Below are positions 1 through 64,000 of a DNA stretch of 64,000 nt, piece after piece (positions within the stretch are counted from its first letter, which is position 1; each line of letters opens with the position of its first letter). A program made the translations under genes and the position numbers. The DNA is taken from positions 1 through 64,000 of the IMG/VR virus record IMGVR_UViG_3300017605_000342; one strand, given 5' to 3'. Origin of the DNA: a virus. The notes under the pieces are model-generated. The model was not told the origin of the DNA. It was given only the letters and a program-made list of their open reading frames with translations, and did no database searches.

Positions 1-4
1 AAAT

Positions 5-48
5 TACCTTGACAAAAGGTTTAAATTCCTAAAAAAATTTAAAAACGA
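5..48 (+). promoter_or_regulatory. repeated upstream element, copy 1 (candidate phage promoter)
   Basis: TACCTTGACA is followed by 8 unrelated bases, AAATTCC, an A7T3 run and AAAACGA. The same order and spacing recur at 11250-11292, and both copies lie just upstream of a start codon. TTGACA resembles a sigma70 -35 box, but no TATAAT-like hexamer follows at 16-18 bases. That leaves a promoter for a different sigma, perhaps the phage one at 13618, or another control site. The function is inferred; the repetition is seen directly. Confidence 0.5.
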
Positions 49-62
49 CCTATGGAGGTTTT

Positions 63-1031
63 ATGCCAAGAATTGCCCCAGGTTTTAACTTTGGTCACGA
101 CCTAACAGTGCAAGAGCAGGGAGAAAAACTGCTTAAGCTGACCAATTGGAAAGACGTAGTGCGTACCGCACGTTTAGATTGGCACGTTGTAAAAGAAGGA
201 TTGGTAGACCAGCGTGGAAACCCTATCCCACAACAAGGAATGTTCCGCGAAGACAACCACACCTATCTCGGCCCAGTGAAAGGAAAATTTAAAGCTATTC
301 AGAATGAAGACCAGTTTTCTTGGGTTGACTCTGTAATACAAGCGGAGCCAAATGCGTTCTATGAAAATGCCGGCTGTTTGAAGGGAGGCGAAATGGTTTA
401 TTGCGCTGTTCGCCTGCCAGACAGGGACTTTTTCATTCAAGGAACAGATGACGTTCATCATAGTTATCTGTACTTCTTGAACTGGCATTCAGTAAAGTCC
501 AAGGCCATCGCATTCTTCAACAACATGCGAATGGTGTGCACCAATATGATTCGACGCATGTTACAACATGCCAAAAACCTGTTCAGAATTGGCCACAATG
601 AAAAAGCAAAGCAACGACTTGAAGAGTCCAAGAACCTGTTGCTTGCGGCGGGTCAAGATTTAAATGAAACAAAAGAACAGTTGAATTTTCTTGCAAAAAG
701 ACAGTTGAACGGAAATCAAGTGGATAACTTTATTGCCCGGTTAATTCCACCACCACAGAACCCAGAAAATACTGGGCGTCGTGACAAGGTAGTCACTAGG
801 ATTAAGGAACTCTTTGAGTCCAACGACAATAACCAGTTCCCACAAATTAGAGGCACTGCTTACGCTTTGTTCAATGCGTTCACAAACTTTGTCGATCATG
901 AGAAAGTGGTTCGGATTTCTTCGGCCCGTAAAGGTCAGGTTAAAGAAGCTGTACGCACAGAGTCTGCGATCTTCGGTGATGGTGCGAAGTTCAAAGAAGG
1001 AGTGCTGTACTCGCTGTTAGAGGCTGCGTAA
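63..1031 (+). CDS. DUF932 phage/plasmid-like protein
   Basis: The 322-residue protein matches the DUF932 (phage/plasmid-like TIGR03299) pattern: a 'VKGKFKAIQNEDQF' segment near residues 72-85, a 'GGEMVYCAVRLP' strand near 107-118, and 'RMVCTNMIRRML' near 156-167, the usual R-x-V-C-x-N core. Members are common in large phages and plasmids, but their biochemical role is unknown. A strong GGAGG site lies 5 bases before the ATG, and the repeated TTGACA element lies further upstream, so this may be the first gene of a transcript. Confidence 0.8.
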   Translation: MPRIAPGFNFGHDLTVQEQGEKLLKLTNWKDVVRTARLDWHVVKEGLVDQRGNPIPQQGMFREDNHTYLGPVKGKFKAIQNEDQFSWVDSVIQAEPNAFYENAGCLKGGEMVYCAVRLPDRDFFIQGTDDVHHSYLYFLNWHSVKSKAIAFFNNMRMVCTNMIRRMLQHAKNLFRIGHNEKAKQRLEESKNLLLAAGQDLNETKEQLNFLAKRQLNGNQVDNFIARLIPPPQNPENTGRRDKVVTRIKELFESNDNNQFPQIRGTAYALFNAFTNFVDHEKVVRISSARKGQVKEAVRTESAIFGDGAKFKEGVLYSLLEAA

Positions 1032-1073
1032 AGTAGTAACTTTTAACACACTCAACCCAAAAGGGGAAATGAA

Positions 1074-1331
1074 ATGTCTACAACTAAGAAAGTAGTAAGC
1101 ACACTGCCGCTGGAACAGGGAGAAGCTCCTAACCGTGTGGCACGTGGCTTGTTTAGAGACACACTGAAGGGAATGACTCCCGGCAGCAAGGTGTTTTTCA
1201 AAGTGCCTTCTGCTCAACGACAGTCTGTCATTCAGGCTGCGTACAATGCTGGTTTCAAGGTTCAAACCCAGACTGAGCGGGACAAGAACAAGAAGCCTAC
1301 CGGATTTATCAAAATCTGGAGAAAGCAGTAA
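1074..1331 (+). CDS. small basic protein of unknown function
   Basis: The 85-residue protein is preceded by AAGGGGA. It is rich in Lys and Arg and reads as a compact alpha/beta unit, with 'TPGSKVFFKVPSAQRQSVIQ' around the middle and 'GFIKIWRK' at the end. The central segment suggests a fold that aligns side chains on a helix after a strand, but no family is recognised. A hairpin terminator directly follows, so it probably ends the DUF932 transcript. Confidence 0.7.
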   Translation: MSTTKKVVSTLPLEQGEAPNRVARGLFRDTLKGMTPGSKVFFKVPSAQRQSVIQAAYNAGFKVQTQTERDKNKKPTGFIKIWRKQ

Positions 1332-1337
1332 TCTATT

Positions 1338-1380
1338 CGCGGGGCTGGGCTTCGCTATGTCGCTCAGTCCCGCGCTTTTC
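1338..1380 (+). terminator. intrinsic terminator-like hairpin
   Basis: A 12-bp stem (1338-1349 with 1363-1374) has only two G.U pairs, is GC-rich and encloses a 13-base loop. It is followed by a short CTTTTC tract. It lies between the stop at 1331 and the GTG start at 1393. The weak T tract makes partial read-through plausible. Confidence 0.6.
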
Positions 1381-1392
1381 ACGGGAGGTTTT

Positions 1393-1638
1393 GTGGAACC
1401 TGACCAGAATGTCATTGTCTGTATCCAAGAAAAATACAGTAACAAAGCTAATCCTCAACGTGGGTACCATGACTACATCACAACTGTTGAGGGTAATGTT
1501 GGTAGACTAGAGACATATTTCAAAGCGGAATTTGATAGGCTTAAAAGTATGTCCATGTGGTGTTCTAGCACCTATGAAAAGACAGGTATTGTTACAGGTA
1601 GATATACAATTAAACACGGATACGATTCGGGGGATTGA
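1393..1638 (+). CDS. hypothetical protein, GTG start
   Basis: This 81-residue protein is not recognised. The GTG at 1393 is preferred over an in-frame ATG upstream because it follows GGGAGG at a good distance and begins after the terminator hairpin. It contains 'NVIVCIQEKY' and 'VEGNVGRLETYFKAEFDRL', the latter probably helical. Its stop overlaps the next start as TGATG, so translation is likely coupled. Confidence 0.6.
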   Translation: MEPDQNVIVCIQEKYSNKANPQRGYHDYITTVEGNVGRLETYFKAEFDRLKSMSMWCSSTYEKTGIVTGRYTIKHGYDSGD

Positions 1639-1865
1639 TGTGGGCCGAAGTTCACTTTTCATTTGAACTACCTGACGGGTATACCGTAGCAGAAGCAAGA
1701 CAAGAAACTTTTGATGAAGTGGCTGCTGCAATACGCAATTACCATCTAACGGCTGCACTGATAGTATCGACGAGTGGCAAACCTGAAAGAAAAGCCATAA
1801 CCAAACATCACAAAGATTGGGCAGAGAGGTTAAAAACCTACGAGATCATAATTCATGAGCAATAA
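1638..1865 (+). CDS. hypothetical protein
   Basis: This 75-residue protein begins at the ATG overlapping the previous stop; GGGGG lies just upstream. It looks like a small alpha/beta protein: a strand near residues 3-9, a helix near 18-32, and a strand 'TAALIVSTSG'. No family is recognised. It overlaps the next gene, the kinase-phosphatase, by 11 bases, suggesting a shared message. Confidence 0.65.
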   Translation: MWAEVHFSFELPDGYTVAEARQETFDEVAAAIRNYHLTAALIVSTSGKPERKAITKHHKDWAERLKTYEIIIHEQ

Positions 1866-2733
1866 AGTTTATCTAACACGCGGCCTGCCAGCCAGTGGTA
1901 AAACCACGTGGGCAAAAGAGTTACTGGCATCACAACCTAACCTTGTCAGAGCCAACAGGGATACCATCCGGTTAGCAATGTTTTCTGACAGCAATCCGTG
2001 GCGTCCTGCAAAAGAGAAAGATGTCACCAAGCAAGAGGAACGTATTGTTGAAACCGCCTTGGGTACAAACAGATCAGTAGTCATTGACGATACAAACCTG
2101 TCAGCAAAAACTGTGTCAAGGTGGTATTCAATTGCACGGAAGTATAACGCCGAGGTTTTGATACAAGATTTTACAGAAACCCCATTGACAACTTGCATTG
2201 AACGTGATAGACTACGCCAAGGTAAAGAACGTGTTGGAGAAGTTGTCATCCAAAACATGGCGCTACGGTATAACCTAATTCCGTGGCCACACAACCCTAT
2301 TGTAATTGTAGATATCGACGGAACTTTAGCAAATGCAAACCACAGACTACACCACGTAAAGAAGAACCCTAAGAACTGGCCCGCGTTTTTCCGTGAAGCA
2401 GACAAAGATCCTGTCAACGAAATTGTTCTACGTTGGGTTGAGGTTCTACGACCAGAACACTGTATTGTAATTGTGAGCGGGCGGGCACTCGACCAATCAC
2501 AACACCTAACCGTGGATTGGTTACGTGAACGTGGCGTGCCTTACGACTTTCTGTTCATGCGCAACGGGTACGATTACCGAGAAGATTGGATTGTTAAGTC
2601 AGAAATCTTAGAGAAAATGCCACGCAATCAAGTTGTGTTTAGTATTGACGACCGTATGCAAGTGGTAGAAAAATGCTGGCGGGCAAACGGCGTGCGCTGT
2701 TTCCCTGTCTCGGAAACTGACGGAGAATTTTAA
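1855..2733 (+). CDS. pseT: polynucleotide 5'-kinase / 3'-phosphatase (T4 PseT type)
   Basis: At 292 residues it is close to T4 polynucleotide kinase (301). The N-terminal kinase has a Walker A, GLPASGKTT, at residues 10-18, a likely general base Asp36 in 'NRDTIR', and DDTN at 78-81. The C-terminal HAD-type phosphatase starts with DIDGT at 153-157 and keeps 'IVSGRA' and a late 'IDDR'. The enzyme phosphorylates 5'-OH ends and removes 3'-phosphate, or 2',3'-cyclic phosphate, from nicked RNA so that a ligase can seal it. In T4 this reverses host anticodon-nuclease cuts. Three RNA ligases and 22 tRNA genes in the window fit that role. Order kinase-phosphatase is the T4 order. Confidence 0.93.
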   Translation: MSNKVYLTRGLPASGKTTWAKELLASQPNLVRANRDTIRLAMFSDSNPWRPAKEKDVTKQEERIVETALGTNRSVVIDDTNLSAKTVSRWYSIARKYNAEVLIQDFTETPLTTCIERDRLRQGKERVGEVVIQNMALRYNLIPWPHNPIVIVDIDGTLANANHRLHHVKKNPKNWPAFFREADKDPVNEIVLRWVEVLRPEHCIVIVSGRALDQSQHLTVDWLRERGVPYDFLFMRNGYDYREDWIVKSEILEKMPRNQVVFSIDDRMQVVEKCWRANGVRCFPVSETDGEF

Positions 2734-3350
2734 TGGCATCCAAGAAACTGATATACCACGATAAGAAAGGTTACGAGGTTCCTTTGGACAATAACCTTGT
2801 ACGAAAAGTAATCAAGGTCGTTCGACGCGGCCTAACTTGGGGTGTAGGTGCTCCCAAACCGGGTAAAATGTGTGTTGAAGCAGCAGTTAATTACGCAATG
2901 GGACGCAACCATAGCGATGCCCCGCCTTGCGTTGGGCCACAACCACGCGATGCGAAGATCGAACTGAATGACAAAGAATGGTCTTCTGCCAAGGCTCGCG
3001 CAAACGGACTACTGGCCATTGCCGTAGCACAGCTAGGATCTAACACAGTTAGTGGGGCAAAGTTTGTCAAAGCATTCAAAGACAGTCTTAGAAAAAAGGT
3101 GATTGATCCCTGTATTAAGAAGATTAAGGAAAAAGATTCAATAGAGTATATATCGCTGTCCATTGCAATGGACAGATTTAACAGAGAAAAATCCGGCGAC
3201 GGGTTGGTAAATAGGGCAATCAACGTCATGGCTTTGTTGGGAGAAGTTCAAGATGCGGAGCTTAAGCTGATTGCAGACTGTATTCTTGATGCACTTAAAG
3301 CAGTAAAATCCCCCGGCGTTAAGTACTTAGGGCTAATCAATGAGGCTTAA
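2733..3350 (+). CDS. conserved protein of unknown function
   Basis: This 205-residue protein starts at a TAATG junction with the kinase-phosphatase. It has a distinctive block, 'KPGKMCVEAAVNYAMG' followed by HSDAPPCV and 'NDKEWSSAKARANGLLAIA' (about residues 43-100). I recall this block from conserved hypothetical proteins of bacteria and phages. The rest is mostly helical. Its position immediately after pseT may mean a linked role, but no function can be assigned. Confidence 0.7.
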   Translation: MASKKLIYHDKKGYEVPLDNNLVRKVIKVVRRGLTWGVGAPKPGKMCVEAAVNYAMGRNHSDAPPCVGPQPRDAKIELNDKEWSSAKARANGLLAIAVAQLGSNTVSGAKFVKAFKDSLRKKVIDPCIKKIKEKDSIEYISLSIAMDRFNREKSGDGLVNRAINVMALLGEVQDAELKLIADCILDALKAVKSPGVKYLGLINEA

Positions 3351-3780
3351 CTACAAACTCTTCGAGAAAGTAAAAGTACATATCCTAGAAGAGCCGCGCC
3401 GTTTGCGACAAGCATGTTGGGTTGAACATAAGTCGTCAGAAAGTAGTTGGGGCTACGACAATTACAACGCGATAATTTCCGAAGGGGCAAAAGAACCTCC
3501 GTGTGGTACCGTTGCTTGTGTTGCTGGTTGGACAGCTTTACTGGTGAAAGGGCCAAGTTTTCAAGGCAATGCTAGTTGGGTTGCCAAGAATACTTTAGTG
3601 CAAGGCGAGGACTCTGATCAAAAAGTTTACCAAGCAAGGTTGGATTTATACAACAATGTGTTCATGTGTTTTCCCGAAGACGATAAACTAAAACCAGGAA
3701 CACTCAAATACGCCAGAGCTGTAGTCAAATCTATTGACGAATTCATCGAGCGCTGGAGGCCCCATGCACGTAAACGTTAA
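3340..3780 (+). CDS. small Cys-containing protein, tandem paralogue 1
   Basis: The 146-residue protein shares its plan with the next gene. Both have an N-terminal 'EEPRRLRQACW' or 'DEPRRLRQACW', a central PPCGTVACxAGW, and a late 'KPGT.KYARAV' or 'KPGTAPYARVI'. The CGTVAC-AGW motif occurs in small phage and actinobacterial proteins of unknown function. It overlaps the previous gene by 11 bases and the paralogue by 17. Confidence 0.7.
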   Translation: MRLNYKLFEKVKVHILEEPRRLRQACWVEHKSSESSWGYDNYNAIISEGAKEPPCGTVACVAGWTALLVKGPSFQGNASWVAKNTLVQGEDSDQKVYQARLDLYNNVFMCFPEDDKLKPGTLKYARAVVKSIDEFIERWRPHARKR

Positions 3781-4168
3781 GTTGTTACAACGTGTTATCA
3801 AACATATTCTCGACGAGCCGCGTCGTTTACGGCAAGCCTGTTGGATTTCTGAAAGGGGTGGTGCTGAATACAGGTACGCTGTGATTGAAGATCTGGCACC
3901 GCCGTGTGGTACAGTGGCCTGTTTTGCTGGCTGGGTTAGTTTGCTATCCAAACGCAAACGACGCCTCATGGAACCCTATTCTGAGTTCTCGACAAGAAGT
4001 ATTATACAGGGGAATGATGTACCTGCATCCAAAGCACGTAAAGATTTGGAACGCATTTACTTTTTCTTTCCAGAACATCAAGGCAGGAAACCTAAACCAG
4101 GTACAGCTCCGTATGCTAGAGTAATAGCCAAACGCATACAAAGATTTATCGATAAACACGCAGTATAA
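3764..4168 (+). CDS. small Cys-containing protein, tandem paralogue 2
   Basis: This 134-residue paralogue of the preceding gene keeps the PRRLRQACW and PPCGTVACFAGW segments. The chosen ATG follows GGAGG at 3756-3759 and gives the same N-terminal alignment as the first copy; longer in-frame starts do not. The two copies differ over most of their length, so the duplication is old. tRNA-His follows 7 bases after the stop. Confidence 0.72.
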   Translation: MHVNVKLLQRVIKHILDEPRRLRQACWISERGGAEYRYAVIEDLAPPCGTVACFAGWVSLLSKRKRRLMEPYSEFSTRSIIQGNDVPASKARKDLERIYFFFPEHQGRKPKPGTAPYARVIAKRIQRFIDKHAV

Positions 4169-4175
4169 TCTCTAT

Positions 4176-4255
4176 GGTGGCGGTCGTTTAGTCCGGTTCA
4201 AGACGGGCGATTGTGACTCGCCTCATCGTGGGTTCAAATCCCACCCGCCACCCCA
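4176..4255 (+). tRNA. tRNA-His (GTG)
   Basis: The acceptor stem GTGGCGG/CCGCCAC has an extra G at -1 facing C73, the identity mark of histidine tRNA. The anticodon arm is GGCGA-TTGTGAC-TCGCC with anticodon GTG, the T arm GTGGG-TTCAAAT-CCCAC, and CCA is encoded. Confidence 0.95.
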
Positions 4256-4266
4256 TTCTAGGAGCC

Positions 4267-4542
4267 ATGATGAAAAAAATCCATGAGTTTTTAACAGAAG
4301 AGTCTTGGTGCAAGCATGACTACGCACAAGACGCTGCCGGTAACACCGTAGATGCTAAAGATCCAGCCGCCGTGCGGTGGTGCTTTATTGGTGCACTTAA
4401 TTTCTGCTATGATAATTGGGAAGAAAAGGAAGAAGCTTTGCTCAGATTCGAGGCCCTGTTAGGCAACAGATACTGGGTCAAATTCAATGACACATCCACG
4501 TGGCCCGAGTTCCATGCGGCGTTGGTAAAGGCGGACATATGA
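4267..4542 (+). CDS. DUF6197-like small protein
   Basis: This 91-residue protein starts after TAGGAG. It has the arrangement 'ESWCKHDYAQDAAG' then 'AAVRWCFIGALNFC', which I associate with the DUF6197 family of phage and actinobacterial proteins; the function is unknown. The upstream in-frame ATG falls inside the tRNA and is rejected. The stop overlaps the next start as ATGA. Confidence 0.65.
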   Translation: MMKKIHEFLTEESWCKHDYAQDAAGNTVDAKDPAAVRWCFIGALNFCYDNWEEKEEALLRFEALLGNRYWVKFNDTSTWPEFHAALVKADI

Positions 4543-4802
4543 CATACACAAAATTCATAAAAGAAGTTAGTTTACTTCCAAAGAAGTTTACATTTACTGT
4601 AAAAGATGGTAGAATTGTCACCAATAATCTAAAAGCATACTGTCCTTGGGCTGCTTGGTGGCACCACTATCACCCTGTCAGTGATATTATTACCGATCAT
4701 GGTAGGGATATTAACTCACGGATATGGAATGCAGCAGACAACATGCCAAGACATGTTGCAAAAATTCGTCAGGACTTGCTGAAAGCGTGTAAGCTTGGTT
4801 GA
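4539..4802 (+). CDS. hypothetical protein
   Basis: This 87-residue protein is coupled to the preceding gene by ATGA. It has a Trp/His-rich centre ('CPWAAWWHHYHPVSD') and a basic C-terminal helix. No family is recognised. Confidence 0.6.
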   Translation: MTYTKFIKEVSLLPKKFTFTVKDGRIVTNNLKAYCPWAAWWHHYHPVSDIITDHGRDINSRIWNAADNMPRHVAKIRQDLLKACKLG

Positions 4803-4899
4803 ATACATCTTGGAGTTCTTTGGGGCTATACTGGACGAAGTAGAGTATCGATACCACTGTTTTATGTTGCGGCACATTGCCTTTAAAGAAGATGAGTAA
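4795..4899 (+). CDS. possible 34-residue microprotein
   Basis: A TTG-initiated frame reads 'LVEYILEFFGAILDEVEYRY' then HCFMLRHIAF. It overlaps both neighbours and fills the gap between them, as most junctions here do. No ribosome-binding site is clear, so it may be chance. Confidence 0.3.
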   Translation: MVEYILEFFGAILDEVEYRYHCFMLRHIAFKEDE

Positions 4900-5479
4900 C
4901 TGGTACATTGCATTAGACTTAGAGACGGGCGGGATCGGGTTGCCCTGCTCTCTACTAACAGGTTACTTTGCTATAGTGAATCCCAATCTCATGGTGGCCG
5001 CTGAATGCTCTTTGACTATCAAACCAGACGATGGGATATACCACGTACAAGCAAAAGGAATGGAAGTTAATGGTATAGATATTGTGAAACATGATGCAAC
5101 AGCTATGCCTTTAAAAGAAGCATCTACATGGTTGTACAATTTTTTAAATAGCGCATACTCAGAGTTTTTGAAATCAAACAAACAGAAATTCATTCCATTA
5201 GGACATGGTGTCCGACAAGACATTGAGTTCATGATTGCTTCCAAGCTTATTTCAAGAGGCACGTGGGAGCAATTTGTATCTCATAGGTCACTAGATACCA
5301 GCTCGTCAGCAAGATTTCTACAAGCGTGTGGGTTGCTGCCGTCAGATCTTAGTGGTTCTCTAGTATCACTGGCAGATTATTTTGGTGTGGTACGTGAGGG
5401 TGCGGCCCACGATGCGCGAGTTGACACACTTGCCAGCATCGAAGTTCTACGCCACCTTATGGAGGTTGTCAAAAAATGA
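4892..5479 (+). CDS. DEDDh-type 3'-5' exonuclease
   Basis: This 195-residue protein carries the DnaQ/RNase T fold motifs. ExoI is 'ALDLETGG' at residues 7-14 (D9, E11), ExoII is 'GHGVRQDIEFM' near 109-119, and ExoIII is 'HDARVDTLAS' near 173-182 with the histidine 5 residues before the aspartate. Such enzymes remove nucleotides from DNA or RNA 3' ends. Being single-domain and short, it could proofread, trim RNA or recycle nucleotides. The ATG at 4892 fits the domain start better than one 15 bases upstream. Confidence 0.8.
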   Translation: MSNWYIALDLETGGIGLPCSLLTGYFAIVNPNLMVAAECSLTIKPDDGIYHVQAKGMEVNGIDIVKHDATAMPLKEASTWLYNFLNSAYSEFLKSNKQKFIPLGHGVRQDIEFMIASKLISRGTWEQFVSHRSLDTSSSARFLQACGLLPSDLSGSLVSLADYFGVVREGAAHDARVDTLASIEVLRHLMEVVKK

Positions 5480-5604
5480 TGCAAGAAATTATCACACTGA
5501 CGGCTGGCATCACTTCATGGCCGCAGGCTTTCGTGGCTGCTGTTATTACGATTGCTATAGTTTATTTGTTGGTTGCTATTGTAAGAGCAATTACGGGCGC
5601 ATGA
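5476..5604 (+). CDS. 42-residue single-span membrane protein
   Basis: ATGATG follows GGAGG by 10 bases and overlaps the exonuclease stop. The stop overlaps the next start as ATGA. The product has a short polar head and a hydrophobic run of about 22 residues ('AAVITIAIVYLLVAIV'), so it is probably an inner-membrane microprotein. Its function is unknown. The coupling at both ends makes it a real gene despite its size. Confidence 0.7.
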   Translation: MMQEIITLTAGITSWPQAFVAAVITIAIVYLLVAIVRAITGA

Positions 5605-5942
5605 GGGATATAATACCGGATGGCACGCACGTTAGAACAAAAGGCACACTAACAGGCCAAGATTTTAGTCAACCACATAACCGCTTACCAAACAAACATG
5701 GCTACATCATAGCTTACTCTGAAATCCATGATTGTTACAAAGTAGTATACTTTAACGGTATAGCTGCGTGGTATAACCCAGACGAGTTAATTATTCTAGA
5801 ACCTACGTCAAAGGTACAGTTGTACTCATGTTACAGATGGCTCTGTCCATGTTGTCAACATACAAATATTATAGATGTTGCTTACGAACACATTGACTGT
5901 GAGGAATGTCACAGAAAATTCATCGCCGAAGTGGAGGTTTGA
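5601..5942 (+). CDS. hypothetical protein with C-terminal zinc-ribbon-like Cys
   Basis: This 113-residue protein starts at ATGA, coupled to the microprotein. The N-terminal half is beta-rich ('THVRTKGTLTG', 'KVVYFNGIAAWYNPDEL'), recalling a small barrel. The C-terminal part has CPCCQH and CEECHR, the spacing of a zinc ribbon. No family is identified. Confidence 0.65.
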   Translation: MRDIIPDGTHVRTKGTLTGQDFSQPHNRLPNKHGYIIAYSEIHDCYKVVYFNGIAAWYNPDELIILEPTSKVQLYSCYRWLCPCCQHTNIIDVAYEHIDCEECHRKFIAEVEV

Positions 5943-5944
5943 TC

Positions 5945-6319
5945 ATGATTAACAAAGATGTAATGACACAATTACGCTATGACATTGACACAGCACTGGC
6001 TGCCATTGGCGGCAAGCACGGCCTTACACTTAAAGTAGGTAACGGTACTTGGGATTTTGGTGGACAAACTGCTAAGTACTCGGTAAATATTTCTGTACCA
6101 GGTACGTCCAAAGATCAAGAAGATTTGAAGAACACCTACCCAGAATACGTGAACAAAGAGATTGTGTTAGGAGACGGCAAGCGTTACAAGGTTGTGGGGC
6201 TAGCCCCACGAGGTTCTTCTTTTATTGTGGCCAGATTGACAGACGGTAAACGTTACAGAGTCAAACAACTTGCAGTTACCCGACAACTAGGAGCAAAAAC
6301 CAATGCTGTCCTTAGATAG
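5945..6319 (+). CDS. hypothetical protein, conserved-looking in phages
   Basis: This 124-residue protein has GGAGG 6-10 bases upstream. The N-terminal helix 'MTQLRYDIDTALAAIGGKHG' precedes strands ending in 'KRYKVVGLAPRGSSFIVARL', which looks like a small beta-barrel. Similar helix-plus-barrel proteins occur in many tailed phages; the role is unknown. Confidence 0.65.
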   Translation: MINKDVMTQLRYDIDTALAAIGGKHGLTLKVGNGTWDFGGQTAKYSVNISVPGTSKDQEDLKNTYPEYVNKEIVLGDGKRYKVVGLAPRGSSFIVARLTDGKRYRVKQLAVTRQLGAKTNAVLR

Positions 6320-6638
6320 CAAACTGAAACTTATACGGGCTGTAGCTAAAGCCGTAGATGATGGTTATGAAATTTGCAAAGCAATATTTTTTAGTGAACG
6401 CAGCAAAATATGTTGCCCTATCGGAGCACTGACACACGAGAATAATCCGACCGTCGATAATTCTATAGATCGTAATCGGATCGTAGAAGCTGCCAGCATA
6501 TTAGGGTGTTCGTCTTCCGATGTATGGGCTATTGTAAATGGCTTTGACGGAACACCACGCATTGAAGGCGATGCAGCGTGCTACAAGTTCGGTGCAGCAC
6601 TGTGTGAGATATTTCAACCAAAACCTCTTTATGAGTAA
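6303..6638 (+). CDS. hypothetical protein
   Basis: This 111-residue protein overlaps its upstream neighbour by 17 bases. It contains 'ICCPIGALTHENNPTV' and 'ASILGCSSSDVWAIVNGFDG', a pattern seen in small phage proteins with a Cys-Pro-Ile-Gly-Ala core. The function is unknown. Confidence 0.6.
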   Translation: MLSLDSKLKLIRAVAKAVDDGYEICKAIFFSERSKICCPIGALTHENNPTVDNSIDRNRIVEAASILGCSSSDVWAIVNGFDGTPRIEGDAACYKFGAALCEIFQPKPLYE

Positions 6639-6906
6639 CATGGTCAATTGTCCTAGTTGTGGTTCAGAAAAATTTTACTATATACAAAGAGCATGGGAAT
6701 ACCATCGAGCTAACGACGTAGAATCTGATGGTAGTGCAGATCTAAGTCACCTATCAAATTGGAGTGTAGATGACTCCGTGCAGCCATATTTTGAATGCGA
6801 GCATGAGCAGTGTAAGAAAAAATTTAAGTTAGTACCTCATGTGGACTATGCCATGAGGTTTGAGGAGATTATCAATGGACAAATCGGAGAAGTGGTCGTC
6901 CATTAA
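6631..6906 (+). CDS. zinc-ribbon protein
   Basis: This 91-residue protein has CPSCG at residues 7-11 and CEHEQCKKKF near 58-67, a four-Cys zinc ribbon with a long insert between knuckles. Such proteins may bind nucleic acid or a partner; no specific role is visible. It overlaps the previous stop as ATGAG. Confidence 0.6.
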   Translation: MSNMVNCPSCGSEKFYYIQRAWEYHRANDVESDGSADLSHLSNWSVDDSVQPYFECEHEQCKKKFKLVPHVDYAMRFEEIINGQIGEVVVH

Positions 6907-7084
6907 AGACCCACGTCACAACGGATTGGCTCTGGCAGAATTACTCGCTGTATCAATCCCGCATATTACCTCCAGTTCTACTGGAGGCACAGAGATTGTC
7001 ACCATCACATTCTCTGATCACCGCTGTATGACAGAGGCATACCAACTGCTACTGGAACTCCTAGTAACAGGGCAAAGACTATGA
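6875..7084 (+). CDS. hypothetical protein
   Basis: This 69-residue protein has its ATG placed after GAGGAG. Its start lies inside the previous gene and its stop overlaps the next start. No family is recognised. Confidence 0.55.
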   Translation: MDKSEKWSSIKDPRHNGLALAELLAVSIPHITSSSTGGTEIVTITFSDHRCMTEAYQLLLELLVTGQRL

Positions 7085-7284
7085 CAGCTAGCACCATACT
7101 CGATAAAGTGTCCCAAGCAGCAGGTTGGGACACTGACTCTCAGCTAATTCTTGCGCTAAGGTTTATAGATTCTCAAACAAAAGTGGGGTTTCTCAAAGAG
7201 TGGCAACAGTTCCTAGAGCAACAGTGTGATGAAGAGAACGAACATCTCGTAAGGTTCTTAAAAAAATTCTTGGAGGAATCGTAA
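7081..7284 (+). CDS. small helical protein
   Basis: This 67-residue, largely helical acidic protein ('LRFIDSQTKVGFLKEWQQFL') is coupled at both ends by overlaps of 4 and 1 bases. A similar helix ('s-q-..f..fl...') is common in unassigned phage proteins. No function can be given. Confidence 0.6.
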   Translation: MTASTILDKVSQAAGWDTDSQLILALRFIDSQTKVGFLKEWQQFLEQQCDEENEHLVRFLKKFLEES

Positions 7285-7499
7285 TGTTTTATAAGAACAA
7301 ACCAGTCCACGACATGACGCTGCACGATCACTGTATCGTCGCCGCCATTCAGGGAATATCTGCGGCTGCCCCGATATATTCTGCAAACACCAAGGCTAAT
7401 GCAGAAGCTAAAGCACAGCAAGTATTAGACTTAGTGGAAGCTGTCTTTGATAAGTCAGTGACTGCTTCCGCCGCCACTAACCCTGTACCTACTAAGTAA
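7284..7499 (+). CDS. hypothetical Ala-rich protein
   Basis: This 71-residue protein follows a good GGAGG. It is helical and Ala-rich ('CIVAAIQGISAAAP', 'KANAEAKAQQVLDLVEAVF'). The function is unknown. The next 55 bases hold no gene and no clear terminator. Confidence 0.6.
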   Translation: MFYKNKPVHDMTLHDHCIVAAIQGISAAAPIYSANTKANAEAKAQQVLDLVEAVFDKSVTASAATNPVPTK

Positions 7500-7554
7500 C
7501 CCACGCAGACCCCGGTAGAGATCTGTATTATACCCCCAATTAGGAGTTTTGTCA

Positions 7555-7797
7555 ATGGCAAAATGCATTTTCAAGGGAATTAAAATAGGTGATGTAGAAC
7601 TCACCTTGACAGCAGAGGTATATCATTGGCCGGATGAACAGAATCAGTGGCAGTTTCAGTGGGAAGCAATGGATCAGACTTTCATTGAGGCCCTAACGAA
7701 CGTGTTAACGCCTGAAGAATATCAATTAGTGATGGATGAAATTGCTAAAGATATGATTGAACAATATAAAGATAACACGGAGAAAAATGTAAGATGA
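7555..7797 (+). CDS. hypothetical protein
   Basis: This 80-residue protein starts at the ATG 8 bases after TAGGAG; a TTG two codons earlier is too close to that site. Acidic and Trp-rich in the middle ('EVYHWPDEQNQWQFQWEAM'), it is helical at the end. No family is recognised. Confidence 0.6.
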   Translation: MAKCIFKGIKIGDVELTLTAEVYHWPDEQNQWQFQWEAMDQTFIEALTNVLTPEEYQLVMDEIAKDMIEQYKDNTEKNVR

Positions 7798-8423
7798 TAC
7801 ACGTTAGAGAAGTTTCACAGGTTAAATTCCCTCTGAGGGAGAACATTAACATCAACATGATGCCGTTTATTATGGGAGATGCGCGGTCAATTCCTTGGGA
7901 ATATCGGCATTACTATCCAATGATTGAGGCATGTCGTGTACACGAGTCACAGCTAGGTAAAGTAGGATACCTGTCTATTCAAGAAAACCATGTTGAACAC
8001 AATACTAGCCAGAGGCGTGCGGGAATTCACACTGAGGGTTTTATCAACGCTGGTTGGGGTGGTGGTGGTTGGGGTGGTGGTAATGAAAAACCAAAAGTAG
8101 GTGGTTTATATCAAGGATCTACTGTTGCAAATTCCTGCCGCGTGTGGGAAACTCGTGTAGATTGTCCAGGTACGTTAGGAAACTGCGAACACCTACGATC
8201 TACGTTAGGCAGTGGGTTTTTGATGAAGCCAGATACTCTGTATTGGATGCATGATCGAGTGCCGCATGAATCTTTACCACTGAAGTTCCGCACCTACAGA
8301 CAATGGTTTCGCTTGGTAACTTCTGCTGTTGACAATTGGTATGCTGCAAATTCAACACCTAACAGACTAGGCATTGTTGCACCGTGCAACATCATTCACA
8401 AAAGTAAATTTGCGGGCGCGTAG
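7794..8423 (+). CDS. possible 2-oxoglutarate/Fe(II)-oxygenase-like protein
   Basis: This 209-residue protein has 'RAGIHTEGF' near residue 75, a Gly-rich loop, and a late 'DRVPHESLPL' followed by 'RQWFRLV'. H-x-E/D, a distal H and a following R are the layout of double-stranded beta-helix oxygenases. The call rests on motif order only. The last 10 bases, including the TAG stop, lie inside tRNA-Met, the stop being bases 8-10 of the tRNA. Confidence 0.45.
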   Translation: MIHVREVSQVKFPLRENININMMPFIMGDARSIPWEYRHYYPMIEACRVHESQLGKVGYLSIQENHVEHNTSQRRAGIHTEGFINAGWGGGGWGGGNEKPKVGGLYQGSTVANSCRVWETRVDCPGTLGNCEHLRSTLGSGFLMKPDTLYWMHDRVPHESLPLKFRTYRQWFRLVTSAVDNWYAANSTPNRLGIVAPCNIIHKSKFAGA

Positions 8424-8490
8424 CTCAATAGCGTAGAGCACTCCGCTCATAACGGAGCAGTTGAAGGTTCGAGTCCTTCCGCGCCCACCA
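8414..8490 (+). tRNA. tRNA with CAT anticodon (elongator Met or Ile2)
   Basis: The acceptor is GGGCGCG/CGCGCCC with discriminator A and encoded CCA. The anticodon arm is CTCCG-CTCATAA-CGGAG. The G1-C72 pair argues against an initiator. Whether it is Met or lysidine-modified Ile cannot be told by eye. Confidence 0.93.
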
Positions 8491-8504
8491 TTCAGGAGAA
8501 CACC

Positions 8505-8660
8505 ATGCCTTGGCTAACCGCCGAAGAAGCTAGAGACTGGGCTGACGATCATGGATACTACCACTACACTTGCCGAAATTGCGGGCAGTCCGGTTGGACA
8601 GATACCGTACCGGATTGTGGTTGCCGGGATCATGAAACCGAAGAGGATGAGGGGGAATGA
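8505..8660 (+). CDS. 51-residue zinc-ribbon microprotein
   Basis: The ATG lies 8 bases after CAGGAGAA. The product reads 'PWLTAEEARDWADDHGYYHY' then TCRNCG and DCGC, a compact four-Cys zinc site with an acidic tail. Its stop overlaps the next start. Such mini-ribbons are frequent in this phage; the partner is unknown. Confidence 0.6.
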   Translation: MPWLTAEEARDWADDHGYYHYTCRNCGQSGWTDTVPDCGCRDHETEEDEGE

Positions 8661-8821
8661 AAACACCAAAACCTAAGATCGGTAGTTCAATGCCATATTG
8701 GTTTAACGAAGACGCTATAGTCGTAAGAGTATTTCCGTACACTGGTAGGTACCCACAGTGGTTTACGTGGGTTGTTGGGTTAACTACCAAACATGGAACA
8801 GTCATCGAAACTGTAATATGA
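8657..8821 (+). CDS. 54-residue hypothetical protein
   Basis: The ATG overlaps the previous stop (ATGA) after a GAGGGGG run, and the stop overlaps the following start. The product is beta-rich ('SMPYWFNEDAIVVRVFPYTG', 'TWVVGLTTKHGTVIET'). No family is recognised, but coupling on both sides supports it. Confidence 0.6.
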   Translation: MKTPKPKIGSSMPYWFNEDAIVVRVFPYTGRYPQWFTWVVGLTTKHGTVIETVI

Positions 8822-9000
8822 GCCAACTTTATCGAGTCAAGTGGGAAATAGATATAGAAGATACAACGTCAGAAGGTGCTGCTGAACAAGCATTACGTAT
8901 ACAACGTGACCATGACTCAATCGCTACAGTCTTTACTGTAACAGATGAATTTAACAGAGAAGTTACCGTTGATTTATCTCAACGCTCGTTTGAAGACTAA
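8818..9000 (+). CDS. 60-residue hypothetical protein
   Basis: It starts at ATGA from the preceding gene. A strand-helix-strand pattern is visible: 'QLYRVKWEIDIE', 'SEGAAEQALRIQRD', 'ATVFTVTDE'. Similar small ferredoxin-like phage proteins exist. The function is unknown. Confidence 0.6.
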   Translation: MSQLYRVKWEIDIEDTTSEGAAEQALRIQRDHDSIATVFTVTDEFNREVTVDLSQRSFED

Positions 9001-9007
9001 GTTTACC

Positions 9008-9601
9008 ATGCACACACCCATTGATCCAAACGCAGTCACAGACTTTGAGCGTACTACCAGAGACTTACAACGTTTTTGGTTATTCTCAATGTTTGCGGCG
9101 GGTAAGAACTCTGACTGGGCTTCTAAAAAAGTAGAGCAATTACTAGAAGGAATGTTGGATTCCCAAATACCATTCCTCTATTTGTATGTAATGGGTGATG
9201 TGTGGTTGTGGTATAAATTGCGCAACATTAAATCAGGGCAGTACAAACGGTTGGAGCGGGCTATTACAGAGTCGCTGGCGCTAGACTTACGTCGCTGTAC
9301 TCTCGACGACCTGACTGCTATCTTTGGGGTAGGCCCCAAGACTGCCAGATTTTTCTTGGTACACTCACGTAAAGGTGCAGAACATGCTGTGTTGGATACC
9401 CACGTCCTACGGTGGATGAATTCACATGGGGTAATAGTACCCAAAACTACTCCAGGACGCCTAACATATTTGCGTTTAGAAAAAGTATGTTTAGAACTAA
9501 TGGCAAAACATTATCCCAAAGACACAGTTGCGGAGGCAGACCTTAAGATATGGAAGCACCAACGGCATCTAAAAGATTTGAACGCTATAGACCTTCTGTA
9601 G
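9008..9601 (+). CDS. HhH-GPD DNA glycosylase-like protein
   Basis: This 197-residue protein has a helix-hairpin-helix 'IFGVGPKTARFFLVHS' around residues 102-117 and 'AVLDTHVLRWM' just after it. That is the order of the HhH motif, with its Lys, and the catalytic Asp loop in endonuclease III/OGG-type base-excision enzymes. No iron-sulphur cluster cysteines follow. A role in removing damaged or modified bases is inferred. The chosen ATG removes a 21-residue leader that overlaps the previous gene. Confidence 0.72.
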   Translation: MHTPIDPNAVTDFERTTRDLQRFWLFSMFAAGKNSDWASKKVEQLLEGMLDSQIPFLYLYVMGDVWLWYKLRNIKSGQYKRLERAITESLALDLRRCTLDDLTAIFGVGPKTARFFLVHSRKGAEHAVLDTHVLRWMNSHGVIVPKTTPGRLTYLRLEKVCLELMAKHYPKDTVAEADLKIWKHQRHLKDLNAIDLL

Positions 9602-9609
9602 GACAAGTG

Positions 9610-9765
9610 ATGATTAGGTGGGGACGCATAATGGAAGATACTCCGTATCAATTAGCAGAACTAGATTTGGATACGCATGAGTTAGATGATATCTTACAAT
9701 CACTTATCACAGCACGTGTAGAACATACCGAAGATTACCTACGAAGAACACAAGATGATTATTGA
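9610..9765 (+). CDS. 51-residue acidic helical protein
   Basis: The start is taken at the ATG after TAGGAC; another ATG 21 bases later is possible. The rest is acidic and helical ('AELDLDTHELDDILQSLI', 'HTEDYLRRTQDDY'). The function is unknown. Confidence 0.5.
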   Translation: MIRWGRIMEDTPYQLAELDLDTHELDDILQSLITARVEHTEDYLRRTQDDY

Positions 9766-9777
9766 AAGGAGATTACC

Positions 9778-10404
9778 TTGAGGGTTTTTTATTTGGGGCG
9801 TTCCAAAAACAGAAAGACGGGAGACATCCCCCAGCAATTCATAGGTGGCACAAGGGCTGAGTCGATGGCTTCTTGTGTCGGGTGTAAATTGCTGGCATCC
9901 AAGGTTTGTTATTCACAGTATGGTAGTGAAGGTTGGGCGCATTCAAGTATAATTAAAAGACAGGAGTTTAAAGATTACACTCTACAACATGCACTGGAGA
10001 AACGAAACCCAAATGCAAGATATTTCAGATTTGGTACTATCGGCGATCCTTCTGGCATTGATGCGAGCGCTTACGATATGGCTGAAATACTCGTTAGAAA
10101 AGCGGGGCTGGGCATTCTTAACTATACTCATTTCTGGGCTAGCCGTGGTAGTCACCTTATTCACCGGGCGATGGCTTCTTGTGATACTTTTCAAGACGCT
10201 TTGCGAGCTATAAAGAAAGGTTGGAGAGCCACAGTAGTTGTGTCAAAGAATTTTGTTGACAAGAACGGTACTAAAGGTGTATATATGGGAAGACGTTGGG
10301 CGCTGTGTCCTTATCAAAGTCACGGCACGCAATGCAACAAGTGTGGGTTGTGTGATGCCTCACGTAAGGACTTACTGCCCATTATTGTATTTCAAGAACA
10401 TTAA
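9778..10404 (+). CDS. Cys-rich phage protein, Gp88/DUF7227-like
   Basis: This 208-residue protein has a TTG start 8 bases after GGAGA. Near residues 35-46 'SCVGCKLLASKVCYS' resembles the Cys block of mycobacteriophage Gp88-type proteins. 'RYFRFGTIGDPSGIDASAYD' and 'LNYTHFWASRG' match the later 'R...GD...Y...YTH' pattern, and a C-terminal C-x-x-C-x-x-C cluster ('QCNKCGLCDAS') could bind a metal or FeS cluster. The family function is unknown. Confidence 0.6.
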   Translation: MRVFYLGRSKNRKTGDIPQQFIGGTRAESMASCVGCKLLASKVCYSQYGSEGWAHSSIIKRQEFKDYTLQHALEKRNPNARYFRFGTIGDPSGIDASAYDMAEILVRKAGLGILNYTHFWASRGSHLIHRAMASCDTFQDALRAIKKGWRATVVVSKNFVDKNGTKGVYMGRRWALCPYQSHGTQCNKCGLCDASRKDLLPIIVFQEH

Positions 10405-10415
10405 CGGAGATTACT

Positions 10416-10868
10416 ATGATTACAGATATCAGTGACCGGAAGCTAATCACTTCCTTCAAGCATGTACGACCAGACCAAAGCGCAGGAATCCCTGGTGGAA
10501 CTTACGCATACATCAAAGTCTTTGACGCAACAAAGAAAGACGAAGACCGTGAAGTAGTGGCGGTCGGGTACGCCCAAATGTATTTCAAAGATAAGGAATT
10601 TAGTAAACAGTTGGGACGCAAGTGGGCGCTACAGTACGCGCTGGGTCTTAACAAAGTCGCATTGCGTCGGCAGCAAAAGCCGGGGCATAAGCCACAAGAA
10701 TCCGTGTACAGCGGCGAGTTTACAAAAGAATTCCGTCAAGCAATTTGGAAGTCTTATTGGGAACAACACCGTATGGGGCCACTAAGCAAGGTGGCTAGAC
10801 TGCAAGCTAAGATTGCAGAACTTGAAGCCACGATCAGTGGTGGCAAGGTGACTAGCGCCAATGGGTAA
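10416..10868 (+). CDS. hypothetical phage protein with C-terminal coiled coil
   Basis: This 150-residue protein is preceded by GGAGA. It has an N-terminal beta part ('GGTYAYIKVFDATKKD', 'EVVAVGYAQMYFKDKEFSKQ') and a C-terminal helix 'VARLQAKIAELEATI' that should form a coiled coil. The 'GR.WAL..AL' segment in the middle recurs in phage proteins of unknown role. Confidence 0.65.
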   Translation: MITDISDRKLITSFKHVRPDQSAGIPGGTYAYIKVFDATKKDEDREVVAVGYAQMYFKDKEFSKQLGRKWALQYALGLNKVALRRQQKPGHKPQESVYSGEFTKEFRQAIWKSYWEQHRMGPLSKVARLQAKIAELEATISGGKVTSANG

Positions 10869-11139
10869 TGCGTGGGTTGTTTGGCGTATGGATTGGGAAG
10901 AATCTGAACGTGGGTGGGGCGTGCGGCCTGATGGGTACTCGCTCCACCTTACCCCAGAAGCTTGGACAAAATTCTACGCTGAATTTGTACGCAAAGAAAG
11001 AGAACGTAATCCTTCCGGTATAGTACCAGACGAATACTCACGCCCCTGTTCTGATAACCCCCGTCTTGTAGAAGTAATTAAAAAAGTTTACGATGAAGTG
11101 CATGTAGCTTCCACAAAACATGGTAAGTGGTATCTTTAA
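10861..11139 (+). CDS. hypothetical protein
   Basis: This 92-residue protein overlaps the previous gene by 8 bases. It has 'ESERGWGVRPDGYSLHLTPE' followed by a helix with 'FVRKERERNP', a pattern seen in small phage proteins. The function is unknown. An unusual tRNA-like RNA starts 8 bases downstream. Confidence 0.65.
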   Translation: MGNAWVVWRMDWEESERGWGVRPDGYSLHLTPEAWTKFYAEFVRKERERNPSGIVPDEYSRPCSDNPRLVEVIKKVYDEVHVASTKHGKWYL

Positions 11140-11146
11140 TTTCTCC

Positions 11147-11240
11147 GGGTGTCGTTCCCCACGGGCGGCTGTAACCCGCCTGCCTTATCAAATAAGTGGG
11201 GGCGCGTTGGCGTGAGGTTCAAGTCCTTCGGCACCCACCA
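11147..11240 (+). tRNA. tRNA-Tyr-like RNA (GTA) lacking a normal D arm
   Basis: The acceptor pairs GGGTGTC with GGCACCC (one G.U), followed by A and encoded CCA. The anticodon arm GGCGG-CTGTAAC-CCGCC gives GTA, and the T loop is TTCAAGT. Only 10 bases separate the acceptor from the anticodon stem, too few for a D arm, while 32 bases follow the anticodon arm. CCCCAC (11157-11162) pairs perfectly with GTGGGG (11196-11201), replacing the D arm by a long-range stem; the last T-stem pair is a mismatch. It may be a divergent tyrosine tRNA, a decoy or a decayed gene. Confidence 0.55.
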
Positions 11241-11249
11241 CCCACCAAC

Positions 11250-11292
11250 TACCTTGACAACCGCATCAAATTCCAAAAAAATTTCAAAACGA
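11250..11292 (+). promoter_or_regulatory. repeated upstream element, copy 2
   Basis: It matches the element at 5-48: TACCTTGACA, 8 bases, AAATTCC, A7T3, one base, AAAACGA. It starts 9 bases after the tRNA-Tyr-like gene and ends 8 bases before the next ATG. Its presence suggests a new transcript beginning after the RNA gene. Confidence 0.5.
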
Positions 11293-11300
11293 GGTTTAGC

Positions 11301-11759
11301 ATGATCCTTCAAAAAGCAATTCCCATGAATGCAAGGGGCATTTTTTATGCCACTAAAGACCACCTGTTGGAACAGAACGAAGCAGCGTTCTTGGAGCACA
11401 TGAATAACACGTGTGCCTATCATATAGAAGAAGGCGGTAAACTTCTGGCTTGCGCCATTGGGTTTAGAATACCTAACGCTCTATACAAAGAAGAGTTCGA
11501 AGAAAGAAATGTAATTGATCTAGTAGATGCAGAAATTGAACTACAGTTCTTACGACCTACTGACATGGATGTTGAAGAAGGGAACATCTTCTTGGAGGCG
11601 TTACAGTCTTTGCACGATAGAGTAGACGTTGAAAACTGGCCAAAGGCTTTTGCCATATTAGAAAATTGGTGGTTTCCCAACGAACACTCTATACCGGATA
11701 TGTGGTCTTTACCGTTAGAATTTTCTCATCTATTGAAAGATAGGGCGGTGGATGCATGA
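11301..11759 (+). CDS. hypothetical protein
   Basis: This 152-residue acidic protein is probably helical, with 'LACAIGFRIPNALY' and 'ENWWFPNEHSIPDMWSLPLE' as its most distinctive parts. An ATG upstream in the tRNA-like gene is rejected. It is the first gene after the repeated element, with a moderate GAGG site. It overlaps the nucleotidyltransferase gene by 4 bases. The function is unknown. Confidence 0.65.
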   Translation: MILQKAIPMNARGIFYATKDHLLEQNEAAFLEHMNNTCAYHIEEGGKLLACAIGFRIPNALYKEEFEERNVIDLVDAEIELQFLRPTDMDVEEGNIFLEALQSLHDRVDVENWPKAFAILENWWFPNEHSIPDMWSLPLEFSHLLKDRAVDA

Positions 11760-12529
11760 TCCCAGAAGAAATACTACAATCAGACGAGGGTATATCTAAG
11801 TGGTCAATTGTTGTAGCTAAGCGTGGTAGTCAAGCCGATGGTACAGCCACCGCCGCATCAGACACTGACTTGATTTCTATCTGTGTACCGCCAAAGAAAT
11901 ACTACTTAGGTCTATCACAGTATGGCAGTGATGGTTCTAAAGAAGTAAAACAATTTGAGGGATGGGATATAGTTGTGTATGAGTTACACAAGCTTATGCG
12001 GTTGCTTAAAGGTGCTAACCCAAACGTAATGCCGCTGCTATTTCTCGAAGACTTCATGTATGTCCGTAACAGCGAGGCAATGCGGGCGCTGGTAGATCAC
12101 CGCGACCTGTTCATCTCAAAGCAATGCTACGCACCGTTTGTTGGTATGGGCAGAGGCCAACTAACACGCATGACAGTATGGGAAAGCACTCGCAAGCTGG
12201 GCGAGAAGCGTAAGAAACTTGTGGAAACCTACGGCTATGATACCCACAATGCAGCCAGCTTAATCAAAACTGTGCGTCAAGGCATCGAGTTGTTAAACAC
12301 TGGTAGAATGTTTCTTGATAGACGTAGCATAGATGCACAAGAAATTACAGATATCAAACGTGGCAAGTGGAGCATGGAAAAGATTAAAACTGAAGCTGAC
12401 AGCTTGTTTGAACGGGCAAAAGAAGCACTAGAAAAATCACCACTACCAGAGAACGTTGACTTTGATAAGATCAATGACCTGACAGTGAAGCTTGTTCAGG
12501 TTGCTTGGAAAGGACGCGACGAACGGTAA
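11756..12529 (+). CDS. DNA polymerase beta-fold nucleotidyltransferase (COG3541-like)
   Basis: This 257-residue protein carries 'AKRGSQADGTATAASDTDLI' near residues 21-40. The G-S and D-x-D of the pol-beta nucleotidyltransferase fold are visible. 'VPPKKYYLG', 'YELHKLMRLLKGANPNVMP' and a helical C-terminal part follow. This is the plan of the COG3541 (YcgL) predicted nucleotidyltransferases. Such proteins have been noted near RNA-repair genes, and this phage has a kinase-phosphatase and ligases. The substrate is unknown. Confidence 0.78.
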   Translation: MIPEEILQSDEGISKWSIVVAKRGSQADGTATAASDTDLISICVPPKKYYLGLSQYGSDGSKEVKQFEGWDIVVYELHKLMRLLKGANPNVMPLLFLEDFMYVRNSEAMRALVDHRDLFISKQCYAPFVGMGRGQLTRMTVWESTRKLGEKRKKLVETYGYDTHNAASLIKTVRQGIELLNTGRMFLDRRSIDAQEITDIKRGKWSMEKIKTEADSLFERAKEALEKSPLPENVDFDKINDLTVKLVQVAWKGRDER

Positions 12530-12969
12530 TGCCTAAATACATCTTCGCAACCGGAAGTAGTGACGAGAACTACGATGCCAATTGTGGCTGTGGTTTGGTA
12601 GAAATCGATGAACTGTATGCAGCACACCTGTTGGTGTTGATGAACACTGCCAAACAACTTGAGGCAGAAGACAATAATTTACTGCGCATAAGTTACTTCG
12701 ATTATTCAGTTCAATACTTTGACTTAGAAAGCACAAGCGCAATTGAAGATGAAGTAATAGCCGGGTTATACGCGGGTGAGATTCGTGAGCTACCAGAAGG
12801 GGTTGACATCCCTGAAAAACTTTTCCAGAACATTGATGTAGCATCGGTGCATGTAGACGGAGACGATCTCTTTTATGAAGCCATCCCCAAACACACAAGC
12901 ATCACACTTACCTCACCGTATTTCACCCGCCAGTTTTTGGAGGATGTATGTCAGCAGACCACAAAGTAA
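12529..12969 (+). CDS. hypothetical acidic protein
   Basis: This 146-residue protein starts at a TAATG junction. It is strongly acidic, with no recognised motif. Near the start, 'DANCGCGLVEIDELYAAHLL' is the most distinctive segment. The function is unknown. Confidence 0.65.
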   Translation: MPKYIFATGSSDENYDANCGCGLVEIDELYAAHLLVLMNTAKQLEAEDNNLLRISYFDYSVQYFDLESTSAIEDEVIAGLYAGEIRELPEGVDIPEKLFQNIDVASVHVDGDDLFYEAIPKHTSITLTSPYFTRQFLEDVCQQTTK

Positions 12970-13046
12970 CACCAGAACTTGTGATGACATTGATTGTGTT
13001 AGCCGTCATGCTCATAGGCTGCGTCTTGGTATACCTAGTCACATGA
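12948..13046 (+). CDS. 32-residue single-span membrane protein
   Basis: The ATG follows GGAGG by 4 bases, and the stop overlaps the next ATG. The product has a 10-residue polar head and a hydrophobic span ('LVMTLIVLAVMLIGCVLVYL'). It is one of several microproteins tucked into gene junctions here. The function is unknown. Confidence 0.65.
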   Translation: MSADHKVTPELVMTLIVLAVMLIGCVLVYLVT

Positions 13047-13621
13047 TTCAAATTAATTGGGAACGCGGCAAGCAGAAACACGCTGTCATCGTTAACACAC
13101 AAGTACAGTCGGATGTAGAATACGTAGCAATAGAGCTAGGGTTAACCAAGTACTGGTTGTCTTATCCTAAAAAGATAAATGACATTCTAATAATTAAAGA
13201 TTACAGTTTGTTGTGCCCAGAAGGAAATATATTCTACGGCCCCAAAGGGGAGGTTCCTCACATGACAGTAGCTGATGCATACGCCCTTATTGCAGATAAG
13301 AAGGGTAGGTTTTTCACGGTAACATTCCGTAGAAAGACCGCGAAGTTTGAAGTAATCAACGGTAAACGTACCAAAGTTGCAGACAAAGGTGACTTGCGCA
13401 CCATGCTGTGTCGTCGTGGTGTAAAGCAATTCACCAACACGGCGCTTGGCTTTAAAGGTAAGGTCAAGAATACTGATTGGGAAGACTTGCGTAATGACAC
13501 TCTCACTGTGTTTGATGTTGGATTGTATAATGCTTACAGGGCGGGCGGCCTGCGGGCAGTTACTGCCGGTCGTAGAGCCTACCGCAAAATCAACCTGCGA
13601 GAAATTGTATCAGTGTCATGA
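13043..13621 (+). CDS. SH3-barrel-like phage protein
   Basis: This 192-residue protein starts at ATGA after the microprotein. 'DKGDLRTMLCRRGVKQFTN' near residues 113-131, followed later by 'LTVFDVGLYNAYRAGG' and 'AYRKINLREI', resembles phage proteins annotated as SH3 beta-barrel fold-containing. Their role is not known. A longer frame upstream overlaps two genes and is rejected. Confidence 0.62.
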   Translation: MIQINWERGKQKHAVIVNTQVQSDVEYVAIELGLTKYWLSYPKKINDILIIKDYSLLCPEGNIFYGPKGEVPHMTVADAYALIADKKGRFFTVTFRRKTAKFEVINGKRTKVADKGDLRTMLCRRGVKQFTNTALGFKGKVKNTDWEDLRNDTLTVFDVGLYNAYRAGGLRAVTAGRRAYRKINLREIVSVS

Positions 13622-14295
13622 CCACTGAGCAAGAAAAGCTGGTACTGGAAAACCAGCACCTTATCCCCAAAATCGTGGGAAGATGCCTCCGTCTTATCGG
13701 CGGAGGTATCGCCTTGCACGCCGAAGATCTAGTCTCCGAAGGTTACCTAGCCCTAATAGAAGCAGCGAAAAAGTATGACTCTACCAAAGACGTTTCGTTT
13801 AAATATCTCACCAACCTCCTTGTTCCTTACCGTATCATTGACTACTTACGTCGAATAGATGCTCTCACCAAACTAGAAAGAAAACTCTTAAAGAAAGATC
13901 TTGCAACACGGCAAGTAACAGCTAAAAGTAAAAGCCTACAACTTAGAGAACCTGGGTGGGTAGAACAATTACCTGTAGGTAGGTTATCGCTGAACGATGC
14001 ACAACGTACAGAAAAGGTTGTTGTGTGGGAAAAAATAGATACCCATACCCCAGAGATTGATGTTAATCGCAAAGAAGCTTTGCACCTAATCAAAAGCTTG
14101 GGGTTAAAGTATCTAGGTAAAAGAAACTTAGAGATCTTGCTGGATTTGTACATCAAAGAAGATCCTGCTGTAGATCTTGCAAAGAAGCATGACGTTAATG
14201 AGTCCTACATATCTCAAGTCAAAACCAAAAATCTAGCTGTATTAAAGAAACAATTGGCACGACGTGGATATTCCCAATTGAACCATCTACTATGA
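13618..14295 (+). CDS. sigma-70 family RNA polymerase sigma factor
   Basis: At 225 residues it is the size of minimal (FliA/WhiG- or SigF-like) sigma factors. Region 2 is clear at about residues 35-80: 'AEDLVSEGYLALIEAAKKYD' and 'YLTNLLVPYRIIDYLRR'. Region 4-like helix-turn-helix at the C-terminus reads 'DLAKKHDVNESYISQVKTKN'. It would redirect host RNA polymerase to phage promoters; the repeated TTGACA-N8-AAATTCC element in this window is a candidate target (inference). It overlaps the previous gene by 4 bases. Confidence 0.85.
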   Translation: MTTEQEKLVLENQHLIPKIVGRCLRLIGGGIALHAEDLVSEGYLALIEAAKKYDSTKDVSFKYLTNLLVPYRIIDYLRRIDALTKLERKLLKKDLATRQVTAKSKSLQLREPGWVEQLPVGRLSLNDAQRTEKVVVWEKIDTHTPEIDVNRKEALHLIKSLGLKYLGKRNLEILLDLYIKEDPAVDLAKKHDVNESYISQVKTKNLAVLKKQLARRGYSQLNHLL

Positions 14296-14302
14296 GGGCA
14301 TA

Positions 14303-15424
14303 ATGTACCTACCTACGCTCTACAAAAGAGCAACAACTGGAGCAATCCAGCAATGGACTATCGAAGTTGACGGTGACAAATACCGTACAATCGCGGGCCA
14401 ACGTGGTGGTCAATTAACCACTACCGAATGGACTGACTGTGAAGGTAAGAACGTTGGGCGGTCTAATGAAACAACGCCTGCCGAACAATCCCTAGCTGAA
14501 GCTAAAGCTAAATGGAAAAAGAAATCTGAAAAGGGGTACGTTGAAAACATCCAGAAAGTAGACGACTCCGGGTTCATGCAGGTTATGCTGGCACAGAACT
14601 ACGAAGACCGCGTTGAAGAGATTGATTTTACCAACGATGGGGCTGTAGTCAGTCCTAAGTTAGACGGTATACGCTGTGTGGTTGACAATAAAGGCATGTG
14701 GTCACGTGAGGGGAAATCTTTACTGGCAGGTAGCCCACATATCTTTAGAGCCTTGAAACCATTCTTAGATAGCTATCCACAACTGACAGATGGTGAGCTA
14801 TACAATCACCAATTCAAAGATAATTTCAATAAGATAGTTTCCTTAATCAAAAAACAAAAACCTACGCCAGAAGAACTCGAAGAGTCAGAGAGACTAGTGC
14901 AATACTGGATCTTTGATTGCGTGGAAGATAACCTGTCTTGGTTTGTGCGCTTTATTAACAACAGTGAACTACGTAAGTATATAACAAAGCACCCATGTAT
15001 AAAGATGGTTATAAATCATTCCGTGGCATCGCCCAAAGACGTTGATGACGCTTTTAAGAAATATCGTAGAGAAGGGTTTGAGGGTGCTATGGTTAGATGG
15101 GGTATCCACAACATAGGGTATGACCACAAACGTAGTAAGTATCTCTTGAAGTACAAGGATTTTGTCACAGATGAATTCGAGATTGTCGATGTTCTTACCG
15201 GGCGTGGTAACAAGGCAGACAAAGCAGCCAAGATTAAATGCAGGGATAAGCGCGGAGTCACCTTCGAAGCTAACATTGAGGGTGACTGGGATTTTTGTAC
15301 ACAACTGTTGGCCGACAAGAGCCAGGTGATAGGCAAACAAGGTACAGTTAGATACCAGAATCTAACACCAGACGAACAGGTGCCACGCATTGGGTACCTG
15401 ATTGCGATCAGAGACTATGAGTAA
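14303..15424 (+). CDS. ATP-dependent DNA ligase with N-terminal WGR-like domain
   Basis: This 373-residue protein has an adenylation core. Motif I is SPKLDGIRC with Lys119, motif III DGELYN, motif IV 'EGFEGAMVRWG', motif V 'KYLLKYKDF', and a C-terminal OB domain follows. The first 80 residues ('LYKRATTGAIQQWTIEVDGD', 'GQLTTTEW', 'AKAKWKKKSEKGY') read as a WGR-like module, unusual on a phage ligase. The PARP at 17467 also carries WGR. It seals nicks in phage DNA; WGR may steer it to DNA ends. Confidence 0.88.
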   Translation: MYLPTLYKRATTGAIQQWTIEVDGDKYRTIAGQRGGQLTTTEWTDCEGKNVGRSNETTPAEQSLAEAKAKWKKKSEKGYVENIQKVDDSGFMQVMLAQNYEDRVEEIDFTNDGAVVSPKLDGIRCVVDNKGMWSREGKSLLAGSPHIFRALKPFLDSYPQLTDGELYNHQFKDNFNKIVSLIKKQKPTPEELEESERLVQYWIFDCVEDNLSWFVRFINNSELRKYITKHPCIKMVINHSVASPKDVDDAFKKYRREGFEGAMVRWGIHNIGYDHKRSKYLLKYKDFVTDEFEIVDVLTGRGNKADKAAKIKCRDKRGVTFEANIEGDWDFCTQLLADKSQVIGKQGTVRYQNLTPDEQVPRIGYLIAIRDYE

Positions 15425-15626
15425 AACCAGAACATACTACAAACACTCTCAGTTAGTGTTAGTAGAGTTTAATAATACTTGTCCATTTGTTGAAAAGTTT
15501 GTAAGTAACGAACCCATAACCATAGATAGAGTTGCAGAGTTTATTGATGAGCGCGATGGCTTTGATGAAGGACGTGACGCTATCACGTTTGTTGATGACC
15601 TAGACGACGGAGGGACAGAGTTATGA
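15417..15626 (+). CDS. hypothetical acidic protein
   Basis: This 69-residue protein starts at the ATG overlapping the ligase stop. It has a strand-rich start and an acidic end ('DAITFVDDLDDGGTEL'). The function is unknown. Confidence 0.6.
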   Translation: MSKTRTYYKHSQLVLVEFNNTCPFVEKFVSNEPITIDRVAEFIDERDGFDEGRDAITFVDDLDDGGTEL

Positions 15627-15802
15627 AACTAACAATAACATTTAAAGATCCAGATGCAGTAGACCAAGCATTGAGTAGCTTAGATGAGTTTGATGAAGAA
15701 AAAGCTTCTCTAGCAATCTACAACTGGGTGAAGTACGGAGAGTACCTGTCGGTTGTTATAGATACTGATACTGGAGAATGTACCCCAGTGAGGGCACAAT
15801 GA
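15623..15802 (+). CDS. 59-residue acidic protein
   Basis: The ATG overlaps the previous stop after GGAGGGA, and the stop overlaps the next start. The product reads 'LTITFKDPDAVDQALSSLDE' then a helix and a final strand, as in small ferredoxin-like proteins. The function is unknown. Confidence 0.65.
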   Translation: MKLTITFKDPDAVDQALSSLDEFDEEKASLAIYNWVKYGEYLSVVIDTDTGECTPVRAQ

Positions 15803-16047
15803 AACTACGAAAACTCAATGATTTAATCTTGGAGTGCGGTGAAGTTAAAAGATATAAGCCAGGTAACTTGGCTTCTATTTTAGAAGACCGTCTTGCTGAC
15901 CTATTTGTACATGGTACTATTGATTCTATTGAAGAGTTGATTGAGTTAGTGGTAAATGACGTAAGAGCAGACAATGCTCGGGGTGGTGCTATACCCTACA
16001 TGAACGAGAAGTCACTAAGAGAATATGCGAGTCCTTGTTGCTTGTGA
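15799..16047 (+). CDS. hypothetical protein
   Basis: This 82-residue, mainly helical protein ('LASILEDRLADLFVHGTIDS') is coupled to its upstream neighbour by ATGA. It overlaps the methyltransferase-like gene by 23 bases. The function is unknown. Confidence 0.6.
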   Translation: MKLRKLNDLILECGEVKRYKPGNLASILEDRLADLFVHGTIDSIEELIELVVNDVRADNARGGAIPYMNEKSLREYASPCCL

Positions 16048-16627
16048 GTTCTCTGGGGTAGTGCGGAATGCTTTCAGGGCGCGTGGTCATGATGCTTGGT
16101 CTTGCGATTTACTGCCTGCCTCTGACAATTCCAACTACCACATAGAAACGGATATAATCCACGTCCTTACAGCACGTCCTTGGGATTTAATGATAGCCCA
16201 CCCACCCTGCACATACCTCACAAACGCGGGGGTATGTCATTTACACACAGACAAGGATCGTTGGAAAAAGATGGAAGCTGGTGCTAAGTTTTTTAAATCC
16301 TTGCTTAATGCGCCAATTCCCCACATTGCAGTAGAAAACCCCATCATGCATAAATACGCTGTAAATATTATAGGTCGCCGACAAGACCAAGTTATACAGC
16401 CGTGGATGTTCGGACACAAGGAACAAAAAGCCACTTGCTTATGGTTAAAAGGCGTCCCAAAATTAGTGCCAACAAAAGACGTACGCAAAGCAATGATGCA
16501 ATTACCCAAAGCGCAGAGAGAACGTGTGCACTGGTTACCGCCTAGCAAGGACAGGTGGAAACTACGCAGCATAACCTATTATGGCATTGCGGAAGCAATG
16601 GCCCAACAGTGGGGAGGTTTAGCATGA
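16025..16627 (+). CDS. DNA cytosine methyltransferase-like protein
   Basis: This 200-residue protein begins with a SAM-binding start, 'VLVACEFSGVVRNAFRARGH'. It then has 'HPPCTYLTNAG', whose PPC matches the catalytic Cys loop of C5 cytosine methyltransferases, and 'IAVENPIMH', matching the ENP motif. This short family is frequent in phages. No clear target-recognition domain is present, so sequence specificity or activity on nucleotides cannot be judged. A true Dcm-like gene lies at 56053. Confidence 0.72.
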   Translation: MRVLVACEFSGVVRNAFRARGHDAWSCDLLPASDNSNYHIETDIIHVLTARPWDLMIAHPPCTYLTNAGVCHLHTDKDRWKKMEAGAKFFKSLLNAPIPHIAVENPIMHKYAVNIIGRRQDQVIQPWMFGHKEQKATCLWLKGVPKLVPTKDVRKAMMQLPKAQRERVHWLPPSKDRWKLRSITYYGIAEAMAQQWGGLA

Positions 16628-16857
16628 AAATCTACAAAGATCCTAGCCGTGGTACGGGAGAACGTAGATTCTTTTATCATTGGTTTAAACAAAAGCAGGC
16701 ATGGTCAGTGCATTTTGCCAACGCATGCCACGTAGTAAATGACATTCACTGTTTTGTACCATGTGAAACCAAGAGACGGAAGACTCAACCCAAAGCAGTA
16801 ATGCAGGGTTGGGCACACGAAGTCAAAATTAAAAACGGCGTTGCGCAAATCATATGA
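16624..16857 (+). CDS. hypothetical protein
   Basis: This 77-residue basic protein starts at ATGA. It has 'WSVHFANACHVVNDIHCFVP' and basic flanks, suggesting nucleic-acid contact, but no family is recognised. Confidence 0.6.
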   Translation: MKIYKDPSRGTGERRFFYHWFKQKQAWSVHFANACHVVNDIHCFVPCETKRRKTQPKAVMQGWAHEVKIKNGVAQII

Positions 16858-17060
16858 TGCTCAAGTGGGTCGTTGAATTTTATGTACATGATACGTGGGT
16901 TTCAGATGGCTTCGAGTTAGATGACGAACGGGCGCTGGACATGCTGTCTAACGATCTTGCATACGCTATACCCGGTGTAGAGTTAGAAGCTAAAGTTATC
17001 AAAAAACCTAATCCGAAAGTGATTGCCAAACTACAGGGGTTTAGCAATGGGAATGATTGA
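16854..17060 (+). CDS. hypothetical protein
   Basis: This 68-residue protein overlaps the previous stop. The strand-helix-strand pattern ('KWVVEFYVHDTWVSDGFEL', 'ALDMLSNDLAYAIPG', 'VELEAKVI') resembles small ferredoxin-like phage proteins. The function is unknown. Confidence 0.6.
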   Translation: MMLKWVVEFYVHDTWVSDGFELDDERALDMLSNDLAYAIPGVELEAKVIKKPNPKVIAKLQGFSNGND

Positions 17061-17301
17061 ATGCTTTATGCGCAAAGTACCTGACAGCCAAACAGCCGTC
17101 AAGTACATGAACACTGTGGCCCGCAACATTGATAGGAATGAGAGTGAGAAAGAAGGCTATGAGGTACGCACCCTCAAACCAGAAGATTTTGATTGGGCGT
17201 GGGATGCACAAGACAATCTAAAAAAAGAAGCTGACATAAGAGAAAAATATAAGTTGCTGACTGACCAAGGGCGTGTTATATTTGTGGAGATAGACTGGTG
17301 A
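17047..17301 (+). CDS. hypothetical protein
   Basis: This 84-residue protein is placed at the ATG after CAGGGG. It is a charged mixed protein with 'KYMNTVARNIDRNESEKEGY' and a C-terminal strand. The function is unknown. Confidence 0.55.
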   Translation: MGMIECFMRKVPDSQTAVKYMNTVARNIDRNESEKEGYEVRTLKPEDFDWAWDAQDNLKKEADIREKYKLLTDQGRVIFVEIDW

Positions 17302-17477
17302 GAACTTTCTCAGGCCACATGACACGGTGGGGATCACTGGCTAGCTTGGCTACGTGTATTAAAGTATCAATTACAGCAGCGATAGCACACGAACCAAGCC
17401 CAAGAGCTGTACTGTATTTAGTATTGTCTGGAATTCTTTGGTGGTTTGCATGGGAGGCTGACCGTTATGGCCCTTAA
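17298..17477 (+). CDS. 59-residue membrane protein, GTG start
   Basis: A GTG overlaps the previous stop (GTGA). The frame continues 59 codons into the first bases of the PARP gene. Two hydrophobic stretches are visible: 'SLASLATCIKVSITAAIA' and 'AVLYLVLSGILWWFAW'. It fills an otherwise empty 165-base gap. The role is unknown. Confidence 0.6.
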   Translation: MRTFSGHMTRWGSLASLATCIKVSITAAIAHEPSPRAVLYLVLSGILWWFAWEADRYGP

Positions 17478-18858
17478 ATCCTACGATCACGGCACACAGC
17501 CGTTTCCTGCAACGTATGATGTTGTTAAAATACACACGTTGCAGATGACAAACATGGGAGAAGGTAACAATAAGTTTTACAATATTGAATTACAGAGATC
17601 AGGCAGCCAATACAGAATATATACTTCGTACGGACGTACAGGTGCTGCCTATGTAAAAAACGAAGACAGGTTCCCGTCAGAGTACAATGCAGATTCAGAG
17701 TACCAATCCATTCTTAGTTCAAAGCTAAAGAAGGGATACCGGGAAGTCAAAGTCGCAACTGCAAAGCACGCATCGGCTGTAGGTCAATCACAGATTCTGT
17801 CACAAGATTTCGCAAAGCCTGCCACAGTACCTAGCACAACTGCCAGTGCTGTTACCACAGACTCTCGTATCATTCCGTTAATCGAGCGGCTATATGCAGA
17901 GGCAGGGCAGGGCTGTCAGTCACAGTTGCACGGCTCACTTAAAACATCAGCGGACAACCCACTAGGTACACTAACCCTCGGGCAGATTGACGCCGGCAAG
18001 CAAGTGTTAAACGAAGTTAATGCGTGGTTAGTTGCAAACCCGCACGAAGTTAATAAACTACACGCTAAAATTATTAGCTGGACAAATGACTTTTACTCTG
18101 CAATACCACAGCAGATCCCGCTGCGTCCAAAAGATCCGGTTGGCCGCGAGCAATACCTTAAGCAGTATTGTTTGAACCGTCCAGAAATCTTGGACGAAAA
18201 GTATGACTTACTAGATCTTCTGGCCAAGGTAGATGACATGAAGATTGGGTTCCACTCCAATGACATTGACAAGAAGTACGAAGAAACCAACACTGTCTAT
18301 GCGCCAGCCACGGCACAAGAAACAGAATATGCAAAGACTTACATGGTCAATTCACAGTCTAAGCACCACAATTGGAACCTAGTACCTGTCAGGGTGTGGT
18401 CAGTAGCCTCACGTGCACAGAAAAACAACTTGACTTACATGCAACCAATTGGTAATATCCAACGGTTGTTTCATGGCACTGGTGCCCAGAACGTTTTGGG
18501 TATTTGCCGTAAAGGCTTCTTGTTGAAGCCTGCTGGTGTTTACGTTTCCGGTAAGATGTTTGGTGAGGGTACATACTTTGCAGACCAGTCTACTAAATCT
18601 TCACAGTATGCCACTGGCCGTTTCGGTGGCTATGCGTCACACCACGGCGATACATCATTTATGTTCATCGTAGACGTGGCGTTGGGACGTATCAAAGAAT
18701 ATGAAAACAGTCAATGGAATCTTGTCAAGCCTCCAGCAGGATTTGACTCCGTAAAAGGTGTGAAGGGTTCTTCACTGTTGCACAACGAATTCATTGTATA
18801 TTCTGAAAAGCAAAATGTAATCACCCTACTAATAGAGTTCAAACAAACATACAGATGA
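17467..18858 (+). CDS. WGR-domain poly(ADP-ribose) polymerase
   Basis: This 463-residue protein has a WGR domain at about 35-97 (YGRTG at 55-59), a helical regulatory-like region at about 130-265, and a PARP catalytic domain from about 290. The H-Y-E triad is intact: His336 in 'RLFHGTG', Tyr370 in 'GEGTYFADQSTKSSQYA', and Glu441 in 'LLHNEFIVYSEKQ', matching PARP1 NEYIVY. It should use NAD+ to attach ADP-ribose, with Glu441 allowing chain elongation, probably when WGR senses nucleic-acid ends. The ATG at 17467 follows GGAGG. Nicotinamidase, NADAR and macro-domain genes in the window would act on its by-product and products. Confidence 0.92.
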   Translation: MALKSYDHGTQPFPATYDVVKIHTLQMTNMGEGNNKFYNIELQRSGSQYRIYTSYGRTGAAYVKNEDRFPSEYNADSEYQSILSSKLKKGYREVKVATAKHASAVGQSQILSQDFAKPATVPSTTASAVTTDSRIIPLIERLYAEAGQGCQSQLHGSLKTSADNPLGTLTLGQIDAGKQVLNEVNAWLVANPHEVNKLHAKIISWTNDFYSAIPQQIPLRPKDPVGREQYLKQYCLNRPEILDEKYDLLDLLAKVDDMKIGFHSNDIDKKYEETNTVYAPATAQETEYAKTYMVNSQSKHHNWNLVPVRVWSVASRAQKNNLTYMQPIGNIQRLFHGTGAQNVLGICRKGFLLKPAGVYVSGKMFGEGTYFADQSTKSSQYATGRFGGYASHHGDTSFMFIVDVALGRIKEYENSQWNLVKPPAGFDSVKGVKGSSLLHNEFIVYSEKQNVITLLIEFKQTYR

Positions 18859-19133
18859 TTATCAACGAAGATCACATCCTGAAGACCATAGCCGAAGAGT
18901 TACAACGTATTGCTGACCAATATGAAATCAAGGTGTTGTGGCCGCCGACACCAACGCCTAATGACCCGTGGGCAAGGGGCAAGAACAGACGTAATCTAGC
19001 ATGTTACATTGTAGATTACATTAACCACGAACAAGAGCGACATGGTAAAACCTTTGTTGTAGATGATACAATGATTCTTGATGCCATCGCTGCTTACAAG
19101 TCTATCAATGAATTAACAATGGTAGTTATATGA
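18855..19133 (+). CDS. hypothetical protein
   Basis: This 92-residue protein is ATGA-coupled to the PARP gene. It is helical and contains 'PTPTPNDPWARGKNRRNLA'. No family is recognised. It could be co-produced with the polymerase. Confidence 0.6.
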   Translation: MIINEDHILKTIAEELQRIADQYEIKVLWPPTPTPNDPWARGKNRRNLACYIVDYINHEQERHGKTFVVDDTMILDAIAAYKSINELTMVVI

Positions 19134-19657
19134 AACTCTCACACGTTAAATCTCGCGTACATGTACCGGATGACTTTGATTATTTACGATCACGTAAAGC
19201 AATACATCCTAGCTGTCCCACTGCTGACAACGACTATTGTGAGTGCACGCTAGATCAAGGTACATTTGGGGAAAGCAAACCAGCACGGTGGTTAGCTGAC
19301 CAATTATCAACCCCAGAACATCTACGCCATATTCGTAGTGTGTCTGCACTGCTGGAAAAATATAATCGTAGGCTTAACATTCTAGAAAACATGTTTCGTA
19401 GAGAACACCTGGCAATTGTATGGGGTGTTGGGTCAGCGTACGAACGCCCTATACAGAAACATTTCCACGAACTTGCGGTGGTGGTGGTGAAAGCCTTAAA
19501 GAAGGAAACATCTACCAAAGTGTTCAGCCACGAGTGGCCTCAAAAAATTAAAGACTGTGTTAATAATCTTGTAACGGCAAAAACAAATAAGCTGTTAAAA
19601 ACTCTGGTAGACTGGAGGCGTCGTGGAAAGATCGACATTTCGGACTGCGGTTTTTGA
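19130..19657 (+). CDS. hypothetical protein
   Basis: This 175-residue, mostly helical basic protein has four Cys or His near the start ('HPSCPTADNDYCECTL'). No family is recognised. It overlaps the HNH-RNA ligase gene by 35 bases. Confidence 0.6.
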   Translation: MKLSHVKSRVHVPDDFDYLRSRKAIHPSCPTADNDYCECTLDQGTFGESKPARWLADQLSTPEHLRHIRSVSALLEKYNRRLNILENMFRREHLAIVWGVGSAYERPIQKHFHELAVVVVKALKKETSTKVFSHEWPQKIKDCVNNLVTAKTNKLLKTLVDWRRRGKIDISDCGF

Positions 19658-20621
19658 GCGTGATAATGGGGCATGTGTGGTGTGTGGTCAACCAGCACAA
19701 GACGCACACCACATCCTAGAACGTCGTTTGTGGAACGACGGTGGGTACCACTTAGATAACGGTGCCAGTCTGTGTGGCCCGCATCACCTAGATGCTGAGT
19801 CCACGATTATCTCGGTAGAAGATTTGCGCCTCAAGTGTGGTATTACTCGCAAAGTTATACCGGAACATATGTATGATGACGAGGTATATGACAAGTGGGG
19901 CAACTGCGTACTGCCTAACGGGCAGCGTACAAAGGGAGAATTGTTCAATGACGAGTCTGTTCAAAAGGTGCTGGCTCCCGTATTACATCTGTTCACTGAT
20001 CGTGTTAAGTATCCTCGTACATACCATCTTCCATTTTCACGTAATATTACAGATGATGACCGTGTTATTAGCGATCTTAACATATTTTGTGGGAAACAGG
20101 TTGTTATAACAGAAAAGATGGATGGCGAGAACACCACCATGTACCGTGACGCAATACATGCCCGCTCCATAGACTCTGGAGCACACCCATCACGAACATG
20201 GGTGAAGCAATTTTGGGCACAGATCAAGCACGATATCCCGCCAGGTTGGCGTATCTGTGGTGAGAATGTTTACGCAAAGCATTCCATATATTACGAAGAT
20301 CTTAAGAGTTACTTCTATGGATTTTCTATCTGGGATAGTAACAACCTGTGTTTGGACTGGCATGATACTCTAGTGTGGTTTCAGCTATTTGGTATAGAGC
20401 CTGTACCCACATTATATTTAGGGCTTTATGACCAACAAGTTCTTGATGATCTTACTAATCGAGATTGGAAAACATCAGAGGGCTATGTTGTACGTTTAGA
20501 TAGTGTGTTTTCATATAGGAATTTTAGAGACAGTGTTGCAAAGTATGTGAGAGAGAAGCATGTCCAAACAGTAAAGCACTGGATGCATGGGCAACCAGTA
20601 ATACCAAATAAACTACTCTAG
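19623..20621 (+). CDS. HNH nuclease-RNA ligase fusion protein
   Basis: This 332-residue protein has a GTG start after GGAGG. Residues 18-57 form an HNH-type zinc domain (CVVCG, 'DAHHILERRLW', 'NGASLCGPHHLDAE'). The rest is a nucleotidyl-transferase ligase: motif I EKMDGEN with Lys165, 'HARSIDSGAHPSRTWVK', 'ICGENVYAKHSIYY', 'EGYVVRL' and 'VAKYVREKHV' as motifs III to V. This resembles phage Rnl2-like RNA ligases. The HNH part could cut, bind or be a captured homing domain. A nuclease joined to a ligase is unusual. Confidence 0.82.
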   Translation: MERSTFRTAVFERDNGACVVCGQPAQDAHHILERRLWNDGGYHLDNGASLCGPHHLDAESTIISVEDLRLKCGITRKVIPEHMYDDEVYDKWGNCVLPNGQRTKGELFNDESVQKVLAPVLHLFTDRVKYPRTYHLPFSRNITDDDRVISDLNIFCGKQVVITEKMDGENTTMYRDAIHARSIDSGAHPSRTWVKQFWAQIKHDIPPGWRICGENVYAKHSIYYEDLKSYFYGFSIWDSNNLCLDWHDTLVWFQLFGIEPVPTLYLGLYDQQVLDDLTNRDWKTSEGYVVRLDSVFSYRNFRDSVAKYVREKHVQTVKHWMHGQPVIPNKLL

Positions 20622-20631
20622 GAGTTTAACC

Positions 20632-21321
20632 ATGTCCGCTATCGGAGCCATTCTTTCTGGAACTACCACCATCCGCGAAGCCATAAAGAAGTACATTGAC
20701 GCACTTCCTGTAGGCAGCGACTTCACTGTAAAAGAAATCACTGACCACATTCGTACCAATGTTAACAACAGAACCATTACTATCAACAGCATTCCCGTCA
20801 ATGATGCCCTGTCACAACGTTTCTATGCTCAAGACGGAACGTTTGAACGTCAGACAATTCATTACAGCGTTGTGCGTGATGTTTTCTTGGCGCTGTTGAA
20901 CAGCGAACTTTCTGGAACACCCTATGTTATAGATCCTACCGGTATGTTTAAGATCTATACCAAAACCACAAGCCCAAGTACGGGTTTGAATCTTCCTCTA
21001 ACAACCCCATTGGGAACGGTTGTGGCTGCGGCCCCGGCCCCCGCGCCTGCACCGCCAGTTGCACCACGGCCTCAAGTAGCAGTGAAATCGTTGGCTGAAA
21101 AAATTCTAGATGGTACTATCACCCACACATATAGAGTTGAGCTTAATGGCCAAACTCTTACGTTGGGTGGAGAATCTCAGTTCTTTTCAAAAGCTGACGC
21201 TGAGTCTGCCGTTAAGGACAAGCTATCTACCGTGCTTGTTACCAGCACGAAAAAGCTTCGTAGAGAAATCAGGTCACTAGTTAGTTCCGGCAAGTTGATC
21301 TTTAGACGCGAACGAATCTAA
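20632..21321 (+). CDS. hypothetical two-domain protein with Pro-rich linker
   Basis: This 229-residue protein follows AGGAG. An N-terminal domain (about 1-115), with a wing-like 'SDFTVKEITDHIRTNV', is joined by an Ala/Pro linker (about 133-147) to a C-terminal domain rich in Lys and Ser. Both halves could bind nucleic acid. No family is identified. Confidence 0.62.
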   Translation: MSAIGAILSGTTTIREAIKKYIDALPVGSDFTVKEITDHIRTNVNNRTITINSIPVNDALSQRFYAQDGTFERQTIHYSVVRDVFLALLNSELSGTPYVIDPTGMFKIYTKTTSPSTGLNLPLTTPLGTVVAAAPAPAPAPPVAPRPQVAVKSLAEKILDGTITHTYRVELNGQTLTLGGESQFFSKADAESAVKDKLSTVLVTSTKKLRREIRSLVSSGKLIFRRERI

Positions 21322-21530
21322 TGACCCCCAACGACAGGATTCAGACTGCCCTCGATACCATCCTGCAATATGGTGGTATCGATGGTGGTCACCACAAGCA
21401 GTGGGTTTTAGACCAAGTAGTACAGCAACTGCTAGGTCACAAAGAAGCATATAAGGCTTGGATAAAAAGCTATGAAGGTGGTGAAGATGGTCCCAAAACT
21501 TACGAGTGGGATAAGGGCATAGCCCCGTAG
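21321..21530 (+). CDS. conserved small phage protein
   Basis: This 69-residue protein has the pattern 'YGGIDGGHHKQWVLDQVVQ', 'YKAWIKSYE' and 'DGPKTYEWDKGIAP'. I recognise it from many unrelated tailed phages. Its role is unknown, but the conservation is high. It starts one base inside the previous stop. Confidence 0.75.
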   Translation: MTPNDRIQTALDTILQYGGIDGGHHKQWVLDQVVQQLLGHKEAYKAWIKSYEGGEDGPKTYEWDKGIAP

Positions 21531-21539
21531 GAGGCACAC

Positions 21540-21857
21540 ATGGAACAACATTGTATAGTCAAGGACTGTAAGAACGTTAGCATTGATATGATTTTTTATA
21601 ACGGTATCTGTGCACAATGCTATATGTATCTAACACAGGGCATCGGTGATGGCCAAGTTTATCGTAACTTGGTTAAAATGTTATTGAAAAGACTGTTTAA
21701 CTATCTAAAACAAGTAGATGAAACATTTGACGAAGAGCTACCGGAACCAACAACACCGGAACCTTCTGTCAATCCAGCACCACCAGTATCAGATCAACAT
21801 GCACTAGCTTTCAAAGAAGTATTACCCGGAGGTCGAATCAACGATATTAACCCATGA
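21540..21857 (+). CDS. small zinc-binding protein with Pro-rich tail
   Basis: This 105-residue protein follows GTAGGAGG. The N-terminus has C-x4-C...C-x2-C ('CIVKDC', 'CAQCYM'), a treble-clef-like site seen in actinophage and other phage proteins. The C-terminal half is an acidic Pro-rich tail ('EEPTTPEPSVNPAPP' style). The function is unknown. Confidence 0.62.
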   Translation: MEQHCIVKDCKNVSIDMIFYNGICAQCYMYLTQGIGDGQVYRNLVKMLLKRLFNYLKQVDETFDEELPEPTTPEPSVNPAPPVSDQHALAFKEVLPGGRINDINP

Positions 21858-23320
21858 GCTATTACGGAATTGTCGTCCAACTGGACGGGGTGCGCAAGCA
21901 CCCCGGAGCGGATCGTCTGCAACTTGCTAACTGTTTGGGTAACCAAGTGGTGGTAGGATTGGAGGCACGCGACGGGGATGTTACTGCGTTCTTTCCTGTT
22001 GACGGAAAACTATCAGAAGATTTTTTGAATGCAAACAACCTGTTACCTGTACTTGATGCCCAAGGTAAGCGTATTGGTGGAGGATTCTTTGATGTTAAAG
22101 GTAGAGTTCGCGCTCAAAAATTCAGAGGCGAACGTAGCGAAGGTTTTGCAATCCCGGTTGACGCACTTACGTACACAGGTTATTCAATTGCCAAGCTTAA
22201 GGTCGGCGATCAGATTACGGAACTTAATGGTCACCAAGTTTGCACCAAATACATTAACGAAAAAACTATCAGGGCACAAAAGGAAGCTTCACTTAGAGCA
22301 GCCAAAGTTAAAGTACTAAACTTCCCAGAGCATGTGGACACCGAACAATTCCGGTTTGTAGCGAAGGATATCCCTGCCGGATCATTGGTGTACATCTCTG
22401 CAAAAGAACATGGTACTTCACAGAGATACGCACACACGTTGATGACACGTAATTGGGCACAAGCTCATGTCATTAAGGTAGTGCCGCCACTGAAGTCTTT
22501 GCTGCGTAAGACACCGTTAAGAAAGTATGCTAACGAAGTATGTCGGCGACTTAACAATGTTCTGATCAAGCTAACTTCTAGACATTGTTTTACTATCAAG
22601 CCTAAGTACATACATGCTATTGGTACGCGGCGTACTGTGTTGGATCAGAATTCAAGCACGTCGTTCTATCAGTTAGAACATGGGTCAGAACAGTTTCGTT
22701 ACAATGTTATGCGTGGGGTTGTTTTGCGTAAGGGAGAAATCCTTTACGGTGAAGTTGTGGGCTGGGTATTGCCAGACAAGCCGATTATGTCCCAGTCAAT
22801 TTCAAAAGAAATTAAAAAGTCTTTCGATAAAATCTTCTCACAGCAATACCCTGGTGACCAGATGATTTACAAGTATGGCGTCCCCAACGGTGGTGCTGAA
22901 TTCCACGTGTACCGTATTGCCCACGTTAATGAAGACGGTAACATGGTTGACTTGCCGTGGACCCAAGTCGTACGTCGTTGTAAAGAACTGGGATTGAAGA
23001 CTGTTCAGTTAATGAACTTGAATTACTCCAAAGTGCAAGATGGAGTATTTCCGGTTATAACATACAACTATCAAAACCCATTTATCTACGACGGCAATGT
23101 ACGAGACTTACAGGAATTGGTTAATAGTCTGTTAGAAAAGCCCGCCATCTCAGATCCGTCACACATTGAAGAGGGCGTTGTGCTGCGTGTAGAACAGCCT
23201 GACGGTGAGATCAAATACATCAAGCAAAAGAGCTTTGCCTTCGGGGTCCTAGAAGGTTACGCAAAGCTTGACGAAAATTATGTTGACACTGAAGAAGCAG
23301 CCAGTGCCGAATCTGCTTGA
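21854..23320 (+). CDS. RNA ligase with N-terminal OB-like domain (Rnl5/DRB0094-like)
   Basis: At 488 residues it has an N-terminal OB-like domain ('MSYYGIVVQLDGVRKHPGAD', residues 1-125) followed by the ligase core. Motif I is SAKEHGTS with Lys184, motif III lies near 'EILYGEVVGWV', motif IV is 'EEGVVLRVE', and motif V 'YIKQKSFAF'. An OB domain ahead of the adenylation domain is the plan of the Deinococcus RNA ligase. It would seal 3'-OH/5'-P breaks, partnering the PseT-type enzyme. The start overlaps the upstream stop by 4 bases. Confidence 0.85.
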   Translation: MSYYGIVVQLDGVRKHPGADRLQLANCLGNQVVVGLEARDGDVTAFFPVDGKLSEDFLNANNLLPVLDAQGKRIGGGFFDVKGRVRAQKFRGERSEGFAIPVDALTYTGYSIAKLKVGDQITELNGHQVCTKYINEKTIRAQKEASLRAAKVKVLNFPEHVDTEQFRFVAKDIPAGSLVYISAKEHGTSQRYAHTLMTRNWAQAHVIKVVPPLKSLLRKTPLRKYANEVCRRLNNVLIKLTSRHCFTIKPKYIHAIGTRRTVLDQNSSTSFYQLEHGSEQFRYNVMRGVVLRKGEILYGEVVGWVLPDKPIMSQSISKEIKKSFDKIFSQQYPGDQMIYKYGVPNGGAEFHVYRIAHVNEDGNMVDLPWTQVVRRCKELGLKTVQLMNLNYSKVQDGVFPVITYNYQNPFIYDGNVRDLQELVNSLLEKPAISDPSHIEEGVVLRVEQPDGEIKYIKQKSFAFGVLEGYAKLDENYVDTEEAASAESA

Positions 23321-23357
23321 TTTTCTAACAACTTTGTGGTAGTCTTTAGGAGATCAT

Positions 23358-23579
23358 ATGGAACGTACTTATGAAGTAAAAGTTTATAGAGTAGAACTAA
23401 TATGTGATGCGTGCGGTCAAGGAACAATGAAGCCAACCGGAACCATGATCGGCGGTTGGCCTCCCAAGTTTCCACATCAGTGTACAGAATGTTTAACCAT
23501 TAACAGTTATTTATTAGAACAATACCCAAGAACAGTATATAAAAAGATACCCAATCAACCAGAGGAAATCACAAAATGA
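23358..23579 (+). CDS. zinc-ribbon protein
   Basis: This 73-residue protein follows AGGAG. It has CDACG and CTEC separated by 'GTMIGGWPPKFPHQ', a typical small zinc ribbon seen in phages. It overlaps the nicotinamidase gene by 4 bases. The function is unknown. Confidence 0.65.
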   Translation: MERTYEVKVYRVELICDACGQGTMKPTGTMIGGWPPKFPHQCTECLTINSYLLEQYPRTVYKKIPNQPEEITK

Positions 23580-24394
23580 AGAAAGTGCATCTAATTACCA
23601 TCGATGGACAGAATGACTTCTGCTCCTTCAGTAACAAGCGTGGTGCATTGTATGTCGGAGCAGACGCATCTGCGGCTGAGGCTGACATTAAGCGGTTGGC
23701 CAACTTCGTTACCAAAGTTGGTGACCGCCTAACAATGATCCACAGCACGTTGGACTCACATCACCCACAACACATTGCCCACGCCATTATGTGGACAAAC
23801 TCTAAGGGTGAGCAACCGCCAATTTTCAACCCGATCTTCAAGGCAGATGTTGAGTCGGGCAAGTGGTTTGCACACAACCCACGCCTGCGTGCTGCATTCC
23901 AGAACTATGTAAACGAACTGGAAAAACACAACCGTTATGTCTTGGTCATTTGGCCTCAGCATTGTATCATTGGCTCGTGGGGCCACGCGCTGTACCCGGA
24001 ACTGTCAGATGCATTTATCGAATGGCAGAACCGTTACCACAAGCGTATTAACTACGTTGCTAAAGGCAGCAACATGTTGACCGAACATTACTCCGCTGTG
24101 CAGGCTGACGTGCCGGACGATGCTGATCCGACCACCAAGCTGAACACACAGTTGATTGACTTGCTGGCAAAGAACGCTGACGAAATCCTGATCACTGGTC
24201 AGGCACTGTCCCATTGCGTTGCCAACACAATCACGGACATCGCCAATAACTTTGGCGAAGAGAACATTAAGAAGTTTACATTACTAGAAGATACTTGCTC
24301 TAATGTTCCTACCTTTGAAAAGCTAGGACAAGACTTCGTTAAAGATATGACTAAGCGTGGAATGCGCACTACCACTACATCTAACTGGAGCTAA
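23576..24394 (+). CDS. pncA: nicotinamidase / isochorismatase-family hydrolase
   Basis: This 272-residue protein has the cysteine-hydrolase triad: Asp10 in 'ITIDGQNDF', Lys163 in 'VAKGSN', and Cys214 in 'ALSHCVANT'. Metal-binding candidates of nicotinamidases are Asp60, His62/63 and His129 in 'WPQHC'. It would convert nicotinamide to nicotinic acid for NAD+ resynthesis. PARP at 17467 releases nicotinamide, an inhibitor of its own reaction, so the two fit one pathway. It is longer than bacterial PncA (about 213), with inserts near 75-115. The family also includes other amide hydrolases, so the substrate is inferred. Confidence 0.83.
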   Translation: MKKVHLITIDGQNDFCSFSNKRGALYVGADASAAEADIKRLANFVTKVGDRLTMIHSTLDSHHPQHIAHAIMWTNSKGEQPPIFNPIFKADVESGKWFAHNPRLRAAFQNYVNELEKHNRYVLVIWPQHCIIGSWGHALYPELSDAFIEWQNRYHKRINYVAKGSNMLTEHYSAVQADVPDDADPTTKLNTQLIDLLAKNADEILITGQALSHCVANTITDIANNFGEENIKKFTLLEDTCSNVPTFEKLGQDFVKDMTKRGMRTTTTSNWS

Positions 24395-24395
24395 C

Positions 24396-25145
24396 ATGAA
24401 TTCGGTAGATTTGAACGACGGTCTAGCACAGTTTAATACAACCTCAAACTACAAGTTTTCTGCAATACCTGTAGACCAGGTTGGTGCTTCTGAAATCACG
24501 TTGGTGACTCTGGTCACTGACGTTAGTGGCTCTGTTATTGATTTTGCAAAACGTATTGAAGAGATGCTTAAGACTGTGGTAAAATCCTGTCAGTCTCCGA
24601 AATGTCCACGTGCTGACAACCTGATGTTTCGGTTGATTGACTTTGCAGATTATGTTACAGAACTGCATGGGTTCAAGCCTGTGGAGTCCATCAAAGGTGA
24701 TGCCTACAATGGAATTATCCAAATCAAAGGGTCAACCGCCCTCTTCGATGCAGTTGCGCAGGCTGTCGAAGCTACTACAAAGTATGGCAAAGAATTATAC
24801 GATCAGGATTTTACTCCCAACGCCATTATCTTCATCATCACCGATGGAGAAAACAATCGACCTCCAATGGACGCCTCTGTTGTTGCAAAGGCCATTGGTG
24901 AAGCCCGAAAGTCAGAAGCTTTGGTGTCGATCACAACGGTCTTGATCGGTGTCACGGATAATTCTGCGTCCTTGTCACAGTACTTACAAGAGTTCAAGGA
25001 CACAGCAAAGATCGATCAGTACATTGACATTGGCAGTGCTACACCCGGCAAGCTGGCGAAGCTCGCTGACTTTGTGAGTAAGTCTGTGAGTTCTACATCA
25101 CAGGCTATTACAACTGGTGCGGCTTCTGCTCCATTAACATTCTAA
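24396..25145 (+). CDS. vWA-domain protein (TerY-like)
   Basis: This 249-residue protein is a single von Willebrand A domain. The metal-ion-dependent adhesion site is complete: D-V-S-G-S near residue 46, a Thr in 'KGSTALFDAV', and Asp in 'FIITDGEN'. No signal peptide is present, so it is cytoplasmic. TerY vWA proteins occur with a PP2C phosphatase and a protein kinase in the TerY-P triad; both are found 6-9 kb downstream. Five tRNAs follow directly. Its start is 2 bases after the nicotinamidase stop. Confidence 0.82.
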   Translation: MNSVDLNDGLAQFNTTSNYKFSAIPVDQVGASEITLVTLVTDVSGSVIDFAKRIEEMLKTVVKSCQSPKCPRADNLMFRLIDFADYVTELHGFKPVESIKGDAYNGIIQIKGSTALFDAVAQAVEATTKYGKELYDQDFTPNAIIFIITDGENNRPPMDASVVAKAIGEARKSEALVSITTVLIGVTDNSASLSQYLQEFKDTAKIDQYIDIGSATPGKLAKLADFVSKSVSSTSQAITTGAASAPLTF

Positions 25146-25152
25146 GTATATT

Positions 25153-25228
25153 GCACGGATCGACAAGAGGCTTAAGTCGCATGGCTGCAACCCATGCATC
25201 GGGGGTTCGAATCCCTCTCCGTGCTCCA
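25153..25228 (+). tRNA. tRNA-Cys (GCA)
   Basis: The acceptor is GCACGGA/TCCGTGC with T73 (U73 is a Cys identity base) and encoded CCA. The anticodon loop is CTGCAAC in a GCATGG/CCATGC stem. It is the first of five tRNAs in tandem. Confidence 0.95.
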
Positions 25229-25234
25229 GTTTAT

Positions 25235-25312
25235 AGGGTCGCATGCTCCAAGGCTGGCGAGTTCGCCTCCAAAGCTTACTGTGGATGGGTTCGATTCCCT
25301 CCGGCCCTGCCA
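25235..25312 (+). tRNA. tRNA-Trp (CCA), with weak stems
   Basis: The acceptor AGGGTCG/CGGCCCT with G73 and encoded CCA looks like tRNA-Trp, and the loop CTCCAAA gives anticodon CCA. The anticodon stem has two adjacent mismatches and the T stem pairs only three bases. GGCG...CGCC in the D region could form a rival hairpin. It may be degenerate or rely on unusual pairing. Confidence 0.65.
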
Positions 25313-25329
25313 TAATAAAAGTATAAATA

Positions 25330-25406
25330 CGGCTCATAGTATAACGGACAATTACACTAGCCTTTTAAGCTGTGAGATCGGGGTTCAAATCCTCGTGGGC
25401 CGACCA
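25330..25406 (+). tRNA. tRNA-Lys (TTT)
   Basis: The acceptor is CGGCTCA/TGGGCCG with A73 and encoded CCA. The anticodon loop CTTTTAA gives TTT, and the T arm GGGG-TTCAAAT-CCTC is regular. One anticodon-stem pair is a mismatch. Confidence 0.9.
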
Positions 25407-25408
25407 AA

Positions 25409-25484
25409 CGTTTCGTAGTATAGTGGCAATTACATCCGACTCTTAATCGGTAAGACGGAGGTTCAAGTCCTCCCGAAACGACCA
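25409..25484 (+). tRNA. tRNA-Lys (CTT)
   Basis: The acceptor is CGTTTCG/CGAAACG, A73 and encoded CCA. The anticodon arm CCGA-CTCTTAA-TCGG gives CTT. It is 2 bases after the other Lys tRNA, whose anticodon differs. Confidence 0.95.
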
Positions 25485-25488
25485 CAAC

Positions 25489-25564
25489 CGGACTATAGCT
25501 CAGTTGGTTAGAGCAGGCGGCTGATAACCGTCCGACTCAGGTTCGACTCCTGATAGTCCGACCA
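25489..25564 (+). tRNA. tRNA-Ile (GAT)
   Basis: The acceptor is CGGACTA/TAGTCCG, A73 and encoded CCA. The anticodon arm GGCGG-CTGATAA-CCGTC gives GAT. It is the last of the five-tRNA cluster. Confidence 0.95.
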
Positions 25565-25581
25565 TCCTTTTAGGAGACAAT

Positions 25582-26238
25582 ATGCTGGATTCATTGTTGA
25601 AGAAAGCAAAGTCATTCGTAGTTGAAGATGTTCCTGAAGCAGCACCGCTTAAAGCACGCCCTACAGTTGCTCCCCAACCAGCACCCGCCCAAGATGTAGA
25701 TTTCGGACACCAGTCTTCTACCAATGTTGAACCAAAGGTAGAAGAACTACGCACACAATTGCTCCCTACATCCGGGCCGCTGGTTATGTTCACCAGTGTT
25801 CTTAACTCATTGCAAGGGGCCATCCCCAACGAAGCTACCAGATTCCGCACAGCAGTCCAAGTACTGGGAGCACAGGGCATAACTTTACAGTTAGTATCTC
25901 AAGAAATAAATACAGTGTTAGGAAAAATAGAAGCGCATAAAAACGCAGCAGAAGAAGCCCGCGCAAGAAAGTACAAAGAACGTGTCACAGACAAACAGGG
26001 AGAAATTGACAGAGTAGAAAAACAGCTTGAGGCTAAACAAGCAGAAATTGCTCAACTCATTCTACAGAAAGATACCCTCCAAGCTGAGATTCAGACTTCT
26101 GAAACTCAAATCAAAGAGCGGGCATGGCAGTGGGAAGCAGCACGTGCTACATTGTCTGACGAGTATAATGATTTGTCTAAGAAGTTGGATATTTATTTTG
26201 ACAACAACAGCAAAGCAACTCAAGGAGCATCAAAGTGA
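25582..26238 (+). CDS. coiled-coil protein with Pro-rich N-terminus
   Basis: This 218-residue protein follows TTTTAGGAGA. Residues about 20-55 form a Pro/Ala-rich linker; residues about 100-200 form a long Lys/Glu/Gln-rich coiled coil ('VEKQLEAKQAEIAQLILQKD'). No signal or membrane segment is seen. It is the first gene of a run with a membrane coiled-coil protein, a binding-protein/OmpA fusion and an ABC transporter, so it may be a scaffold. The function is unknown. Confidence 0.65.
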   Translation: MLDSLLKKAKSFVVEDVPEAAPLKARPTVAPQPAPAQDVDFGHQSSTNVEPKVEELRTQLLPTSGPLVMFTSVLNSLQGAIPNEATRFRTAVQVLGAQGITLQLVSQEINTVLGKIEAHKNAAEEARARKYKERVTDKQGEIDRVEKQLEAKQAEIAQLILQKDTLQAEIQTSETQIKERAWQWEAARATLSDEYNDLSKKLDIYFDNNSKATQGASK

Positions 26239-27275
26239 CGACATTACCTACCGTCGCATCAGAACCAGGTAAGAAGAGTTTTTGGAAGCGACCAGAAGGC
26301 ATCACCGGAATTGTTTTTAACGTAGCACTGGGTGCAGCTATCTTCTTCGGTTGGGGTACTATCGTGCCGTTTGTGTTAGCGGCTGCGGTCAATACTCTTA
26401 ACCTGATTGTGGTATCCCTCGCAGCGGCTGGCATCGTGTACGTCATGTTCGACAAGAACTTCAGACGGTTCTTGTGGTACTTGTACCGATCTGCAATGCG
26501 TTGGGTAACACAGTTCATCGTCGATATCGACCCTATCGGTATCTTGAAAAGCTATATAGAAAAGCTTATTGAAAAACGTACAGAGTTAAACGACTCAGTA
26601 GCTGAGATTCAAGGCCAGAGACAAAAGCTGGTTAGATTACTAGCTAAAAATAAAGAAGAGTTTAAAACTAGCCTAGCAAAACTACAAGCAGCTAAGGCTC
26701 AACTGAACGACTCTGACCCACTCAAGGCGAGACAAGCGGTTAGAATCGAGGCACTGGAATCAAAGCAGGCGGATCGCCTGCACCAAATGGTTACGACACA
26801 GGAAGGTCACGAAAAGAAATATGACTTCATCGTCCAAGCATTGACAAGATACGGAGAAGTGTGCGACGATAGTATCACGGACATGCGCAATGAAGTCTCT
26901 TTCAGGGAGCAAGAACAGGAGCAGGCCCGATCCTTCAAGAAGGGAATGTCTGCTGCTTTTGGAATCCTGAAAGGGTTGCCAGACGATCAGGAAATGTACG
27001 ACATGGCTTTGGAAACTCTCGAAAGAGAATACACAGAGAACATGGGTAGGGTTGAAAATGTTTTGGACATCACCAAGAATGTTATTTTACAGGCAGACTT
27101 TAACGATGCAGCTTCTTTAGCAAAAGCAGATGCATTGTTGTCTGACTGGAATAACAGTCACACAATACTACCTACTAAAAAAGAACAAGCAGCAATTACA
27201 GCAGCGCCTTTTTACATCAGCCCGTCAGAAGTTGTGCAAGTAAAAGCTAAGACGGCTGACAAATTGTTCGACTAG
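26235..27275 (+). CDS. membrane protein with cytoplasmic coiled coil
   Basis: At 346 residues it has two membrane spans near 25-45 and 50-73, then a long helical region with coiled coil ('ELNDSVAEIQGQRQKLVRLL', about 118-220). The C-terminal part is also helical. It overlaps the previous coiled-coil gene by 4 bases, so the two may interact. No family is recognised. It sits just before the membrane-anchored binding protein. Confidence 0.7.
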   Translation: MTTLPTVASEPGKKSFWKRPEGITGIVFNVALGAAIFFGWGTIVPFVLAAAVNTLNLIVVSLAAAGIVYVMFDKNFRRFLWYLYRSAMRWVTQFIVDIDPIGILKSYIEKLIEKRTELNDSVAEIQGQRQKLVRLLAKNKEEFKTSLAKLQAAKAQLNDSDPLKARQAVRIEALESKQADRLHQMVTTQEGHEKKYDFIVQALTRYGEVCDDSITDMRNEVSFREQEQEQARSFKKGMSAAFGILKGLPDDQEMYDMALETLEREYTENMGRVENVLDITKNVILQADFNDAASLAKADALLSDWNNSHTILPTKKEQAAITAAPFYISPSEVVQVKAKTADKLFD

Positions 27276-27286
27276 GAGCGTCACTC

Positions 27287-29074
27287 ATGGCTACTCGTGT
27301 TAAGCTACTGCCCAAATTAGTGGGCATTTTCGCCATCGCTGCAATCTTTGCGTTCGGCTACAGGTCGTTGATTTATCATGGTATCGTCAAGCGGCCTGAT
27401 GCTTTGAAATCGCTTGTTCCGATTCAAACAGAAGACATTCAGGCAGAAGTGTTACAGCATGACACTAACGTTAAAGTAGTTCCTTTACCTAAAAGCATTG
27501 TTACGCAGATAAGTGGGCCTGTTATCAAAGGCTCATTGTGGTTCTGGAATTCACAGTTCGGAGTCATGGTGGCTAACGGCGGGCCACTTACCACACAAGG
27601 CTCATTGGTCGAAGCTCAAGGCGTGAAGTTACGTTTAGAGCGTCAAGATGACCCAGAGCAAATGCGTAATGAACTTGCGGTGTTTGCGACGGCTCTAGCC
27701 GGGGGTAACCCACACCCAACTGTTGGTACCCATTTTGTGTTTATCATGGGCGACGGTTCTGCTGCGTTCTTGGCACCGCTCAATGAACGGCTAAAGAAGC
27801 TTGGGCCGGAATACATTGCTGAAGTTGTGGACAGTGTTGGGTACTCACGTGGCGAAGACGGCTTTTGGGGACCTGCGACTTGGAAGTCGGAACCTAAGTT
27901 AGCCAGAGGTTCTTTGATTGCTGTCGTGCTACGTGACGGTGATTGGAATTTGATTTTGCGTTGGGCGCACATCAACGATATTCCAGTTAATCCAGATGAA
28001 AAAACGTATGACCCCAATGCCATCAATTTACTGGCAACGGCTACATACATTGAAGCATCACAGCGCTACATCGCTGGTTACTGTGATGAACGACCGCTTA
28101 AAGACAAGCCTGCTGAAATGGCAAAGCTCTGCGTTAACGGTGTTGCTACGTGGACACCCGGCGACGTGATGATTGCCGAAAAGAAAGGCGGCTTAGTTCC
28201 TTTGATGACTACCAAGTCAGCGTTCTTCCAGATGCCGAATACTGTAATCGGTATTAAAAAGTGGAACGCCGCAAACGCAGACAAGGTTGCTGGTATGATA
28301 GCCGCGTTTGCCCAAGGTGCGGATCAGGTGCGCACTAATCCAAACGCCTTCCGTAAAGCAGCAGAAATCAGTGTAGCTGTTTACAAAGAACAGGATGCCG
28401 AATATTGTATGCGATACTTCAAGGGTGTTACTAAAAAAGATCTACAAGGTAACACTGTAGAACTAGGTGGCTCTGCTGTATCTAACCTAGCAGACGTGCG
28501 ACAACTGTTTGGTATGGATGGTGGCCCTAACATTTTCAAGAAGACTTACGAAACATGGGGCAATGCTGTTATCCAACAGTATCCGACGTTGATGGCGGCG
28601 TATCCTCCGACTGAGGAAATCCTCAACACTCGGTACGTTGCATTGGCGTCAGCTAAAATCAACCAAGCTGAAGCATTACCTGCTGATGCTCCGACCTATT
28701 CTGAGAACGCTCCTATCACAGAAGTGATTGGGCATAGGGCATACAGTATTAATTTCCGTACAGGGTCTGCTGAAATCCTACCTAATTCTTACTCTGTACT
28801 AAATGAAATTGTAGACGACTTGGTTACGTCTAACACCCAAGTAATTGTACATGGTCATACCGATAACACAGGCACGGCGGCTGGCAATGAGTCCTTGTCA
28901 AACGCTCGTGCGCTTTCTGTCAAGCGGTACTTCACTGTCAAGGGTGGAACAGCAGTTCCGGCTGTCAGAGTGAAGACAGTTCCCCACGGACAAGACGAGC
29001 CTGTGGCTGATAACAGCAGTGAGGCTGGTCGTGCTAAAAACCGTAGAGTGGAGATTGTTCTAGGAAAACAGTAA
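27287..29074 (+). CDS. ABC substrate-binding protein fused to OmpA-like domain
   Basis: This 595-residue protein has an N-terminal membrane anchor (about 8-28), a central region resembling a periplasmic binding protein of the NitT/TauT (NMT1/TauA) type, and a C-terminal OmpA-like peptidoglycan-binding domain from about 490. The OmpA pattern is 'VHGHTDNTGTAAGNESLSNA' followed by 'RAKNRRVEIVL'. It would hold a solute-binding domain between inner membrane and cell wall. The adjacent permease and the ATPase gene complete a transporter. Similar fusions are annotated in bacterial chromosomes; finding one in a phage is unusual. Confidence 0.8.
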   Translation: MATRVKLLPKLVGIFAIAAIFAFGYRSLIYHGIVKRPDALKSLVPIQTEDIQAEVLQHDTNVKVVPLPKSIVTQISGPVIKGSLWFWNSQFGVMVANGGPLTTQGSLVEAQGVKLRLERQDDPEQMRNELAVFATALAGGNPHPTVGTHFVFIMGDGSAAFLAPLNERLKKLGPEYIAEVVDSVGYSRGEDGFWGPATWKSEPKLARGSLIAVVLRDGDWNLILRWAHINDIPVNPDEKTYDPNAINLLATATYIEASQRYIAGYCDERPLKDKPAEMAKLCVNGVATWTPGDVMIAEKKGGLVPLMTTKSAFFQMPNTVIGIKKWNAANADKVAGMIAAFAQGADQVRTNPNAFRKAAEISVAVYKEQDAEYCMRYFKGVTKKDLQGNTVELGGSAVSNLADVRQLFGMDGGPNIFKKTYETWGNAVIQQYPTLMAAYPPTEEILNTRYVALASAKINQAEALPADAPTYSENAPITEVIGHRAYSINFRTGSAEILPNSYSVLNEIVDDLVTSNTQVIVHGHTDNTGTAAGNESLSNARALSVKRYFTVKGGTAVPAVRVKTVPHGQDEPVADNSSEAGRAKNRRVEIVLGKQ

Positions 29075-29886
29075 TGACTTCAATCAAGGGTGCGGGTACC
29101 TTAAGGCTAGCCCGCACCTTATTCACCCCAAACGAAAGTGTTCCCACCAAAATTTATTACTGTATACTTTTAGCTTATTTGTTAAGTTCTGTGTTCATGT
29201 GGGCATTCTACCCCTCGCCCATATTCCCAACCCCATTAGGTGTTATCGAAGCCCTGCCTGGTTTATGGAACCAAGGATTAGGTTATGAGTTATGGGTAAG
29301 TATCACACTCAACATGCAGGCGGTTGCTATAATGTCTGTGGTATCCCTGCTTATTGGGTACGCTGACACCATTACGGCTCTACGACCACTACCTACGTGG
29401 GTGAGTGCCTTCCGGTCTAACGGGTTTGTTGGATTGCCGTTGTTGCTGACGTTCCTTATTAGCAGTCAGCATTGGATTAAGGTCATGTTACTAGTCATCG
29501 GCATGTCAGTGTTTACGGTGCCGTCAATCGTTGCTATGATCCACGGAATGCATCGTAATGTCTTTGACCATGCGCGAGTACTGCGTATGAACGAGTGGCG
29601 GGTGCTGTGGGAGGTAGTAGTACTAGGCAAGTTCCATGAAGTGTTGGATATCTTGCGCACCAACATGGCAATTGGTTGGATGATGCTACCAATGGTAGAA
29701 GGGCTGTTCAAAACTGAAGGTGGCATCGGAGCTATGATCCTAGCTCAAAACAAATTCTTTAGATTAGAAGAAGTATATTGTATTATCTTTGTAGTCATTG
29801 CGGCGGGATTACTCCAAGACGCAGCAATAAAGGGAGTGCGACGGTTGTTATGCCCGCACGCATACATTAACACGGAGAAGAAGTAA
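29074..29886 (+). CDS. ABC transporter permease (NitT/TauT type)
   Basis: This 270-residue protein has about six hydrophobic spans and the permease EAA-like loop 'ARVLRMNEWRVLWEVVVLGK' near residues 168-187, followed by 'AIGWMMLPMVEG'. This is the membrane part of a binding-protein-dependent importer such as SsuC/TauC. It starts at the TAATG junction with the binding-protein gene. The substrate cannot be told. The ATPase gene is 711 bases downstream, past three small genes. Confidence 0.78.
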   Translation: MTSIKGAGTLRLARTLFTPNESVPTKIYYCILLAYLLSSVFMWAFYPSPIFPTPLGVIEALPGLWNQGLGYELWVSITLNMQAVAIMSVVSLLIGYADTITALRPLPTWVSAFRSNGFVGLPLLLTFLISSQHWIKVMLLVIGMSVFTVPSIVAMIHGMHRNVFDHARVLRMNEWRVLWEVVVLGKFHEVLDILRTNMAIGWMMLPMVEGLFKTEGGIGAMILAQNKFFRLEEVYCIIFVVIAAGLLQDAAIKGVRRLLCPHAYINTEKK

Positions 29887-30194
29887 TGTTATACAAAGAC
29901 AAACTAGGACAAGACATTAAAGTCGGTGATTACATAGCGTATGGTGCGGCATTGGGTAGGTGTTCTACGATTCATTTAGGGCGAGTGCTAGAACTTACAC
30001 AAAGTAAAGTAACTGAGTGGCATCACGACAAGCCAACACCTAAGCTAAAAGTACGCGCATGTACCAATCATAGTTGGGATGAAACTAGAGGCATGCAGCT
30101 ACTGTCAAAACCAGTGTCGTTAGGTTTCTTTGAACGTTTGGTTGTGTTGCATCCAGACACCGTACCTCAAAACATTAAGGAACTACTACAATGA
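29886..30194 (+). CDS. hypothetical protein
   Basis: This 102-residue protein starts at TAATG after the permease. The N-terminal 'DKLGQDIKVGDYIAYGAALG' and following strands look like a small SH3-like barrel common in phages. The function is unknown; it may be unrelated to transport. Confidence 0.6.
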   Translation: MLYKDKLGQDIKVGDYIAYGAALGRCSTIHLGRVLELTQSKVTEWHHDKPTPKLKVRACTNHSWDETRGMQLLSKPVSLGFFERLVVLHPDTVPQNIKELLQ

Positions 30195-30490
30195 GCCAAA
30201 GTAAGCGTTTACCACTTGCAGAAGTTAGAGTAGCCTGTGGGCGGTGCTTCTTGTCAGTCGCTGGTATCGCAGTGGCAATGGAAACGGACCCATGCAGGGA
30301 GATATCTATACCGGAAGCATTACTAGAACCTATACCACAACATGAATTGGACAATGCGTACATTGGAGGAAAGGCAGCAAAGGATTTACCAATTGAAGTT
30401 GTTAGGTATTTTCGTGGTGACAGTTGGACTCCCAAGATGCTTGACTACGTGGCTGACAAGATAAATAAGGCGGTGGAGAATGGATTGTAG
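30191..30490 (+). CDS. hypothetical protein
   Basis: This 99-residue protein overlaps its neighbour by 4 bases. It has CGRC near residue 16 and 'DAYIGGKAAKDLPIEVVRYF'-like helical sequence further on. No family is recognised. Confidence 0.58.
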   Translation: MSQSKRLPLAEVRVACGRCFLSVAGIAVAMETDPCREISIPEALLEPIPQHELDNAYIGGKAAKDLPIEVVRYFRGDSWTPKMLDYVADKINKAVENGL

Positions 30491-30593
30491 TTGTATTTTA
30501 GGGCTTATCGGGCCTGTAGGTGGCTTCATTGTGGGTGTTATGTGCCTGTATGGACTATATAGGATCACATGGAAAATAATGTTTGGAGAGTAA
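30480..30593 (+). CDS. 37-residue single-span membrane protein
   Basis: The ATG follows GGTGGAGA and lies within the end of the previous gene. The product has one hydrophobic span ('CILGLIGPVGGFIVGVMCLY') and a short basic tail. It ends 3 bases before the ABC ATPase start, so it could be part of the transporter complex. The function is unknown. Confidence 0.6.
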   Translation: MDCSCILGLIGPVGGFIVGVMCLYGLYRITWKIMFGE

Positions 30594-30596
30594 CGA

Positions 30597-31442
30597 GTGT
30601 ACACCAGAGACGAAGTGTTATTGCACATAGAAAACGTATCTCAAAAATATGAAGATAAAGTTGTTTTAGAAAACTTAAGTATTAAGATACATAATCTACA
30701 TGCAACAGACGCGGCGGTAACTGCCGGACAGGTTGTAGGATTCTTAGGGCCTTCCGGTTGTGGTAAGACACAGTTGTTGCGTATCATATCTGGGCTACAG
30801 CGCCCAACCACTGGAGAAGTATTTATAGATGCAGATAAAAAACGTATGCGTAAAGGTATGTGTGGTGTGGTTTTCCAAACGTACCCACTGTTCTTGCATC
30901 GAACAGTTATGGGAAATTTGTTGCTAGCCGGAAGCATGGCTGGCATGACTCATGCAGAAGCTATGAACACCGCCAATGAACTGCTGGCTACGTTTGAGTT
31001 AGAAGGATCAGCAGAGAAATTTCCAGGTGAGTTGTCTGGCGGTATGCAACAACGTGTTGCTATCTGCCAACAACTTATTAACATGGACAGTAAGCTAGGG
31101 CATACAGATACACGCTTGATGTTGCTGGACGAGCCGTTTGCTGCATTGGACCCGCGCAATACCTTTAAGACGTGCAAACTACTACGTAAGGTCGCTGACA
31201 TGCACGACCTAAACACCATCGTTGTCGTCACACACGACATACGTGCGGCGTTATCAGTTAGTGACGTGCTGTGGATCATGGGCAGAGATAGAGACGAGAA
31301 CGGTAAGGTATGCTCTGGCGGAAAGATAATCCAAGAGTTGGATCTAGTCAACCAAGGGCTAACGTGGCACCCAGAAGTAGAGTCACTACCAGCATTTATA
31401 AAGCTTAACAAAGATATCAACGAACTATTCCACATACTGTGA
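30597..31442 (+). CDS. ABC transporter ATP-binding protein (TauB/SsuB-like)
   Basis: This 281-residue protein has a GTG start after GGAG. Walker A is GPSGCGKTQ at 51-59, the Q loop is 'GVVFQTYPLF', the signature 'LSGGMQQRVA', Walker B 'RLMLLDEPFAALDP', and the H loop 'VVTHDI'. All catalytic elements are present. It would power the importer formed by the permease and the OmpA-linked binding protein. The C-terminal tail (about 240-281) is longer than in TauB. Confidence 0.9.
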   Translation: MYTRDEVLLHIENVSQKYEDKVVLENLSIKIHNLHATDAAVTAGQVVGFLGPSGCGKTQLLRIISGLQRPTTGEVFIDADKKRMRKGMCGVVFQTYPLFLHRTVMGNLLLAGSMAGMTHAEAMNTANELLATFELEGSAEKFPGELSGGMQQRVAICQQLINMDSKLGHTDTRLMLLDEPFAALDPRNTFKTCKLLRKVADMHDLNTIVVVTHDIRAALSVSDVLWIMGRDRDENGKVCSGGKIIQELDLVNQGLTWHPEVESLPAFIKLNKDINELFHIL

Positions 31443-31449
31443 GGACACT

Positions 31450-31761
31450 ATGAACTTTAATTTGGCAGTAGGTGTAGCACAAAAAGACTCAGGCATCGCG
31501 GCTGCAAAAGCAGCCAGGGTACAGCTTGTTAAGTTGGCGCGTGAGGTTGCCAAAGCCACAGCAGCAGAGAGAGAACTTCGACTCGTCACGATAGACGATG
31601 TATATCGTGTACTTGCCATGAAAGGCCATGACGTTAGCCAGCTAGGAAATGCTGCTGGGTCAGTGTTCAAAGAATCGTGTTGGGAATTTGTCGGATGGAG
31701 GCCATCTGAACGAGTCAGTAACCATGCAAGACCTGTTCGAATCTGGAAATATGCAAACTAA
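31450..31761 (+). CDS. conserved small phage protein
   Basis: This 103-residue protein has 'DDVYRVLAMKGHDVSQLGNA' and 'GSVFKESCWEFVGWRPSERV', then 'HARPVRIWKY'. The pattern is familiar from many phages. The family has no established function. It follows GAGGAC and precedes the phosphatase with a short overlap. Confidence 0.7.
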   Translation: MNFNLAVGVAQKDSGIAAAKAARVQLVKLAREVAKATAAERELRLVTIDDVYRVLAMKGHDVSQLGNAAGSVFKESCWEFVGWRPSERVSNHARPVRIWKYAN

Positions 31762-32572
31762 TCATTACACTGCTATCGGGGCTGATCACAAAGTTTGTCA
31801 AGACTACGCTGCATCAGGGCTAGTAAACAACGTGGAGTTCGGCCCCACATTCTATGGTATAGTGTGCGATGGATGTTCTTCTGCACCACACACAGAGTTT
31901 GGTGCACAGGTTATCACCCACGCTGCTATCCATCAACTTAAAGTAAATCCATACAAGGTGCCAGAAGACTTCATACGTGAAGTTATGAACCGCGCAAGAA
32001 AAGCTATCGAGCCACTAGATATTAATCCTCGGTGTTTGTTAGCTACGTTACTGCTTGTGCGGGCCGACGACAAAGACACCATCGTGTGGCTGTGGGGTGA
32101 CGGGTTATGCCGCATCTCTTATCAAGGTGGCACAACAGTTACACAAGAAGTGGAGTATGACTCCAACGCTCCGTTTTATCCATACTACAGCACCACTAGA
32201 ACAGAGCGTGATTCTTACCTCAGTTCTTTTGATCTTGTCAAACGAGTGCGCCACTCAGATGTTTACCATGATGGCCGGGAGCGCGGTGGAGAAGAAATAC
32301 TTAAAGGTCCCGAAGCAATGCTGGTATCAGGCTTGTGTGTTAATACAGCAGACATTAAAGCAGTGACGGTAATGTCAGATGGTATCAAGTCGTTTCAAGA
32401 CGTGAATCAGGCTCCTGTGTCACAGCACACGACGATCAACGAAGCAACGATATTCAAAACCACAACCGGACAGTACATTGAACGCAGAATGCACGCCTTC
32501 AAGCAACGCCTCTGTGTGGCTAATGGCTGGACACACTACGACGATCTTGGTATCGCGGGAGTAGCGCAATGA
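31751..32572 (+). CDS. PP2C-type serine/threonine phosphatase
   Basis: This 273-residue protein has the PP2C metal residues: 'VCDGCSSAPHTEFGA' near 36-50, 'WLWGDGLCR' near 112, 'VMSDGIKSF', and a final 'YDDLGIAGV'. It is a stand-alone catalytic domain. The start could be 27 bases upstream; 31751 has the better ribosome site. With the vWA protein and the kinase at 33047 it forms a TerY-P-like set, expected to reverse kinase phosphorylation. Confidence 0.82.
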   Translation: MQTNHYTAIGADHKVCQDYAASGLVNNVEFGPTFYGIVCDGCSSAPHTEFGAQVITHAAIHQLKVNPYKVPEDFIREVMNRARKAIEPLDINPRCLLATLLLVRADDKDTIVWLWGDGLCRISYQGGTTVTQEVEYDSNAPFYPYYSTTRTERDSYLSSFDLVKRVRHSDVYHDGRERGGEEILKGPEAMLVSGLCVNTADIKAVTVMSDGIKSFQDVNQAPVSQHTTINEATIFKTTTGQYIERRMHAFKQRLCVANGWTHYDDLGIAGVAQ

Positions 32573-32667
32573 AAGACAGAATCTTTTGGTGGTTAGTTGA
32601 ATACGCACAGATTATATCTTGGATAGTTTTGATTATCACATTGTTTCTTCTGAGATTTTGTCAATGA
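32569..32667 (+). CDS. 32-residue single-span membrane protein
   Basis: The ATG overlaps the phosphatase stop, and the stop overlaps the next ATG. The product is 'MKDRIFWWLVEYAQIISW' followed by 'IVLIITLFLLRF', one membrane span. The function is unknown; coupling supports it as a gene. Confidence 0.62.
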   Translation: MKDRIFWWLVEYAQIISWIVLIITLFLLRFCQ

Positions 32668-33044
32668 ACGCAATACAAGCAGCAAAGAAAACTAAGGCGG
32701 CAATAGCAAGACAAAAGAAAGAAGAGCGGCTAAAGGAATTGCAGCAAGAAAGAGAATCCAAGAAACGGGTTGCTACGGCCCTAGCACAGCTTGATTGGTA
32801 CATGCGGGAAGTTAATAAGAGAATCAGAGAAGCCATCAATGCGGGTGTACACAAGGCAAACTACGACTTTGGGGATGATGACACTGGTAGAGCACTCATG
32901 CACGCGGTACGAAAAAGATTAGAGAAACGAAAGTTCATCGTTCATACAGGATACTACTCTGAAACACACGACTACGGAGATTTTAACGCGCCATGTGTAG
33001 TAGAGGAATCCGGTTTTAATATGACCATTTCGTGGGGTGCGTAA
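32664..33044 (+). CDS. charged helical protein
   Basis: This 126-residue protein has an N-terminal basic coiled coil ('QKKEERLKELQQERESKKR') and a C-terminal mixed domain with 'RKFIVHTGYYSETHDYGDFN'. The function is unknown. It lies between the phosphatase and the kinase and may be part of that set. Confidence 0.6.
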   Translation: MNAIQAAKKTKAAIARQKKEERLKELQQERESKKRVATALAQLDWYMREVNKRIREAINAGVHKANYDFGDDDTGRALMHAVRKRLEKRKFIVHTGYYSETHDYGDFNAPCVVEESGFNMTISWGA

Positions 33045-33046
33045 GA

Positions 33047-34729
33047 ATGAAGAAGACACTCACAATTGCGGGGCACAACGAGGTAATTACCGACAAGAAT
33101 TATCTCGGTGCCGGCGGGGAGGCTGCGGTGTACACCAGCGCCAATGGGCTGTTGGTATACAAGCTTTACCACGACCCGCAAAAGGCGGTAGCAATCCTTA
33201 ACAAGATTGCAGAGTTAAAAGCAATTCAATCAAAGGACGTTCTGATTCCACGCGATGTTATCTACGAAGGCGGCAGCCCCGTAGGATACTCGATGGATTT
33301 TTTAAGTAAGACAGATCCTTTGTGTAAGTTTTTTACCAAAGCTTTTAAGAATTCTCAAAAGATAACTCCAGATCAAATAAAGGAATTGATAACAAACATA
33401 CAAAAGATCGTACCGCACATCCACAAAGCACGGTGCCTAATTGTGGATTTCAATGAGCTAAATGTGCTGGTAGAAGCTGACAGGATTACACCGCACATTA
33501 TAGACACAGATAGTTTTCAAACACCAAACTATCCTGCCACAGCAATCATGCCGTCGATCAGAGATCCTAAAGCAACGAAGTTCACAGAACTGTCTGACTG
33601 GTTTTCGTGGGGCATCCTAGCCTTTCAAGCTTACATTAACATCCACCCGTACAAGGGCAATCATCCAGACTACACGGCAATGGACTGGCCGCGTAGAATG
33701 CAGGATAATGTCAGTGTCTTTGACAAGAAAGTAACCCTGCCTCCGGTATGTAATCCGCTGTCTGTAATTCCAAAAAACCACCTACATTGGTTTGAGGCGG
33801 TATTCCAGAAAGGTGATAGAAGCGTGCCGCCGTTAGCCGACGCAGTGGCTATCCCTGTACCACAGGCAATACAGATCGTAAAGTCCTCTGGTAAGTTTAT
33901 TGTAGCTCCTGTACAACAGTATGACTCTAAGATACGCTTCCATATAACATATGGTGGGGCAAACTGGGTAGCAACCCAGACAGCTATCTACAAGCCGCGC
34001 AACATAGGTGCTACTGTATCAAACACAGGACGTACTCGGTTGGTCCCTACTCATGACGGTGAACTGGTCGTTGTAGAAGTCAGTGGCGATTACATTGCGT
34101 TCAAGGACGCGGCCATGCATGAGTTCGGCCACACTACGTCTAATGGCGGGCGGTGCTTTGTCAAGAACAACGCACTGTATACCACCATTGCAGGCAAGCT
34201 TATCGAAACTACCTTCATTACTATGGGCAAGAAGATCATACCCCGCACTGTAGACCTTGACAATGTTTCAGAAATATCTTCCAGAATGTGTGAAGGTATT
34301 ATTGTACAGGATCTATTGGGTGAGATTTTTATAACAGTACCATATGTTGTGGGTCGTAGCAAGACCACCAAGCTACCGGAAGTTAAAGGCTACAGGGTCT
34401 TGGAGGCCCGCTCAGAAAGAAACGTTGTTGTTCTTGTTACAGAGAAGGGTGGCGAGTACTGGAGATTTGTTTTAACCTTCGACAACACGTGGGGCGCACA
34501 TACTTTCCGCTTGACAAAAATGCAGCAGTATGGTAGCATTAATATGACGGTGAAACCAAATGGCGTTGGTATCCTTGTCTCTGACCTTGACGAGATCGAA
34601 GTCTTCAAGGAAGACAAGGTTGTGGTTTATAAGAACCCGCCCTTTGATGAATCCATGTGGCTCTTTAATGTCAATGACAATGTTTGTTTTATCTCAGGTA
34701 ATCAAATCTACCAAGTTAAAATAACATGA
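33047..34729 (+). CDS. atypical protein kinase with C-terminal beta-propeller-like region (TerY-P-like)
   Basis: At 560 residues, the kinase lobe has GAGGEAAVY at 21-29 and Lys39 in 'VYKLY'. Its catalytic loop is 'CLIVDFNELNVLVE', and 'HIIDTDSFQ' stands in place of DFG. 'ELSDWFSWGILAFQAYI' corresponds to the F helix. The DxDSFQ version is typical of the kinases in TerY-P triads. Residues about 280-560 are repeated strands, probably a propeller or similar binding platform. Its partners would be the vWA protein and PP2C phosphatase. Confidence 0.8.
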   Translation: MKKTLTIAGHNEVITDKNYLGAGGEAAVYTSANGLLVYKLYHDPQKAVAILNKIAELKAIQSKDVLIPRDVIYEGGSPVGYSMDFLSKTDPLCKFFTKAFKNSQKITPDQIKELITNIQKIVPHIHKARCLIVDFNELNVLVEADRITPHIIDTDSFQTPNYPATAIMPSIRDPKATKFTELSDWFSWGILAFQAYINIHPYKGNHPDYTAMDWPRRMQDNVSVFDKKVTLPPVCNPLSVIPKNHLHWFEAVFQKGDRSVPPLADAVAIPVPQAIQIVKSSGKFIVAPVQQYDSKIRFHITYGGANWVATQTAIYKPRNIGATVSNTGRTRLVPTHDGELVVVEVSGDYIAFKDAAMHEFGHTTSNGGRCFVKNNALYTTIAGKLIETTFITMGKKIIPRTVDLDNVSEISSRMCEGIIVQDLLGEIFITVPYVVGRSKTTKLPEVKGYRVLEARSERNVVVLVTEKGGEYWRFVLTFDNTWGAHTFRLTKMQQYGSINMTVKPNGVGILVSDLDEIEVFKEDKVVVYKNPPFDESMWLFNVNDNVCFISGNQIYQVKIT

Positions 34730-35025
34730 CCGATAATCAGACACCAGGTAACATCGTAAAGATAACATCTAACAACGTCATTTACTTTACTTGTATTGAT
34801 TGTCACGCGCTTAATAGGACGACGTTTTACCCAGCAGTATTAAAACCGTGTAAGAAGTGTAAACTGAGTAAAGAAACTGTAGTAGTTAAAAACAAAGTTG
34901 CATACTATCAATATCGATGTTCTTACTGTGGTGTGGCTTTCTGTAGTGAACAGCTTAAACGATCCTACTGCTCTAAGCAGTGTTACGCATTTGACAACAG
35001 GAGGAAAATTGATAACATACAATGA
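34726..35025 (+). CDS. zinc-binding protein with two Cys clusters
   Basis: This 99-residue protein has 'CIDCHALN' with 'CKKCKLSKE', then 'CSYCGVAFCS' with 'YCSKQCYAFD'. Together they form two zinc sites, the second like a treble clef. It overlaps the kinase stop as ATGA. Similar ribbons end some TerY-P kinases, so it could be a split partner, but this is speculative. Confidence 0.58.
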   Translation: MTDNQTPGNIVKITSNNVIYFTCIDCHALNRTTFYPAVLKPCKKCKLSKETVVVKNKVAYYQYRCSYCGVAFCSEQLKRSYCSKQCYAFDNRRKIDNIQ

Positions 35026-35275
35026 CAACATCATAGGCACTTGCAGCATTTGCAGTGGACCTGTCACTGTACCTACTGTGTATTGGTCTACAACTCCACC
35101 AGTGCCACAATGTCAGCGTTGTGGTGCTTATGCTCAAGAGTCCTATGGAAAAGTAATACCCATGCGGCCAGCAGGTAAACGCTATCGCCCGGAAGATATA
35201 TTTGGGCCAAGAGATTCCGGCTTCAACGATAATGTGTTTGATGATGGTCACAAGGTTGATATAAAGTGGGGCTAA
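35009..35275 (+). CDS. zinc-ribbon protein, TTG start
   Basis: The TTG at 35009 follows CAGGAGG by 4 bases; no ATG is suitably placed. The 88-residue product has CSICSG and CQRCGAY (a four-Cys ribbon) and a basic 'PMRPAGKRYRPEDIFG' tail. The function is unknown. Confidence 0.55.
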   Translation: MITYNDNIIGTCSICSGPVTVPTVYWSTTPPVPQCQRCGAYAQESYGKVIPMRPAGKRYRPEDIFGPRDSGFNDNVFDDGHKVDIKWG

Positions 35276-35279
35276 AACA

Positions 35280-35624
35280 ATGCGAGTCCGTTGGGCAACC
35301 AAGCAGAAAAAGACCCGCAAAGATTTAATGAGACATGCAAAACGTAGAGCCGCATCCCGGTATGATTCCTCGTTTACGAACAATGATATTAACACGATAT
35401 CAACTAGGATTCAACAGGGGTTAGCACTGTACTCGGAACGGATATCTAACACAAGATCGTTACATATCATACAGTACAATGATAAGTACATTCGGGTGGT
35501 GTACGATAAGATGAAAAAAGCACCCGCAACATTTTTACCTATATACGATAAAAGAGATTTACCACATGAACCAAGAAACAGCGTTAACCAAAGTACCACA
35601 GCAATTGCCGACAACGGGAATTGA
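35280..35624 (+). CDS. hypothetical basic protein
   Basis: This 114-residue protein is rich in Lys and Arg at the start ('TKQKKTRKDLMRHAKRRAAS'), suggesting nucleic-acid binding. It has a strand-rich second half ('RSLHIIQYNDKYIRVVYDKM'). It overlaps the next gene by 59 bases. No family is recognised. Confidence 0.58.
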   Translation: MRVRWATKQKKTRKDLMRHAKRRAASRYDSSFTNNDINTISTRIQQGLALYSERISNTRSLHIIQYNDKYIRVVYDKMKKAPATFLPIYDKRDLPHEPRNSVNQSTTAIADNGN

Positions 35625-36375
35625 AGACTACGCAACAAAGCCTACAGTAATTCAGCTTATCCAGTCTAACCATTTGAACACCTATCCTGACGCAGTTGTG
35701 GGTGCCTTCAGAGACGTGGCTGGCCAACGTAATTTCGTTGACGAAAAGAACAAACCACGACCTATCAGTATTGTACCACTGGCAGGTTTGAAGCAGCGCG
35801 TGTTGTTCCCATCACAAGAATTGGGAGTACCACCGCTATGTAGATCACTTGATGGGGAATATCCCATCATTGGAAAATTGGCCGAGAACTTTGGGTTAGT
35901 ACCGCAGCACACAGACTGCAAGACTTGCCCTAAGAATGACTGGTCAGAATACAACGATAACAAGTCTCCTAAATATCAAGTTGTTCCTCCATGCCGCGAA
36001 CGTCCACGGTTATTGTTCGTTGACTTGGAAGATGAAATGCCATACATTATTACGTTCACGTCTAAATCAATCTCTCCGTTTAGAAAATTGATGCAGACGA
36101 TTCAACGTAACATTACGTCAGAAGCAAACAAAAATAAAAGAAATCCTAATTACACTGCGTATAACCTGTACGACTATGTGATTAGCATGTCGTCACAACC
36201 CTCGGTAAATGCAAAAGGGAAGTTTCATGTTGTGTACTTCGAAGCCCCCGAACGTGTTGCTGAACCAGGTAAGTATTACGAGTTCTTTGAAAAGTATGTC
36301 ATAAAACCTCAGTCTAAATACGGACACAACTTCGTACCACAAGACGCGGGAGTCGAAGGCAAGGGAAATGAGTAA
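35566..36375 (+). CDS. phage protein with four-Cys insert, possibly ssDNA-binding
   Basis: This 269-residue protein has Cys at about 92, 118, 121 and 143 ('LCRSLDG', 'DCKTCPKNDW', 'PPCRER'), then a beta-rich region 'MPYIITFTSKSISPFRKLM'. The layout, a zinc site within a beta domain and an acidic C-terminus, recalls phage proteins suspected to bind single-stranded DNA. That is only a resemblance. Replication genes lie nearby. Confidence 0.5.
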   Translation: MNQETALTKVPQQLPTTGIEDYATKPTVIQLIQSNHLNTYPDAVVGAFRDVAGQRNFVDEKNKPRPISIVPLAGLKQRVLFPSQELGVPPLCRSLDGEYPIIGKLAENFGLVPQHTDCKTCPKNDWSEYNDNKSPKYQVVPPCRERPRLLFVDLEDEMPYIITFTSKSISPFRKLMQTIQRNITSEANKNKRNPNYTAYNLYDYVISMSSQPSVNAKGKFHVVYFEAPERVAEPGKYYEFFEKYVIKPQSKYGHNFVPQDAGVEGKGNE

Positions 36376-36979
36376 CGAGCTAATTGTATATGGTAGTGTA
36401 ACAGCAGACCGACCTGCCCAAGTCCTTGAACGGATTGGGCAGGTTAAGAAAAAGTTTGTTGAGTACTTCTTGGAGCTATGCTTTCTACTTGGAGAAATAG
36501 TAGAGAACAAATACTATGAAGTATGGAAGTTCAACAGCTTTAAAGAGTATGTAGAAAACAGTGGGTTAGACATTCAGGTAGGAGCAGCATACCGGATGGT
36601 TAAGCTCTACGAAGGCGCAAAGAAACTAGGACTCACACATGAGCAACTAGCCGTCGCCAAACCCACGAAGCTGCTGGAAATTTTTTCTCTAGACCCTGTA
36701 CAGAATGAGCAAGCCATTCGAGGTCTGCTCGAAGAAGGCGATACGAACTCTGTTGAAGATGTTCGTAACAAAGTCAAAGCAGAGAAAGGGTTGTCGGAAG
36801 ATGTTTTCCTGAAGTTCAAAGTAGAAAAAGAAGTTCACGAAGATATCATCCTACCCGCACTGGAACGTTGCCGACAAATACACGGATCTGACAGGGACAA
36901 ACATGGAGAAGTCTACGACATATCAGATTCAAAATGTTTGATGCTGATATGCATGGACTTTTTGGGGTCATCTGAATGA
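36368..36979 (+). CDS. helical protein, ParB/DUF3102-like helix region
   Basis: This 203-residue all-helical protein has 'FVEYFLELCFLLGEIVENKY' and 'FKEYVENSGLDIQVGAAYRM'. The same layout occurs in plasmid and phage DNA-binding helical proteins such as the DUF3102 type. The C-terminus has a second helical unit. A DNA-binding role is plausible but not shown. Confidence 0.55.
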   Translation: MSNELIVYGSVTADRPAQVLERIGQVKKKFVEYFLELCFLLGEIVENKYYEVWKFNSFKEYVENSGLDIQVGAAYRMVKLYEGAKKLGLTHEQLAVAKPTKLLEIFSLDPVQNEQAIRGLLEEGDTNSVEDVRNKVKAEKGLSEDVFLKFKVEKEVHEDIILPALERCRQIHGSDRDKHGEVYDISDSKCLMLICMDFLGSSE

Positions 36980-37203
36980 TAGAAGCAGAAGTTGAACTGA
37001 TCAGAGAATCAAAAAGATTTTGGTCTTTCAGAATCAGGTATCCATCTAAGGATGCCAACAGAACTTGTTTACACTTCGGGCCTATCCGCTATACGAAGCG
37101 AAAGGCCACCAGAGAAGCAGCAATAGAATTTCTAGTTTACCTGTTTCCGAAAGACGAAATTCATATTACGGTTACGGAACTCAAAGTCATTAAGCACCAA
37201 TAG
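36976..37203 (+). CDS. hypothetical basic protein ending inside tRNA-Thr
   Basis: This 75-residue protein starts at ATGA. It has strands plus one helix ('REAAIEFLVYLFPKDEIH'). Its TAG stop is bases 8-10 of the following tRNA, an overlap of 10 bases, as with the gene before tRNA-Met. The function is unknown. Confidence 0.6.
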   Translation: MIEAEVELIRESKRFWSFRIRYPSKDANRTCLHFGPIRYTKRKATREAAIEFLVYLFPKDEIHITVTELKVIKHQ

Positions 37204-37268
37204 CTCAACTGGCAGAGCGGCGGATTTGTAACCCGCTGACCGGGGTTCAAGTCCTCGTTGGTGCTCCA
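37194..37268 (+). tRNA. tRNA-Thr (TGT)
   Basis: The acceptor is GCACCAA/TTGGTGC with T73 and encoded CCA. The anticodon loop TTTGTAA gives TGT, with one A-C mismatch at the stem end. The T arm is CGGGG-TTCAAGT-CCTCG. Confidence 0.93.
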
Positions 37269-37275
37269 CTCAACC

Positions 37276-37452
37276 ATGACACCTGAAGAAAGACTACTTC
37301 AAACTATAACAAAGTTACAGTCACAGGTTTACGAAGACCAAGAAGAGATTAAGCAACTCTGTATAACAGCTATAAAAGAATATGGTAGTATGAAAAATAG
37401 TGAAGGCCACATGGAGGCCCATCTGCCGGATGGCATGTGGCACATGGACTAG
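37276..37452 (+). CDS. 58-residue helical protein
   Basis: The ATG lies 7 bases after the tRNA. The product is helical ('EERLLQTITKLQSQVYEDQE') with a Met/His-rich end. No clear ribosome site is present. Its TAG stop is in frame with the following HNH gene. The function is unknown. Confidence 0.5.
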   Translation: MTPEERLLQTITKLQSQVYEDQEEIKQLCITAIKEYGSMKNSEGHMEAHLPDGMWHMD

Positions 37453-37464
37453 GGAGATGCTAAA

Positions 37465-37758
37465 ATACAACCTGTAAAGCTATCTAAAGAACAATACCGA
37501 AAGTTGGCTTTAAGGATTATACTGCGAGACGGCAGTAAGTGCCGCAAGTGTGGCATACGTCAAGGATTAACTGTTCATCATATCATCAAGCGTAGCAAAC
37601 TGCGCTTGGACGTTGCTTGGAACTTGATCACGTTGTGTCAGTTTCCATGCCACGCTGCTGTTGAAGATCACACACTCGTCATAGAACAGGACAACCACCT
37701 GAAATTCGAGGATGAAATCGACGCCAATAACCACGTAAGTTTCGTGAGGATTCCATGA
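37465..37758 (+). CDS. HNH endonuclease, candidate ATA start
   Basis: The HNH core is clear: 'CRKCGIRQGLTVHHIIKRSK', then 'WNLITLCQFPCHAAVE'. The family's N-terminal helix ('KLSKEQYRKLALRIILRDGS') extends upstream of the first TTG (37504), yet no ATG, GTG or TTG exists between it and the preceding in-frame TAG. An ATA at 37465 sits 8 bases after GGGAG, the ideal spacing, so an AUA start is proposed (97 residues). Translation from TTG would give a truncated 84-residue form. Confidence 0.7.
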   Translation: MQPVKLSKEQYRKLALRIILRDGSKCRKCGIRQGLTVHHIIKRSKLRLDVAWNLITLCQFPCHAAVEDHTLVIEQDNHLKFEDEIDANNHVSFVRIP

Positions 37759-37964
37759 AACCGCAATGTATGGGGTGCAAGCGTTTCCCCGATCAGATTT
37801 CTGAATACACAGACATGGTACTAGCGGGCGAAGCTGCCACTGCCGATGAATATGTTATGCAAGAGGAAGGTACGTACAACAAAGCCAACGGTCATTTCTT
37901 ATGCACGGCATGTTACGTTAAGGCAGGAATGCCATCCTCACCTAGAGGGTGGGTTTGTCCGTGA
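37755..37964 (+). CDS. conserved small Cys protein
   Basis: This 69-residue protein has 'CMGCKRFPDQISEY', 'YNKANGHFLCTACYVKAGMP' and a final 'PRGWVCP'. This combination is common in tailed phages. Cys pairs suggest a zinc site. The function is unknown. Confidence 0.7.
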   Translation: MKPQCMGCKRFPDQISEYTDMVLAGEAATADEYVMQEEGTYNKANGHFLCTACYVKAGMPSSPRGWVCP

Positions 37965-38194
37965 TAAAGTTAACTGGACAGGACGCAAGTTTTTTGTCGC
38001 ACATTGCGGAGATAATGGTTTCTACCAAACTAACTTCCCGCAAACAAACTAAATACGCAAAGACATTTATGTCTTTGATAGTAGAAGAAGAAGCAAAACT
38101 AATTGCAGCCGCCATAATAAAACCAACCAAAAAGATGTTACCTAGACATCTTGATACGGCGGAAAAAATACTACACTGGGCAAAAACTAATTAA
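37961..38194 (+). CDS. hypothetical protein, GTG start
   Basis: The GTG at 37961 overlaps the previous stop (GTGA), and a GAGGGTGGG stretch lies upstream. The 77-residue product is helical and basic. It ends one base into the primase-helicase ATG. The function is unknown. Confidence 0.58.
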   Translation: MIKLTGQDASFLSHIAEIMVSTKLTSRKQTKYAKTFMSLIVEEEAKLIAAAIIKPTKKMLPRHLDTAEKILHWAKTN

Positions 38195-40026
38195 TGGAAC
38201 TTACAAGAGCAGAGCAGTATGTAATTCTAAAAGGCTGGGAGTACAAGCTCAACGGGGATGAAATTGAAATAACCAAATGTCCCTTCTGCGGTAAAGAAAA
38301 TCACTTCTCTTTAAATACAGAAACAGAGAAGTCAAATTGTTTTAGGTGTGGTAAGGGTAGTAAAACTCTAGCATCTTTAAAAAAGAAACTTGGAGATAAA
38401 ATTGATGGGGTGTTTGACACCAAGGGGCGTATCAGTCCTACAGTCATAGACCCTATAGACCCAAAAGAAATCGAAGCAAATCACCAAGCCCTGATGGAAG
38501 ACGACGATGCCATTGATTGGTTAGTGTCTACACGCGGCTTTACACTGAAAGTGATTGAGGCAAAGAAACTAGGCTTAACCGAAAAGTTCTTCAGAAAGTT
38601 AGGACGCAAGGCACGAGCATTAGCAATGCCGTATTACAGAAACGGTAAGCCAATCTTCATTAAGTACCGCACGCTGCCTCCAGACGAGAAAGACTTTGTG
38701 TCAACGACAATCGATGACTTGCCGTTGTACAACGAAGATGCATTGCTGCAAGGCCACACAGAAGCCTTTGCAGTCGAGGGAGAATCTGATACACTGGCCA
38801 TGCTGTCGGCTGGCCTACCTAATGTGGTGGGCATACCGGGCGCTGGTACCAAGAAGACAGAATGGGTTACGCAGATAGACGAGGCTAATCTGTCCAAGAT
38901 CTATCTATGTTATGACAACGACGAAGCAGGGCAAACAAACGTTGTCAAGATGGCAGAAAAGATCGGGCTTGACAAATGCTACCTTATTAAACTGCCAGAG
39001 TTTGAAACAGTCTTTGGGGAACCGGGCAAAGATCTTAACGACTTCTTAAGATTACCGGACGGACTTGAGAGATTTCAGAAGCTTAAGGAAAGAGCTAGAC
39101 TTGTCCAAATACCCGGAGTCATGCCTGTTGCTGACATCCTGATGGATCAGCAAGACAAGCTAGAACGTGGCGATGATGCTATCCCTGAGTTCGATACACC
39201 GTGGTCTGATCTTACTGCCATTACTGGTCGGTTTGATCGCGGCGACGTGATCGGCATTACGGCCCAAGCTAAGCAGGGCAAAACCACGGTAGCTATTAAC
39301 TGGCTAGACTACTACGCCAGAATAAAGAAGTATTCTGTGTTTATGTATTGCTTAGAAATGTCTCAAGAAAGATTAGTTAAGAAGTGGATGTCTTATTTGC
39401 TAGAGAAACCAGATATTGTCAGCACACTTGTAGATGATGGTGGGGTTTTGAAGGAAGTTCAAAAAACCAACTTTACAATCGACGATTACAAACGTATGCG
39501 GGAAATGGTAGCTCAGATGGAATCTGACTACTTGTTTGGATTTACGCGATTCAAAACTTCACAAGATATTTTCGAAACGATATATCAAACGAAGCGTAGG
39601 TACGGTATAGACGTTGTTTGCTTTGACAACCTACATTTGCTAGCCCGCGAAGTAGAACATCGGGCATCTGAGTTAGACAACTTGTCAAAGCAGTTCAAAC
39701 AAATAACGATGGAACTAAAGATATTAGACATCTTGCTGATGCAGCCAACAAAGCCACCTAAAGGCGGAAACCTTACATCGTTCGCCGATGCACGTGGTTC
39801 TGTTGCAATGACACAAGACGTTGACTGTGGTATCTCGTTGTCCCGACCTCCTAAGCAACAAGTAACTGCTAGAGATTTGAGATCTGGTGGCCGCATAGAA
39901 TTCGTGGATGCATTTGAACCACGCGTTGTGGCAATGGTTGAATTCGCTAGGAACGCACCTGGTGGTGCTTGCACCTTAAACTTTGAAGGTGCAATTTCCA
40001 AAGTAAGTGCGTTAGAAAGGGTTTAG
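38194..40026 (+). CDS. bifunctional DNA primase-helicase (T7 gp4-like)
   Basis: This 610-residue protein has all parts of a T7-type enzyme. A zinc-binding domain comprises Cys29, Cys32, Cys49 and Cys52. A TOPRIM primase core has 'AVEGESDTLAMLSAG' near 190 and 'CYDNDEAGQTN'. A DnaB-family helicase has Walker A AQAKQGKTT near 357-365, 'VVCFDNLHLLAR' as Walker B, and a 'TKPPKGGNLTSFADARGSVA' loop. It makes primers and unwinds DNA at the phage fork. Confidence 0.92.
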   Translation: MELTRAEQYVILKGWEYKLNGDEIEITKCPFCGKENHFSLNTETEKSNCFRCGKGSKTLASLKKKLGDKIDGVFDTKGRISPTVIDPIDPKEIEANHQALMEDDDAIDWLVSTRGFTLKVIEAKKLGLTEKFFRKLGRKARALAMPYYRNGKPIFIKYRTLPPDEKDFVSTTIDDLPLYNEDALLQGHTEAFAVEGESDTLAMLSAGLPNVVGIPGAGTKKTEWVTQIDEANLSKIYLCYDNDEAGQTNVVKMAEKIGLDKCYLIKLPEFETVFGEPGKDLNDFLRLPDGLERFQKLKERARLVQIPGVMPVADILMDQQDKLERGDDAIPEFDTPWSDLTAITGRFDRGDVIGITAQAKQGKTTVAINWLDYYARIKKYSVFMYCLEMSQERLVKKWMSYLLEKPDIVSTLVDDGGVLKEVQKTNFTIDDYKRMREMVAQMESDYLFGFTRFKTSQDIFETIYQTKRRYGIDVVCFDNLHLLAREVEHRASELDNLSKQFKQITMELKILDILLMQPTKPPKGGNLTSFADARGSVAMTQDVDCGISLSRPPKQQVTARDLRSGGRIEFVDAFEPRVVAMVEFARNAPGGACTLNFEGAISKVSALERV

Positions 40027-40271
40027 TGCGCTGTTCTCATTGCAAGTCTCACGAAGTAAAGAAGGCACATATACTGTGCCGTCACTGTATAGATATTCTG
40101 TCAGTAGAAGTTAAACAACTACACCACACAGTAATTGAAGATGGGTCAGTGTGTGTAGCATGTAAGAAAAATCTTATAGTTGGTGGCGAATTCTTTATTA
40201 AACAAGGAAAGTGCTTTTGTAATGTGCACTGTGCTTCTAGATACTCTTGGAGAGAGCTTACCCTACCATGA
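40026..40271 (+). CDS. zinc-finger protein, GTG start
   Basis: The GTG overlaps the helicase stop (TAGTG). The 81-residue product has CSHC, CRHC, CVAC and CxxxC, enough for two zinc sites. Small Cys-rich proteins of this kind are frequent in phages. The function is unknown. Confidence 0.6.
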   Translation: MRCSHCKSHEVKKAHILCRHCIDILSVEVKQLHHTVIEDGSVCVACKKNLIVGGEFFIKQGKCFCNVHCASRYSWRELTLP

Positions 40272-40495
40272 AAGTCTACATACTCTGGGAACAAACATTC
40301 TACGAAGAGTGGGCAGTACGAGCAGTAACAGCTAGCAAAGAAAGAGCAGAAAGTTGGTGTATACCACAACGAAGATACTATGATACACATGAAATTCAGG
40401 ATTGGCCGAGTGGCGTAACGGTAGCCGCAGCAGGCTCAAACCCTGCCGCCTTCGGGCGTGAAGGTTCAACTCCTTCCTCGGCCACCAAACCATGA
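40268..40495 (+). CDS. hypothetical protein running through tRNA-Leu
   Basis: This frame starts at ATGA and encodes a normal-looking protein ('KVYILWEQTFYEEWAVRAVT'). Its last 31 codons are the tRNA-Leu gene read as protein ('DWPSGVTVAAAGSNPAAFG'), and it stops at a TGA overlapping the next ATG. Either the tRNA was inserted into the gene end, or the stop was lost and the tail is tolerated. Confidence 0.5.
   Translation: MKVYILWEQTFYEEWAVRAVTASKERAESWCIPQRRYYDTHEIQDWPSGVTVAAAGSNPAAFGREGSTPSSATKP
40404..40487 (+). tRNA. tRNA-Leu (CAA)
   Basis: Class II tRNA: acceptor GGCCGAG/CTCGGCC with A73 and encoded CCA, anticodon arm GCAGG-CTCAAAC-CCTGC, and variable-arm hairpin CGCC-TTCG-GGCG. It lies wholly inside the frame of a preceding CDS. 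Confidence 0.95.
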
Positions 40496-41082
40496 CATTC
40501 ATACAACAATTCCCCAATGCAAAGATAAATACACTACGCTATCTTACGGTGCATGATCCGTATGACCAGACACCAAACTGGTCTAGGCGCTATGAATGGA
40601 ACTACGCCATTAACGCCGTCATGTCCGAGTCTCCGTCTCCATTCTCTGTATTAAATGCGGCGTGTGGGTTTGCTGGCATACACGCAACGTTCTCTATGCG
40701 CCTAGAACCCCTGTGTGGCAGGGTATTTAACTGCGATATGCAGACACCGGACTTCGAAGATAACTTTAAGAACTTCTTTAAGCACGACATTTTCCAACCA
40801 TTCCCACAAATGTATGATGTCACATTATGCATTTCAACCTTAGAGGACTTCTTAGATCCTGTGCTGATTGAGCGGGCTTTATGCAACCTAGCGCAGTACA
40901 CAAGACGTAGGTTAATTATAACAGCAGACATATACGATAGAGTAAAGCCTGAATGGTTTACCCACATGGTCGGTCGTGACTCGGCACTCAACGACAACCA
41001 CGCACTGACGGGTGCTAACTCAAGCTATGCACAGCACGAGTTTGCACACCTTAAAATACTTGTACTGGACATATCGCTATGA
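40492..41082 (+). CDS. methyltransferase-like fold protein
   Basis: This 196-residue protein has 'FSVLNAACGFAGIHATFSMR' near the SAM motif I position. It also has 'NCDMQTPDF' and 'YDVTLCISTLEDFLDP', as in class I methyltransferases with a DxxxSxxxxEH-like site. Motif I is divergent (NAACGF rather than DxGxGxG), so activity is uncertain. It overlaps the previous frame. Confidence 0.48.
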   Translation: MTFIQQFPNAKINTLRYLTVHDPYDQTPNWSRRYEWNYAINAVMSESPSPFSVLNAACGFAGIHATFSMRLEPLCGRVFNCDMQTPDFEDNFKNFFKHDIFQPFPQMYDVTLCISTLEDFLDPVLIERALCNLAQYTRRRLIITADIYDRVKPEWFTHMVGRDSALNDNHALTGANSSYAQHEFAHLKILVLDISL

Positions 41083-41276
41083 ATCCAAACAAAGAAGTAT
41101 TTAAGTACACAATGAACGGTAGAAGTCAGTGCACCCTCACACTATATGAATACCTTATAGTCGAGGTTGTTAAGTCTTTATCCAGAAAGAAAACTGTGTA
41201 CTCAACTACGGAAGCAGCTACCAATGCTGTAGCCATCGTAGATAAGATATTTGAGTTAACAAAACACAAATGCTAA
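41079..41276 (+). CDS. hypothetical protein
   Basis: This 65-residue protein is ATGA-coupled upstream and overlaps the helicase by 7 bases. Helical ('YSTTEAATNAVAIVDKIFEL'). The function is unknown. Confidence 0.6.
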   Translation: MNPNKEVFKYTMNGRSQCTLTLYEYLIVEVVKSLSRKKTVYSTTEAATNAVAIVDKIFELTKHKC

Positions 41277-42958
41277 GACCCTACCAGAAAGAATGCTTGG
41301 AAGCCATCAAACGTAATGCTGGGTTGATTAACAAACAGCTTGTTGTTATGCCCACAGGCACGGGCAAATCCCACGTCTTTGCTGAACTACGAAATTATCT
41401 AGGACTAAAGCGTAAGGTTCTAGTCCTAGCTCACCGTGAAGAACTGCTATCCCAAGCTGTCCGACACTTGAAGCGGGCTAACCCACACGTCAAAATTGGC
41501 CTAGAAAAAGCTGAGTCATACGCTGCATCTGACTGTGATATCGTAGTAGTTTCCAAGGACTCAATAGGGCGTGCTGACTCAGATAGAATTAAACGCTTTA
41601 ATCCCGCCGACTATTCAGCGCTAATCATTGACGAAGCGCACCATGCAACAAGTAAGTCATATGAAATGATCCTGAACCACTTCGGAGTATCGAAGCTAAG
41701 GAATCAAACTAGCGACATTTTATTGTTAGGTGTTACAGCCACACCTTTCAGATCCGACCGTGTAGGTCTGGACAACGTGTTTGATCAAATTGTGTTTGAA
41801 TATGGCATCAATGACGCTGTAGGTTCGGGCTGGTTAGTACAACCCGTAGGTAGATCGGTACGCACAGAGGTTAACTTGGATGAAATTCCTGTACATTCTG
41901 GGGACTTTACCAAGGAAGAGATAGAAGCTGCCATAAATGTTCACGCTAGAAACGAGCGCATCATTAAAGGATACTTAGAGTATGGGGAGGGCAGGTCTAC
42001 CATTGTCTTCTGTTCAAGTATTGCGCACTCCCGTAAGATAGCAGAGATGTTTGTAAAACGTGGAGTTAATGCAGAAGCTGTTTGGTTCGATGATCCTGGC
42101 CGCACAAATAAACTGAAACTGTTTAATGCTGGAAAGATTGCAGTGTTGTGTAATGCGTTCTTGTTAGGCGAGGGAGTAGACATTCCTAACATTTCCTGCG
42201 TCATTCAGGCACGTCCCACCAAGTCTCAGTTGGTATTCATACAACAGGCTGGCCGTGGGTTACGCTTACAGGACGGGACTGGCAACCTGCATGAAGAGGT
42301 TAGTAAAGGAACTACCCCACTTAAGGTCGATTGCTTGATAATCGATGTAGTGGATAACACAGAGAAGCACTCACTGGTCACTCTGGCATCCCTGCTGGGG
42401 CTACCATCTAAATTAAACCTAGATGGTATGACTATGGAAGAAGCTCTAGAAAAAGTTAAAAAGGTTAAGGAACAGCATCCTAACATTGACTTGTCAAAGT
42501 TAGAAAACATACGTGACTTAGACATCTACGTGCGGGATGTTAATCTCTTACAGGAAAAGTTTGATCCAGAAGTAGTCAAGCACTCTAAACTAGCTTGGAC
42601 TAAAGTAGGAGATAAGAAGTGGGTTCTGTCCCTGCCCACCAAAAGCAACATCGTTGTAGCAGAGAATGTTCTAGGTGAGTATGCAGCTTATGGTTCTGCC
42701 AAAGATAAAGCATTTAGAGAAGTCTTTAACACATTACGCGAGGCGCTTGTTTATTCAGAGCATTGGGCGGGTGCCATGCTTGGTAAATGGGTACTAAAAC
42801 CCCTCAAACGTGATGCAAAATGGCGTGCCGAACCTGCATCAGAACAGCAAAAGGATTTTATTAGAAAGCTAATGAGAAATCAGAACGTAGAAAGTATTGA
42901 CAAGTTATCTTCTGGTAGGGCATCTGACATTATAACTACCCTAAAAAATAAGGCTTGA
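41270..42958 (+). CDS. superfamily 2 helicase (DEAH)
   Basis: This 562-residue protein has the SF2 motifs in order: Walker A MPTGTGKSH near 29-37, 'ALIIDEAHHA', 'LLGVTATPFRSD' as motif III, and 'IVFCSSIAHS', 'LLGEGVDIP', 'QQAGRGLR' as motifs IV-VI. It resembles the RAD25/UvsW-type helicases of phages. T4 UvsW unwinds recombination intermediates and origin R-loops. RecA follows 0.8 kb downstream. Confidence 0.9.
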   Translation: MLRPYQKECLEAIKRNAGLINKQLVVMPTGTGKSHVFAELRNYLGLKRKVLVLAHREELLSQAVRHLKRANPHVKIGLEKAESYAASDCDIVVVSKDSIGRADSDRIKRFNPADYSALIIDEAHHATSKSYEMILNHFGVSKLRNQTSDILLLGVTATPFRSDRVGLDNVFDQIVFEYGINDAVGSGWLVQPVGRSVRTEVNLDEIPVHSGDFTKEEIEAAINVHARNERIIKGYLEYGEGRSTIVFCSSIAHSRKIAEMFVKRGVNAEAVWFDDPGRTNKLKLFNAGKIAVLCNAFLLGEGVDIPNISCVIQARPTKSQLVFIQQAGRGLRLQDGTGNLHEEVSKGTTPLKVDCLIIDVVDNTEKHSLVTLASLLGLPSKLNLDGMTMEEALEKVKKVKEQHPNIDLSKLENIRDLDIYVRDVNLLQEKFDPEVVKHSKLAWTKVGDKKWVLSLPTKSNIVVAENVLGEYAAYGSAKDKAFREVFNTLREALVYSEHWAGAMLGKWVLKPLKRDAKWRAEPASEQQKDFIRKLMRNQNVESIDKLSSGRASDIITTLKNKA

Positions 42959-42983
42959 CTTGTTTTAAGCTTTATGGTAAGAT
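42955..42983 (+). promoter_or_regulatory. sigma70-like promoter for the HNH gene
   Basis: TTGACT at 42955-42960 and TAAGAT at 42978-42983 are separated by exactly 17 bases, close to consensus. The expected start of transcription is at about 42990, the A of the ATG, so the message would be leaderless or nearly so. No ribosome site precedes the ATG. This is the best host-type promoter in the window. Confidence 0.65.
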
Positions 42984-43002
42984 GCAGCCATGAAGCTTAA
43001 AA
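42963..43002 (+). repeat. 15-bp inverted repeat around -10 box and start codon
   Basis: The arm 42963-42977 pairs with 42988-43002, with only one T.G mismatch. The 10-base loop holds the -10 box (TAAGAT). It could be an operator, or a hairpin of the RNA or DNA controlling the HNH gene. Confidence 0.6.
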
Positions 43003-43403
43003 GAAGTCGTCGTAGAAGACGCACGAAAACAGACTGGTATACATGGAAATCGAAATCACTGGCCGCATCTTTTAACAAAAGATTCAAGGATCTGGGTGAC
43101 TCGTCACGTCTATCCTCAAAGCAAATCAAGACATGGTTAGTAGATGTTCCACTGATATGCCATTACTGCACGATAAAACTAGATCAAAAGAACTTTGGAG
43201 TTGACCACGCAATAGCAATCGCACGCGGTGGAACTAATACCGTCAGCAACTTGCGACAATGTTGCAGGGGCTGTAATATAGCAAAGGGCGCATACTCCGA
43301 AGATCAATTTAAAGAATTGCTCGCACTCATTTCCAAGTGGGATGACGGAGGAAAAGCTCTTCTCGCTCAGTTAAAGCGCGGCTTTGCTTTTTACAGAAAA
43401 TAA
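42990..43403 (+). CDS. HNH endonuclease (McrA-like), possible free-standing mobile gene
   Basis: This 137-residue protein has a very basic N-terminus and a complete HNH zinc site: CHYC, 'VDHAIAIARGGTNTVSNLRQ', 'CRGCNIAKG'. Unlike almost all other genes here, it has its own promoter and a terminator-like end. It is thus probably a stand-alone homing-type gene sitting between the helicase and RecA. Its cleavage site is unknown. Confidence 0.8.
   Translation: MKLKRSRRRRRTKTDWYTWKSKSLAASFNKRFKDLGDSSRLSSKQIKTWLVDVPLICHYCTIKLDQKNFGVDHAIAIARGGTNTVSNLRQCCRGCNIAKGAYSEDQFKELLALISKWDDGGKALLAQLKRGFAFYRK
43373..43392 (+). terminator. weak terminator-like hairpin
   Basis: AAAGC pairs with GCTTT over a 3-base loop, followed by GCTTTTT. 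It lies in the last codons of the HNH gene. The short stem makes the call tentative. Confidence 0.3.
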
Positions 43404-43405
43404 CG

Positions 43406-43801
43406 GTGTTTAAGTCTAAAGTGTACTATAATAAAATCTACGCCAATACGTTGTCCATGTACCGTGAGTTGAAGTCCATCAGCGGAACGGCAAGCTGTTC
43501 TACATTGTATGGAAGTACCCACGAAGTATCAATGTTCCCTCTCATTATTGAGTTCATTGCTGACGTAGAAAAGACACTTAAACGCATGGTGAACTTGCCC
43601 ACCTACAAGATAGGCATCGAGTTTGAACGCCTCCAGTTATACCCCTTCAATTCTTATACCAAAAAAATTAAAACCCCAATAACAGCAGCAAGTACAGTGA
43701 TTGATTATATAGCTCCAATAGAGAATATTCATGGCGAAAAAGACGACGGAACAGATTGCAAACTTCAACCACGTAATAGAAAAGATAAACAAAAAGTATA
43801 A
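43406..43801 (+). CDS. hypothetical protein overlapping recA
   Basis: This 131-residue frame uses GTG at 43406, with no clear ribosome site. It encodes a plausible folded protein ('SMFPLIIEFIADVEKTLKRM', 'YKIGIEFERLQLYPF'). The last 24 codons overlap recA in another frame and read as low-quality basic sequence, so the original stop may have been lost. The function is unknown. Confidence 0.5.
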   Translation: MFKSKVYYNKIYANTLSMYRELKSISGTASCSTLYGSTHEVSMFPLIIEFIADVEKTLKRMVNLPTYKIGIEFERLQLYPFNSYTKKIKTPITAASTVIDYIAPIENIHGEKDDGTDCKLQPRNRKDKQKV

Positions 43802-44777
43802 ATCAAACCCACTCATCTCATTGGCAGGCACGGAACGTCGTGCAATGCCACATATCCGCACCGGAATTTACTCCCTAGATAAAAATGTTTTTGGTATCGG
43901 AGGAATTGCCAGAGGCAGAGTTCAAGAATGGTTTGGCCCTGAGGGTGGGGGAAAGACAACATTACTCTACACTGCAATTGCAGCAGCCCAGCGCCAGTTC
44001 CCCGAAGAAGCTTGCGTCTTGATTGATGCAGAACACGCAACCGATCCTGCATGGCTTGCTAAGAATGACGTGGATCTAAACAAACTGCTTTTCTTTCAGC
44101 CCACCTGTGGCGAAGAGGGATTAGCACTTGCTGAAGATGTTATCAAAGAAACCCAATGTTCTTTAGTTGGTATTGACTCAGTTGCGGCGTTGGTCCCTAA
44201 GGCCGAACTTGAAGGGGACATGGGAGAAGCACACGTAGGGCGTCAGGGACGTATGATGGGACAAGCCCTGCGCAAGTTGATTGGGCTAACATCACAGAAG
44301 GGCACCGCACTTATCTTTATTAATCAGGTACGTGATGTTATCGGACAGTCAGGACCAGGCATGGGGCCTCGCACATCAACACCGGGCGGTCGTGCTTTGA
44401 AGTTTGCTGCCAGTGTTAGATTGAAAATCGCCCGCACCGCAACTGTTAAGGTTGAGGGCGAAGCACTACGTAACGCAGTAAACATTCGAGCAGAAAAGAA
44501 CAAGCTCTTTGCACCGTATCGAGAAGCGGACGTTGAATTGTCCTACGATTCTGGGTTCGATAAGCTAGGTAATGTTGTTGATGAATTGATCTGGGCTGGA
44601 GTTATCGAGAAAAAAGGTGCGTGGTATTCGTATAACGGTGAGAGTTTGGGTCAAGGAAAACAATCTTGTTACACAAGAGTACAAGATAGTTTTGAAAAGT
44701 TTATCATTACGTTAGATGAGCATTATAAAAACAATCTACCAAAAATAGGAGAAAGACCAACTGAGGAAGAAGAATGA
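43731..44777 (+). CDS. recA: RecA recombinase
   Basis: This 348-residue protein is full length for RecA (about 350). Walker A is GPEGGGKTT at 69-77, 'VLIDAEHATDPAWLAKNDVD' holds the conserved acidic residue, 'LVGIDSVAALVPKAELEGDM' is Walker B and loop L1, and 'INQVRDVIG' with 'STPGGRALKF' are motifs MAW and L2. It drives homologous pairing in phage replication and repair. No separate promoter is visible. Confidence 0.95.
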   Translation: MAKKTTEQIANFNHVIEKINKKYKSNPLISLAGTERRAMPHIRTGIYSLDKNVFGIGGIARGRVQEWFGPEGGGKTTLLYTAIAAAQRQFPEEACVLIDAEHATDPAWLAKNDVDLNKLLFFQPTCGEEGLALAEDVIKETQCSLVGIDSVAALVPKAELEGDMGEAHVGRQGRMMGQALRKLIGLTSQKGTALIFINQVRDVIGQSGPGMGPRTSTPGGRALKFAASVRLKIARTATVKVEGEALRNAVNIRAEKNKLFAPYREADVELSYDSGFDKLGNVVDELIWAGVIEKKGAWYSYNGESLGQGKQSCYTRVQDSFEKFIITLDEHYKNNLPKIGERPTEEEE

Positions 44778-44977
44778 ATTATAAAGTAAACATGGGCATA
44801 CATGAAGAAGTTTTGGTCGATTATTTATTAGTTAAGGTATTGTATAAAAAAGAAGCAGAATCCACCAAAGATATATCAGATACGGACTGGGCATACCACT
44901 TAGGACAAGCTTCTGTTGCCGAAGAACTATTAAAATCTTTGACCGTTCCTGACCAACATCGGTGGATTTTACAATGA
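44774..44977 (+). CDS. hypothetical protein
   Basis: This 67-residue acidic protein is ATGA-coupled to recA and overlaps the methyltransferase start. It has the helical 'AYHLGQASVAEELLKSL'. The function is unknown. Confidence 0.6.
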   Translation: MNYKVNMGIHEEVLVDYLLVKVLYKKEAESTKDISDTDWAYHLGQASVAEELLKSLTVPDQHRWILQ

Positions 44978-45507
44978 AAGATGCAGTTTTATTAAGCGCT
45001 ATCAAAGCAATAGCAGAACATCAATCTAGAATAGTTTTCTTGGACACCAAGCTAGACACTGGTCGGCACTGGCCATATGTGGGGTGTGATTTGGACCGTT
45101 TCTATGACACACTGACAGAGGTCGGAGAACGACTGGGGTGTTTGCCCAACACTGTTGAGTTCTTTAACATCACCCCGACAAAGAAATTCCTTGACATTGG
45201 GTGTGGTACTGGTCTAACATTACACATTGCGCGTGCCTTGGGGTTTGATGCTTACGGTTTGGAGACAGATCCAACAACCTTAAAGCTACTTGACGCAACA
45301 CATGGTAGAACAAAACACGTGTTGGTGGAAGATGCCCTGTCTTTTAAGAAGTATGGGGATTTTCAAGTGCTGTTCATGTACCGCCCGTTTAGAGATGAAC
45401 AAGTACAGCTTCAATTAGAACAGCGTGTGATGGCCAGCATGCAGAAAAATGCAATACTAATACCACAACATCTTATCTCTATAAAGCATTTATGGATAAA
45501 GATCTAA
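44974..45507 (+). CDS. class I SAM-dependent methyltransferase
   Basis: This 177-residue protein has a clear motif I, 'FLDIGCGTGLTLHIARALGF', near 70-89. The acidic end of strand 2 follows ('AYGLETDP'), then 'ALSFKKYGDFQVLFMYRPF'. The catalytic domain is small and the substrate is unknown. The HNH gene begins 16 bases before its stop. Confidence 0.72.
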   Translation: MKDAVLLSAIKAIAEHQSRIVFLDTKLDTGRHWPYVGCDLDRFYDTLTEVGERLGCLPNTVEFFNITPTKKFLDIGCGTGLTLHIARALGFDAYGLETDPTTLKLLDATHGRTKHVLVEDALSFKKYGDFQVLFMYRPFRDEQVQLQLEQRVMASMQKNAILIPQHLISIKHLWIKI

Positions 45508-46175
45508 AAGATTGCAGCAAATGTGGGGCAACTCTACCTATAGATTGTTTTGATCGTAGGGGTGGTATTGATGCTCATAATAAACCACGGAGACGCTCTT
45601 GGTGCAAACCTTGTGGAAAGTCTTACAGAGATAGTCGAAAATCAAAAATATCAGAAAACCGAAGACAGCATTATCAAAATAACAAAGAGCGTGTGAATAC
45701 GGCGTGTAAGATATATTACGAAAAGAACAAAGTCAAAATTAAAAAATCTAGAACTAATTATTATAAAGCCAATAGAGATAAATGTCTTGAAAAGCAGAAG
45801 AAATATAATGCTAGATTAGAAACCAAGCTTAGAAAAAGAGAGACAAATAAACAACGACAAAAATTTGATATACCATACAAACTTGCAAGTAATCTCAGAC
45901 GCCGCGTACTTTGCGCAATCAAGTCTAACCTCAAATCAGGATCAGCCGTTAGAGACTTGGGGTGCTCCGTGCAGGAATTTAAAAACTACATAGAGCAGCA
46001 GTTTAAACATGGTATGAACTGGGGTAATTATGGACAATTTGGTTGGCATTTAGATCATATAGTACCACTATCTAAATTCGATTTGACTAATAGAAAAGAC
46101 TTTTTGAAAGCTGCCCACTTTACAAACTATCAACCACTATGGTGGAATGAAAACATTTCAAAGGGAGCCAAGTAA
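45492..46175 (+). CDS. HNH homing-type endonuclease
   Basis: This 227-residue basic protein has an N-terminal Cys cluster ('DCSKCGATLPIDCFDRRGG', 'SWCKPCGKSYRD'), a long Lys/Arg-rich helix, and a C-terminal HNH-type site 'GWHLDHIVPLSKFDL' with 'NYQPLWWNENISKGAK'. This is the layout of free-standing homing endonucleases in phages. It starts inside the methyltransferase end, consistent with insertion there. Confidence 0.8.
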   Translation: MDKDLKDCSKCGATLPIDCFDRRGGIDAHNKPRRRSWCKPCGKSYRDSRKSKISENRRQHYQNNKERVNTACKIYYEKNKVKIKKSRTNYYKANRDKCLEKQKKYNARLETKLRKRETNKQRQKFDIPYKLASNLRRRVLCAIKSNLKSGSAVRDLGCSVQEFKNYIEQQFKHGMNWGNYGQFGWHLDHIVPLSKFDLTNRKDFLKAAHFTNYQPLWWNENISKGAK

Positions 46176-46184
46176 GATAAAACC

Positions 46185-46391
46185 ATGAAAGACTTAGGAA
46201 CAGGTTTTCTAGTAATCGTAGTATCCGTTATAGCCGGATTGCTTTTATTTCTAGTACCCATTAAAACGGAGCCTGCGGTATGGACCCAACCAATATGGTC
46301 ATCGTATACGTACAATGGTCATAGATACGTCATAGTTAAATTTGGCGAAAGTATAGCGGTTACACACGATGAAAGTTGCACAACACGTTAA
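46185..46391 (+). CDS. small membrane protein
   Basis: This 68-residue protein has one hydrophobic span near 8-26 ('FLVIVVSVIAGLLLFLVP') and a polar, strand-rich C-terminus that could face the periplasm. The function is unknown. The last 23 bases overlap the next gene. Confidence 0.6.
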   Translation: MKDLGTGFLVIVVSVIAGLLLFLVPIKTEPAVWTQPIWSSYTYNGHRYVIVKFGESIAVTHDESCTTR

Positions 46392-46608
46392 GCCATTTGT
46401 AATAGTTACAGAACATCCCGACGACGAATCTAAGGATGTTATACGACATTTTAAAGCTGCGGGTATTAACCTCAAATGCACGTGGGTCAACGGCTATGGC
46501 ATTACAGATTATGGCTGGGGATACCATCTCGTATTTGGTGCAAACAGCACGGAGATTAAGCCACTGTTAAAAGAGGTACAAAAACAGCTAGTAGAAGATG
46601 ACATTTAA
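46369..46608 (+). CDS. hypothetical protein
   Basis: This 79-residue protein has 'FVIVTEHPDDESKDVIRHFK' and 'WGYHLVFGANSTEIKPLLKE', a small alpha/beta protein of a type seen beside nucleotide genes in phages. The function is unknown. Confidence 0.58.
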   Translation: MKVAQHVKPFVIVTEHPDDESKDVIRHFKAAGINLKCTWVNGYGITDYGWGYHLVFGANSTEIKPLLKEVQKQLVEDDI

Positions 46609-46620
46609 TACAGGAGAGAG

Positions 46621-48492
46621 ATGGATCAGGCTCAAAAATTCATTTACACACGCACATATTCCAGATGGCTTGAAGAAGAATCTCGAAGGGAAGCATATGA
46701 AGAAACAGTAGACAGATACCTTAACTTTATCAAAGAAAAGTGGGCGGACACGGTACCCACAAAAGTGTTTAAAAAAATACGCGCTAGAATGCTAGAGCTA
46801 TCCGTGTTACCCTCTATGCGTGCGTTGTGGGCCGCCGGCCCCGCCGCCACTAACACCAACGTAGCAATGTACAACTGCGCATACGCTGATATTGACAGCG
46901 TAGATGCCTTTGCAGAAGCACTGTACATTTTAATGTGCGGGACTGGCTACGGGTTTTCCGTCCAGCATGAGTGCATTAAACACTTACCAGAAGTACCCAA
47001 GATTAACTGGGAAGACAAAGAACTTGTCACGATAGAAGACTCAAAAGAAGGTTGGGCATCGAGCATTAAGGTGCTGATGCGGGCGCTGTACAACGGTAAG
47101 ACCATAGACTTTGACTACTCGTTGTTGCGTACCAAAGGTAGCCGTCTTAAAACTTTCGGAGGCAGAGCATCAGGCCCCGAACCGTTGATTGTTTTACACT
47201 CGTTCATTAAGGAAGTTTTTCAAACTGCACAAGAGCGTAAACTAACTTCTTTAGAGTGCTTAGATATTTTAAACCAAATAGCCGAAGTAGTTGTTGTTGG
47301 TGGTGTGCGTAGGTCATCAGAAATCAGTCTGTCGGACTTGGCGGATGATCTAGTGCGTAACGCTAAAGTCTGGCCGTTTCCACAACGCCGCGCTATGTCC
47401 AATAATAGCGCGGTGTACATGGAAAAACCTACAGCTATTGAGTTCCTGAAAGAATGGGCAGCACTGGCAGATTCTGGTACAGGTGAGCGTGGCATTTTTA
47501 ATCTTGAAGGTGTGCGCAAGCACGCACCAGGCCGCAGGGACGTGGAGAAAATTCACGGAACAAACCCATGCGGTGAGATTATGTTGCGCTCCAACCAGTT
47601 CTGCAATCTCTCAGAAGTGGTTGTACGCTCTGGCGATGACTTGGACGATCTGCTAGAAAAGGTTGAGACAGCGACTTGGATCGGTGCTATTCAGAGTACT
47701 TACACAGACTTTCCATTTCTGTCAAAGAAGTGGCGCAAAAACTGTGAAGAAGAACGGTTGCTAGGAGTGTCCCTCACAGGACAGATGGACAATCCGGCAC
47801 TGCTAACGGCTGATGCGTTAAAGGCACTGAAGGCACGTGCAATTAGGGTAGCCAAGCACGCAGCAGGTATTCTAGGCATCAACGTACCTACAGCGATCAC
47901 TTGTGTTAAACCATCAGGGACTGTATCACAATTAGTTAACTCAGCGAGCGGATTACACCCACGTTACGCAGCTTATTACATCCGTCGCTACCGCATTGCA
48001 GCAACTGATCCGCTGTGCAAGCTGCTTAAGAGTCAGGGCATTGATTTGGTACCAGAAAACGGACAAGAGAAATACCCAGAAGATAAGGTTAACACATGGG
48101 TTGTATCCTTCCCGGTTAAGTCTCCAGACAAGGCTATTACTAGAGACAAGGTGGCTGCCCTAGCCCAATTGGATTGGTACAAGCGTATTCAAACTAACTG
48201 GTGTGAACACAATGCCAGTTGTACAGTGTATGTCAAAGACATTGAGTGGTTTGAAGTTGGTAATTGGGTCTATGCTAATTGGGAAATTGTAAACGGTATT
48301 TCATTCTTGCCATATGACGGCGGGCACTACAAAAACGCCCCATACGAGGAAATTACCGAGGCACAATACAAAGAATTCCTTGACAAATTCCCTGAAATAG
48401 ACTACAGTAGATTGTCTGAATTTGAACAGGAAGATCTGACAGAAGGAAACAAATCCTATTCATGTGTCGGGGATCGTTGTGAACTTAACTAA
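46621..48492 (+). CDS. nrdJ: adenosylcobalamin-dependent ribonucleotide reductase (class II, RTPR-like)
   Basis: This 623-residue protein follows AGGAGAG. Catalytic features include 'MYNCAYADID' with the first redox Cys, 'NPCGEIMLRSNQFCNLSE' with the radical-site Cys and second redox Cys, 'TCVKPSGTVSQLVNSASGLH', and a C-terminal Cys pair 'SCVGDRCEL'. This is the monomeric class II plan of the Lactobacillus triphosphate reductase. It makes deoxyribonucleotides and depends on host vitamin B12; no NrdB radical subunit is needed. Confidence 0.92.
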   Translation: MDQAQKFIYTRTYSRWLEEESRREAYEETVDRYLNFIKEKWADTVPTKVFKKIRARMLELSVLPSMRALWAAGPAATNTNVAMYNCAYADIDSVDAFAEALYILMCGTGYGFSVQHECIKHLPEVPKINWEDKELVTIEDSKEGWASSIKVLMRALYNGKTIDFDYSLLRTKGSRLKTFGGRASGPEPLIVLHSFIKEVFQTAQERKLTSLECLDILNQIAEVVVVGGVRRSSEISLSDLADDLVRNAKVWPFPQRRAMSNNSAVYMEKPTAIEFLKEWAALADSGTGERGIFNLEGVRKHAPGRRDVEKIHGTNPCGEIMLRSNQFCNLSEVVVRSGDDLDDLLEKVETATWIGAIQSTYTDFPFLSKKWRKNCEEERLLGVSLTGQMDNPALLTADALKALKARAIRVAKHAAGILGINVPTAITCVKPSGTVSQLVNSASGLHPRYAAYYIRRYRIAATDPLCKLLKSQGIDLVPENGQEKYPEDKVNTWVVSFPVKSPDKAITRDKVAALAQLDWYKRIQTNWCEHNASCTVYVKDIEWFEVGNWVYANWEIVNGISFLPYDGGHYKNAPYEEITEAQYKEFLDKFPEIDYSRLSEFEQEDLTEGNKSYSCVGDRCELN

Positions 48493-48664
48493 CTCAATTG
48501 TCGCGCCGTTCAACTGGGAACTTGATAGACTAAATCAGCCTTGCGAAAAATGCCACGATGGTGTCTATGTAGAAACCAGTCTCTTTGATGATTGGGACGG
48601 TTTCTTACACTGTAATAAATGTGACCACAAGGTTATTAGACACGAGTCAATGAAGAAATACTAA
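48479..48664 (+). CDS. zinc-ribbon protein, GTG start
   Basis: The GTG follows GGGGA and lies within the reductase end. The 61-residue product has CEKCHDG and CNKCDHK, a typical two-knuckle ribbon. The function is unknown. Confidence 0.6.
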   Translation: MNLTNSIVAPFNWELDRLNQPCEKCHDGVYVETSLFDDWDGFLHCNKCDHKVIRHESMKKY

Positions 48665-49080
48665 TGAGAATATTAACTCCAGGCAAAAGGTTAAAAGGTA
48701 GAGTATCTATATCCAGAGCACACGGACATGCAGATACTTATATTCATTTTGAAATCGTAGATGATTTGTCTGGGTGTATTGTAGCTGAGTTAGAAATGAC
48801 ACCAGAAGACTTCGGCAACGCGGTCACTGGAATGTCCATGCAACCCTGTGTGTTGGAGTATTACGCAGACTGTCCGGCTGGTAAGCGTAGAGAAGTTAAG
48901 CACGAAGTTGTACCAGTACCTTCAGCTTTTGATCGTAAAAACGCTAAGAAGTTTCTCAAGAACTTTGAGGTAGATGGTTGGATAGGTTCCGCTGACGACA
49001 TAGGAAACCATCACAGATACGTTGCAGGAAAAAAGGGATACAACGTAACGTTTGTAAGATTCGTTGACGCTACAGAATAA
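48664..49080 (+). CDS. hypothetical protein, conserved-looking
   Basis: This 138-residue protein starts at TAATG. A beta-rich N-terminal half ('GRVSISRAHGHADTYIHFEI', 'AELEMTPEDFGNAVTG') and a C-terminal helical domain ending in 'GKKGYNVTFVRFV' match small phage proteins of unknown role. tRNA-Gln follows 3 bases later. Confidence 0.65.
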   Translation: MRILTPGKRLKGRVSISRAHGHADTYIHFEIVDDLSGCIVAELEMTPEDFGNAVTGMSMQPCVLEYYADCPAGKRREVKHEVVPVPSAFDRKNAKKFLKNFEVDGWIGSADDIGNHHRYVAGKKGYNVTFVRFVDATE

Positions 49081-49083
49081 TAC

Positions 49084-49157
49084 TCTGGGATCTTCTAACG
49101 GCAGGAAAGGTGGCTTTGACCCACCGAATCGAGGTTCGAATCCTCGTCCCAGATCCA
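49084..49157 (+). tRNA. tRNA-Gln (TTG)
   Basis: The acceptor is TCTGGGA/TCCCAGA with T73 and encoded CCA. The anticodon arm GGTGG-CTTTGAC-CCACC gives TTG. Confidence 0.95.
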
Positions 49158-49159
49158 AC

Positions 49160-49234
49160 TCTAGGATCATACAATCGGCAGTATGCTTGGCTCTGAACCA
49201 AGTCATCGAGGTTCGAATCCTTGTCCTAGAACCA
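49160..49234 (+). tRNA. tRNA-Gln (CTG)
   Basis: The acceptor is TCTAGGA/TCCTAGA with A73 and encoded CCA. The anticodon arm CTTGG-CTCTGAA-CCAAG gives CTG. It is 2 bases after the other Gln tRNA; the two share most of the T arm. Confidence 0.95.
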
Positions 49235-49249
49235 AACTTTGGAGAACAC

Positions 49250-49396
49250 ATGGAAGACACAAGAAGAGAAGAGGAAAAAGAACAAGAACGCAGACGTAAA
49301 AAACTTTTAGAGGAAGAAGAGCGCGAACGCAAGAGGCAGCAAGACAACATTAACCAACTCAATGCTGTTATCTCAGCAGTCATTTCTACAATGTGA
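49250..49396 (+). CDS. 48-residue highly charged helical protein
   Basis: The ATG follows TTTGGAGAA. Almost all of the first 34 residues are Glu, Arg, Lys or Gln ('RREEEKEQERRRKKLLEEEE'), a single charged helix or coiled coil. The function is unknown. Confidence 0.6.
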   Translation: MEDTRREEEKEQERRRKKLLEEEERERKRQQDNINQLNAVISAVISTM

Positions 49397-49405
49397 GAAG
49401 CAAAC

Positions 49406-49546
49406 ATGGCACAACAAAAAACAAAAAACGGTATCGATGAAGTGATAGACACAATATCAGATATCTTAGACATTGGCGCTGATGCGGCAGACGACGTAAT
49501 AGATTGCCTAGCAGATGTGCTAGACGACTTCGACTTTGGAGACTAA
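49406..49546 (+). CDS. 46-residue acidic protein
   Basis: The ATG at 49406 follows GAGAAG, and the stop overlaps the next ATG (TAATG). The product has a basic start and an acidic amphipathic helix ('DVIDCLADVLDDFDFGD'). The function is unknown. Confidence 0.6.
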   Translation: MAQQKTKNGIDEVIDTISDILDIGADAADDVIDCLADVLDDFDFGD

Positions 49547-50160
49547 TGAAATCATACCCTTCGATTCCCTCGTGGAAATCAGTCATCGGTGATTGGGCGG
49601 GCCTAGAATGCTTTGCCTTTGAGAAGATCGATGGTAGTAATATCAGGTGTGAATGGTCACGTAAAAGAGGTTGGTACAAATTTGGTAGTAGGACGCGGTT
49701 ATTGTCAGAGTCGGATACGACGCTAGGCAGAGCCATCCCAGTATTCAAACACAAGTATGGGGATGCTATCCATGACATACTTGTTAAAGGATTAAAGAAT
49801 CCAGAGTCTGCGATTGTGTACTGCGAGTTCTTCGGGCCAGGTAGCTTCGCGGGAAACCACCGCATGGTCGATAAACAGCACATGGACTTGGTGCTGTTTG
49901 ACGTTGACATTTACCGTAAAGGGCTACTACCACCTGACCAGTTTGTAGATCATTTTGGCGCTTTAGACATACCAGTGCTTTGTTACAGAGGTCCCCTTAC
50001 CACTGCTTACGTAGAGAATGTTAAGGCGGACTCAGAGGAACTGGAAGAAGGAGTAGTAGTTAAAACTGTATACAAAAAACAAGTTGATATGTGTAAGATC
50101 AAAACAAGATTTTGGCTTCAACGTCTTAAAACAAAGACCGGAGAAGTCGAAGATTGTTGA
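49546..50160 (+). CDS. RNA ligase family protein (third ligase)
   Basis: This 204-residue adenylation domain has motif I FEKIDGSNIRCEW with Lys27, motif III near 'SAIVYCEFFGPGSFAG', 'LVLFDVDIYRKG' and motif IV 'LEEGVVVKT', with 'CKIKT' as motif V. It is short, with no extra domain, as in Rnl2-type phage ligases. The start is the TAATG junction; a longer frame upstream overlaps the previous gene. Seven tRNA genes follow within 1 kb. Confidence 0.82.
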   Translation: MKSYPSIPSWKSVIGDWAGLECFAFEKIDGSNIRCEWSRKRGWYKFGSRTRLLSESDTTLGRAIPVFKHKYGDAIHDILVKGLKNPESAIVYCEFFGPGSFAGNHRMVDKQHMDLVLFDVDIYRKGLLPPDQFVDHFGALDIPVLCYRGPLTTAYVENVKADSEELEEGVVVKTVYKKQVDMCKIKTRFWLQRLKTKTGEVEDC

Positions 50161-50164
50161 ATGT

Positions 50165-50242
50165 GGCCCCATCTTCTAAACGGACTAGGAAATCACCCTT
50201 TCAAGGTGCAAAATGAGAGTTCGAATCTCTCTGGGGCTACCA
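50165..50242 (+). tRNA. tRNA-Glu (TTC)
   Basis: The acceptor GGCCCCA/TGGGGCT has a terminal G.U pair, A73 and encoded CCA. The loop CTTTCAA gives TTC. One anticodon-stem pair is a mismatch. Confidence 0.92.
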
Positions 50243-50258
50243 TATAAGAGGTTATATC

Positions 50259-50456
50259 ATGGATGACGGCAACGTATTTCAATGGAAGTTTTCTTTGTAC
50301 GCACAAGATCCTAGCAGCGGCGTACAAATGTTTTTAGGAAGTGCAATGTTTGGCAAAGATCATGACGCTGACAAAATCAAAGAATCTCTAATGAAAGCTT
50401 TTTGGACTGCTGACTTGGCAGGACAAGTCCCTGTTGTAAAAGAGGCAGACAAATAA
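50259..50456 (+). CDS. hypothetical protein
   Basis: This 65-residue protein follows AAGAGG. It is strand-rich with a C-terminal helix ('KIKESLMKAFWTADLAG'). No family is recognised. tRNA-Phe starts 2 bases after the stop. Confidence 0.58.
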   Translation: MDDGNVFQWKFSLYAQDPSSGVQMFLGSAMFGKDHDADKIKESLMKAFWTADLAGQVPVVKEADK

Positions 50457-50457
50457 C

Positions 50458-50535
50458 CCCTCGTGTAGCTCACCGGTAGAGCGGCTGGTTGAAGCCCAGC
50501 GCGATCATCAGGTTCAATTCCTGACCGAGGGACCA
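50458..50535 (+). tRNA. tRNA-Phe (GAA), copy 1
   Basis: The acceptor CCCTCGT/CCGAGGG pairs six of seven bases, with A73 and encoded CCA. The anticodon arm GCTGG-TTGAAGC-CCAGC gives GAA. The D arm is identical to the next tRNA. Confidence 0.9.
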
Positions 50536-50539
50536 CAGA

Positions 50540-50615
50540 TCTCTGTGTAGCTCACCGGTAGAGCGGCTGCCTGAAGAGCAGCGCGTAGCGGGTTCGACTC
50601 CCGCCCAGAGAACCA
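50540..50615 (+). tRNA. tRNA-Phe (GAA), copy 2
   Basis: The acceptor TCTCTGT/CCAGAGA pairs six of seven bases, with A73 and encoded CCA. The anticodon arm GCTGC-CTGAAGA-GCAGC also gives GAA. Same D arm as copy 1, but acceptor, anticodon stem and T arm differ. Confidence 0.9.
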
Positions 50616-50620
50616 AAACT

Positions 50621-50842
50621 ATGAGCGTATACAGCACACTAACTGTTAGTAAATCTAAAGCGATAGAAAAAATACTTCAAGGTATCATGCTATCTAGTAA
50701 TGAAGTGTTGGCTGACTTGCTGTTTGATATGTACGGCAGTGAGTATTTAAGTAACGGTTTTTTACACAATTTTAGAGTAACAAATAGTTCGCGTGAGCCT
50801 GACGATGACGTGTCATGGCCAACACCAGGAGAAAGCTTTTGA
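50621..50842 (+). CDS. hypothetical protein
   Basis: This 73-residue protein begins directly after the tRNA, with no strong ribosome site. A helix 'KIQGIMLSSNEVLADLLFDM'-like region is followed by a polar tail. It is the only protein between the tRNA blocks here. The function is unknown. Confidence 0.5.
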   Translation: MSVYSTLTVSKSKAIEKILQGIMLSSNEVLADLLFDMYGSEYLSNGFLHNFRVTNSSREPDDDVSWPTPGESF

Positions 50843-50845
50843 CAT

Positions 50846-50923
50846 AGCTTCGTGACGCCCAGCGGCTAAGGCATTTCCCTTACAAGGAAGAGATCGTGGG
50901 TTCGAGTCCCACCGAGGCTACCA
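50846..50923 (+). tRNA. tRNA-Val (TAC)
   Basis: The acceptor is AGCTTCG/CGAGGCT with A73 and encoded CCA. The anticodon arm TTTCC-CTTACAA-GGAAG gives TAC, and the T arm is GTGGG-TTCGAGT-CCCAC. Confidence 0.95.
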
Positions 50924-50927
50924 CTAT

Positions 50928-51012
50928 CGGGGCGTGGCGGAATGTAGACGCAGCGGTCTTAAGAACCGCCGAGTTAGTTCTCGTGAAGGTTCAAATCCTT
51001 CCGCCCCGACCA
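50928..51012 (+). tRNA. tRNA-Leu (TAA)
   Basis: Class II: acceptor CGGGGCG/CGCCCCG, A73, encoded CCA, anticodon arm GCGGT-CTTAAGA-ACCGC and a variable arm of about 14 bases. Confidence 0.95.
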
Positions 51013-51062
51013 ACATTCACAGTAGCAGTGAATATACCACTTGCAGTGAATAACAAACTTAT

Positions 51063-51146
51063 GGCTAGGTGGCGTAATGGCAGCCGCAGTGCGCTTAGAA
51101 CGCACCGCCTTCGGGCGTGGGGGTTCAAGTCCCTCCCTAGCTACCA
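51063..51146 (+). tRNA. tRNA-Leu (TAG)
   Basis: Class II: acceptor GGCTAGG/CCTAGCT with one G.U, A73, encoded CCA, anticodon arm GTGCG-CTTAGAA-CGCAC, and variable hairpin CGCC-TTCG-GGCG shared with tRNA-Leu(CAA) at 40404. Confidence 0.95.
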
Positions 51147-51150
51147 AACT

Positions 51151-51717
51151 ATGGAAAGTATAATCAAAACATACTCAGGCAATTTTATAGATCTTTTAAA
51201 TCTAGATGTACGTAAAATAACGTTACAAGATATTGCACAAGGGTGTTCTCAAACTTGTAGGTATGGTGGGCAATGTAACAAATTCTATTCCACTGCCGAG
51301 CATACCTGCCTAGTTGTAGGCTTAGCTAAACGCGCAGACGAGCCGCTAGCAATACAACAATTAAGTATGGGCCATGATACCTCTGAAGGAATTGGCATGG
51401 GGGACATGGTACGCCCACTCAAGCAGGTTGTTTCCAAGTACAGGGCTATCGAAGACGTTACCCTGACTAGAATGCTCCGAGCATTTAATATTAAAGAAAC
51501 AGCTAAGCTATGGAAAACTGTTAAAGTCTACGATCATGCAGCGTATATGATTGAAAGACAACTATTGTTCGACGACATTCCTGCAAAAGACCGTCAGGAA
51601 GCCATGTTTTTATTTAAGTCGGCGACACACTGGAAGTTTGCATTACCGCCTAAAGCGGCTAAATCTCTGTTCTTGGAGACATGGCATGACCTCGGTATCC
51701 CTACTACCCCGAAGTAG
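51151..51717 (+). CDS. HD-domain phosphohydrolase (YfbR-like)
   Basis: This 188-residue protein begins 4 bases after tRNA-Leu. The HD metal site is spread over 'FYSTAEHTCLVVGLAKR' (first His), 'LSMGHDTSEGIGMGDMVRPL' (HD pair) and a later Asp near 'KVYDHAAYM'. The layout matches 5'-deoxynucleotidases and related phage HD proteins, which adjust nucleotide pools. The usual HDxxE(A/Y) is kept as HDTSEG. Confidence 0.78.
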   Translation: MESIIKTYSGNFIDLLNLDVRKITLQDIAQGCSQTCRYGGQCNKFYSTAEHTCLVVGLAKRADEPLAIQQLSMGHDTSEGIGMGDMVRPLKQVVSKYRAIEDVTLTRMLRAFNIKETAKLWKTVKVYDHAAYMIERQLLFDDIPAKDRQEAMFLFKSATHWKFALPPKAAKSLFLETWHDLGIPTTPK

Positions 51718-51901
51718 TATTGAAGTAGAGAAGCTAGCTATTTTCGTCCACGGTATGTTGGCCGGTGGACACCTGTTAGGAGTTGTATACAACGCAAAAC
51801 ATGGTAATACTGGTGATGTAATAGCGCACAGTCTAGCGTTTGTCTATGATATTTATGCAACATCAAAACACCTGAAGAAATCTAATGCGTCCCATACTTG
51901 A
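51686..51901 (+). CDS. conserved small phage protein
   Basis: This 71-residue protein overlaps the HD gene by 32 bases and follows TTGGAGA. The segment 'VHGMLAGGHLLGVVYNAKHG' with 'GDVIAHSLAFVYDIYAT' is familiar from many tailed phages. The function is unknown. Confidence 0.7.
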   Translation: MTSVSLLPRSSIEVEKLAIFVHGMLAGGHLLGVVYNAKHGNTGDVIAHSLAFVYDIYATSKHLKKSNASHT

Positions 51902-52250
51902 GTTTGAAATCTCAGACCATCCAGAGCATAGAACTATTGCAATAGTACCAGACGGACGAGAATATCACATTTTGCTTAATGGCAAGGTGCATTACGGTGG
52001 TACCAAGTTTTCCCTGAATGATGCAAAAGATAAAATAGATTTCTTAAAAAAGTATTTAAACATAAAAGAACCTGTAGCACGAACACAAGACGGGCAAGTG
52101 CTTAAGCCAAAACGTAAACGTCGCACTAAAGCTGAGATGCAAGAAGCCCGAAGGGAGATGGAACATGCCAAGCGAAAAAGGGTCCGAGTTAATAGAGCTG
52201 TCACAAAAAAACCTCGTGGGCGTCCACCCGCGCCTAAAAGAAATCGCTGA
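51885..52250 (+). CDS. basic protein with AT-hook-like tail
   Basis: This 121-residue protein has an N-terminal strand-rich domain and a Lys/Arg-rich half with 'KPKRKRRTKAEMQEARREME' and a final 'KKPRGRPPAPKR'. The PRGRP core is the AT-hook signature, so minor-groove DNA binding is likely. It overlaps the endolysin by 86 bases. Confidence 0.62.
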   Translation: MRPILEFEISDHPEHRTIAIVPDGREYHILLNGKVHYGGTKFSLNDAKDKIDFLKKYLNIKEPVARTQDGQVLKPKRKRRTKAEMQEARREMEHAKRKRVRVNRAVTKKPRGRPPAPKRNR

Positions 52251-52761
52251 GATTATCATTGACAACCTGGCACTGAATGGTGTATATTTTGGTGTTCATA
52301 TGGGACTACGCTCGTGGGCAGTGCAACATGCGTTGTATTCTCAGGGCCGAGAAACCCTAGCAAACGTTAACTTGTACAGAAAGGCTGCGGGATTGCCACC
52401 CATACCAGCATCCGAGAACGAACACAGAGTTACAAAAGCCCCAGCAGGAAGCTCGTGGCATAACTTTGGGTTAGCCGTAGACTTAGTAGAAGATGGTGAC
52501 CCGAATAAAGCAGGTATTCAGTGGTCGTGGGCATCAACTGTAAACTATCTTAAGATAGGCACAGAATCTAAAAACTTTCCTGAACTAGAGTATGGTGGAT
52601 TTTGGAAATCGTTGAAAGATTACCCACATATTGAGATGCATGGCACACTTACACTTGCTACGGCAAGGGTGCTACTTTCAAGGGGTGATGTACAAGCTGT
52701 GTGGGATGTTGTTGATGAAGAAACTAGATTACGGAGGATAACTGGTGCCAACCGAAATTAA
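52165..52761 (+). CDS. M15-family peptidase, endolysin
   Basis: This 198-residue protein has the D-Ala-D-Ala carboxypeptidase zinc motif. 'GSSWHNFGLAVDLVEDG' near 92-108 matches S-x-H-x-x-G-x-A-x-D, and 'WKSLKDYPHIEMHG' supplies the catalytic Asp/Glu and third zinc His. It would cut peptidoglycan peptide bonds at lysis, as T5-type endolysins do. No signal peptide is present, so a holin would be needed; several membrane microproteins are candidates. Confidence 0.85.
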   Translation: MPSEKGSELIELSQKNLVGVHPRLKEIAEIIIDNLALNGVYFGVHMGLRSWAVQHALYSQGRETLANVNLYRKAAGLPPIPASENEHRVTKAPAGSSWHNFGLAVDLVEDGDPNKAGIQWSWASTVNYLKIGTESKNFPELEYGGFWKSLKDYPHIEMHGTLTLATARVLLSRGDVQAVWDVVDEETRLRRITGANRN

Positions 52762-53053
52762 AGTTGATGGTGGAGAACAACACGCGTTGTACACCCACGC
52801 TTATGTAACATGGGAAACAGCGGTCGAAGTTGTATGCAAGCTTGCAGCACAATACGGACGAGACAATGTATTTTCAACGTATGACGCTGAACGGTTGTTG
52901 CAGGCGGCTGGTAACATCATTAAGGGAAAAACTGCTTTGGGTAAAGAAGAGATCGGATGGCAGAACGCTAACCCAGCAACGGGCATGACACCTAACATCT
53001 GGGTTGAGCAAGACCCACGAGACAAGGCGAAGAACTTACTAAAAAGACTATGA
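52745..53053 (+). CDS. hypothetical protein, GTG start
   Basis: This 102-residue protein has GTG within the end of the endolysin, after GGAGG. It contains 'ETAVEVVCKLAAQYGRDNVF' and 'GWQNANPATGMTPNIWVEQD'. The function is unknown. Confidence 0.6.
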   Translation: MPTEIKVDGGEQHALYTHAYVTWETAVEVVCKLAAQYGRDNVFSTYDAERLLQAAGNIIKGKTALGKEEIGWQNANPATGMTPNIWVEQDPRDKAKNLLKRL

Positions 53054-53232
53054 CACTTATGGATGAAGTCATTGAAGAAACACGTAAGAAAGCTGTAATG
53101 TTACTACAAGAAAAAATAGATAGCATAGTCACTGTGGATCACTATAACTTAGCTGAGTTTATAGTAACTGAAGACTTCTTGAAAAAATTCAGGGAGCTAT
53201 TTCTAGATGACACGTATAGAAGTCATACCTAA
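53050..53232 (+). CDS. 60-residue acidic helical protein
   Basis: It is coupled by 4 bases to its upstream gene and overlaps the next by 26. Its helices are 'DEVIEETRKKAVMLLQEKID' and 'FLKKFRELFLDD'. The function is unknown. Confidence 0.55.
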   Translation: MTLMDEVIEETRKKAVMLLQEKIDSIVTVDHYNLAEFIVTEDFLKKFRELFLDDTYRSHT

Positions 53233-53512
53233 CTTTGAAACGATGCTATGGACAGTCCACATAGACGGAGTAGAAGTTGGTAGATCAAATTCTAGCCTAG
53301 ACTGTGACGTGTGGGCTGCCCACATTGCTAAAGCATACACAGAAGTGGTTGTAGATAAGCATCGGACGGATCGTGGTTTTCTTATGGGGCAACTGGAGAA
53401 TGCTAGAAAAGAAAAAGCAGCGACAGATAAAAAGTCTAGGGCTAAAGGTACGACAGAGAGTAAAGAGCCTCAACAGCAAAGTTTTACGTGGGGAGCTATG
53501 TTGGAACTTTAA
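53207..53512 (+). CDS. hypothetical protein
   Basis: This 101-residue protein has an N-terminal strand-rich half ('WTVHIDGVEVGRSNSSLDCD') and a basic helical C-terminus with Gln-rich end. The function is unknown. Confidence 0.58.
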   Translation: MTRIEVIPNFETMLWTVHIDGVEVGRSNSSLDCDVWAAHIAKAYTEVVVDKHRTDRGFLMGQLENARKEKAATDKKSRAKGTTESKEPQQQSFTWGAMLEL

Positions 53513-53513
53513 C

Positions 53514-53819
53514 ATGGCAGGTGGTTGCCTGATGGCCTCATACATGCTAAACCGAGTTTTGACAAAACACGGTATTCCCTCAAAACTCATTAAAGGCAAC
53601 TACAACGGGATGTACCACTGGTGGGTTGTTGTAGACAACTTTGTTGTAGATATCACAGCAACTCAGTTTGGAATGAAAGATAGAGTTTACATAACACGCG
53701 CATCAAACAAGAAGTATGTCGGCAAAGAACATCAAGCAAAGACATTTGCACAATGGCCCAAAAGATTGTGGCCAACAAAATTTGTTTCTTACTTTAGGGG
53801 TATTAGCATAAAAGAGTAG
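53514..53819 (+). CDS. papain/transglutaminase-like small protein
   Basis: This 101-residue protein starts at ATG 53514, just after the previous stop. 'MAGGCLMASYMLNRVLTKHG' has a Cys at the head of a helix; 'GMYHWWVVVDNFVVDITATQ' supplies His and Asp on following strands. C-H-D order is that of papain-like folds, so a small amidase or peptidase is possible. Its last 23 bases, including the stop, are inside tRNA-Asp. Confidence 0.5.
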   Translation: MAGGCLMASYMLNRVLTKHGIPSKLIKGNYNGMYHWWVVVDNFVVDITATQFGMKDRVYITRASNKKYVGKEHQAKTFAQWPKRLWPTKFVSYFRGISIKE

Positions 53820-53873
53820 TGCGCTTCCCCGTCACGGAAGAAGGTGCCGGTTCAAGCCCGGTATGCCCCGCCA
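53797..53873 (+). tRNA. tRNA-Asp (GTC)
   Basis: The acceptor is GGGGTAT/ATGCCCC with G73 (an Asp identity base) and encoded CCA. The anticodon arm CTTCC-CCGTCAC-GGAAG gives GTC. The preceding CDS runs into its D arm. Confidence 0.93.
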
Positions 53874-53880
53874 ACACACC

Positions 53881-54438
53881 ATGAAAACAACAATATTTAA
53901 CCTGTACGGTGGACCAGGTACAGGTAAGTCTACAAGCGCAGCATTCATGTACTTCGTACTTAAAAGCCTTGGAAAAAATTCTGAGCTAGTACGTGAGTAT
54001 GTTAAAGAGTGGGCATGGGAAGGACGACAGTTTGGGATCTTCGACCAGATTTACTTTTTGGGTAAGCAGGTCAGAAAAGAATCCATGCTGTACGGGAAGG
54101 TTGATTTCATTATCACAGATTCTCCCATCATGCTTAATGCGTACTACGGCACAAAGCACTGTAGCACGTCAATAGGTACAAGCATAGCAACACTAGTCTC
54201 CAGCTTCTACAGACAAGCTGAGGTAGAAGGTCACAAACACGTGCATGTAATGTTGCAGCGATCAAAGGATTACAACCCAGCAGGTAGGTACCAAACAGAG
54301 GCTGAAGCTAGGCACATTGACATAGACATGCGTGATTTTTTAAATCAGTACAACATACCATATCAAATGTCTAGAACTGACAACGACAGTTTAACTAGCG
54401 TATTAAAAACCACACTATGTACGGATATACTCTTGTAG
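53881..54438 (+). CDS. P-loop kinase/ATPase (AAA_28/NadR-like)
   Basis: This 185-residue protein has Walker A 'GGPGTGKST' near residue 10-18, 'LVREYVKEWAWEG' with a conserved Glu, 'DFIITDSPIML' as Walker B, and 'YNPAGRYQTEAEA' near the lid. This is the plan of phage AAA_28 proteins related to the kinase domain of NadR, a ribosylnicotinamide kinase. A link to NAD salvage is possible but not shown; nucleotide kinase activity is the safe reading. Confidence 0.72.
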   Translation: MKTTIFNLYGGPGTGKSTSAAFMYFVLKSLGKNSELVREYVKEWAWEGRQFGIFDQIYFLGKQVRKESMLYGKVDFIITDSPIMLNAYYGTKHCSTSIGTSIATLVSSFYRQAEVEGHKHVHVMLQRSKDYNPAGRYQTEAEARHIDIDMRDFLNQYNIPYQMSRTDNDSLTSVLKTTLCTDILL

Positions 54439-54608
54439 GCGACAAAGCGTACATATTTGGAAAAGACGAGCAGGGTGTATATCTTTCTCTCGTGGCAAAG
54501 ATAATATGCAAAACCGATATTAAGTCTCCATTTGTAAACATTGTCACTAGAGAAGCAACTGAGAAAGATCTGGAAGAGTTACAGGAGAGTACACATGGAA
54601 GATACTAA
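54417..54608 (+). CDS. hypothetical protein
   Basis: This 63-residue protein overlaps the kinase by 22 bases. It is strand-rich, with 'YGYTLVGDKAYIFGKDEQGV' as a hairpin-like unit. The function is unknown. Confidence 0.55.
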   Translation: MYGYTLVGDKAYIFGKDEQGVYLSLVAKIICKTDIKSPFVNIVTREATEKDLEELQESTHGRY

Positions 54609-54831
54609 TGTAGTATTTATTATTAAAGGATTAGTTGATGGTGACAGAAAGCTGGTTGTGTCTAAAGAAAATGTAGCAGCGGTGTCAATGGGCGCTGAGA
54701 TTGTAGACTCCAGTAATACATACAAAGTTATCCGAATAGTTAGCTATTTGTCTATCACATCAAGTAACGTCTACCTAAACGCAACTCCAGTAGTTGAAGT
54801 GGAACTAATTACCAAGGCACCCGTCGTCTAA
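54595..54831 (+). CDS. hypothetical beta-rich protein ending in tRNA-Arg
   Basis: This 78-residue protein follows AGGAGAG. It is composed mainly of strands ('NVVFIIKGLVDGDRKLVVSK', 'VIRIVSYLSITSSNVYLNAT'). The stop is inside the first 15 bases of tRNA-Arg. The function is unknown. Confidence 0.58.
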   Translation: MEDTNVVFIIKGLVDGDRKLVVSKENVAAVSMGAEIVDSSNTYKVIRIVSYLSITSSNVYLNATPVVEVELITKAPVV

Positions 54832-54892
54832 TCGGAAAGGCCCTGCGCTACGAACGCAGTGATTGAAGGTTCAAGTCCTTCCGGGTGTTCCA
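54817..54892 (+). tRNA. tRNA-Arg (ACG)
   Basis: The acceptor GCACCCG/CGGGTGT has a terminal G.U, T73 and encoded CCA. The anticodon arm CTGCG-CTACGAA-CGCAG gives ACG, which needs A34-to-inosine editing. Confidence 0.93.
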
Positions 54893-54896
54893 ACAC

Positions 54897-55397
54897 ATGA
54901 TTACAATTAAACTTACAGAGACAGAAATAGAAATAGCAAAGTTAATCGCTGAACACCGTTATAGCACAAATCGTGCGGACGGGGTACCAAACGCAAAGAT
55001 GGGCAACCAGGCAAACGACTTCACAGACCTTAACGGATTTTGTGGAGAACTGGCGTTCTGTAAAGCCATGAACTTGTACCCAGACTTTAGGATTGTACCC
55101 GGTGGTGCTGGACTAACAGATGCTGTATTACACGATGGCAAAAGCGTTGACGTTAAAACGTCCAAGCATCCTAAAGCAAACCTGATCGCCCGCAAGATAC
55201 CAGATGATGTTGACCTCTTTGTGTTAGTGCGGGGAGAAATACCAGAGTTTGATATTCTAGGATACGCATCGCGTGCGGAATTACTAGCTCTTCCAAAGAA
55301 GGACTTAGGTTATGGCCTCACACACTTCATGTCAGCCGATGACTTGCACCCAATAGAAGATCTGCTGTGGGCCAACGCGATTGAGGCGTTGCTGTGA
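54897..55397 (+). CDS. PD-(D/E)XK nuclease-like protein
   Basis: This 166-residue protein begins 4 bases after tRNA-Arg. 'FCGELAFCKAM' near 46-56 matches the helix Glu of the fold, and 'DAVLHDGKSVDVKTSKHP' near 81-98 gives the D...DxK core. Such proteins include restriction- and repair-type nucleases. The target is unknown. Confidence 0.62.
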   Translation: MITIKLTETEIEIAKLIAEHRYSTNRADGVPNAKMGNQANDFTDLNGFCGELAFCKAMNLYPDFRIVPGGAGLTDAVLHDGKSVDVKTSKHPKANLIARKIPDDVDLFVLVRGEIPEFDILGYASRAELLALPKKDLGYGLTHFMSADDLHPIEDLLWANAIEALL

Positions 55398-56056
55398 CTG
55401 CGAACGAGTACTTTACAAAAGTCTTCTACGTGAATTTGACGAGACGCTCCGACAGGCGCGATGCCATAGAACGTCAGCTAGTTGCCAACAACATAGAAGC
55501 AGAACGCTGGGAAGCCCAAGACGGTAACCCTTGGGGCTACTCCAAAGGGTTGTTACGTCAGGAAGTTGGTTGCCTGATTTCCCACTTGAAGCTGATTAAG
55601 CATTGTCGAATACAGGGCTATGCCAAGGTATTAATCTTGGAAGATGACGCTGAATTCTTGCCGAAGTTTGAGTATAACTTTAGCGAGCGGGTACGTGGGG
55701 TACCGGATAAATGGACGATGCTTTACTTTGGTGGAAATCATAACCTGACGGACCCAGATGCCCGCAGAGCACACCCCATACCAGGTTCAAAGTATGTAAT
55801 TAAGTGTTGTTATACTTTGACAACACATGCTTATGGTTTAAAACAGGAAGCGTACACACCCATAATAGAAGCTCTAGAGCCGCCAGACAAAGTATTCAAT
55901 GACTCTCTGAGACAGTCCTTGGACTTGTACTACGCAGAGTTACAGTGGCGCAAGCAGGTTACAGCCTATGCATTTCATCCGGCATTGATAACACAGTCTG
56001 ATGGATTCTCTGACATTCAACAAAAGCACGTTTCTTACAAAGGAATGATTACGTGA
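55394..56056 (+). CDS. glycosyltransferase family 25 protein
   Basis: This 220-residue protein has a GTG start overlapping the previous stop. 'KVFYVNLTRRSDRRDAIERQ' at the start and 'ILEDDAEFLPKF' (EDD, metal-binding) near 82-93 are typical of GT25 (LPS galactosyltransferase-like). It may glycosylate phage DNA, a protein or host surface sugar. Two other glycosyltransferases end the window. Confidence 0.82.
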   Translation: MTANEYFTKVFYVNLTRRSDRRDAIERQLVANNIEAERWEAQDGNPWGYSKGLLRQEVGCLISHLKLIKHCRIQGYAKVLILEDDAEFLPKFEYNFSERVRGVPDKWTMLYFGGNHNLTDPDARRAHPIPGSKYVIKCCYTLTTHAYGLKQEAYTPIIEALEPPDKVFNDSLRQSLDLYYAELQWRKQVTAYAFHPALITQSDGFSDIQQKHVSYKGMIT

Positions 56057-56763
56057 AACACAAGTGGGGCAAATGGACTTATACCGATCTAGAGATAGAG
56101 GCCCAAATTACCACAGCAATCAAGAGAGGTCGCAAAGGCCCAAAGCTACTAGACTTGTTCTGTGGTGCTGGTGGGGCGGCTATGGGGTACCACCAAGCCG
56201 GGTTTGATAACATCTTAGGTGTTGACATTAACCCCCAACCGCGCTACCCTTTTAAGTTCGTGCAAGCGGACGCTATAGAGTTTGCCATTGCAAATATCTA
56301 TGACTTTGATTACGTACATGCCAGTCCTCCATGCCAGCATTACACGCGCATGTTGAACCACGGCCTGACAGATAGAGGCAATCATCCTGACCTTATTAGG
56401 CTTGTGCGAAACATAGTAAAGATCAGACCGTATGTGATCGAGAATGTAGTAGGGGCACCGTTGCTTGTGCCCACTGTATTATGTGGTGAGATGTTCGGTT
56501 TGCGCGTAACACGTCACAGACTGTTTGAATCTAACATGTTTATTGCTCAACCCAGACATATACCACACCGCAAAGAAGGCGGGATACGCAAACAGAATGA
56601 CGGTGGGTATTACTACCGTGTCTACGGCCACGAAACTGGTAAGGCATCTTGGGGCAAGGCAATGGGGATCGATTGGATGAAGTCATGGGAACTGGCTCAA
56701 GCAATACCACCAGCATTTACGAAATACATCGGAAAGGAAATACTACATGGCAGTCGTAACTAA
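56053..56763 (+). CDS. C5 cytosine-specific DNA methyltransferase
   Basis: This 236-residue protein has motif I 'LLDLFCGAGGAAMGYHQAGF', motif IV 'ASPPCQHYTRM' with the catalytic Cys, and motif VI 'VIENVVGAP'. Later come 'RHRLFESN' (motif VIII-like) and a final motif X-like segment 'QAIPPAFTKYIG'. The target-recognition region between motifs VIII and IX is short. It would methylate phage DNA, protecting it from host restriction. Confidence 0.88.
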   Translation: MKHKWGKWTYTDLEIEAQITTAIKRGRKGPKLLDLFCGAGGAAMGYHQAGFDNILGVDINPQPRYPFKFVQADAIEFAIANIYDFDYVHASPPCQHYTRMLNHGLTDRGNHPDLIRLVRNIVKIRPYVIENVVGAPLLVPTVLCGEMFGLRVTRHRLFESNMFIAQPRHIPHRKEGGIRKQNDGGYYYRVYGHETGKASWGKAMGIDWMKSWELAQAIPPAFTKYIGKEILHGSRN

Positions 56764-57292
56764 CAAGGGGGTACCGCACAGACCATCACCAGCTCATTTC
56801 TGCGATAGGTGCCATACAAGATACGTTAGAAAGTGGAAAGATAAACATATAGCTTTATGCACTCTAGAAGAATTAAACGAAGCTATCGAACACCTTGAAA
56901 AACGAAGATATGATTGGGAAGAACGGCTAGATATCGGTGCAATGTCGGAGTTAGTATCTTTACGAGATCAACTTCTAGGTGCCCACGAAAAATACGCACC
57001 AGAAATAGTTCAATTTGCAATTAAAGAAGATTGTATACTAGTTATATTTCATGGTGAGCGCACGTTCATCTCTAAGGATGAAATACCAGAAGGTGCTACA
57101 AAACTGTTCATCGAATACAAATGGGAAAAAGACAGCCGTGAGCAAGAACACACCAAAATTGCTTGGTTTACAGACATAGATCATGGACCAGCAGTTATGC
57201 CGTGGCGAGTAATTGGTAAATTGGAGTTAACAAATGAAACATTCAAACTGGTATGTGTCGAAGAAACACCAAGCACACCAGAAAGAAATTAA
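56747..57292 (+). CDS. hypothetical protein
   Basis: This 181-residue protein has an N-terminal Cys/His cluster ('FCDRCHTRYV'), a helical middle ('ELNEAIEHLEKRRYDWEERL') and a strand-rich C-terminus. No family is recognised. The next gene starts inside its last 59 bases. Confidence 0.6.
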   Translation: MAVVTNKGVPHRPSPAHFCDRCHTRYVRKWKDKHIALCTLEELNEAIEHLEKRRYDWEERLDIGAMSELVSLRDQLLGAHEKYAPEIVQFAIKEDCILVIFHGERTFISKDEIPEGATKLFIEYKWEKDSREQEHTKIAWFTDIDHGPAVMPWRVIGKLELTNETFKLVCVEETPSTPERN

Positions 57293-57470
57293 TATAGTAG
57301 TACCAGATACAACAAAAGTAGACATACATGCAGTGATAAACTGTAAGGCATGTTATGGTCGTGGGTATATAGGCAAGAACCTGACCACTGGAGAAATTGT
57401 ACCATGTAAGTGCCTAACGCTGAAAGCAAAGATTGAACATCAGGAGCCAGATGAGCGACCCGTTACCTAA
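57234..57470 (+). CDS. small zinc protein with DnaJ-like CxxCxGxG
   Basis: This 78-residue protein follows GGAGTTAAC. It has 'CKACYGRGYIG' (CxxCxGxG) and a later CKC, i.e. half of a DnaJ-type zinc site, common in phages. The function is unknown. Confidence 0.6.
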   Translation: MKHSNWYVSKKHQAHQKEINIVVPDTTKVDIHAVINCKACYGRGYIGKNLTTGEIVPCKCLTLKAKIEHQEPDERPVT

Positions 57471-57930
57471 GTTAGAGAAGTTAGCAAAGCACATCCATCA
57501 TGTTCAAGAGTCTGCAACTATTTTGGCCGAACGCTGTATACAGACAGGAAATACAAACTTGGGGATAGCCTTGATGCAGAACGCAGCACGCCACGACAAC
57601 AGTAAGTACAGTGGTATAGAACTACGTTACCTTGTTCTGGACGAAACAGACAATGGTGAACTAATACGTTTAGCAGTTGACCACCACAACAAAACAAATT
57701 TACACCACCCCGAAGCGTGGGTTGGGGGCATTAAAGAAATGTCCGATCTATACATGATGGAAATGGTGTGCGACTGGCGAGCTAGATCTACTGAGTTTGG
57801 TACTGACTTGCGTGAGTGGATAGCAGAGTGCGCTACTGAAAAATTTAGCTTTAGAAAGAACGACAGGGTGTTCAAAGACATTCAAAAATATTTAAGAATC
57901 ATTTTGGACATGCCATTCAAAAAACTATGA
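57451..57930 (+). CDS. DUF5662 family protein
   Basis: This 159-residue protein follows CAGGAG. 'ALMQNAARHDNSKYSGIELR', 'VDHHNKTNLHHPEAWVGGIK' and 'LYMMEMVCDWRARSTEFGTD' match the DUF5662 phage/bacterial family. Conserved His/Asp pairs suggest a metal-dependent HD-like phosphohydrolase, but none has a defined substrate to my knowledge. Confidence 0.75.
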   Translation: MSDPLPKLEKLAKHIHHVQESATILAERCIQTGNTNLGIALMQNAARHDNSKYSGIELRYLVLDETDNGELIRLAVDHHNKTNLHHPEAWVGGIKEMSDLYMMEMVCDWRARSTEFGTDLREWIAECATEKFSFRKNDRVFKDIQKYLRIILDMPFKKL

Positions 57931-58124
57931 GCAAATTTATAATCCTAACCCAACCTAACGACAACAAACTTGCCGTACGCAAAGAGCATGTAAAAAGATT
58001 CTACGAATTATCTAATGCTTCCTTGGGCAAACAAACTGCCGTGGATACCGGCGATTATACGTGGAATGTCAAAGAATCTGTCGATGAAATACATAAATTG
58101 CTTTACAAAAAGGGGAAAAAATGA
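57927..58124 (+). CDS. hypothetical protein
   Basis: This 65-residue basic protein is ATGA-coupled to the DUF5662 gene. A start strand ('FIILTQPNDNKLAVRKEHVK') and final Lys-rich helix ('VDEIHKLLYKKGKK') are visible. The function is unknown. Confidence 0.58.
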   Translation: MSKFIILTQPNDNKLAVRKEHVKRFYELSNASLGKQTAVDTGDYTWNVKESVDEIHKLLYKKGKK

Positions 58125-58300
58125 TAGGATTGTTGCTAGGTATTTACTTTGGCGGGTTTTTTGTATCACTGTGCTGGTCGATCTCTGAGGCTGCAAACTT
58201 TGGCGTTAGCACAAGCCCTGTAGCACACGTGACAGCCACAGCAATATGGCCTCTAGTCATGGCTTGGTTGGTAGTTGAGTTTATTAGGAGGCTAGCTTAA
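58121..58300 (+). CDS. 59-residue membrane protein, tandem copy 1
   Basis: The ATG overlaps the previous stop after AAGGGGA. The product has two hydrophobic spans ('IGLLLGIYFGGFFVSLCW', 'ATAIWPLVMAWLVVEFI'). The next gene encodes a similar protein; both begin with LLGIY-GG. Two-span proteins of this size include holins, but no lysis gene is adjacent. Confidence 0.65.
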   Translation: MIGLLLGIYFGGFFVSLCWSISEAANFGVSTSPVAHVTATAIWPLVMAWLVVEFIRRLA

Positions 58301-58467
58301 TGTCAACTCTTTTGGGAATCTATATTGGTGGTTTGTTTGTTTGCATAATGTGGCGCATAACAGATCTTGAGTATGCAGACTTCGAATACGAAGACGTACC
58401 AATGATTCTACTATGGCCTTTGACAATGTTGTGGATGTTGTACAATTTAGTGCGGCATAACTTATAA
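58300..58467 (+). CDS. 55-residue membrane protein, tandem copy 2
   Basis: It starts at a TAATG junction after TTAGGAGG. It is related to the previous gene: 'LLGIYIGGLFVCIMWRI' replaces 'LLLGIYFGGFFVSLCWSI', an acidic middle follows, and the second span is 'MILLWPLTMLWMLYNL'. The pair is probably a tandem duplication. Confidence 0.65.
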   Translation: MSTLLGIYIGGLFVCIMWRITDLEYADFEYEDVPMILLWPLTMLWMLYNLVRHNL

Positions 58468-58474
58468 AGTATGT

Positions 58475-58551
58475 TCCAGAGTGGCGGAATAGGTAAGCGC
58501 GTCTGACTGTTAATCAGAAATATGCAGGTTCGATTCCTGCCTCTGGAGCCA
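58475..58551 (+). tRNA. tRNA-Asn (GTT)
   Basis: The acceptor is TCCAGAG/CTCTGGA with G73 and encoded CCA. The anticodon arm TCTGA-CTGTTAA-TCAGA gives GTT. Confidence 0.95.
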
Positions 58552-58553
58552 TC

Positions 58554-58628
58554 GCGGGCTTGGTGTAGCGGCAACATCTACGCCTTCCAAGCGTTAAGAC
58601 GAGGGTTCGAGTCCCTCAGCCCGCTCCA
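58554..58628 (+). tRNA. tRNA-Gly (TCC)
   Basis: The acceptor is GCGGGCT/AGCCCGC with T73 and encoded CCA. The loop CTTCCAA gives TCC. It is 2 bases after tRNA-Asn. Confidence 0.94.
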
Positions 58629-58634
58629 AACAAA

Positions 58635-58925
58635 ATGTTCTCTAACGTACGAAAGCAAGAAATTTATTGCCATGCCTGTGACGGGCACGTACAGTTTGAA
58701 TTAGATTTAGACTTAGATGGTAACTATGAACTTAACTGCCCCAACTGTGGGCACACACATTATAGACTAGTACGCAAAGGACGAATCACAGACCAGCGTT
58801 GGCGATCTTCTAGTATGATGTACACTACCATCACCAGCGCGACGTTTACATGGACGGCCACAGCCACCACCTGTACTGGCACTGGGGCCTTCCACCTGTA
58901 TTATTGCAACTCTTCTACGACATGA
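58635..58925 (+). CDS. zinc-ribbon protein with Thr-rich tail
   Basis: This 96-residue protein has 'YCHACDGHVQFELDLDLDG' and 'CPNCGHTHYRLVRKGRITDQ', a conserved phage zinc ribbon. The last 35 residues are low-complexity Thr/Ser/Ala. Such tails occur in the family. It overlaps the receiver gene by 4 bases. The function is unknown. Confidence 0.68.
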   Translation: MFSNVRKQEIYCHACDGHVQFELDLDLDGNYELNCPNCGHTHYRLVRKGRITDQRWRSSSMMYTTITSATFTWTATATTCTGTGAFHLYYCNSSTT

Positions 58926-59293
58926 AAATTCTCTTCTTAGACGACGACCATTCTCGGATCAAACTAGCAAAACGACAATGTATAGGCCACGATTTAATCG
59001 TTGCAGAAACCGCTAAACAAGCCATCTATGCTCTCGGTACTGGCGCTGTCTTTGACGTTGTGTCTTTAGACCATGACTTAGGCGGCGAAACTATGGTTAA
59101 ATCCGGTGATGGTACTGGCTATGAAGTAGCTGTGTTCATTAGTCAAATGGATCTCCCGCCACAGCGCGTTATCTTACACACGTTCAATCCAGCCGGTGCC
59201 AGAACCATGTGGTACAAACTGGCACAGGTACCAGAATTAGTACAAGAATTTTTTGGAAGCCCTGCATATTTTAGAATACTAACAACACCATGA
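58922..59293 (+). CDS. cyclic-phosphate processing receiver (cREC) domain protein
   Basis: This 123-residue protein is a single receiver-like domain: 'ILFLDDDHSRIKLAKRQ' at the start, 'VVSLDHDLGG' near 46-55 and 'RVILHTFNPAGARTMWYKL' near 85-103. This pattern (LDHDL then HT-NPxGA) is the cyclic-phosphate-processing receiver family. It was predicted by comparative genomics to act on 2',3'-cyclic phosphate ends in RNA repair. It fits with the kinase-phosphatase and ligases. Confidence 0.75.
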   Translation: MKILFLDDDHSRIKLAKRQCIGHDLIVAETAKQAIYALGTGAVFDVVSLDHDLGGETMVKSGDGTGYEVAVFISQMDLPPQRVILHTFNPAGARTMWYKLAQVPELVQEFFGSPAYFRILTTP

Positions 59294-59631
59294 AACTAAA
59301 TCCATGTACAAAATGTGGTTGTGCTATGGTGCTAAAGCACTATAAACAACCAGACAGTGACGGCCCGTTCAATTCTCATAACCCACAACATGAATGGGAT
59401 TACATAGAGTGTATTGAGTGCCACGCTCAGTGGATATATGTCACGCCTCTAAGCGAAGTTGTTAACCCCGAAGATTTAGCAGATGCTATTGCTGAAAAAT
59501 TCGCAGCCAGCTTGGTACTGGGTGGAGGCAAACCGCGAAAGAAAGAAACACCTATACCTAACATTGTTACAGCGTGGAATACAGGAGATGACATACACTG
59601 CTCCTGTAATGGAGGAACGAGGTTCGGATGA
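59290..59631 (+). CDS. Lar-like zinc-ribbon protein
   Basis: This 113-residue protein has 'LNPCTKCGCAMVLKHY', 'YIECIECHAQWIY' and a final 'VTAWNTGDD', the CxxC...CxxC...(A)WN pattern of restriction-alleviation (Lar) family proteins. An insert lies between the ribbon and the AWN. In Rac prophage, Lar modulates type I restriction; here only the resemblance is seen. Confidence 0.6.
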   Translation: MKLNPCTKCGCAMVLKHYKQPDSDGPFNSHNPQHEWDYIECIECHAQWIYVTPLSEVVNPEDLADAIAEKFAASLVLGGGKPRKKETPIPNIVTAWNTGDDIHCSCNGGTRFG

Positions 59632-60089
59632 TTACAGAATTTAGGGGCAAATACGCTAAGTTCTCAAACTTCTACGATTGCCCTGTAGAGTGGGAAGGCA
59701 GACACTACCCCACCACAGAGCACGCATTCGCGGCTGCCAAGACAACGGACTTGATCGAAGAAGAGGCTATCCGTACAGCACCCACACCGGGAGAAGCCAA
59801 AAAGCTTGGACGTTTGGTGGTACACAAGCGTACAGACTGGGGCAAAATAAAACCCGTCATTATGTTAGGGCTATTGCGCATCAAGTTCTCTAAAGAGCCA
59901 TTCAAATCGTTACTGCTATCTACAGGTGACGAAGAGATCTGTGAAGGCAACTGGTGGCACGATAACTATTGGGGCAACTGTACTTGTGACGGATGTAGTC
60001 ACATAGACGGACATAACACACTAGGCAAAACACTAATGCTAATTAGGAAAGAGTTACAACTTACATCATGGATGAAATCTCTCAGCTAA
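59628..60089 (+). CDS. NADAR domain protein
   Basis: This 153-residue single domain matches the NADAR (YbiA) family: 'FSNFYDCPVEWEGRHYPTTE' followed by HAFAAAK near 12-37, 'KKLGRLVVHKRTDW' near 55-70 and 'NWWHDNYWGNCTCDGC' near the end. NADAR proteins act on ADP-ribose derivatives and some remove ADP-ribose from nucleic-acid bases. With PARP, macro domain and nicotinamidase in the window, an ADP-ribose-related role is likely. Confidence 0.85.
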   Translation: MITEFRGKYAKFSNFYDCPVEWEGRHYPTTEHAFAAAKTTDLIEEEAIRTAPTPGEAKKLGRLVVHKRTDWGKIKPVIMLGLLRIKFSKEPFKSLLLSTGDEEICEGNWWHDNYWGNCTCDGCSHIDGHNTLGKTLMLIRKELQLTSWMKSLS

Positions 60090-60241
60090 CACAACGCAAT
60101 GCTTTTAGATCAGCAAAGTGGTGGGAAATGTTTTATAGATACTACCCTTATATGAGGAATCAAACATCAGTACAAAACAGTGCGGTAAATGCAAAAAAGT
60201 CTTATCAGAAAAAAAGTTCTACAAAAAAGGTAAAGGGTTAA
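60068..60241 (+). CDS. possible 57-residue protein overlapping NADAR end
   Basis: An ATG frame reads 'DEISQLTQRNAFRSAKWWEM', then FYRYYPYMR, then low-complexity basic sequence that is the shifted reading of the zinc-finger coding region downstream. It has no clear ribosome site. It may be the start of an old gene cut off by insertion of the zinc-finger segment. Confidence 0.3.
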   Translation: MDEISQLTQRNAFRSAKWWEMFYRYYPYMRNQTSVQNSAVNAKKSYQKKSSTKKVKG

Positions 60242-61158
60242 CCTCTAAGTGTCAGGTATGTTCTCGGTCATATCAGAATACATACTATGATCGTACAAAG
60301 ACTAGTCATATTATCTTACAAGAATTGCATGTGTTAAACTTAGGTGCCGGCGTGCAGTCAACTACGCTGTACTTGATGAATCTTCAAGGACTATTCCAGC
60401 CTCGATTTGATTGTGCGATATTCGCAGACACACAAGAAGAACCGGAAGAAGTGTATCATCACCTACAATGGTTACAGCAGCACCCAATCCCGGTGCTAGT
60501 AGGCACGTTCGGTAAGCTAGGAGACGACCTGATCCACGGTAAAGCTACCACAGTTGGCACCAGACGCTGGGCATCTATTCCTGCATTTGTGGTGTCACAG
60601 GATGGTAAGATAGGACGCATTAAGCGCCAGTGTACTGCAACCTATAAGATTGATGTAGTAGAAAACGTGCTACGGCAAGAGGTTCTTAAGCTACCGGCGG
60701 GCAAACATATACGTGGTACCCGCACAAAGATACACCAATACTATGGCATATCTGTTGATGAAAAGAGTAGGGCCTCCCGTATCTACGAAAACAACTTGGA
60801 CAAACCGTGGTCTGAAGCACACTTTCCGCTGTTGGATTTAGGAATGACTCGTACTGATTGTGTACAGTGGTTAAGCACTCAAAACATCCCCCACACTGTG
60901 CCTAGATCAGCCTGTACGTTCTGCCCTTTCCACACTAACGCAGAGTGGCTACGTATCAAGACAGAAGATTCTGCGGCATGGAATAGGTCAGTGCAAATAG
61001 ATCGAGCATTGCGGGAAACTACAACACAATGTAATCAAGGACTATATGGAGAAATGTATTTACACAGTTCTTGTAAACCATTAGAAGAAGTAGAATTTAC
61101 TAAGAAAGGTCCAGAGGTAAGCTTTGAATCTGAATGCACTGGAATGTGTGGCAACTAG
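60166..61158 (+). CDS. zinc-finger/PP-loop (PAPS reductase-like) fusion, candidate ATC start
   Basis: From the ATC, an open frame of 330 codons joins two parts. Residues about 1-50 are 'KQCGKCKKVLSEKKFYKKGK' and 'KCQVCSRSYQNTYYD', the N-terminal zinc region seen in HNH homing endonucleases. Residues from about 55 form a PP-loop ATPase: 'LNLGAGVQSTTLYLM', 'RQCTATYKIDVV', 'CTFCPFHTNAEWLRI'. GAGGAA lies 6 bases before the ATC and no standard start lies between it and the upstream stop. A TTG at 60325 would give the PP-loop domain alone. Confidence 0.68.
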   Translation: MSTKQCGKCKKVLSEKKFYKKGKGLTSKCQVCSRSYQNTYYDRTKTSHIILQELHVLNLGAGVQSTTLYLMNLQGLFQPRFDCAIFADTQEEPEEVYHHLQWLQQHPIPVLVGTFGKLGDDLIHGKATTVGTRRWASIPAFVVSQDGKIGRIKRQCTATYKIDVVENVLRQEVLKLPAGKHIRGTRTKIHQYYGISVDEKSRASRIYENNLDKPWSEAHFPLLDLGMTRTDCVQWLSTQNIPHTVPRSACTFCPFHTNAEWLRIKTEDSAAWNRSVQIDRALRETTTQCNQGLYGEMYLHSSCKPLEEVEFTKKGPEVSFESECTGMCGN

Positions 61159-62052
61159 ATGATAGCATTTAAAAAATTAGGTCAAATGGGGCGGCTAGGC
61201 AATCAGATGTTTCAGATTGCTTCTACCATAGGTATAGCCAAAACACTCAAGCAGGATTACGCATTTCCCAAATGGGAATACCAATCTTTTTTTGAAAAAC
61301 CGCTGCCCTCTTTGGACGGCCCCTATGCGCTAAGCTCTGGTATTCTCACGATAGATTCTACCCCACCCACAATAGAACGTGGGTATCACTTTAAATCTTA
61401 TGCAGAAACGGTTGTGGAGAACTTGGTATTGGAAGGATACCTGCAATCCCCTAAGTATTGGGAAGGCCATGAAGACGAGGTACTATCGTACCTCAAACTC
61501 AACGAAAAAACCTTCCGCAAAGTCTTTGAAAACTTTGTCAGTCTCGCACAAAAGTTCCCTCCCAGATTAAAACTAGAACTGGTAGGAATACATGTACGCA
61601 GGGGAGATTACGCAGGTAACGACCTGTATCACACCAACCTAGCTAATACAAAGTACTATCAATTAGCTTTAATGAAACTAGCCCTTTTAGTAAAACACTA
61701 TCAACTTAACGCTGTAGTTTTTTCTGACGATATTGAGTTCTGTAAACAGTACTTTGATCAACCCCCATATTCTTGGGAGCACCTGTCGTCACCTGGAGTA
61801 CACAATGTTAACTTTGTATACAGTGACACACAAGATCCTATCGTAGATATGTTTACCATGTCCTTGATGGATCACCAAATCATTGCCAATTCAAGCTTTA
61901 GTTGGTGGGCGGCATACCTATCTGGCAGGAGAAAGAAAGTACCCGGTCATGTAATTAGCCCCGGAGATATGATACCGTGGTTCGGCCCCAAGTACGATCA
62001 GCAAGAATACAACACTGAAGATTTAATCCCGAAAGAGTGGCATCAAATATGA
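61159..62052 (+). CDS. alpha-1,2-fucosyltransferase (GT11)
   Basis: This 297-residue protein starts directly after the previous stop. GT11 motifs: 'GRLGNQMFQIASTIG' near 11-25, 'GIHVRRGDYAG' near 148-158 and 'IANSSFSWWAAYLSG' near 245-259. It would move fucose from GDP-fucose onto galactose, perhaps modifying host surface sugar or a virion protein. It sits with a GT25 and another GT gene. Confidence 0.88.
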   Translation: MIAFKKLGQMGRLGNQMFQIASTIGIAKTLKQDYAFPKWEYQSFFEKPLPSLDGPYALSSGILTIDSTPPTIERGYHFKSYAETVVENLVLEGYLQSPKYWEGHEDEVLSYLKLNEKTFRKVFENFVSLAQKFPPRLKLELVGIHVRRGDYAGNDLYHTNLANTKYYQLALMKLALLVKHYQLNAVVFSDDIEFCKQYFDQPPYSWEHLSSPGVHNVNFVYSDTQDPIVDMFTMSLMDHQIIANSSFSWWAAYLSGRRKKVPGHVISPGDMIPWFGPKYDQQEYNTEDLIPKEWHQI

Positions 62053-62444
62053 AAGCCAAGCTAGCGAAGGTTTACTACGAATACGAAGAATGTTGCGATG
62101 ATTATACGAAGAGGATGTACATCTCTACTATCTCTGACTGGGAAGAATTAGACGTAAAGCAGTTAGCAGCTCTGCACAAGTTCGTGCGGGAGTTTAATTA
62201 CCGCAGATCCCACGACACTGGAAAATACATTGTATTAGAAGAGATCCCAAACGCCATGATCTTTGAGTGTATAGAAAAACAAATGCTTAAAGAGAAAGCT
62301 GCCCTAGAACGTGCAGCCAAGCTTGACAAGCTGCGAGAACTAGACAAAAAGAAAAAAGAGATGGATCGTAAGCTCAAAAAAGAATTACGTGAACAAGCTA
62401 TGTTTGCAAAACTCTCTAAAAAATACGCGGGAGCCACAACATGA
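62049..62444 (+). CDS. hypothetical protein with charged C-terminal coiled coil
   Basis: This 131-residue protein overlaps the fucosyltransferase by 4 bases. The N-terminal half has 'YYEYEECCDDYTKRMYISTI', and the C-terminal half is Lys/Glu-rich helix ('LDKLRELDKKKKEMDRKLKK'). The function is unknown. Confidence 0.6.
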   Translation: MKAKLAKVYYEYEECCDDYTKRMYISTISDWEELDVKQLAALHKFVREFNYRRSHDTGKYIVLEEIPNAMIFECIEKQMLKEKAALERAAKLDKLRELDKKKKEMDRKLKKELREQAMFAKLSKKYAGATT

Positions 62445-62803
62445 AAAAATTATTTTTGTTACTGCTGTTAGTATTACCCAAAAATTCATTTAGTCAATGC
62501 AATTTGATGGCTGATGGTGGTATTCAAGCATTTGTAAAGTGGAACACTGCATTGACGTTTAGCTGGGTCCCTCCCGAAAATACGTCAGGACTACTGTATT
62601 ACAGGATACGCAGGGCAAGCACAATCTCTGGAACTTACACCGTTATAGCGACAATCCCATTTGACAGAAACAGCTACAACATAGTATGGAAGGGTGGAGA
62701 TTACCACTACTTTGTCACGTCATGGTATTCAATCATGGAAAATGGTGTCTCTGTTATCAGAGAATCTGTCGGTTCTAACCAAGTACGCGTAAGGACACGG
62801 TAA
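62441..62803 (+). CDS. exported protein, FN3-like fold
   Basis: This 120-residue protein has a signal peptide ('KKLFLLLLLVLPKNSFSQC', cleavage probably after residue 18-20), so it is exported. The rest is strands in FN3-like order ('LTFSWVPPENTSGLLYYRIR', 'VIATIPFDRNSY', 'YHYFVTSWYS'). Such exported phage proteins may act in superinfection exclusion. The function is unknown. Confidence 0.62.
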   Translation: MKKLFLLLLLVLPKNSFSQCNLMADGGIQAFVKWNTALTFSWVPPENTSGLLYYRIRRASTISGTYTVIATIPFDRNSYNIVWKGGDYHYFVTSWYSIMENGVSVIRESVGSNQVRVRTR

Positions 62804-63249
62804 TGATCACAGTCATTCAAGGTAATATCTGGGATTACCATGCACAAGGGCATTACATTACAGTTACTACAAACTGCAATCGGAAAGCCAACGGTCACGT
62901 AGTTATGGGTAAGGGTATTGCGTTGGAGGCCAAACAGCGCTTTCCAGATATCCCTCGAAAGCTGGGAGAGGTCGCAGACCTACGCTCTGTCGTGGTGTTC
63001 CCCGATGAACGGATTATCACGTTCCCAACCAAGATGAACTGGTATGAGAATTCAACCATAGAGCTAATATCATCCAGCTTCGCACAACTTATCATAGCGG
63101 CTGAACGGCTGTTACCCTTACGCAAGAAGCCTATATACTGTGTAAAATTTGGCTGTGCTAACGGACGACTCTCATGGGAAAAAGATGTACGTCCCTTCCT
63201 AGAGCCGTTCATAGATGAAAAGGAATTTGTATTTGTAGACCGCTCATGA
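62803..63249 (+). CDS. macro-domain protein
   Basis: This 148-residue protein is a stand-alone macro domain. 'ITVIQGNIWDY' starts strand 1, 'TVTTNCNRKANGHVVMGKGI' followed by ALEAKQRFP holds the ADP-ribose-binding loop and catalytic Asn, and 'IYCVKFGCANGRLSWEKDVR' follows. Such domains bind or remove ADP-ribose, including O-acetyl-ADP-ribose or ADP-ribosyl phosphates. It would complement the PARP and NADAR proteins. It starts at a TAATG junction. Confidence 0.84.
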   Translation: MITVIQGNIWDYHAQGHYITVTTNCNRKANGHVVMGKGIALEAKQRFPDIPRKLGEVADLRSVVVFPDERIITFPTKMNWYENSTIELISSSFAQLIIAAERLLPLRKKPIYCVKFGCANGRLSWEKDVRPFLEPFIDEKEFVFVDRS

Positions 63250-64000
63250 TACATGTATATACCATAGTCTACGACAATGCATCATTTTTGGAATTACAGT
63301 TTCATTCTTTCAGGAAACACTTTCCATTACAAAGGTTCATTGTTATAGATAATGCCCCAAACCCAGAAGTCAGCAATGACATTAAGAACTTTGTAACTAC
63401 CCACCAGAAGTGTTACTCAATACGAGTAGCTAATCCACGCTTCGACAATGGCGGGTTGTCTCATCAGCGAGCCTTACAGACTGCCCTAGACCACATGGAA
63501 GGTATATCGATTATCTGCGATCCAGACGTGTTTGTTCTTAAGCCATTCATGGAAAGTATGGATGACTATGAGTTTGCGGGGCTAATGCAGGGAACTCCTG
63601 ACGTGCGTTATCTGTGGCCAGGATTCATGATCGTTGCAACATATGCGCTCAAAGATAAACTTGATTTACGCGGGGCGCTGGTTAACCCCAACGATCTAAA
63701 TGACTTCATCGTACCAGACCCAGCAGCGGGCTGGACATGGGAACAATATCCATATCAAATACAAACACGTATAAGCACGGATAGCGGTGGTTTACTGTGC
63801 CGCTACATTCAAAAACATAACCCAAAAATTAGAGAGTTATCTCTTGACTTTTGTACAGAAATATGCGACAATACCGGAATAATTCCAGTAGGTTTGCAAC
63901 ACAAATACTCAGACCTATATCATTTTTGGGTCATAGGCGGTGGGGTGCTGCACTCTGGAAGGTTGTCTAATTGGGACAACCGCCCTTCTAATGAAGTTGC
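63246..64000 (+). CDS. glycosyltransferase-like protein, cut by window end
   Basis: An ATG overlapping the macro-domain stop opens a frame that stays open to the last base. The first 251 codons read as a GT-A fold: 'IHVYTIVYDNASFLELQFHS', 'GGLSHQRALQTALDHM', and 'IICDPDVFVLKPFM' with a DxD metal motif. It is the third glycosyltransferase in 9 kb. The C-terminus lies outside the window. Confidence 0.72.
   Translation, partial: MIHVYTIVYDNASFLELQFHSFRKHFPLQRFIVIDNAPNPEVSNDIKNFVTTHQKCYSIRVANPRFDNGGLSHQRALQTALDHMEGISIICDPDVFVLKPFMESMDDYEFAGLMQGTPDVRYLWPGFMIVATYALKDKLDLRGALVNPNDLNDFIVPDPAAGWTWEQYPYQIQTRISTDSGGLLCRYIQKHNPKIRELSLDFCTEICDNTGIIPVGLQHKYSDLYHFWVIGGGVLHSGRLSNWDNRPSNEV

Follow-up and report, generated by a model that had tools for sequence, protein, structure and literature searches.

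Do a vWA protein, a PP2C phosphatase and an atypical kinase that enclose a binding-protein ABC transporter on a phage genome form one envelope machine, or are they two gene sets lying one within the other? The question arises at positions 24,396 to 35,025 of the window, a stretch of 64,000 nucleotides comprising positions 1 to 64,000 of the virus record IMGVR_UViG_3300017605_000342. The original prediction described here a TerY-P-like triad wrapped around a complete importer, the whole working as a single module under phospho-control. The triad, the SBP-OmpA ABC system and the phage location withstood our analysis, whereas the single phospho-controlled module did not: the two gene sets happen to be nested and are not one machine.

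The locus and its genes

The record is a virus contig of 160,874 bases. Because it carries genes for the terminase, portal, major head, DNA polymerase, primase-helicase and RNR, a host-prophage junction was ruled out as the source of the region, and its location on a phage was borne out. Every gene named from the vWA protein to the kinase was found as an open frame at its predicted coordinates, with intact catalytic motifs. The gene list, right in its positions, had nevertheless omitted at least four small ORFs (102, 99, 103 and 141 aa), an upstream nicotinamidase-like gene and four tRNA genes. The features are given below, the two gene sets being designated modules A and B.

23576..24394, + strand: module A gene 1, cysteine hydrolase resembling isochorismatase and nicotinamidase (Pfam Isochorismatase, 27.3 bits, at the cut-off)
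24396..25145, + strand: module A gene 2, vWA protein, YegL-like, with intact MIDAS (motif reading and family profile)
25153..25564, + strand: tRNA-Cys, tRNA-Lys, tRNA-Lys and tRNA-Ile, between the vWA gene and CC1 (ARAGORN)
25582..26238, + strand: module B gene 1, CC1, with amphipathic N-terminus, Pro-rich linker, helical domain and coiled coil
26235..27275, + strand: module B gene 2, CC2tm, membrane-anchored PspA/Vipp1 (ESCRT-III)-like protein (hhalign, Foldseek)
27287..29074, + strand: module B gene 3, SBP-OmpA, with N-terminal TM anchor, solute-binding domain of TauA/SsuA/NrtA fold and C-terminal OmpA peptidoglycan-binding domain
29074..29886, + strand: module B gene 4, ABC importer permease, TauC-like (weak BPD_transp_1 / TauC match)
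29886..30194, + strand: small ORF, 102 aa, in the permease/ATPase interval (open frame)
30191..30490, + strand: small ORF, 99 aa, in the same interval (open frame)
30597..31442, + strand: module B gene 5, ABC ATPase (Pfam ABC_tran, E 1e-23)
31649..32572, + strand: module A gene 3, PP2C phosphatase (uncertain start, 31649 or 31745; domain 31787-32401; Pfam PP2C_2, E 3e-13)
33032..34729, + strand: module A gene 4, YegI-like atypical Ser/Thr kinase whose C-terminal region has an unknown fold (Pkinase and family profile)
34726..35025, + strand: short cysteine-rich ORF resembling a zinc ribbon, distinct from the kinase (weak Zn_ribbon_10)

Searches for relatives of the 102-aa, 99-aa and cysteine-rich ORFs found none. 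For the region as a whole, a DNA-level search of phage records gave no match, no viral relatives were found by the permease sequence alone or the vWA sequence alone, and Foldseek against viral models returned weak matches only. The phage relatives described below were collected with a protein search using the SBP, together with SBP and kinase alignments.

Module B and its predicted PspA/Vipp1-like protein

Module B (25582-31442) comprises CC1, the membrane-anchored coiled-coil protein CC2tm, SBP-OmpA, the permease and the ATPase. As proposed, a binding protein-OmpA fusion, a permease and an ATPase are all present. The C-terminal domain of the fusion matched Pfam OmpA (E 3e-20). Its SBP part matched no Pfam family, nor did the SBP profile match any PDB sequence; structure prediction was therefore used. 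The resulting structure (pLDDT 97) had its best solved matches in TauA, SsuA, NrtA and CmpA (TauA, E 9e-11), and the domain is strongly conserved, with 26 invariant columns among 59 sequences. In the ATPase the Walker A, Q-loop, LSGG, Walker B and H-switch motifs are all intact. The set thus shares its SBP fold, TauC-like permease and ATPase motifs with the NitT/TauT importers (TauABC, SsuABC, NrtABCD); however, its SBP is longer, anchored in the inner membrane and fused to OmpA, and has binding motifs of its own (RDGDWN, NPDEKTYD and TWTPGDV).

Two coiled-coil proteins, one of them membrane-bound, had been predicted; both are present, but the PspA/ESCRT-III likeness of one had been missed. 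CC2tm has N-terminal hydrophobic segments, followed by a conserved DP motif and a long hairpin. In profile-profile comparison with hhalign it scored 95.8% (E=7.5e-9) against operonic PspA across the N/DP motif, compared with 7-8% for coiled-coil (CC1) controls, and a Foldseek search of the PDB with its AF2 model, which is of middling quality (pLDDT 75, pTM 0.5), placed Vipp1 at all of ranks 1-7. Because of this profile-profile match, the fold and the operon position, we identify CC2tm as a PspA/Vipp1 (ESCRT-III)-like protein. It has in common with PspA and Vipp1 (IM30) the alpha0-alpha1 region with its (N/D)P motif, the only part for which homology to PspA is clear, and the long helical hairpin; it differs from them in its N-terminal membrane-spanning segments and its diverged C-terminal half. 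No Pfam family matched CC2tm, which falls below the PspA_IM30 model (PF04012) that the true PspA of locus L019 passes, and among PDB sequences its profile retrieved generic coiled coils only. CC1 was rejected as a second PspA, as its hhalign score against PspA was only 7%.

A complete importer had been called highly unusual on a phage; a cassette of this type is not unique there, as the SBP was found on 44 phage contigs. CC1 was present in 36 of these 44 loci, CC2tm in 39, the permease in 42 and the ATPase in 40, and the full five-gene order was kept in 33. In 7 phage loci an AAA+ ATPase lay no more than 10 kb away. The nearest relative of module B, L093, has just the five cassette genes in common with the window (43-66% identity) and nothing else nearby. 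The order kept in 33/44 contigs and the sharing of exactly these five genes led us to regard module B as a unit exchanged as a cassette. Differences between the window and L093 cassettes are concentrated at third codon positions, and the phage copies of module B are under purifying selection. A search for plasmid copies found none.

In bacteria, operons joining PspA or Snf7-TM to an ABC ATPase, a permease and PBPB-OmpA, with AAA+ ATPases nearby, have been predicted (Ravi et al. 2024, PMC11237479), and no phage copies of a PspA-ABC-SBP-OmpA operon were found in the literature searched. The parts are the same, namely a PspA-like protein with a TM segment, ABC ATPase, permease and SBP-OmpA, with AAA+ near some loci; the phage set differs in that it sits on large phages, includes CC1 and has no constant AAA+ partner. 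Among the 80 bacterial loci that we sampled, only 9 showed the phage order CC1-CC2tm-SBP-permease-ATPase. Many bacterial loci carry a further TM protein of ~280-325 aa, and certain Acidobacteria have a genuine PspA (Vipp1 match, E 5e-29; Pfam PF04012) in the place that CC2tm holds in the operon. The idea that three loci of phage-type order (L076, L078 and L092) were misbinned phages was rejected on account of metabolic genes in their flanks; L091, a "bacterial" locus with this order, adjoins PHROG-matching genes and may be a misbinned phage.

Possible roles of module B

The best explanation for module B is a predicted role in maintaining or remodelling the envelope, coupled to the binding of a solute. 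SBP-OmpA would be tethered to the inner membrane through its TM segment and to peptidoglycan through OmpA; it would sense or capture a small ligand, organic or anionic and of the taurine/sulfonate/nitrate kind, and pass it to a homodimeric permease and the ATPase. Membrane-anchored CC2tm would polymerise next to the transporter on the cytoplasmic side, with CC1 perhaps recruiting or capping it, and the net effect may be that the host inner membrane and proton motive force are kept intact, or that the membrane is remodelled, during a long infection. Taken as a whole, this mechanism of SBP capture or sensing, ABC delivery and a PspA-like polymer that maintains or remodels the inner membrane has, in our judgement, slightly less than an even chance of being right. 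We put forward only tentatively, as rather doubtful, its stronger form: a mobile phage machine linking an ABC ATPase to an ESCRT-III-like protein, in which a periplasmic ligand or peptidoglycan sensor would be linked through the ABC transporter to the assembly of a membrane-anchored PspA-like polymer that keeps, seals or reshapes the inner membrane of the infected host.

Module B might instead be a plain nutrient importer, an auxiliary metabolic gene set by which the infected cell would take up more of a sulfonate, anion or vitamin precursor that is in short supply, with the PspA-like protein and CC1 merely stabilising it. The complete SBP-permease-ATPase set, its NitT/TauT fold and the strongly conserved binding domain agree with this, but we consider it unlikely, since the OmpA anchor and the constant PspA-like partner are foreign to plain importers and both are kept in nearly every phage. 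A device for superinfection exclusion or against competitors, whose envelope changes would stop DNA entry of other phages, is more improbable still. Although the envelope location, the peptidoglycan anchoring and the many large phages carrying the cassette are consistent with it, and TerY-P-like systems are antiphage elsewhere (PMC11090510), the cassette bears no likeness to known exclusion proteins, PADLOC matches were limited to the generic OmpA domain and weak coiled-coil hits, and the bacterial operons are chromosomal and lie among metabolic genes.

Module A and its relation to module B

The TerY-P-like triad was confirmed and is conserved in phages. Among 80 phage kinase loci, a PP2C gene occurred in 77 and a nicotinamidase-like gene in 74 (5' of vWA in most), and the complete module A (nicotinamidase-like, vWA, PP2C, kinase) was clustered in 73. 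The vWA protein is sub-threshold for Pfam VWA_2 (E 4.5e-4), and the MIDAS claimed for it is readable in the motifs DVSGS, GST and TDG. Similarly, the kinase is sub-threshold for Pfam Pkinase (E 9e-6); the DxDSFQ signature ascribed to it is intact as IDTDSFQ, and D139, N144, D158 and D160 (VDFNELN, IDTDSFQ) are invariant across six phage homologues. Against E. coli, the phage family profiles matched YegL (E 2e-21), PphC (7e-6) and YegI (E 2e-52), so that all three window-type proteins show detectable homology to that system. As in YegL-PphC(YegK)-YegI and the TerY-P triads, a vWA protein, a PP2C phosphatase and an atypical kinase are encoded together; unlike them, the phage set has an extra nicotinamidase-like gene and, in the window, is split by module B, with a vWA-PP2C gap of 6.5 kb. 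By definition the TerY-P kinase carries a zinc ribbon or an OB fold at its C-terminus as a fusion (PMC11090510), whereas the window kinase has no Pfam match to either and is followed by the separate cysteine-rich ORF. PADLOC gave no defence assignment for the window vWA, PP2C and kinase, although its set may not hold TerY-P models. Module A may be a phospho-switch that depends on ATP, in which kinase and phosphatase oppose each other and the vWA protein serves as a metal-dependent scaffold; its targets could be host or phage proteins, and it would act independently of module B.

The SBP or permease of module B lay within 10 kb in only 2 of the 80 phage kinase loci. Conversely, among 36 phage records of at least 48 kb with the SBP, the kinase was found anywhere in 6: the window, two in which it lies ~9-11 kb away and three in which it lies ~58-140 kb away. 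Co-location in the 5 other records with both modules was not distinguishable from chance (p = 0.12), L093 has nothing nearby in common with the window beyond the five cassette genes, and PP2C and kinase were absent from the sampled bacterial module B operons. Homologues of the triad and the transporter thus almost never occur together elsewhere, while within each module they clearly do. Modules A and B come within ~11 kb in a few loci (L199, L203, G005 and G032), and therefore a loose link between them is possible. This rarity implies that the wrapping is an interleaving observed at this locus alone, next to four tRNA genes; our results do not support phospho-control of the transporter. These counts make one integrated envelope-signalling machine, with the kinase and phosphatase controlling the ABC/PspA complex via the vWA or coiled-coil proteins, very improbable, even though the modules are physically nested on one strand in the window, a full module B lies ~3 kb downstream of module A in L199, an SBP-OmpA ABC set lies ~4 kb upstream of PP2C in L203, and, in L183, a PspA gene follows the kinase ~1.6 kb downstream.

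Very probably, module B is a cassette that large phages exchange and that is related to an operon of bacterial chromosomes, here placed with the tRNAs between the vWA and PP2C genes, and module A is a separate recurrent phage unit. The fuller account, two independently inherited, interleaved modules with the roles suggested above for each, seems to us somewhat better than an even bet. The arrangement is far above chance, with relatives of both gene groups recurring in dozens of phages; as one or other of the two sets is present in dozens of further large phages, each is a recurring phage tool.

PspA owes its name to a host response to phage. Our results indicate that a membrane-anchored relative of PspA is encoded by dozens of large phages themselves, almost always next to an ABC importer anchored to peptidoglycan, in the form of a transferable cassette. 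In bacteria such operons have so far been a prediction only; the phage copies, reduced to five genes that are kept under purifying selection, define a minimal set and make it directly testable why an ABC transporter is accompanied by an ESCRT-III-like protein. Module A represents a second phage unit, equally recurrent and unexplained.

A recurrent transporter cassette in phages

The genes for two coiled-coil proteins (CC1 and the membrane-anchored CC2tm), a binding protein fused to an OmpA domain (SBP-OmpA), a permease and an ATPase are here called module B. A search of viral contigs with the SBP-OmpA protein identified 11 loci, each of which also encodes the permease and ATPase; the membrane coiled-coil protein lies upstream in nearly all. 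With an SBP-domain alignment (A1) as query, 42 viral and 104 bacterial genome loci were retrieved, 80 of the latter being retained. Module B genes were then counted by six-frame profile census in 44 distinct phage loci, the window and L199 among them: 42 had the permease, 40 the ATPase, 39 CC2tm and 36 CC1. The complete order CC1-CC2tm-SBP-permease-ATPase was found in 33 of the 44, and several others end at a contig edge. Seven phage loci had AAA+ ATPases encoded no more than 10 kb from the cassette.

Over the 21 kb compared with the nearest relative (L093, a 224-kb contig), only the five module B genes were shared with the window (43, 55, 66, 53 and 63% identity by tblastn), and none of the small intervening ORFs of the window's module B was present in L093. 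Since just these five genes are shared, and their differences are concentrated at third codon positions (0.62-0.71, vs 0.20-0.36 at second positions), module B has the hallmarks of a cassette that can be transferred and is kept under purifying selection.

Phages also encode another, independent SBP-OmpA system, seen on a 223-kb contig (L203:1-3820): a different fusion, whose binding domain is of the ordinary TauA-like kind, is accompanied by permease and ATPase about 4 kb from a PP2C gene.

The transporter and the membrane coiled-coil protein

The SBP domain had no sequence match in Pfam or the PDB. Its predicted structure (pLDDT 96.9) had TauA (E 9e-11), SsuA, NrtA, CmpA and Thi5 as best solved relatives, and on this model it belongs with the NitT/TauT class, whose members take up small anions or organic ligands. 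The permease is TauC-like and the ATPase carries all ABC motifs. Given its single N-terminal hydrophobic segment and its C-terminal OmpA domain, a domain that binds peptidoglycan, the SBP protein is predicted to be anchored in the inner membrane and is very likely held on the peptidoglycan. The 26 columns invariant across 59 phage and bacterial SBP domains suggest that the ligand is specific and conserved.

In some Acidobacteria the operon slot of CC2tm is occupied by a true PspA/IM30 gene (PF04012), the product of which had Vipp1 sll0617 as its best solved match (E 5e-29). Profile-profile comparison aligned the CC2tm family with these PspA proteins at 95.8% probability (E 7.5e-9) across the alpha0-alpha1 region with its (N/D)P turn; the equally coiled CC1 family, used as a control, reached 7% against PspA and 8% against CC2tm. 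The AF2 model of CC2tm (mean pLDDT 74.6) consists of hydrophobic N-terminal helices followed by a long hairpin, and its top seven PDB matches were Vipp1/PspA structures (best E 8e-4), the next being other long helical hairpins (E about 0.01). CC2tm was not recognised by the Pfam PspA model, and a PDB sequence search with its profile returned generic coiled coils only. Separately, one phage contig carries a stand-alone canonical PspA-like gene (L183:13314-13988), which lies downstream of the kinase triad, about 1.6 kb away.

The kinase triad and its relation to the cassette

Module A, which flanks module B in the window, comprises a nicotinamidase-like hydrolase, a vWA protein, a PP2C phosphatase and a kinase. 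In other large phages the PP2C and kinase homologues are mutually adjacent and usually distant from module B. An alignment of six kinases retrieved 92 viral loci; near the kinase in the 80 retained were the nicotinamidase-like gene (74), vWA (76) and PP2C (77), with all four genes in 73 and the order hydrolase-vWA-PP2C-kinase in 62. By profile matches, E. coli YegL (E 2e-21), PphC (7e-6) and YegI (2e-52) are homologous to the phage vWA, PP2C and kinase, respectively. TerY-P has been defined by a kinase with a C-terminal zinc ribbon, or an OB fold in antiphage versions (PMC11090510), whereas Pfam found neither in the window kinase, and a PADLOC search with the window's vWA, PP2C and kinase gave no match. 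The original prediction of a TerY-P-like triad holds for the joint occurrence of vWA, PP2C and kinase in phages; "TerY-P-like" therefore seems a fair label, rather than TerY-P proper.

A nicotinamidase-like gene stands beside the triad (23576-24394 in the window; also considered were L135, L137, L138, L140 and L141). As read from sequence, an apparent NAD+ synthetase gene adjoins the kinase in L135, and L140 and L141 contain apparent NAMPT and NadM-Nudix genes; with the nicotinamidase-like gene, these neighbours suggest a possible link between the triad and NAD metabolism in large phages.

The proposal that triad and transporter form a single phospho-controlled module was not sustained. An SBP or permease lay within 10 kb in two of the 80 module A loci (L199 and L203), an SBP profile scan of 50 module A records gave a match in one, and a kinase was found in 6 of 36 module B records of at least 48 kb.

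Distance of the kinase from module B in the six phage records
Window: nested
G005: ~9 kb
G032: ~11 kb
G042: ~58 kb (partial SBP only)
G014: ~115 kb
G017: ~140 kb if circular

Without the window, two of five records fell within 11 kb (chance expectation, p 0.12). In the window, module B starts directly after four tRNA genes, themselves 3' of the vWA gene, a placement that fits its insertion into module A. From the rarity of proximity, this p value and this placement, we conclude that A and B are interleaved and not one machine, leaving a small probability that the two are loosely linked in function.

All genes named originally were found in the window with intact motifs. The reading of the window as a host junction was ruled out, and its phage origin borne out, since the record (160,874 bases, the window being bases 1-64000) encodes terminase, portal, major head protein, DNA polymerase, primase-helicase, UvsX-like recombinase and RNR, and the window has 20 tRNA genes. 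Other genes of this phage were:

14303-15424 and 17446-18858: two proteins resembling WGR-domain proteins, a domain often linked with DNA repair or modification
21854-23320: RNA ligase (phrog_968, E 1e-51), near the module in this tRNA-carrying phage
61159-64000, on to ~77000 of the record: genes that, read from sequence, look like a glycosyltransferase and sugar-nucleotide cluster (WecB-like epimerase, dTDP-sugar reductase-like)
130686-130997 (-) and 143477-143770 (+) of the record, outside the window: two further vWA-domain proteins

Bacterial relatives and proposed role

The closest known system to module B is the bacterial operon predicted by Ravi et al. (2024; PMC11237479), with TM-segment PspA and Snf7 homologs, AAA+ ATPase, ABC ATPase, permease and PBPB-OmpA, for which a coupling of solute transport to membrane remodelling was proposed; the word "phages" is absent from that text. 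What appears to be new is the recurrent five-gene phage cassette, of which no earlier description was found in the open-licence literature searched.

Among the 80 bacterial loci, the order SBP-permease-ATPase-CC1 occurred in 22 and the phage-type order, rarer, in 9, also in chromosomal settings among metabolic genes (L076, L078, L092). Because a tree of 68 SBP domains requires nine phage/bacterium changes, at least six on well-supported branches, the SBP is read from this phylogeny as repeatedly exchanged between phages and bacteria, with several large phage clades. A Xanthocytophaga operon has one more gene between CC2tm and SBP-OmpA (L078:8664-9692); its product is actin/Ppx-GppA-like and carries a hydrophobic segment at the N-terminus. 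Many bacterial versions have an extra membrane protein of ~280-325 aa after the ATPase, without a Pfam match and possibly corresponding to the portion of CC2tm that anchors it in the membrane:

L026:13292-14266, extra membrane protein
L046:13353-14315, extra membrane protein
L019:13267-14166, extra membrane protein

PspA and Vipp1 polymerise on membranes and protect the proton motive force. At the level of sequence, the gene content, order, homology and conservation of both modules are established; the phage cassette would couple solute binding or import, peptidoglycan anchoring and a PspA-like membrane action, and such coupling would stabilise the envelope of the infected host cell or remodel it.
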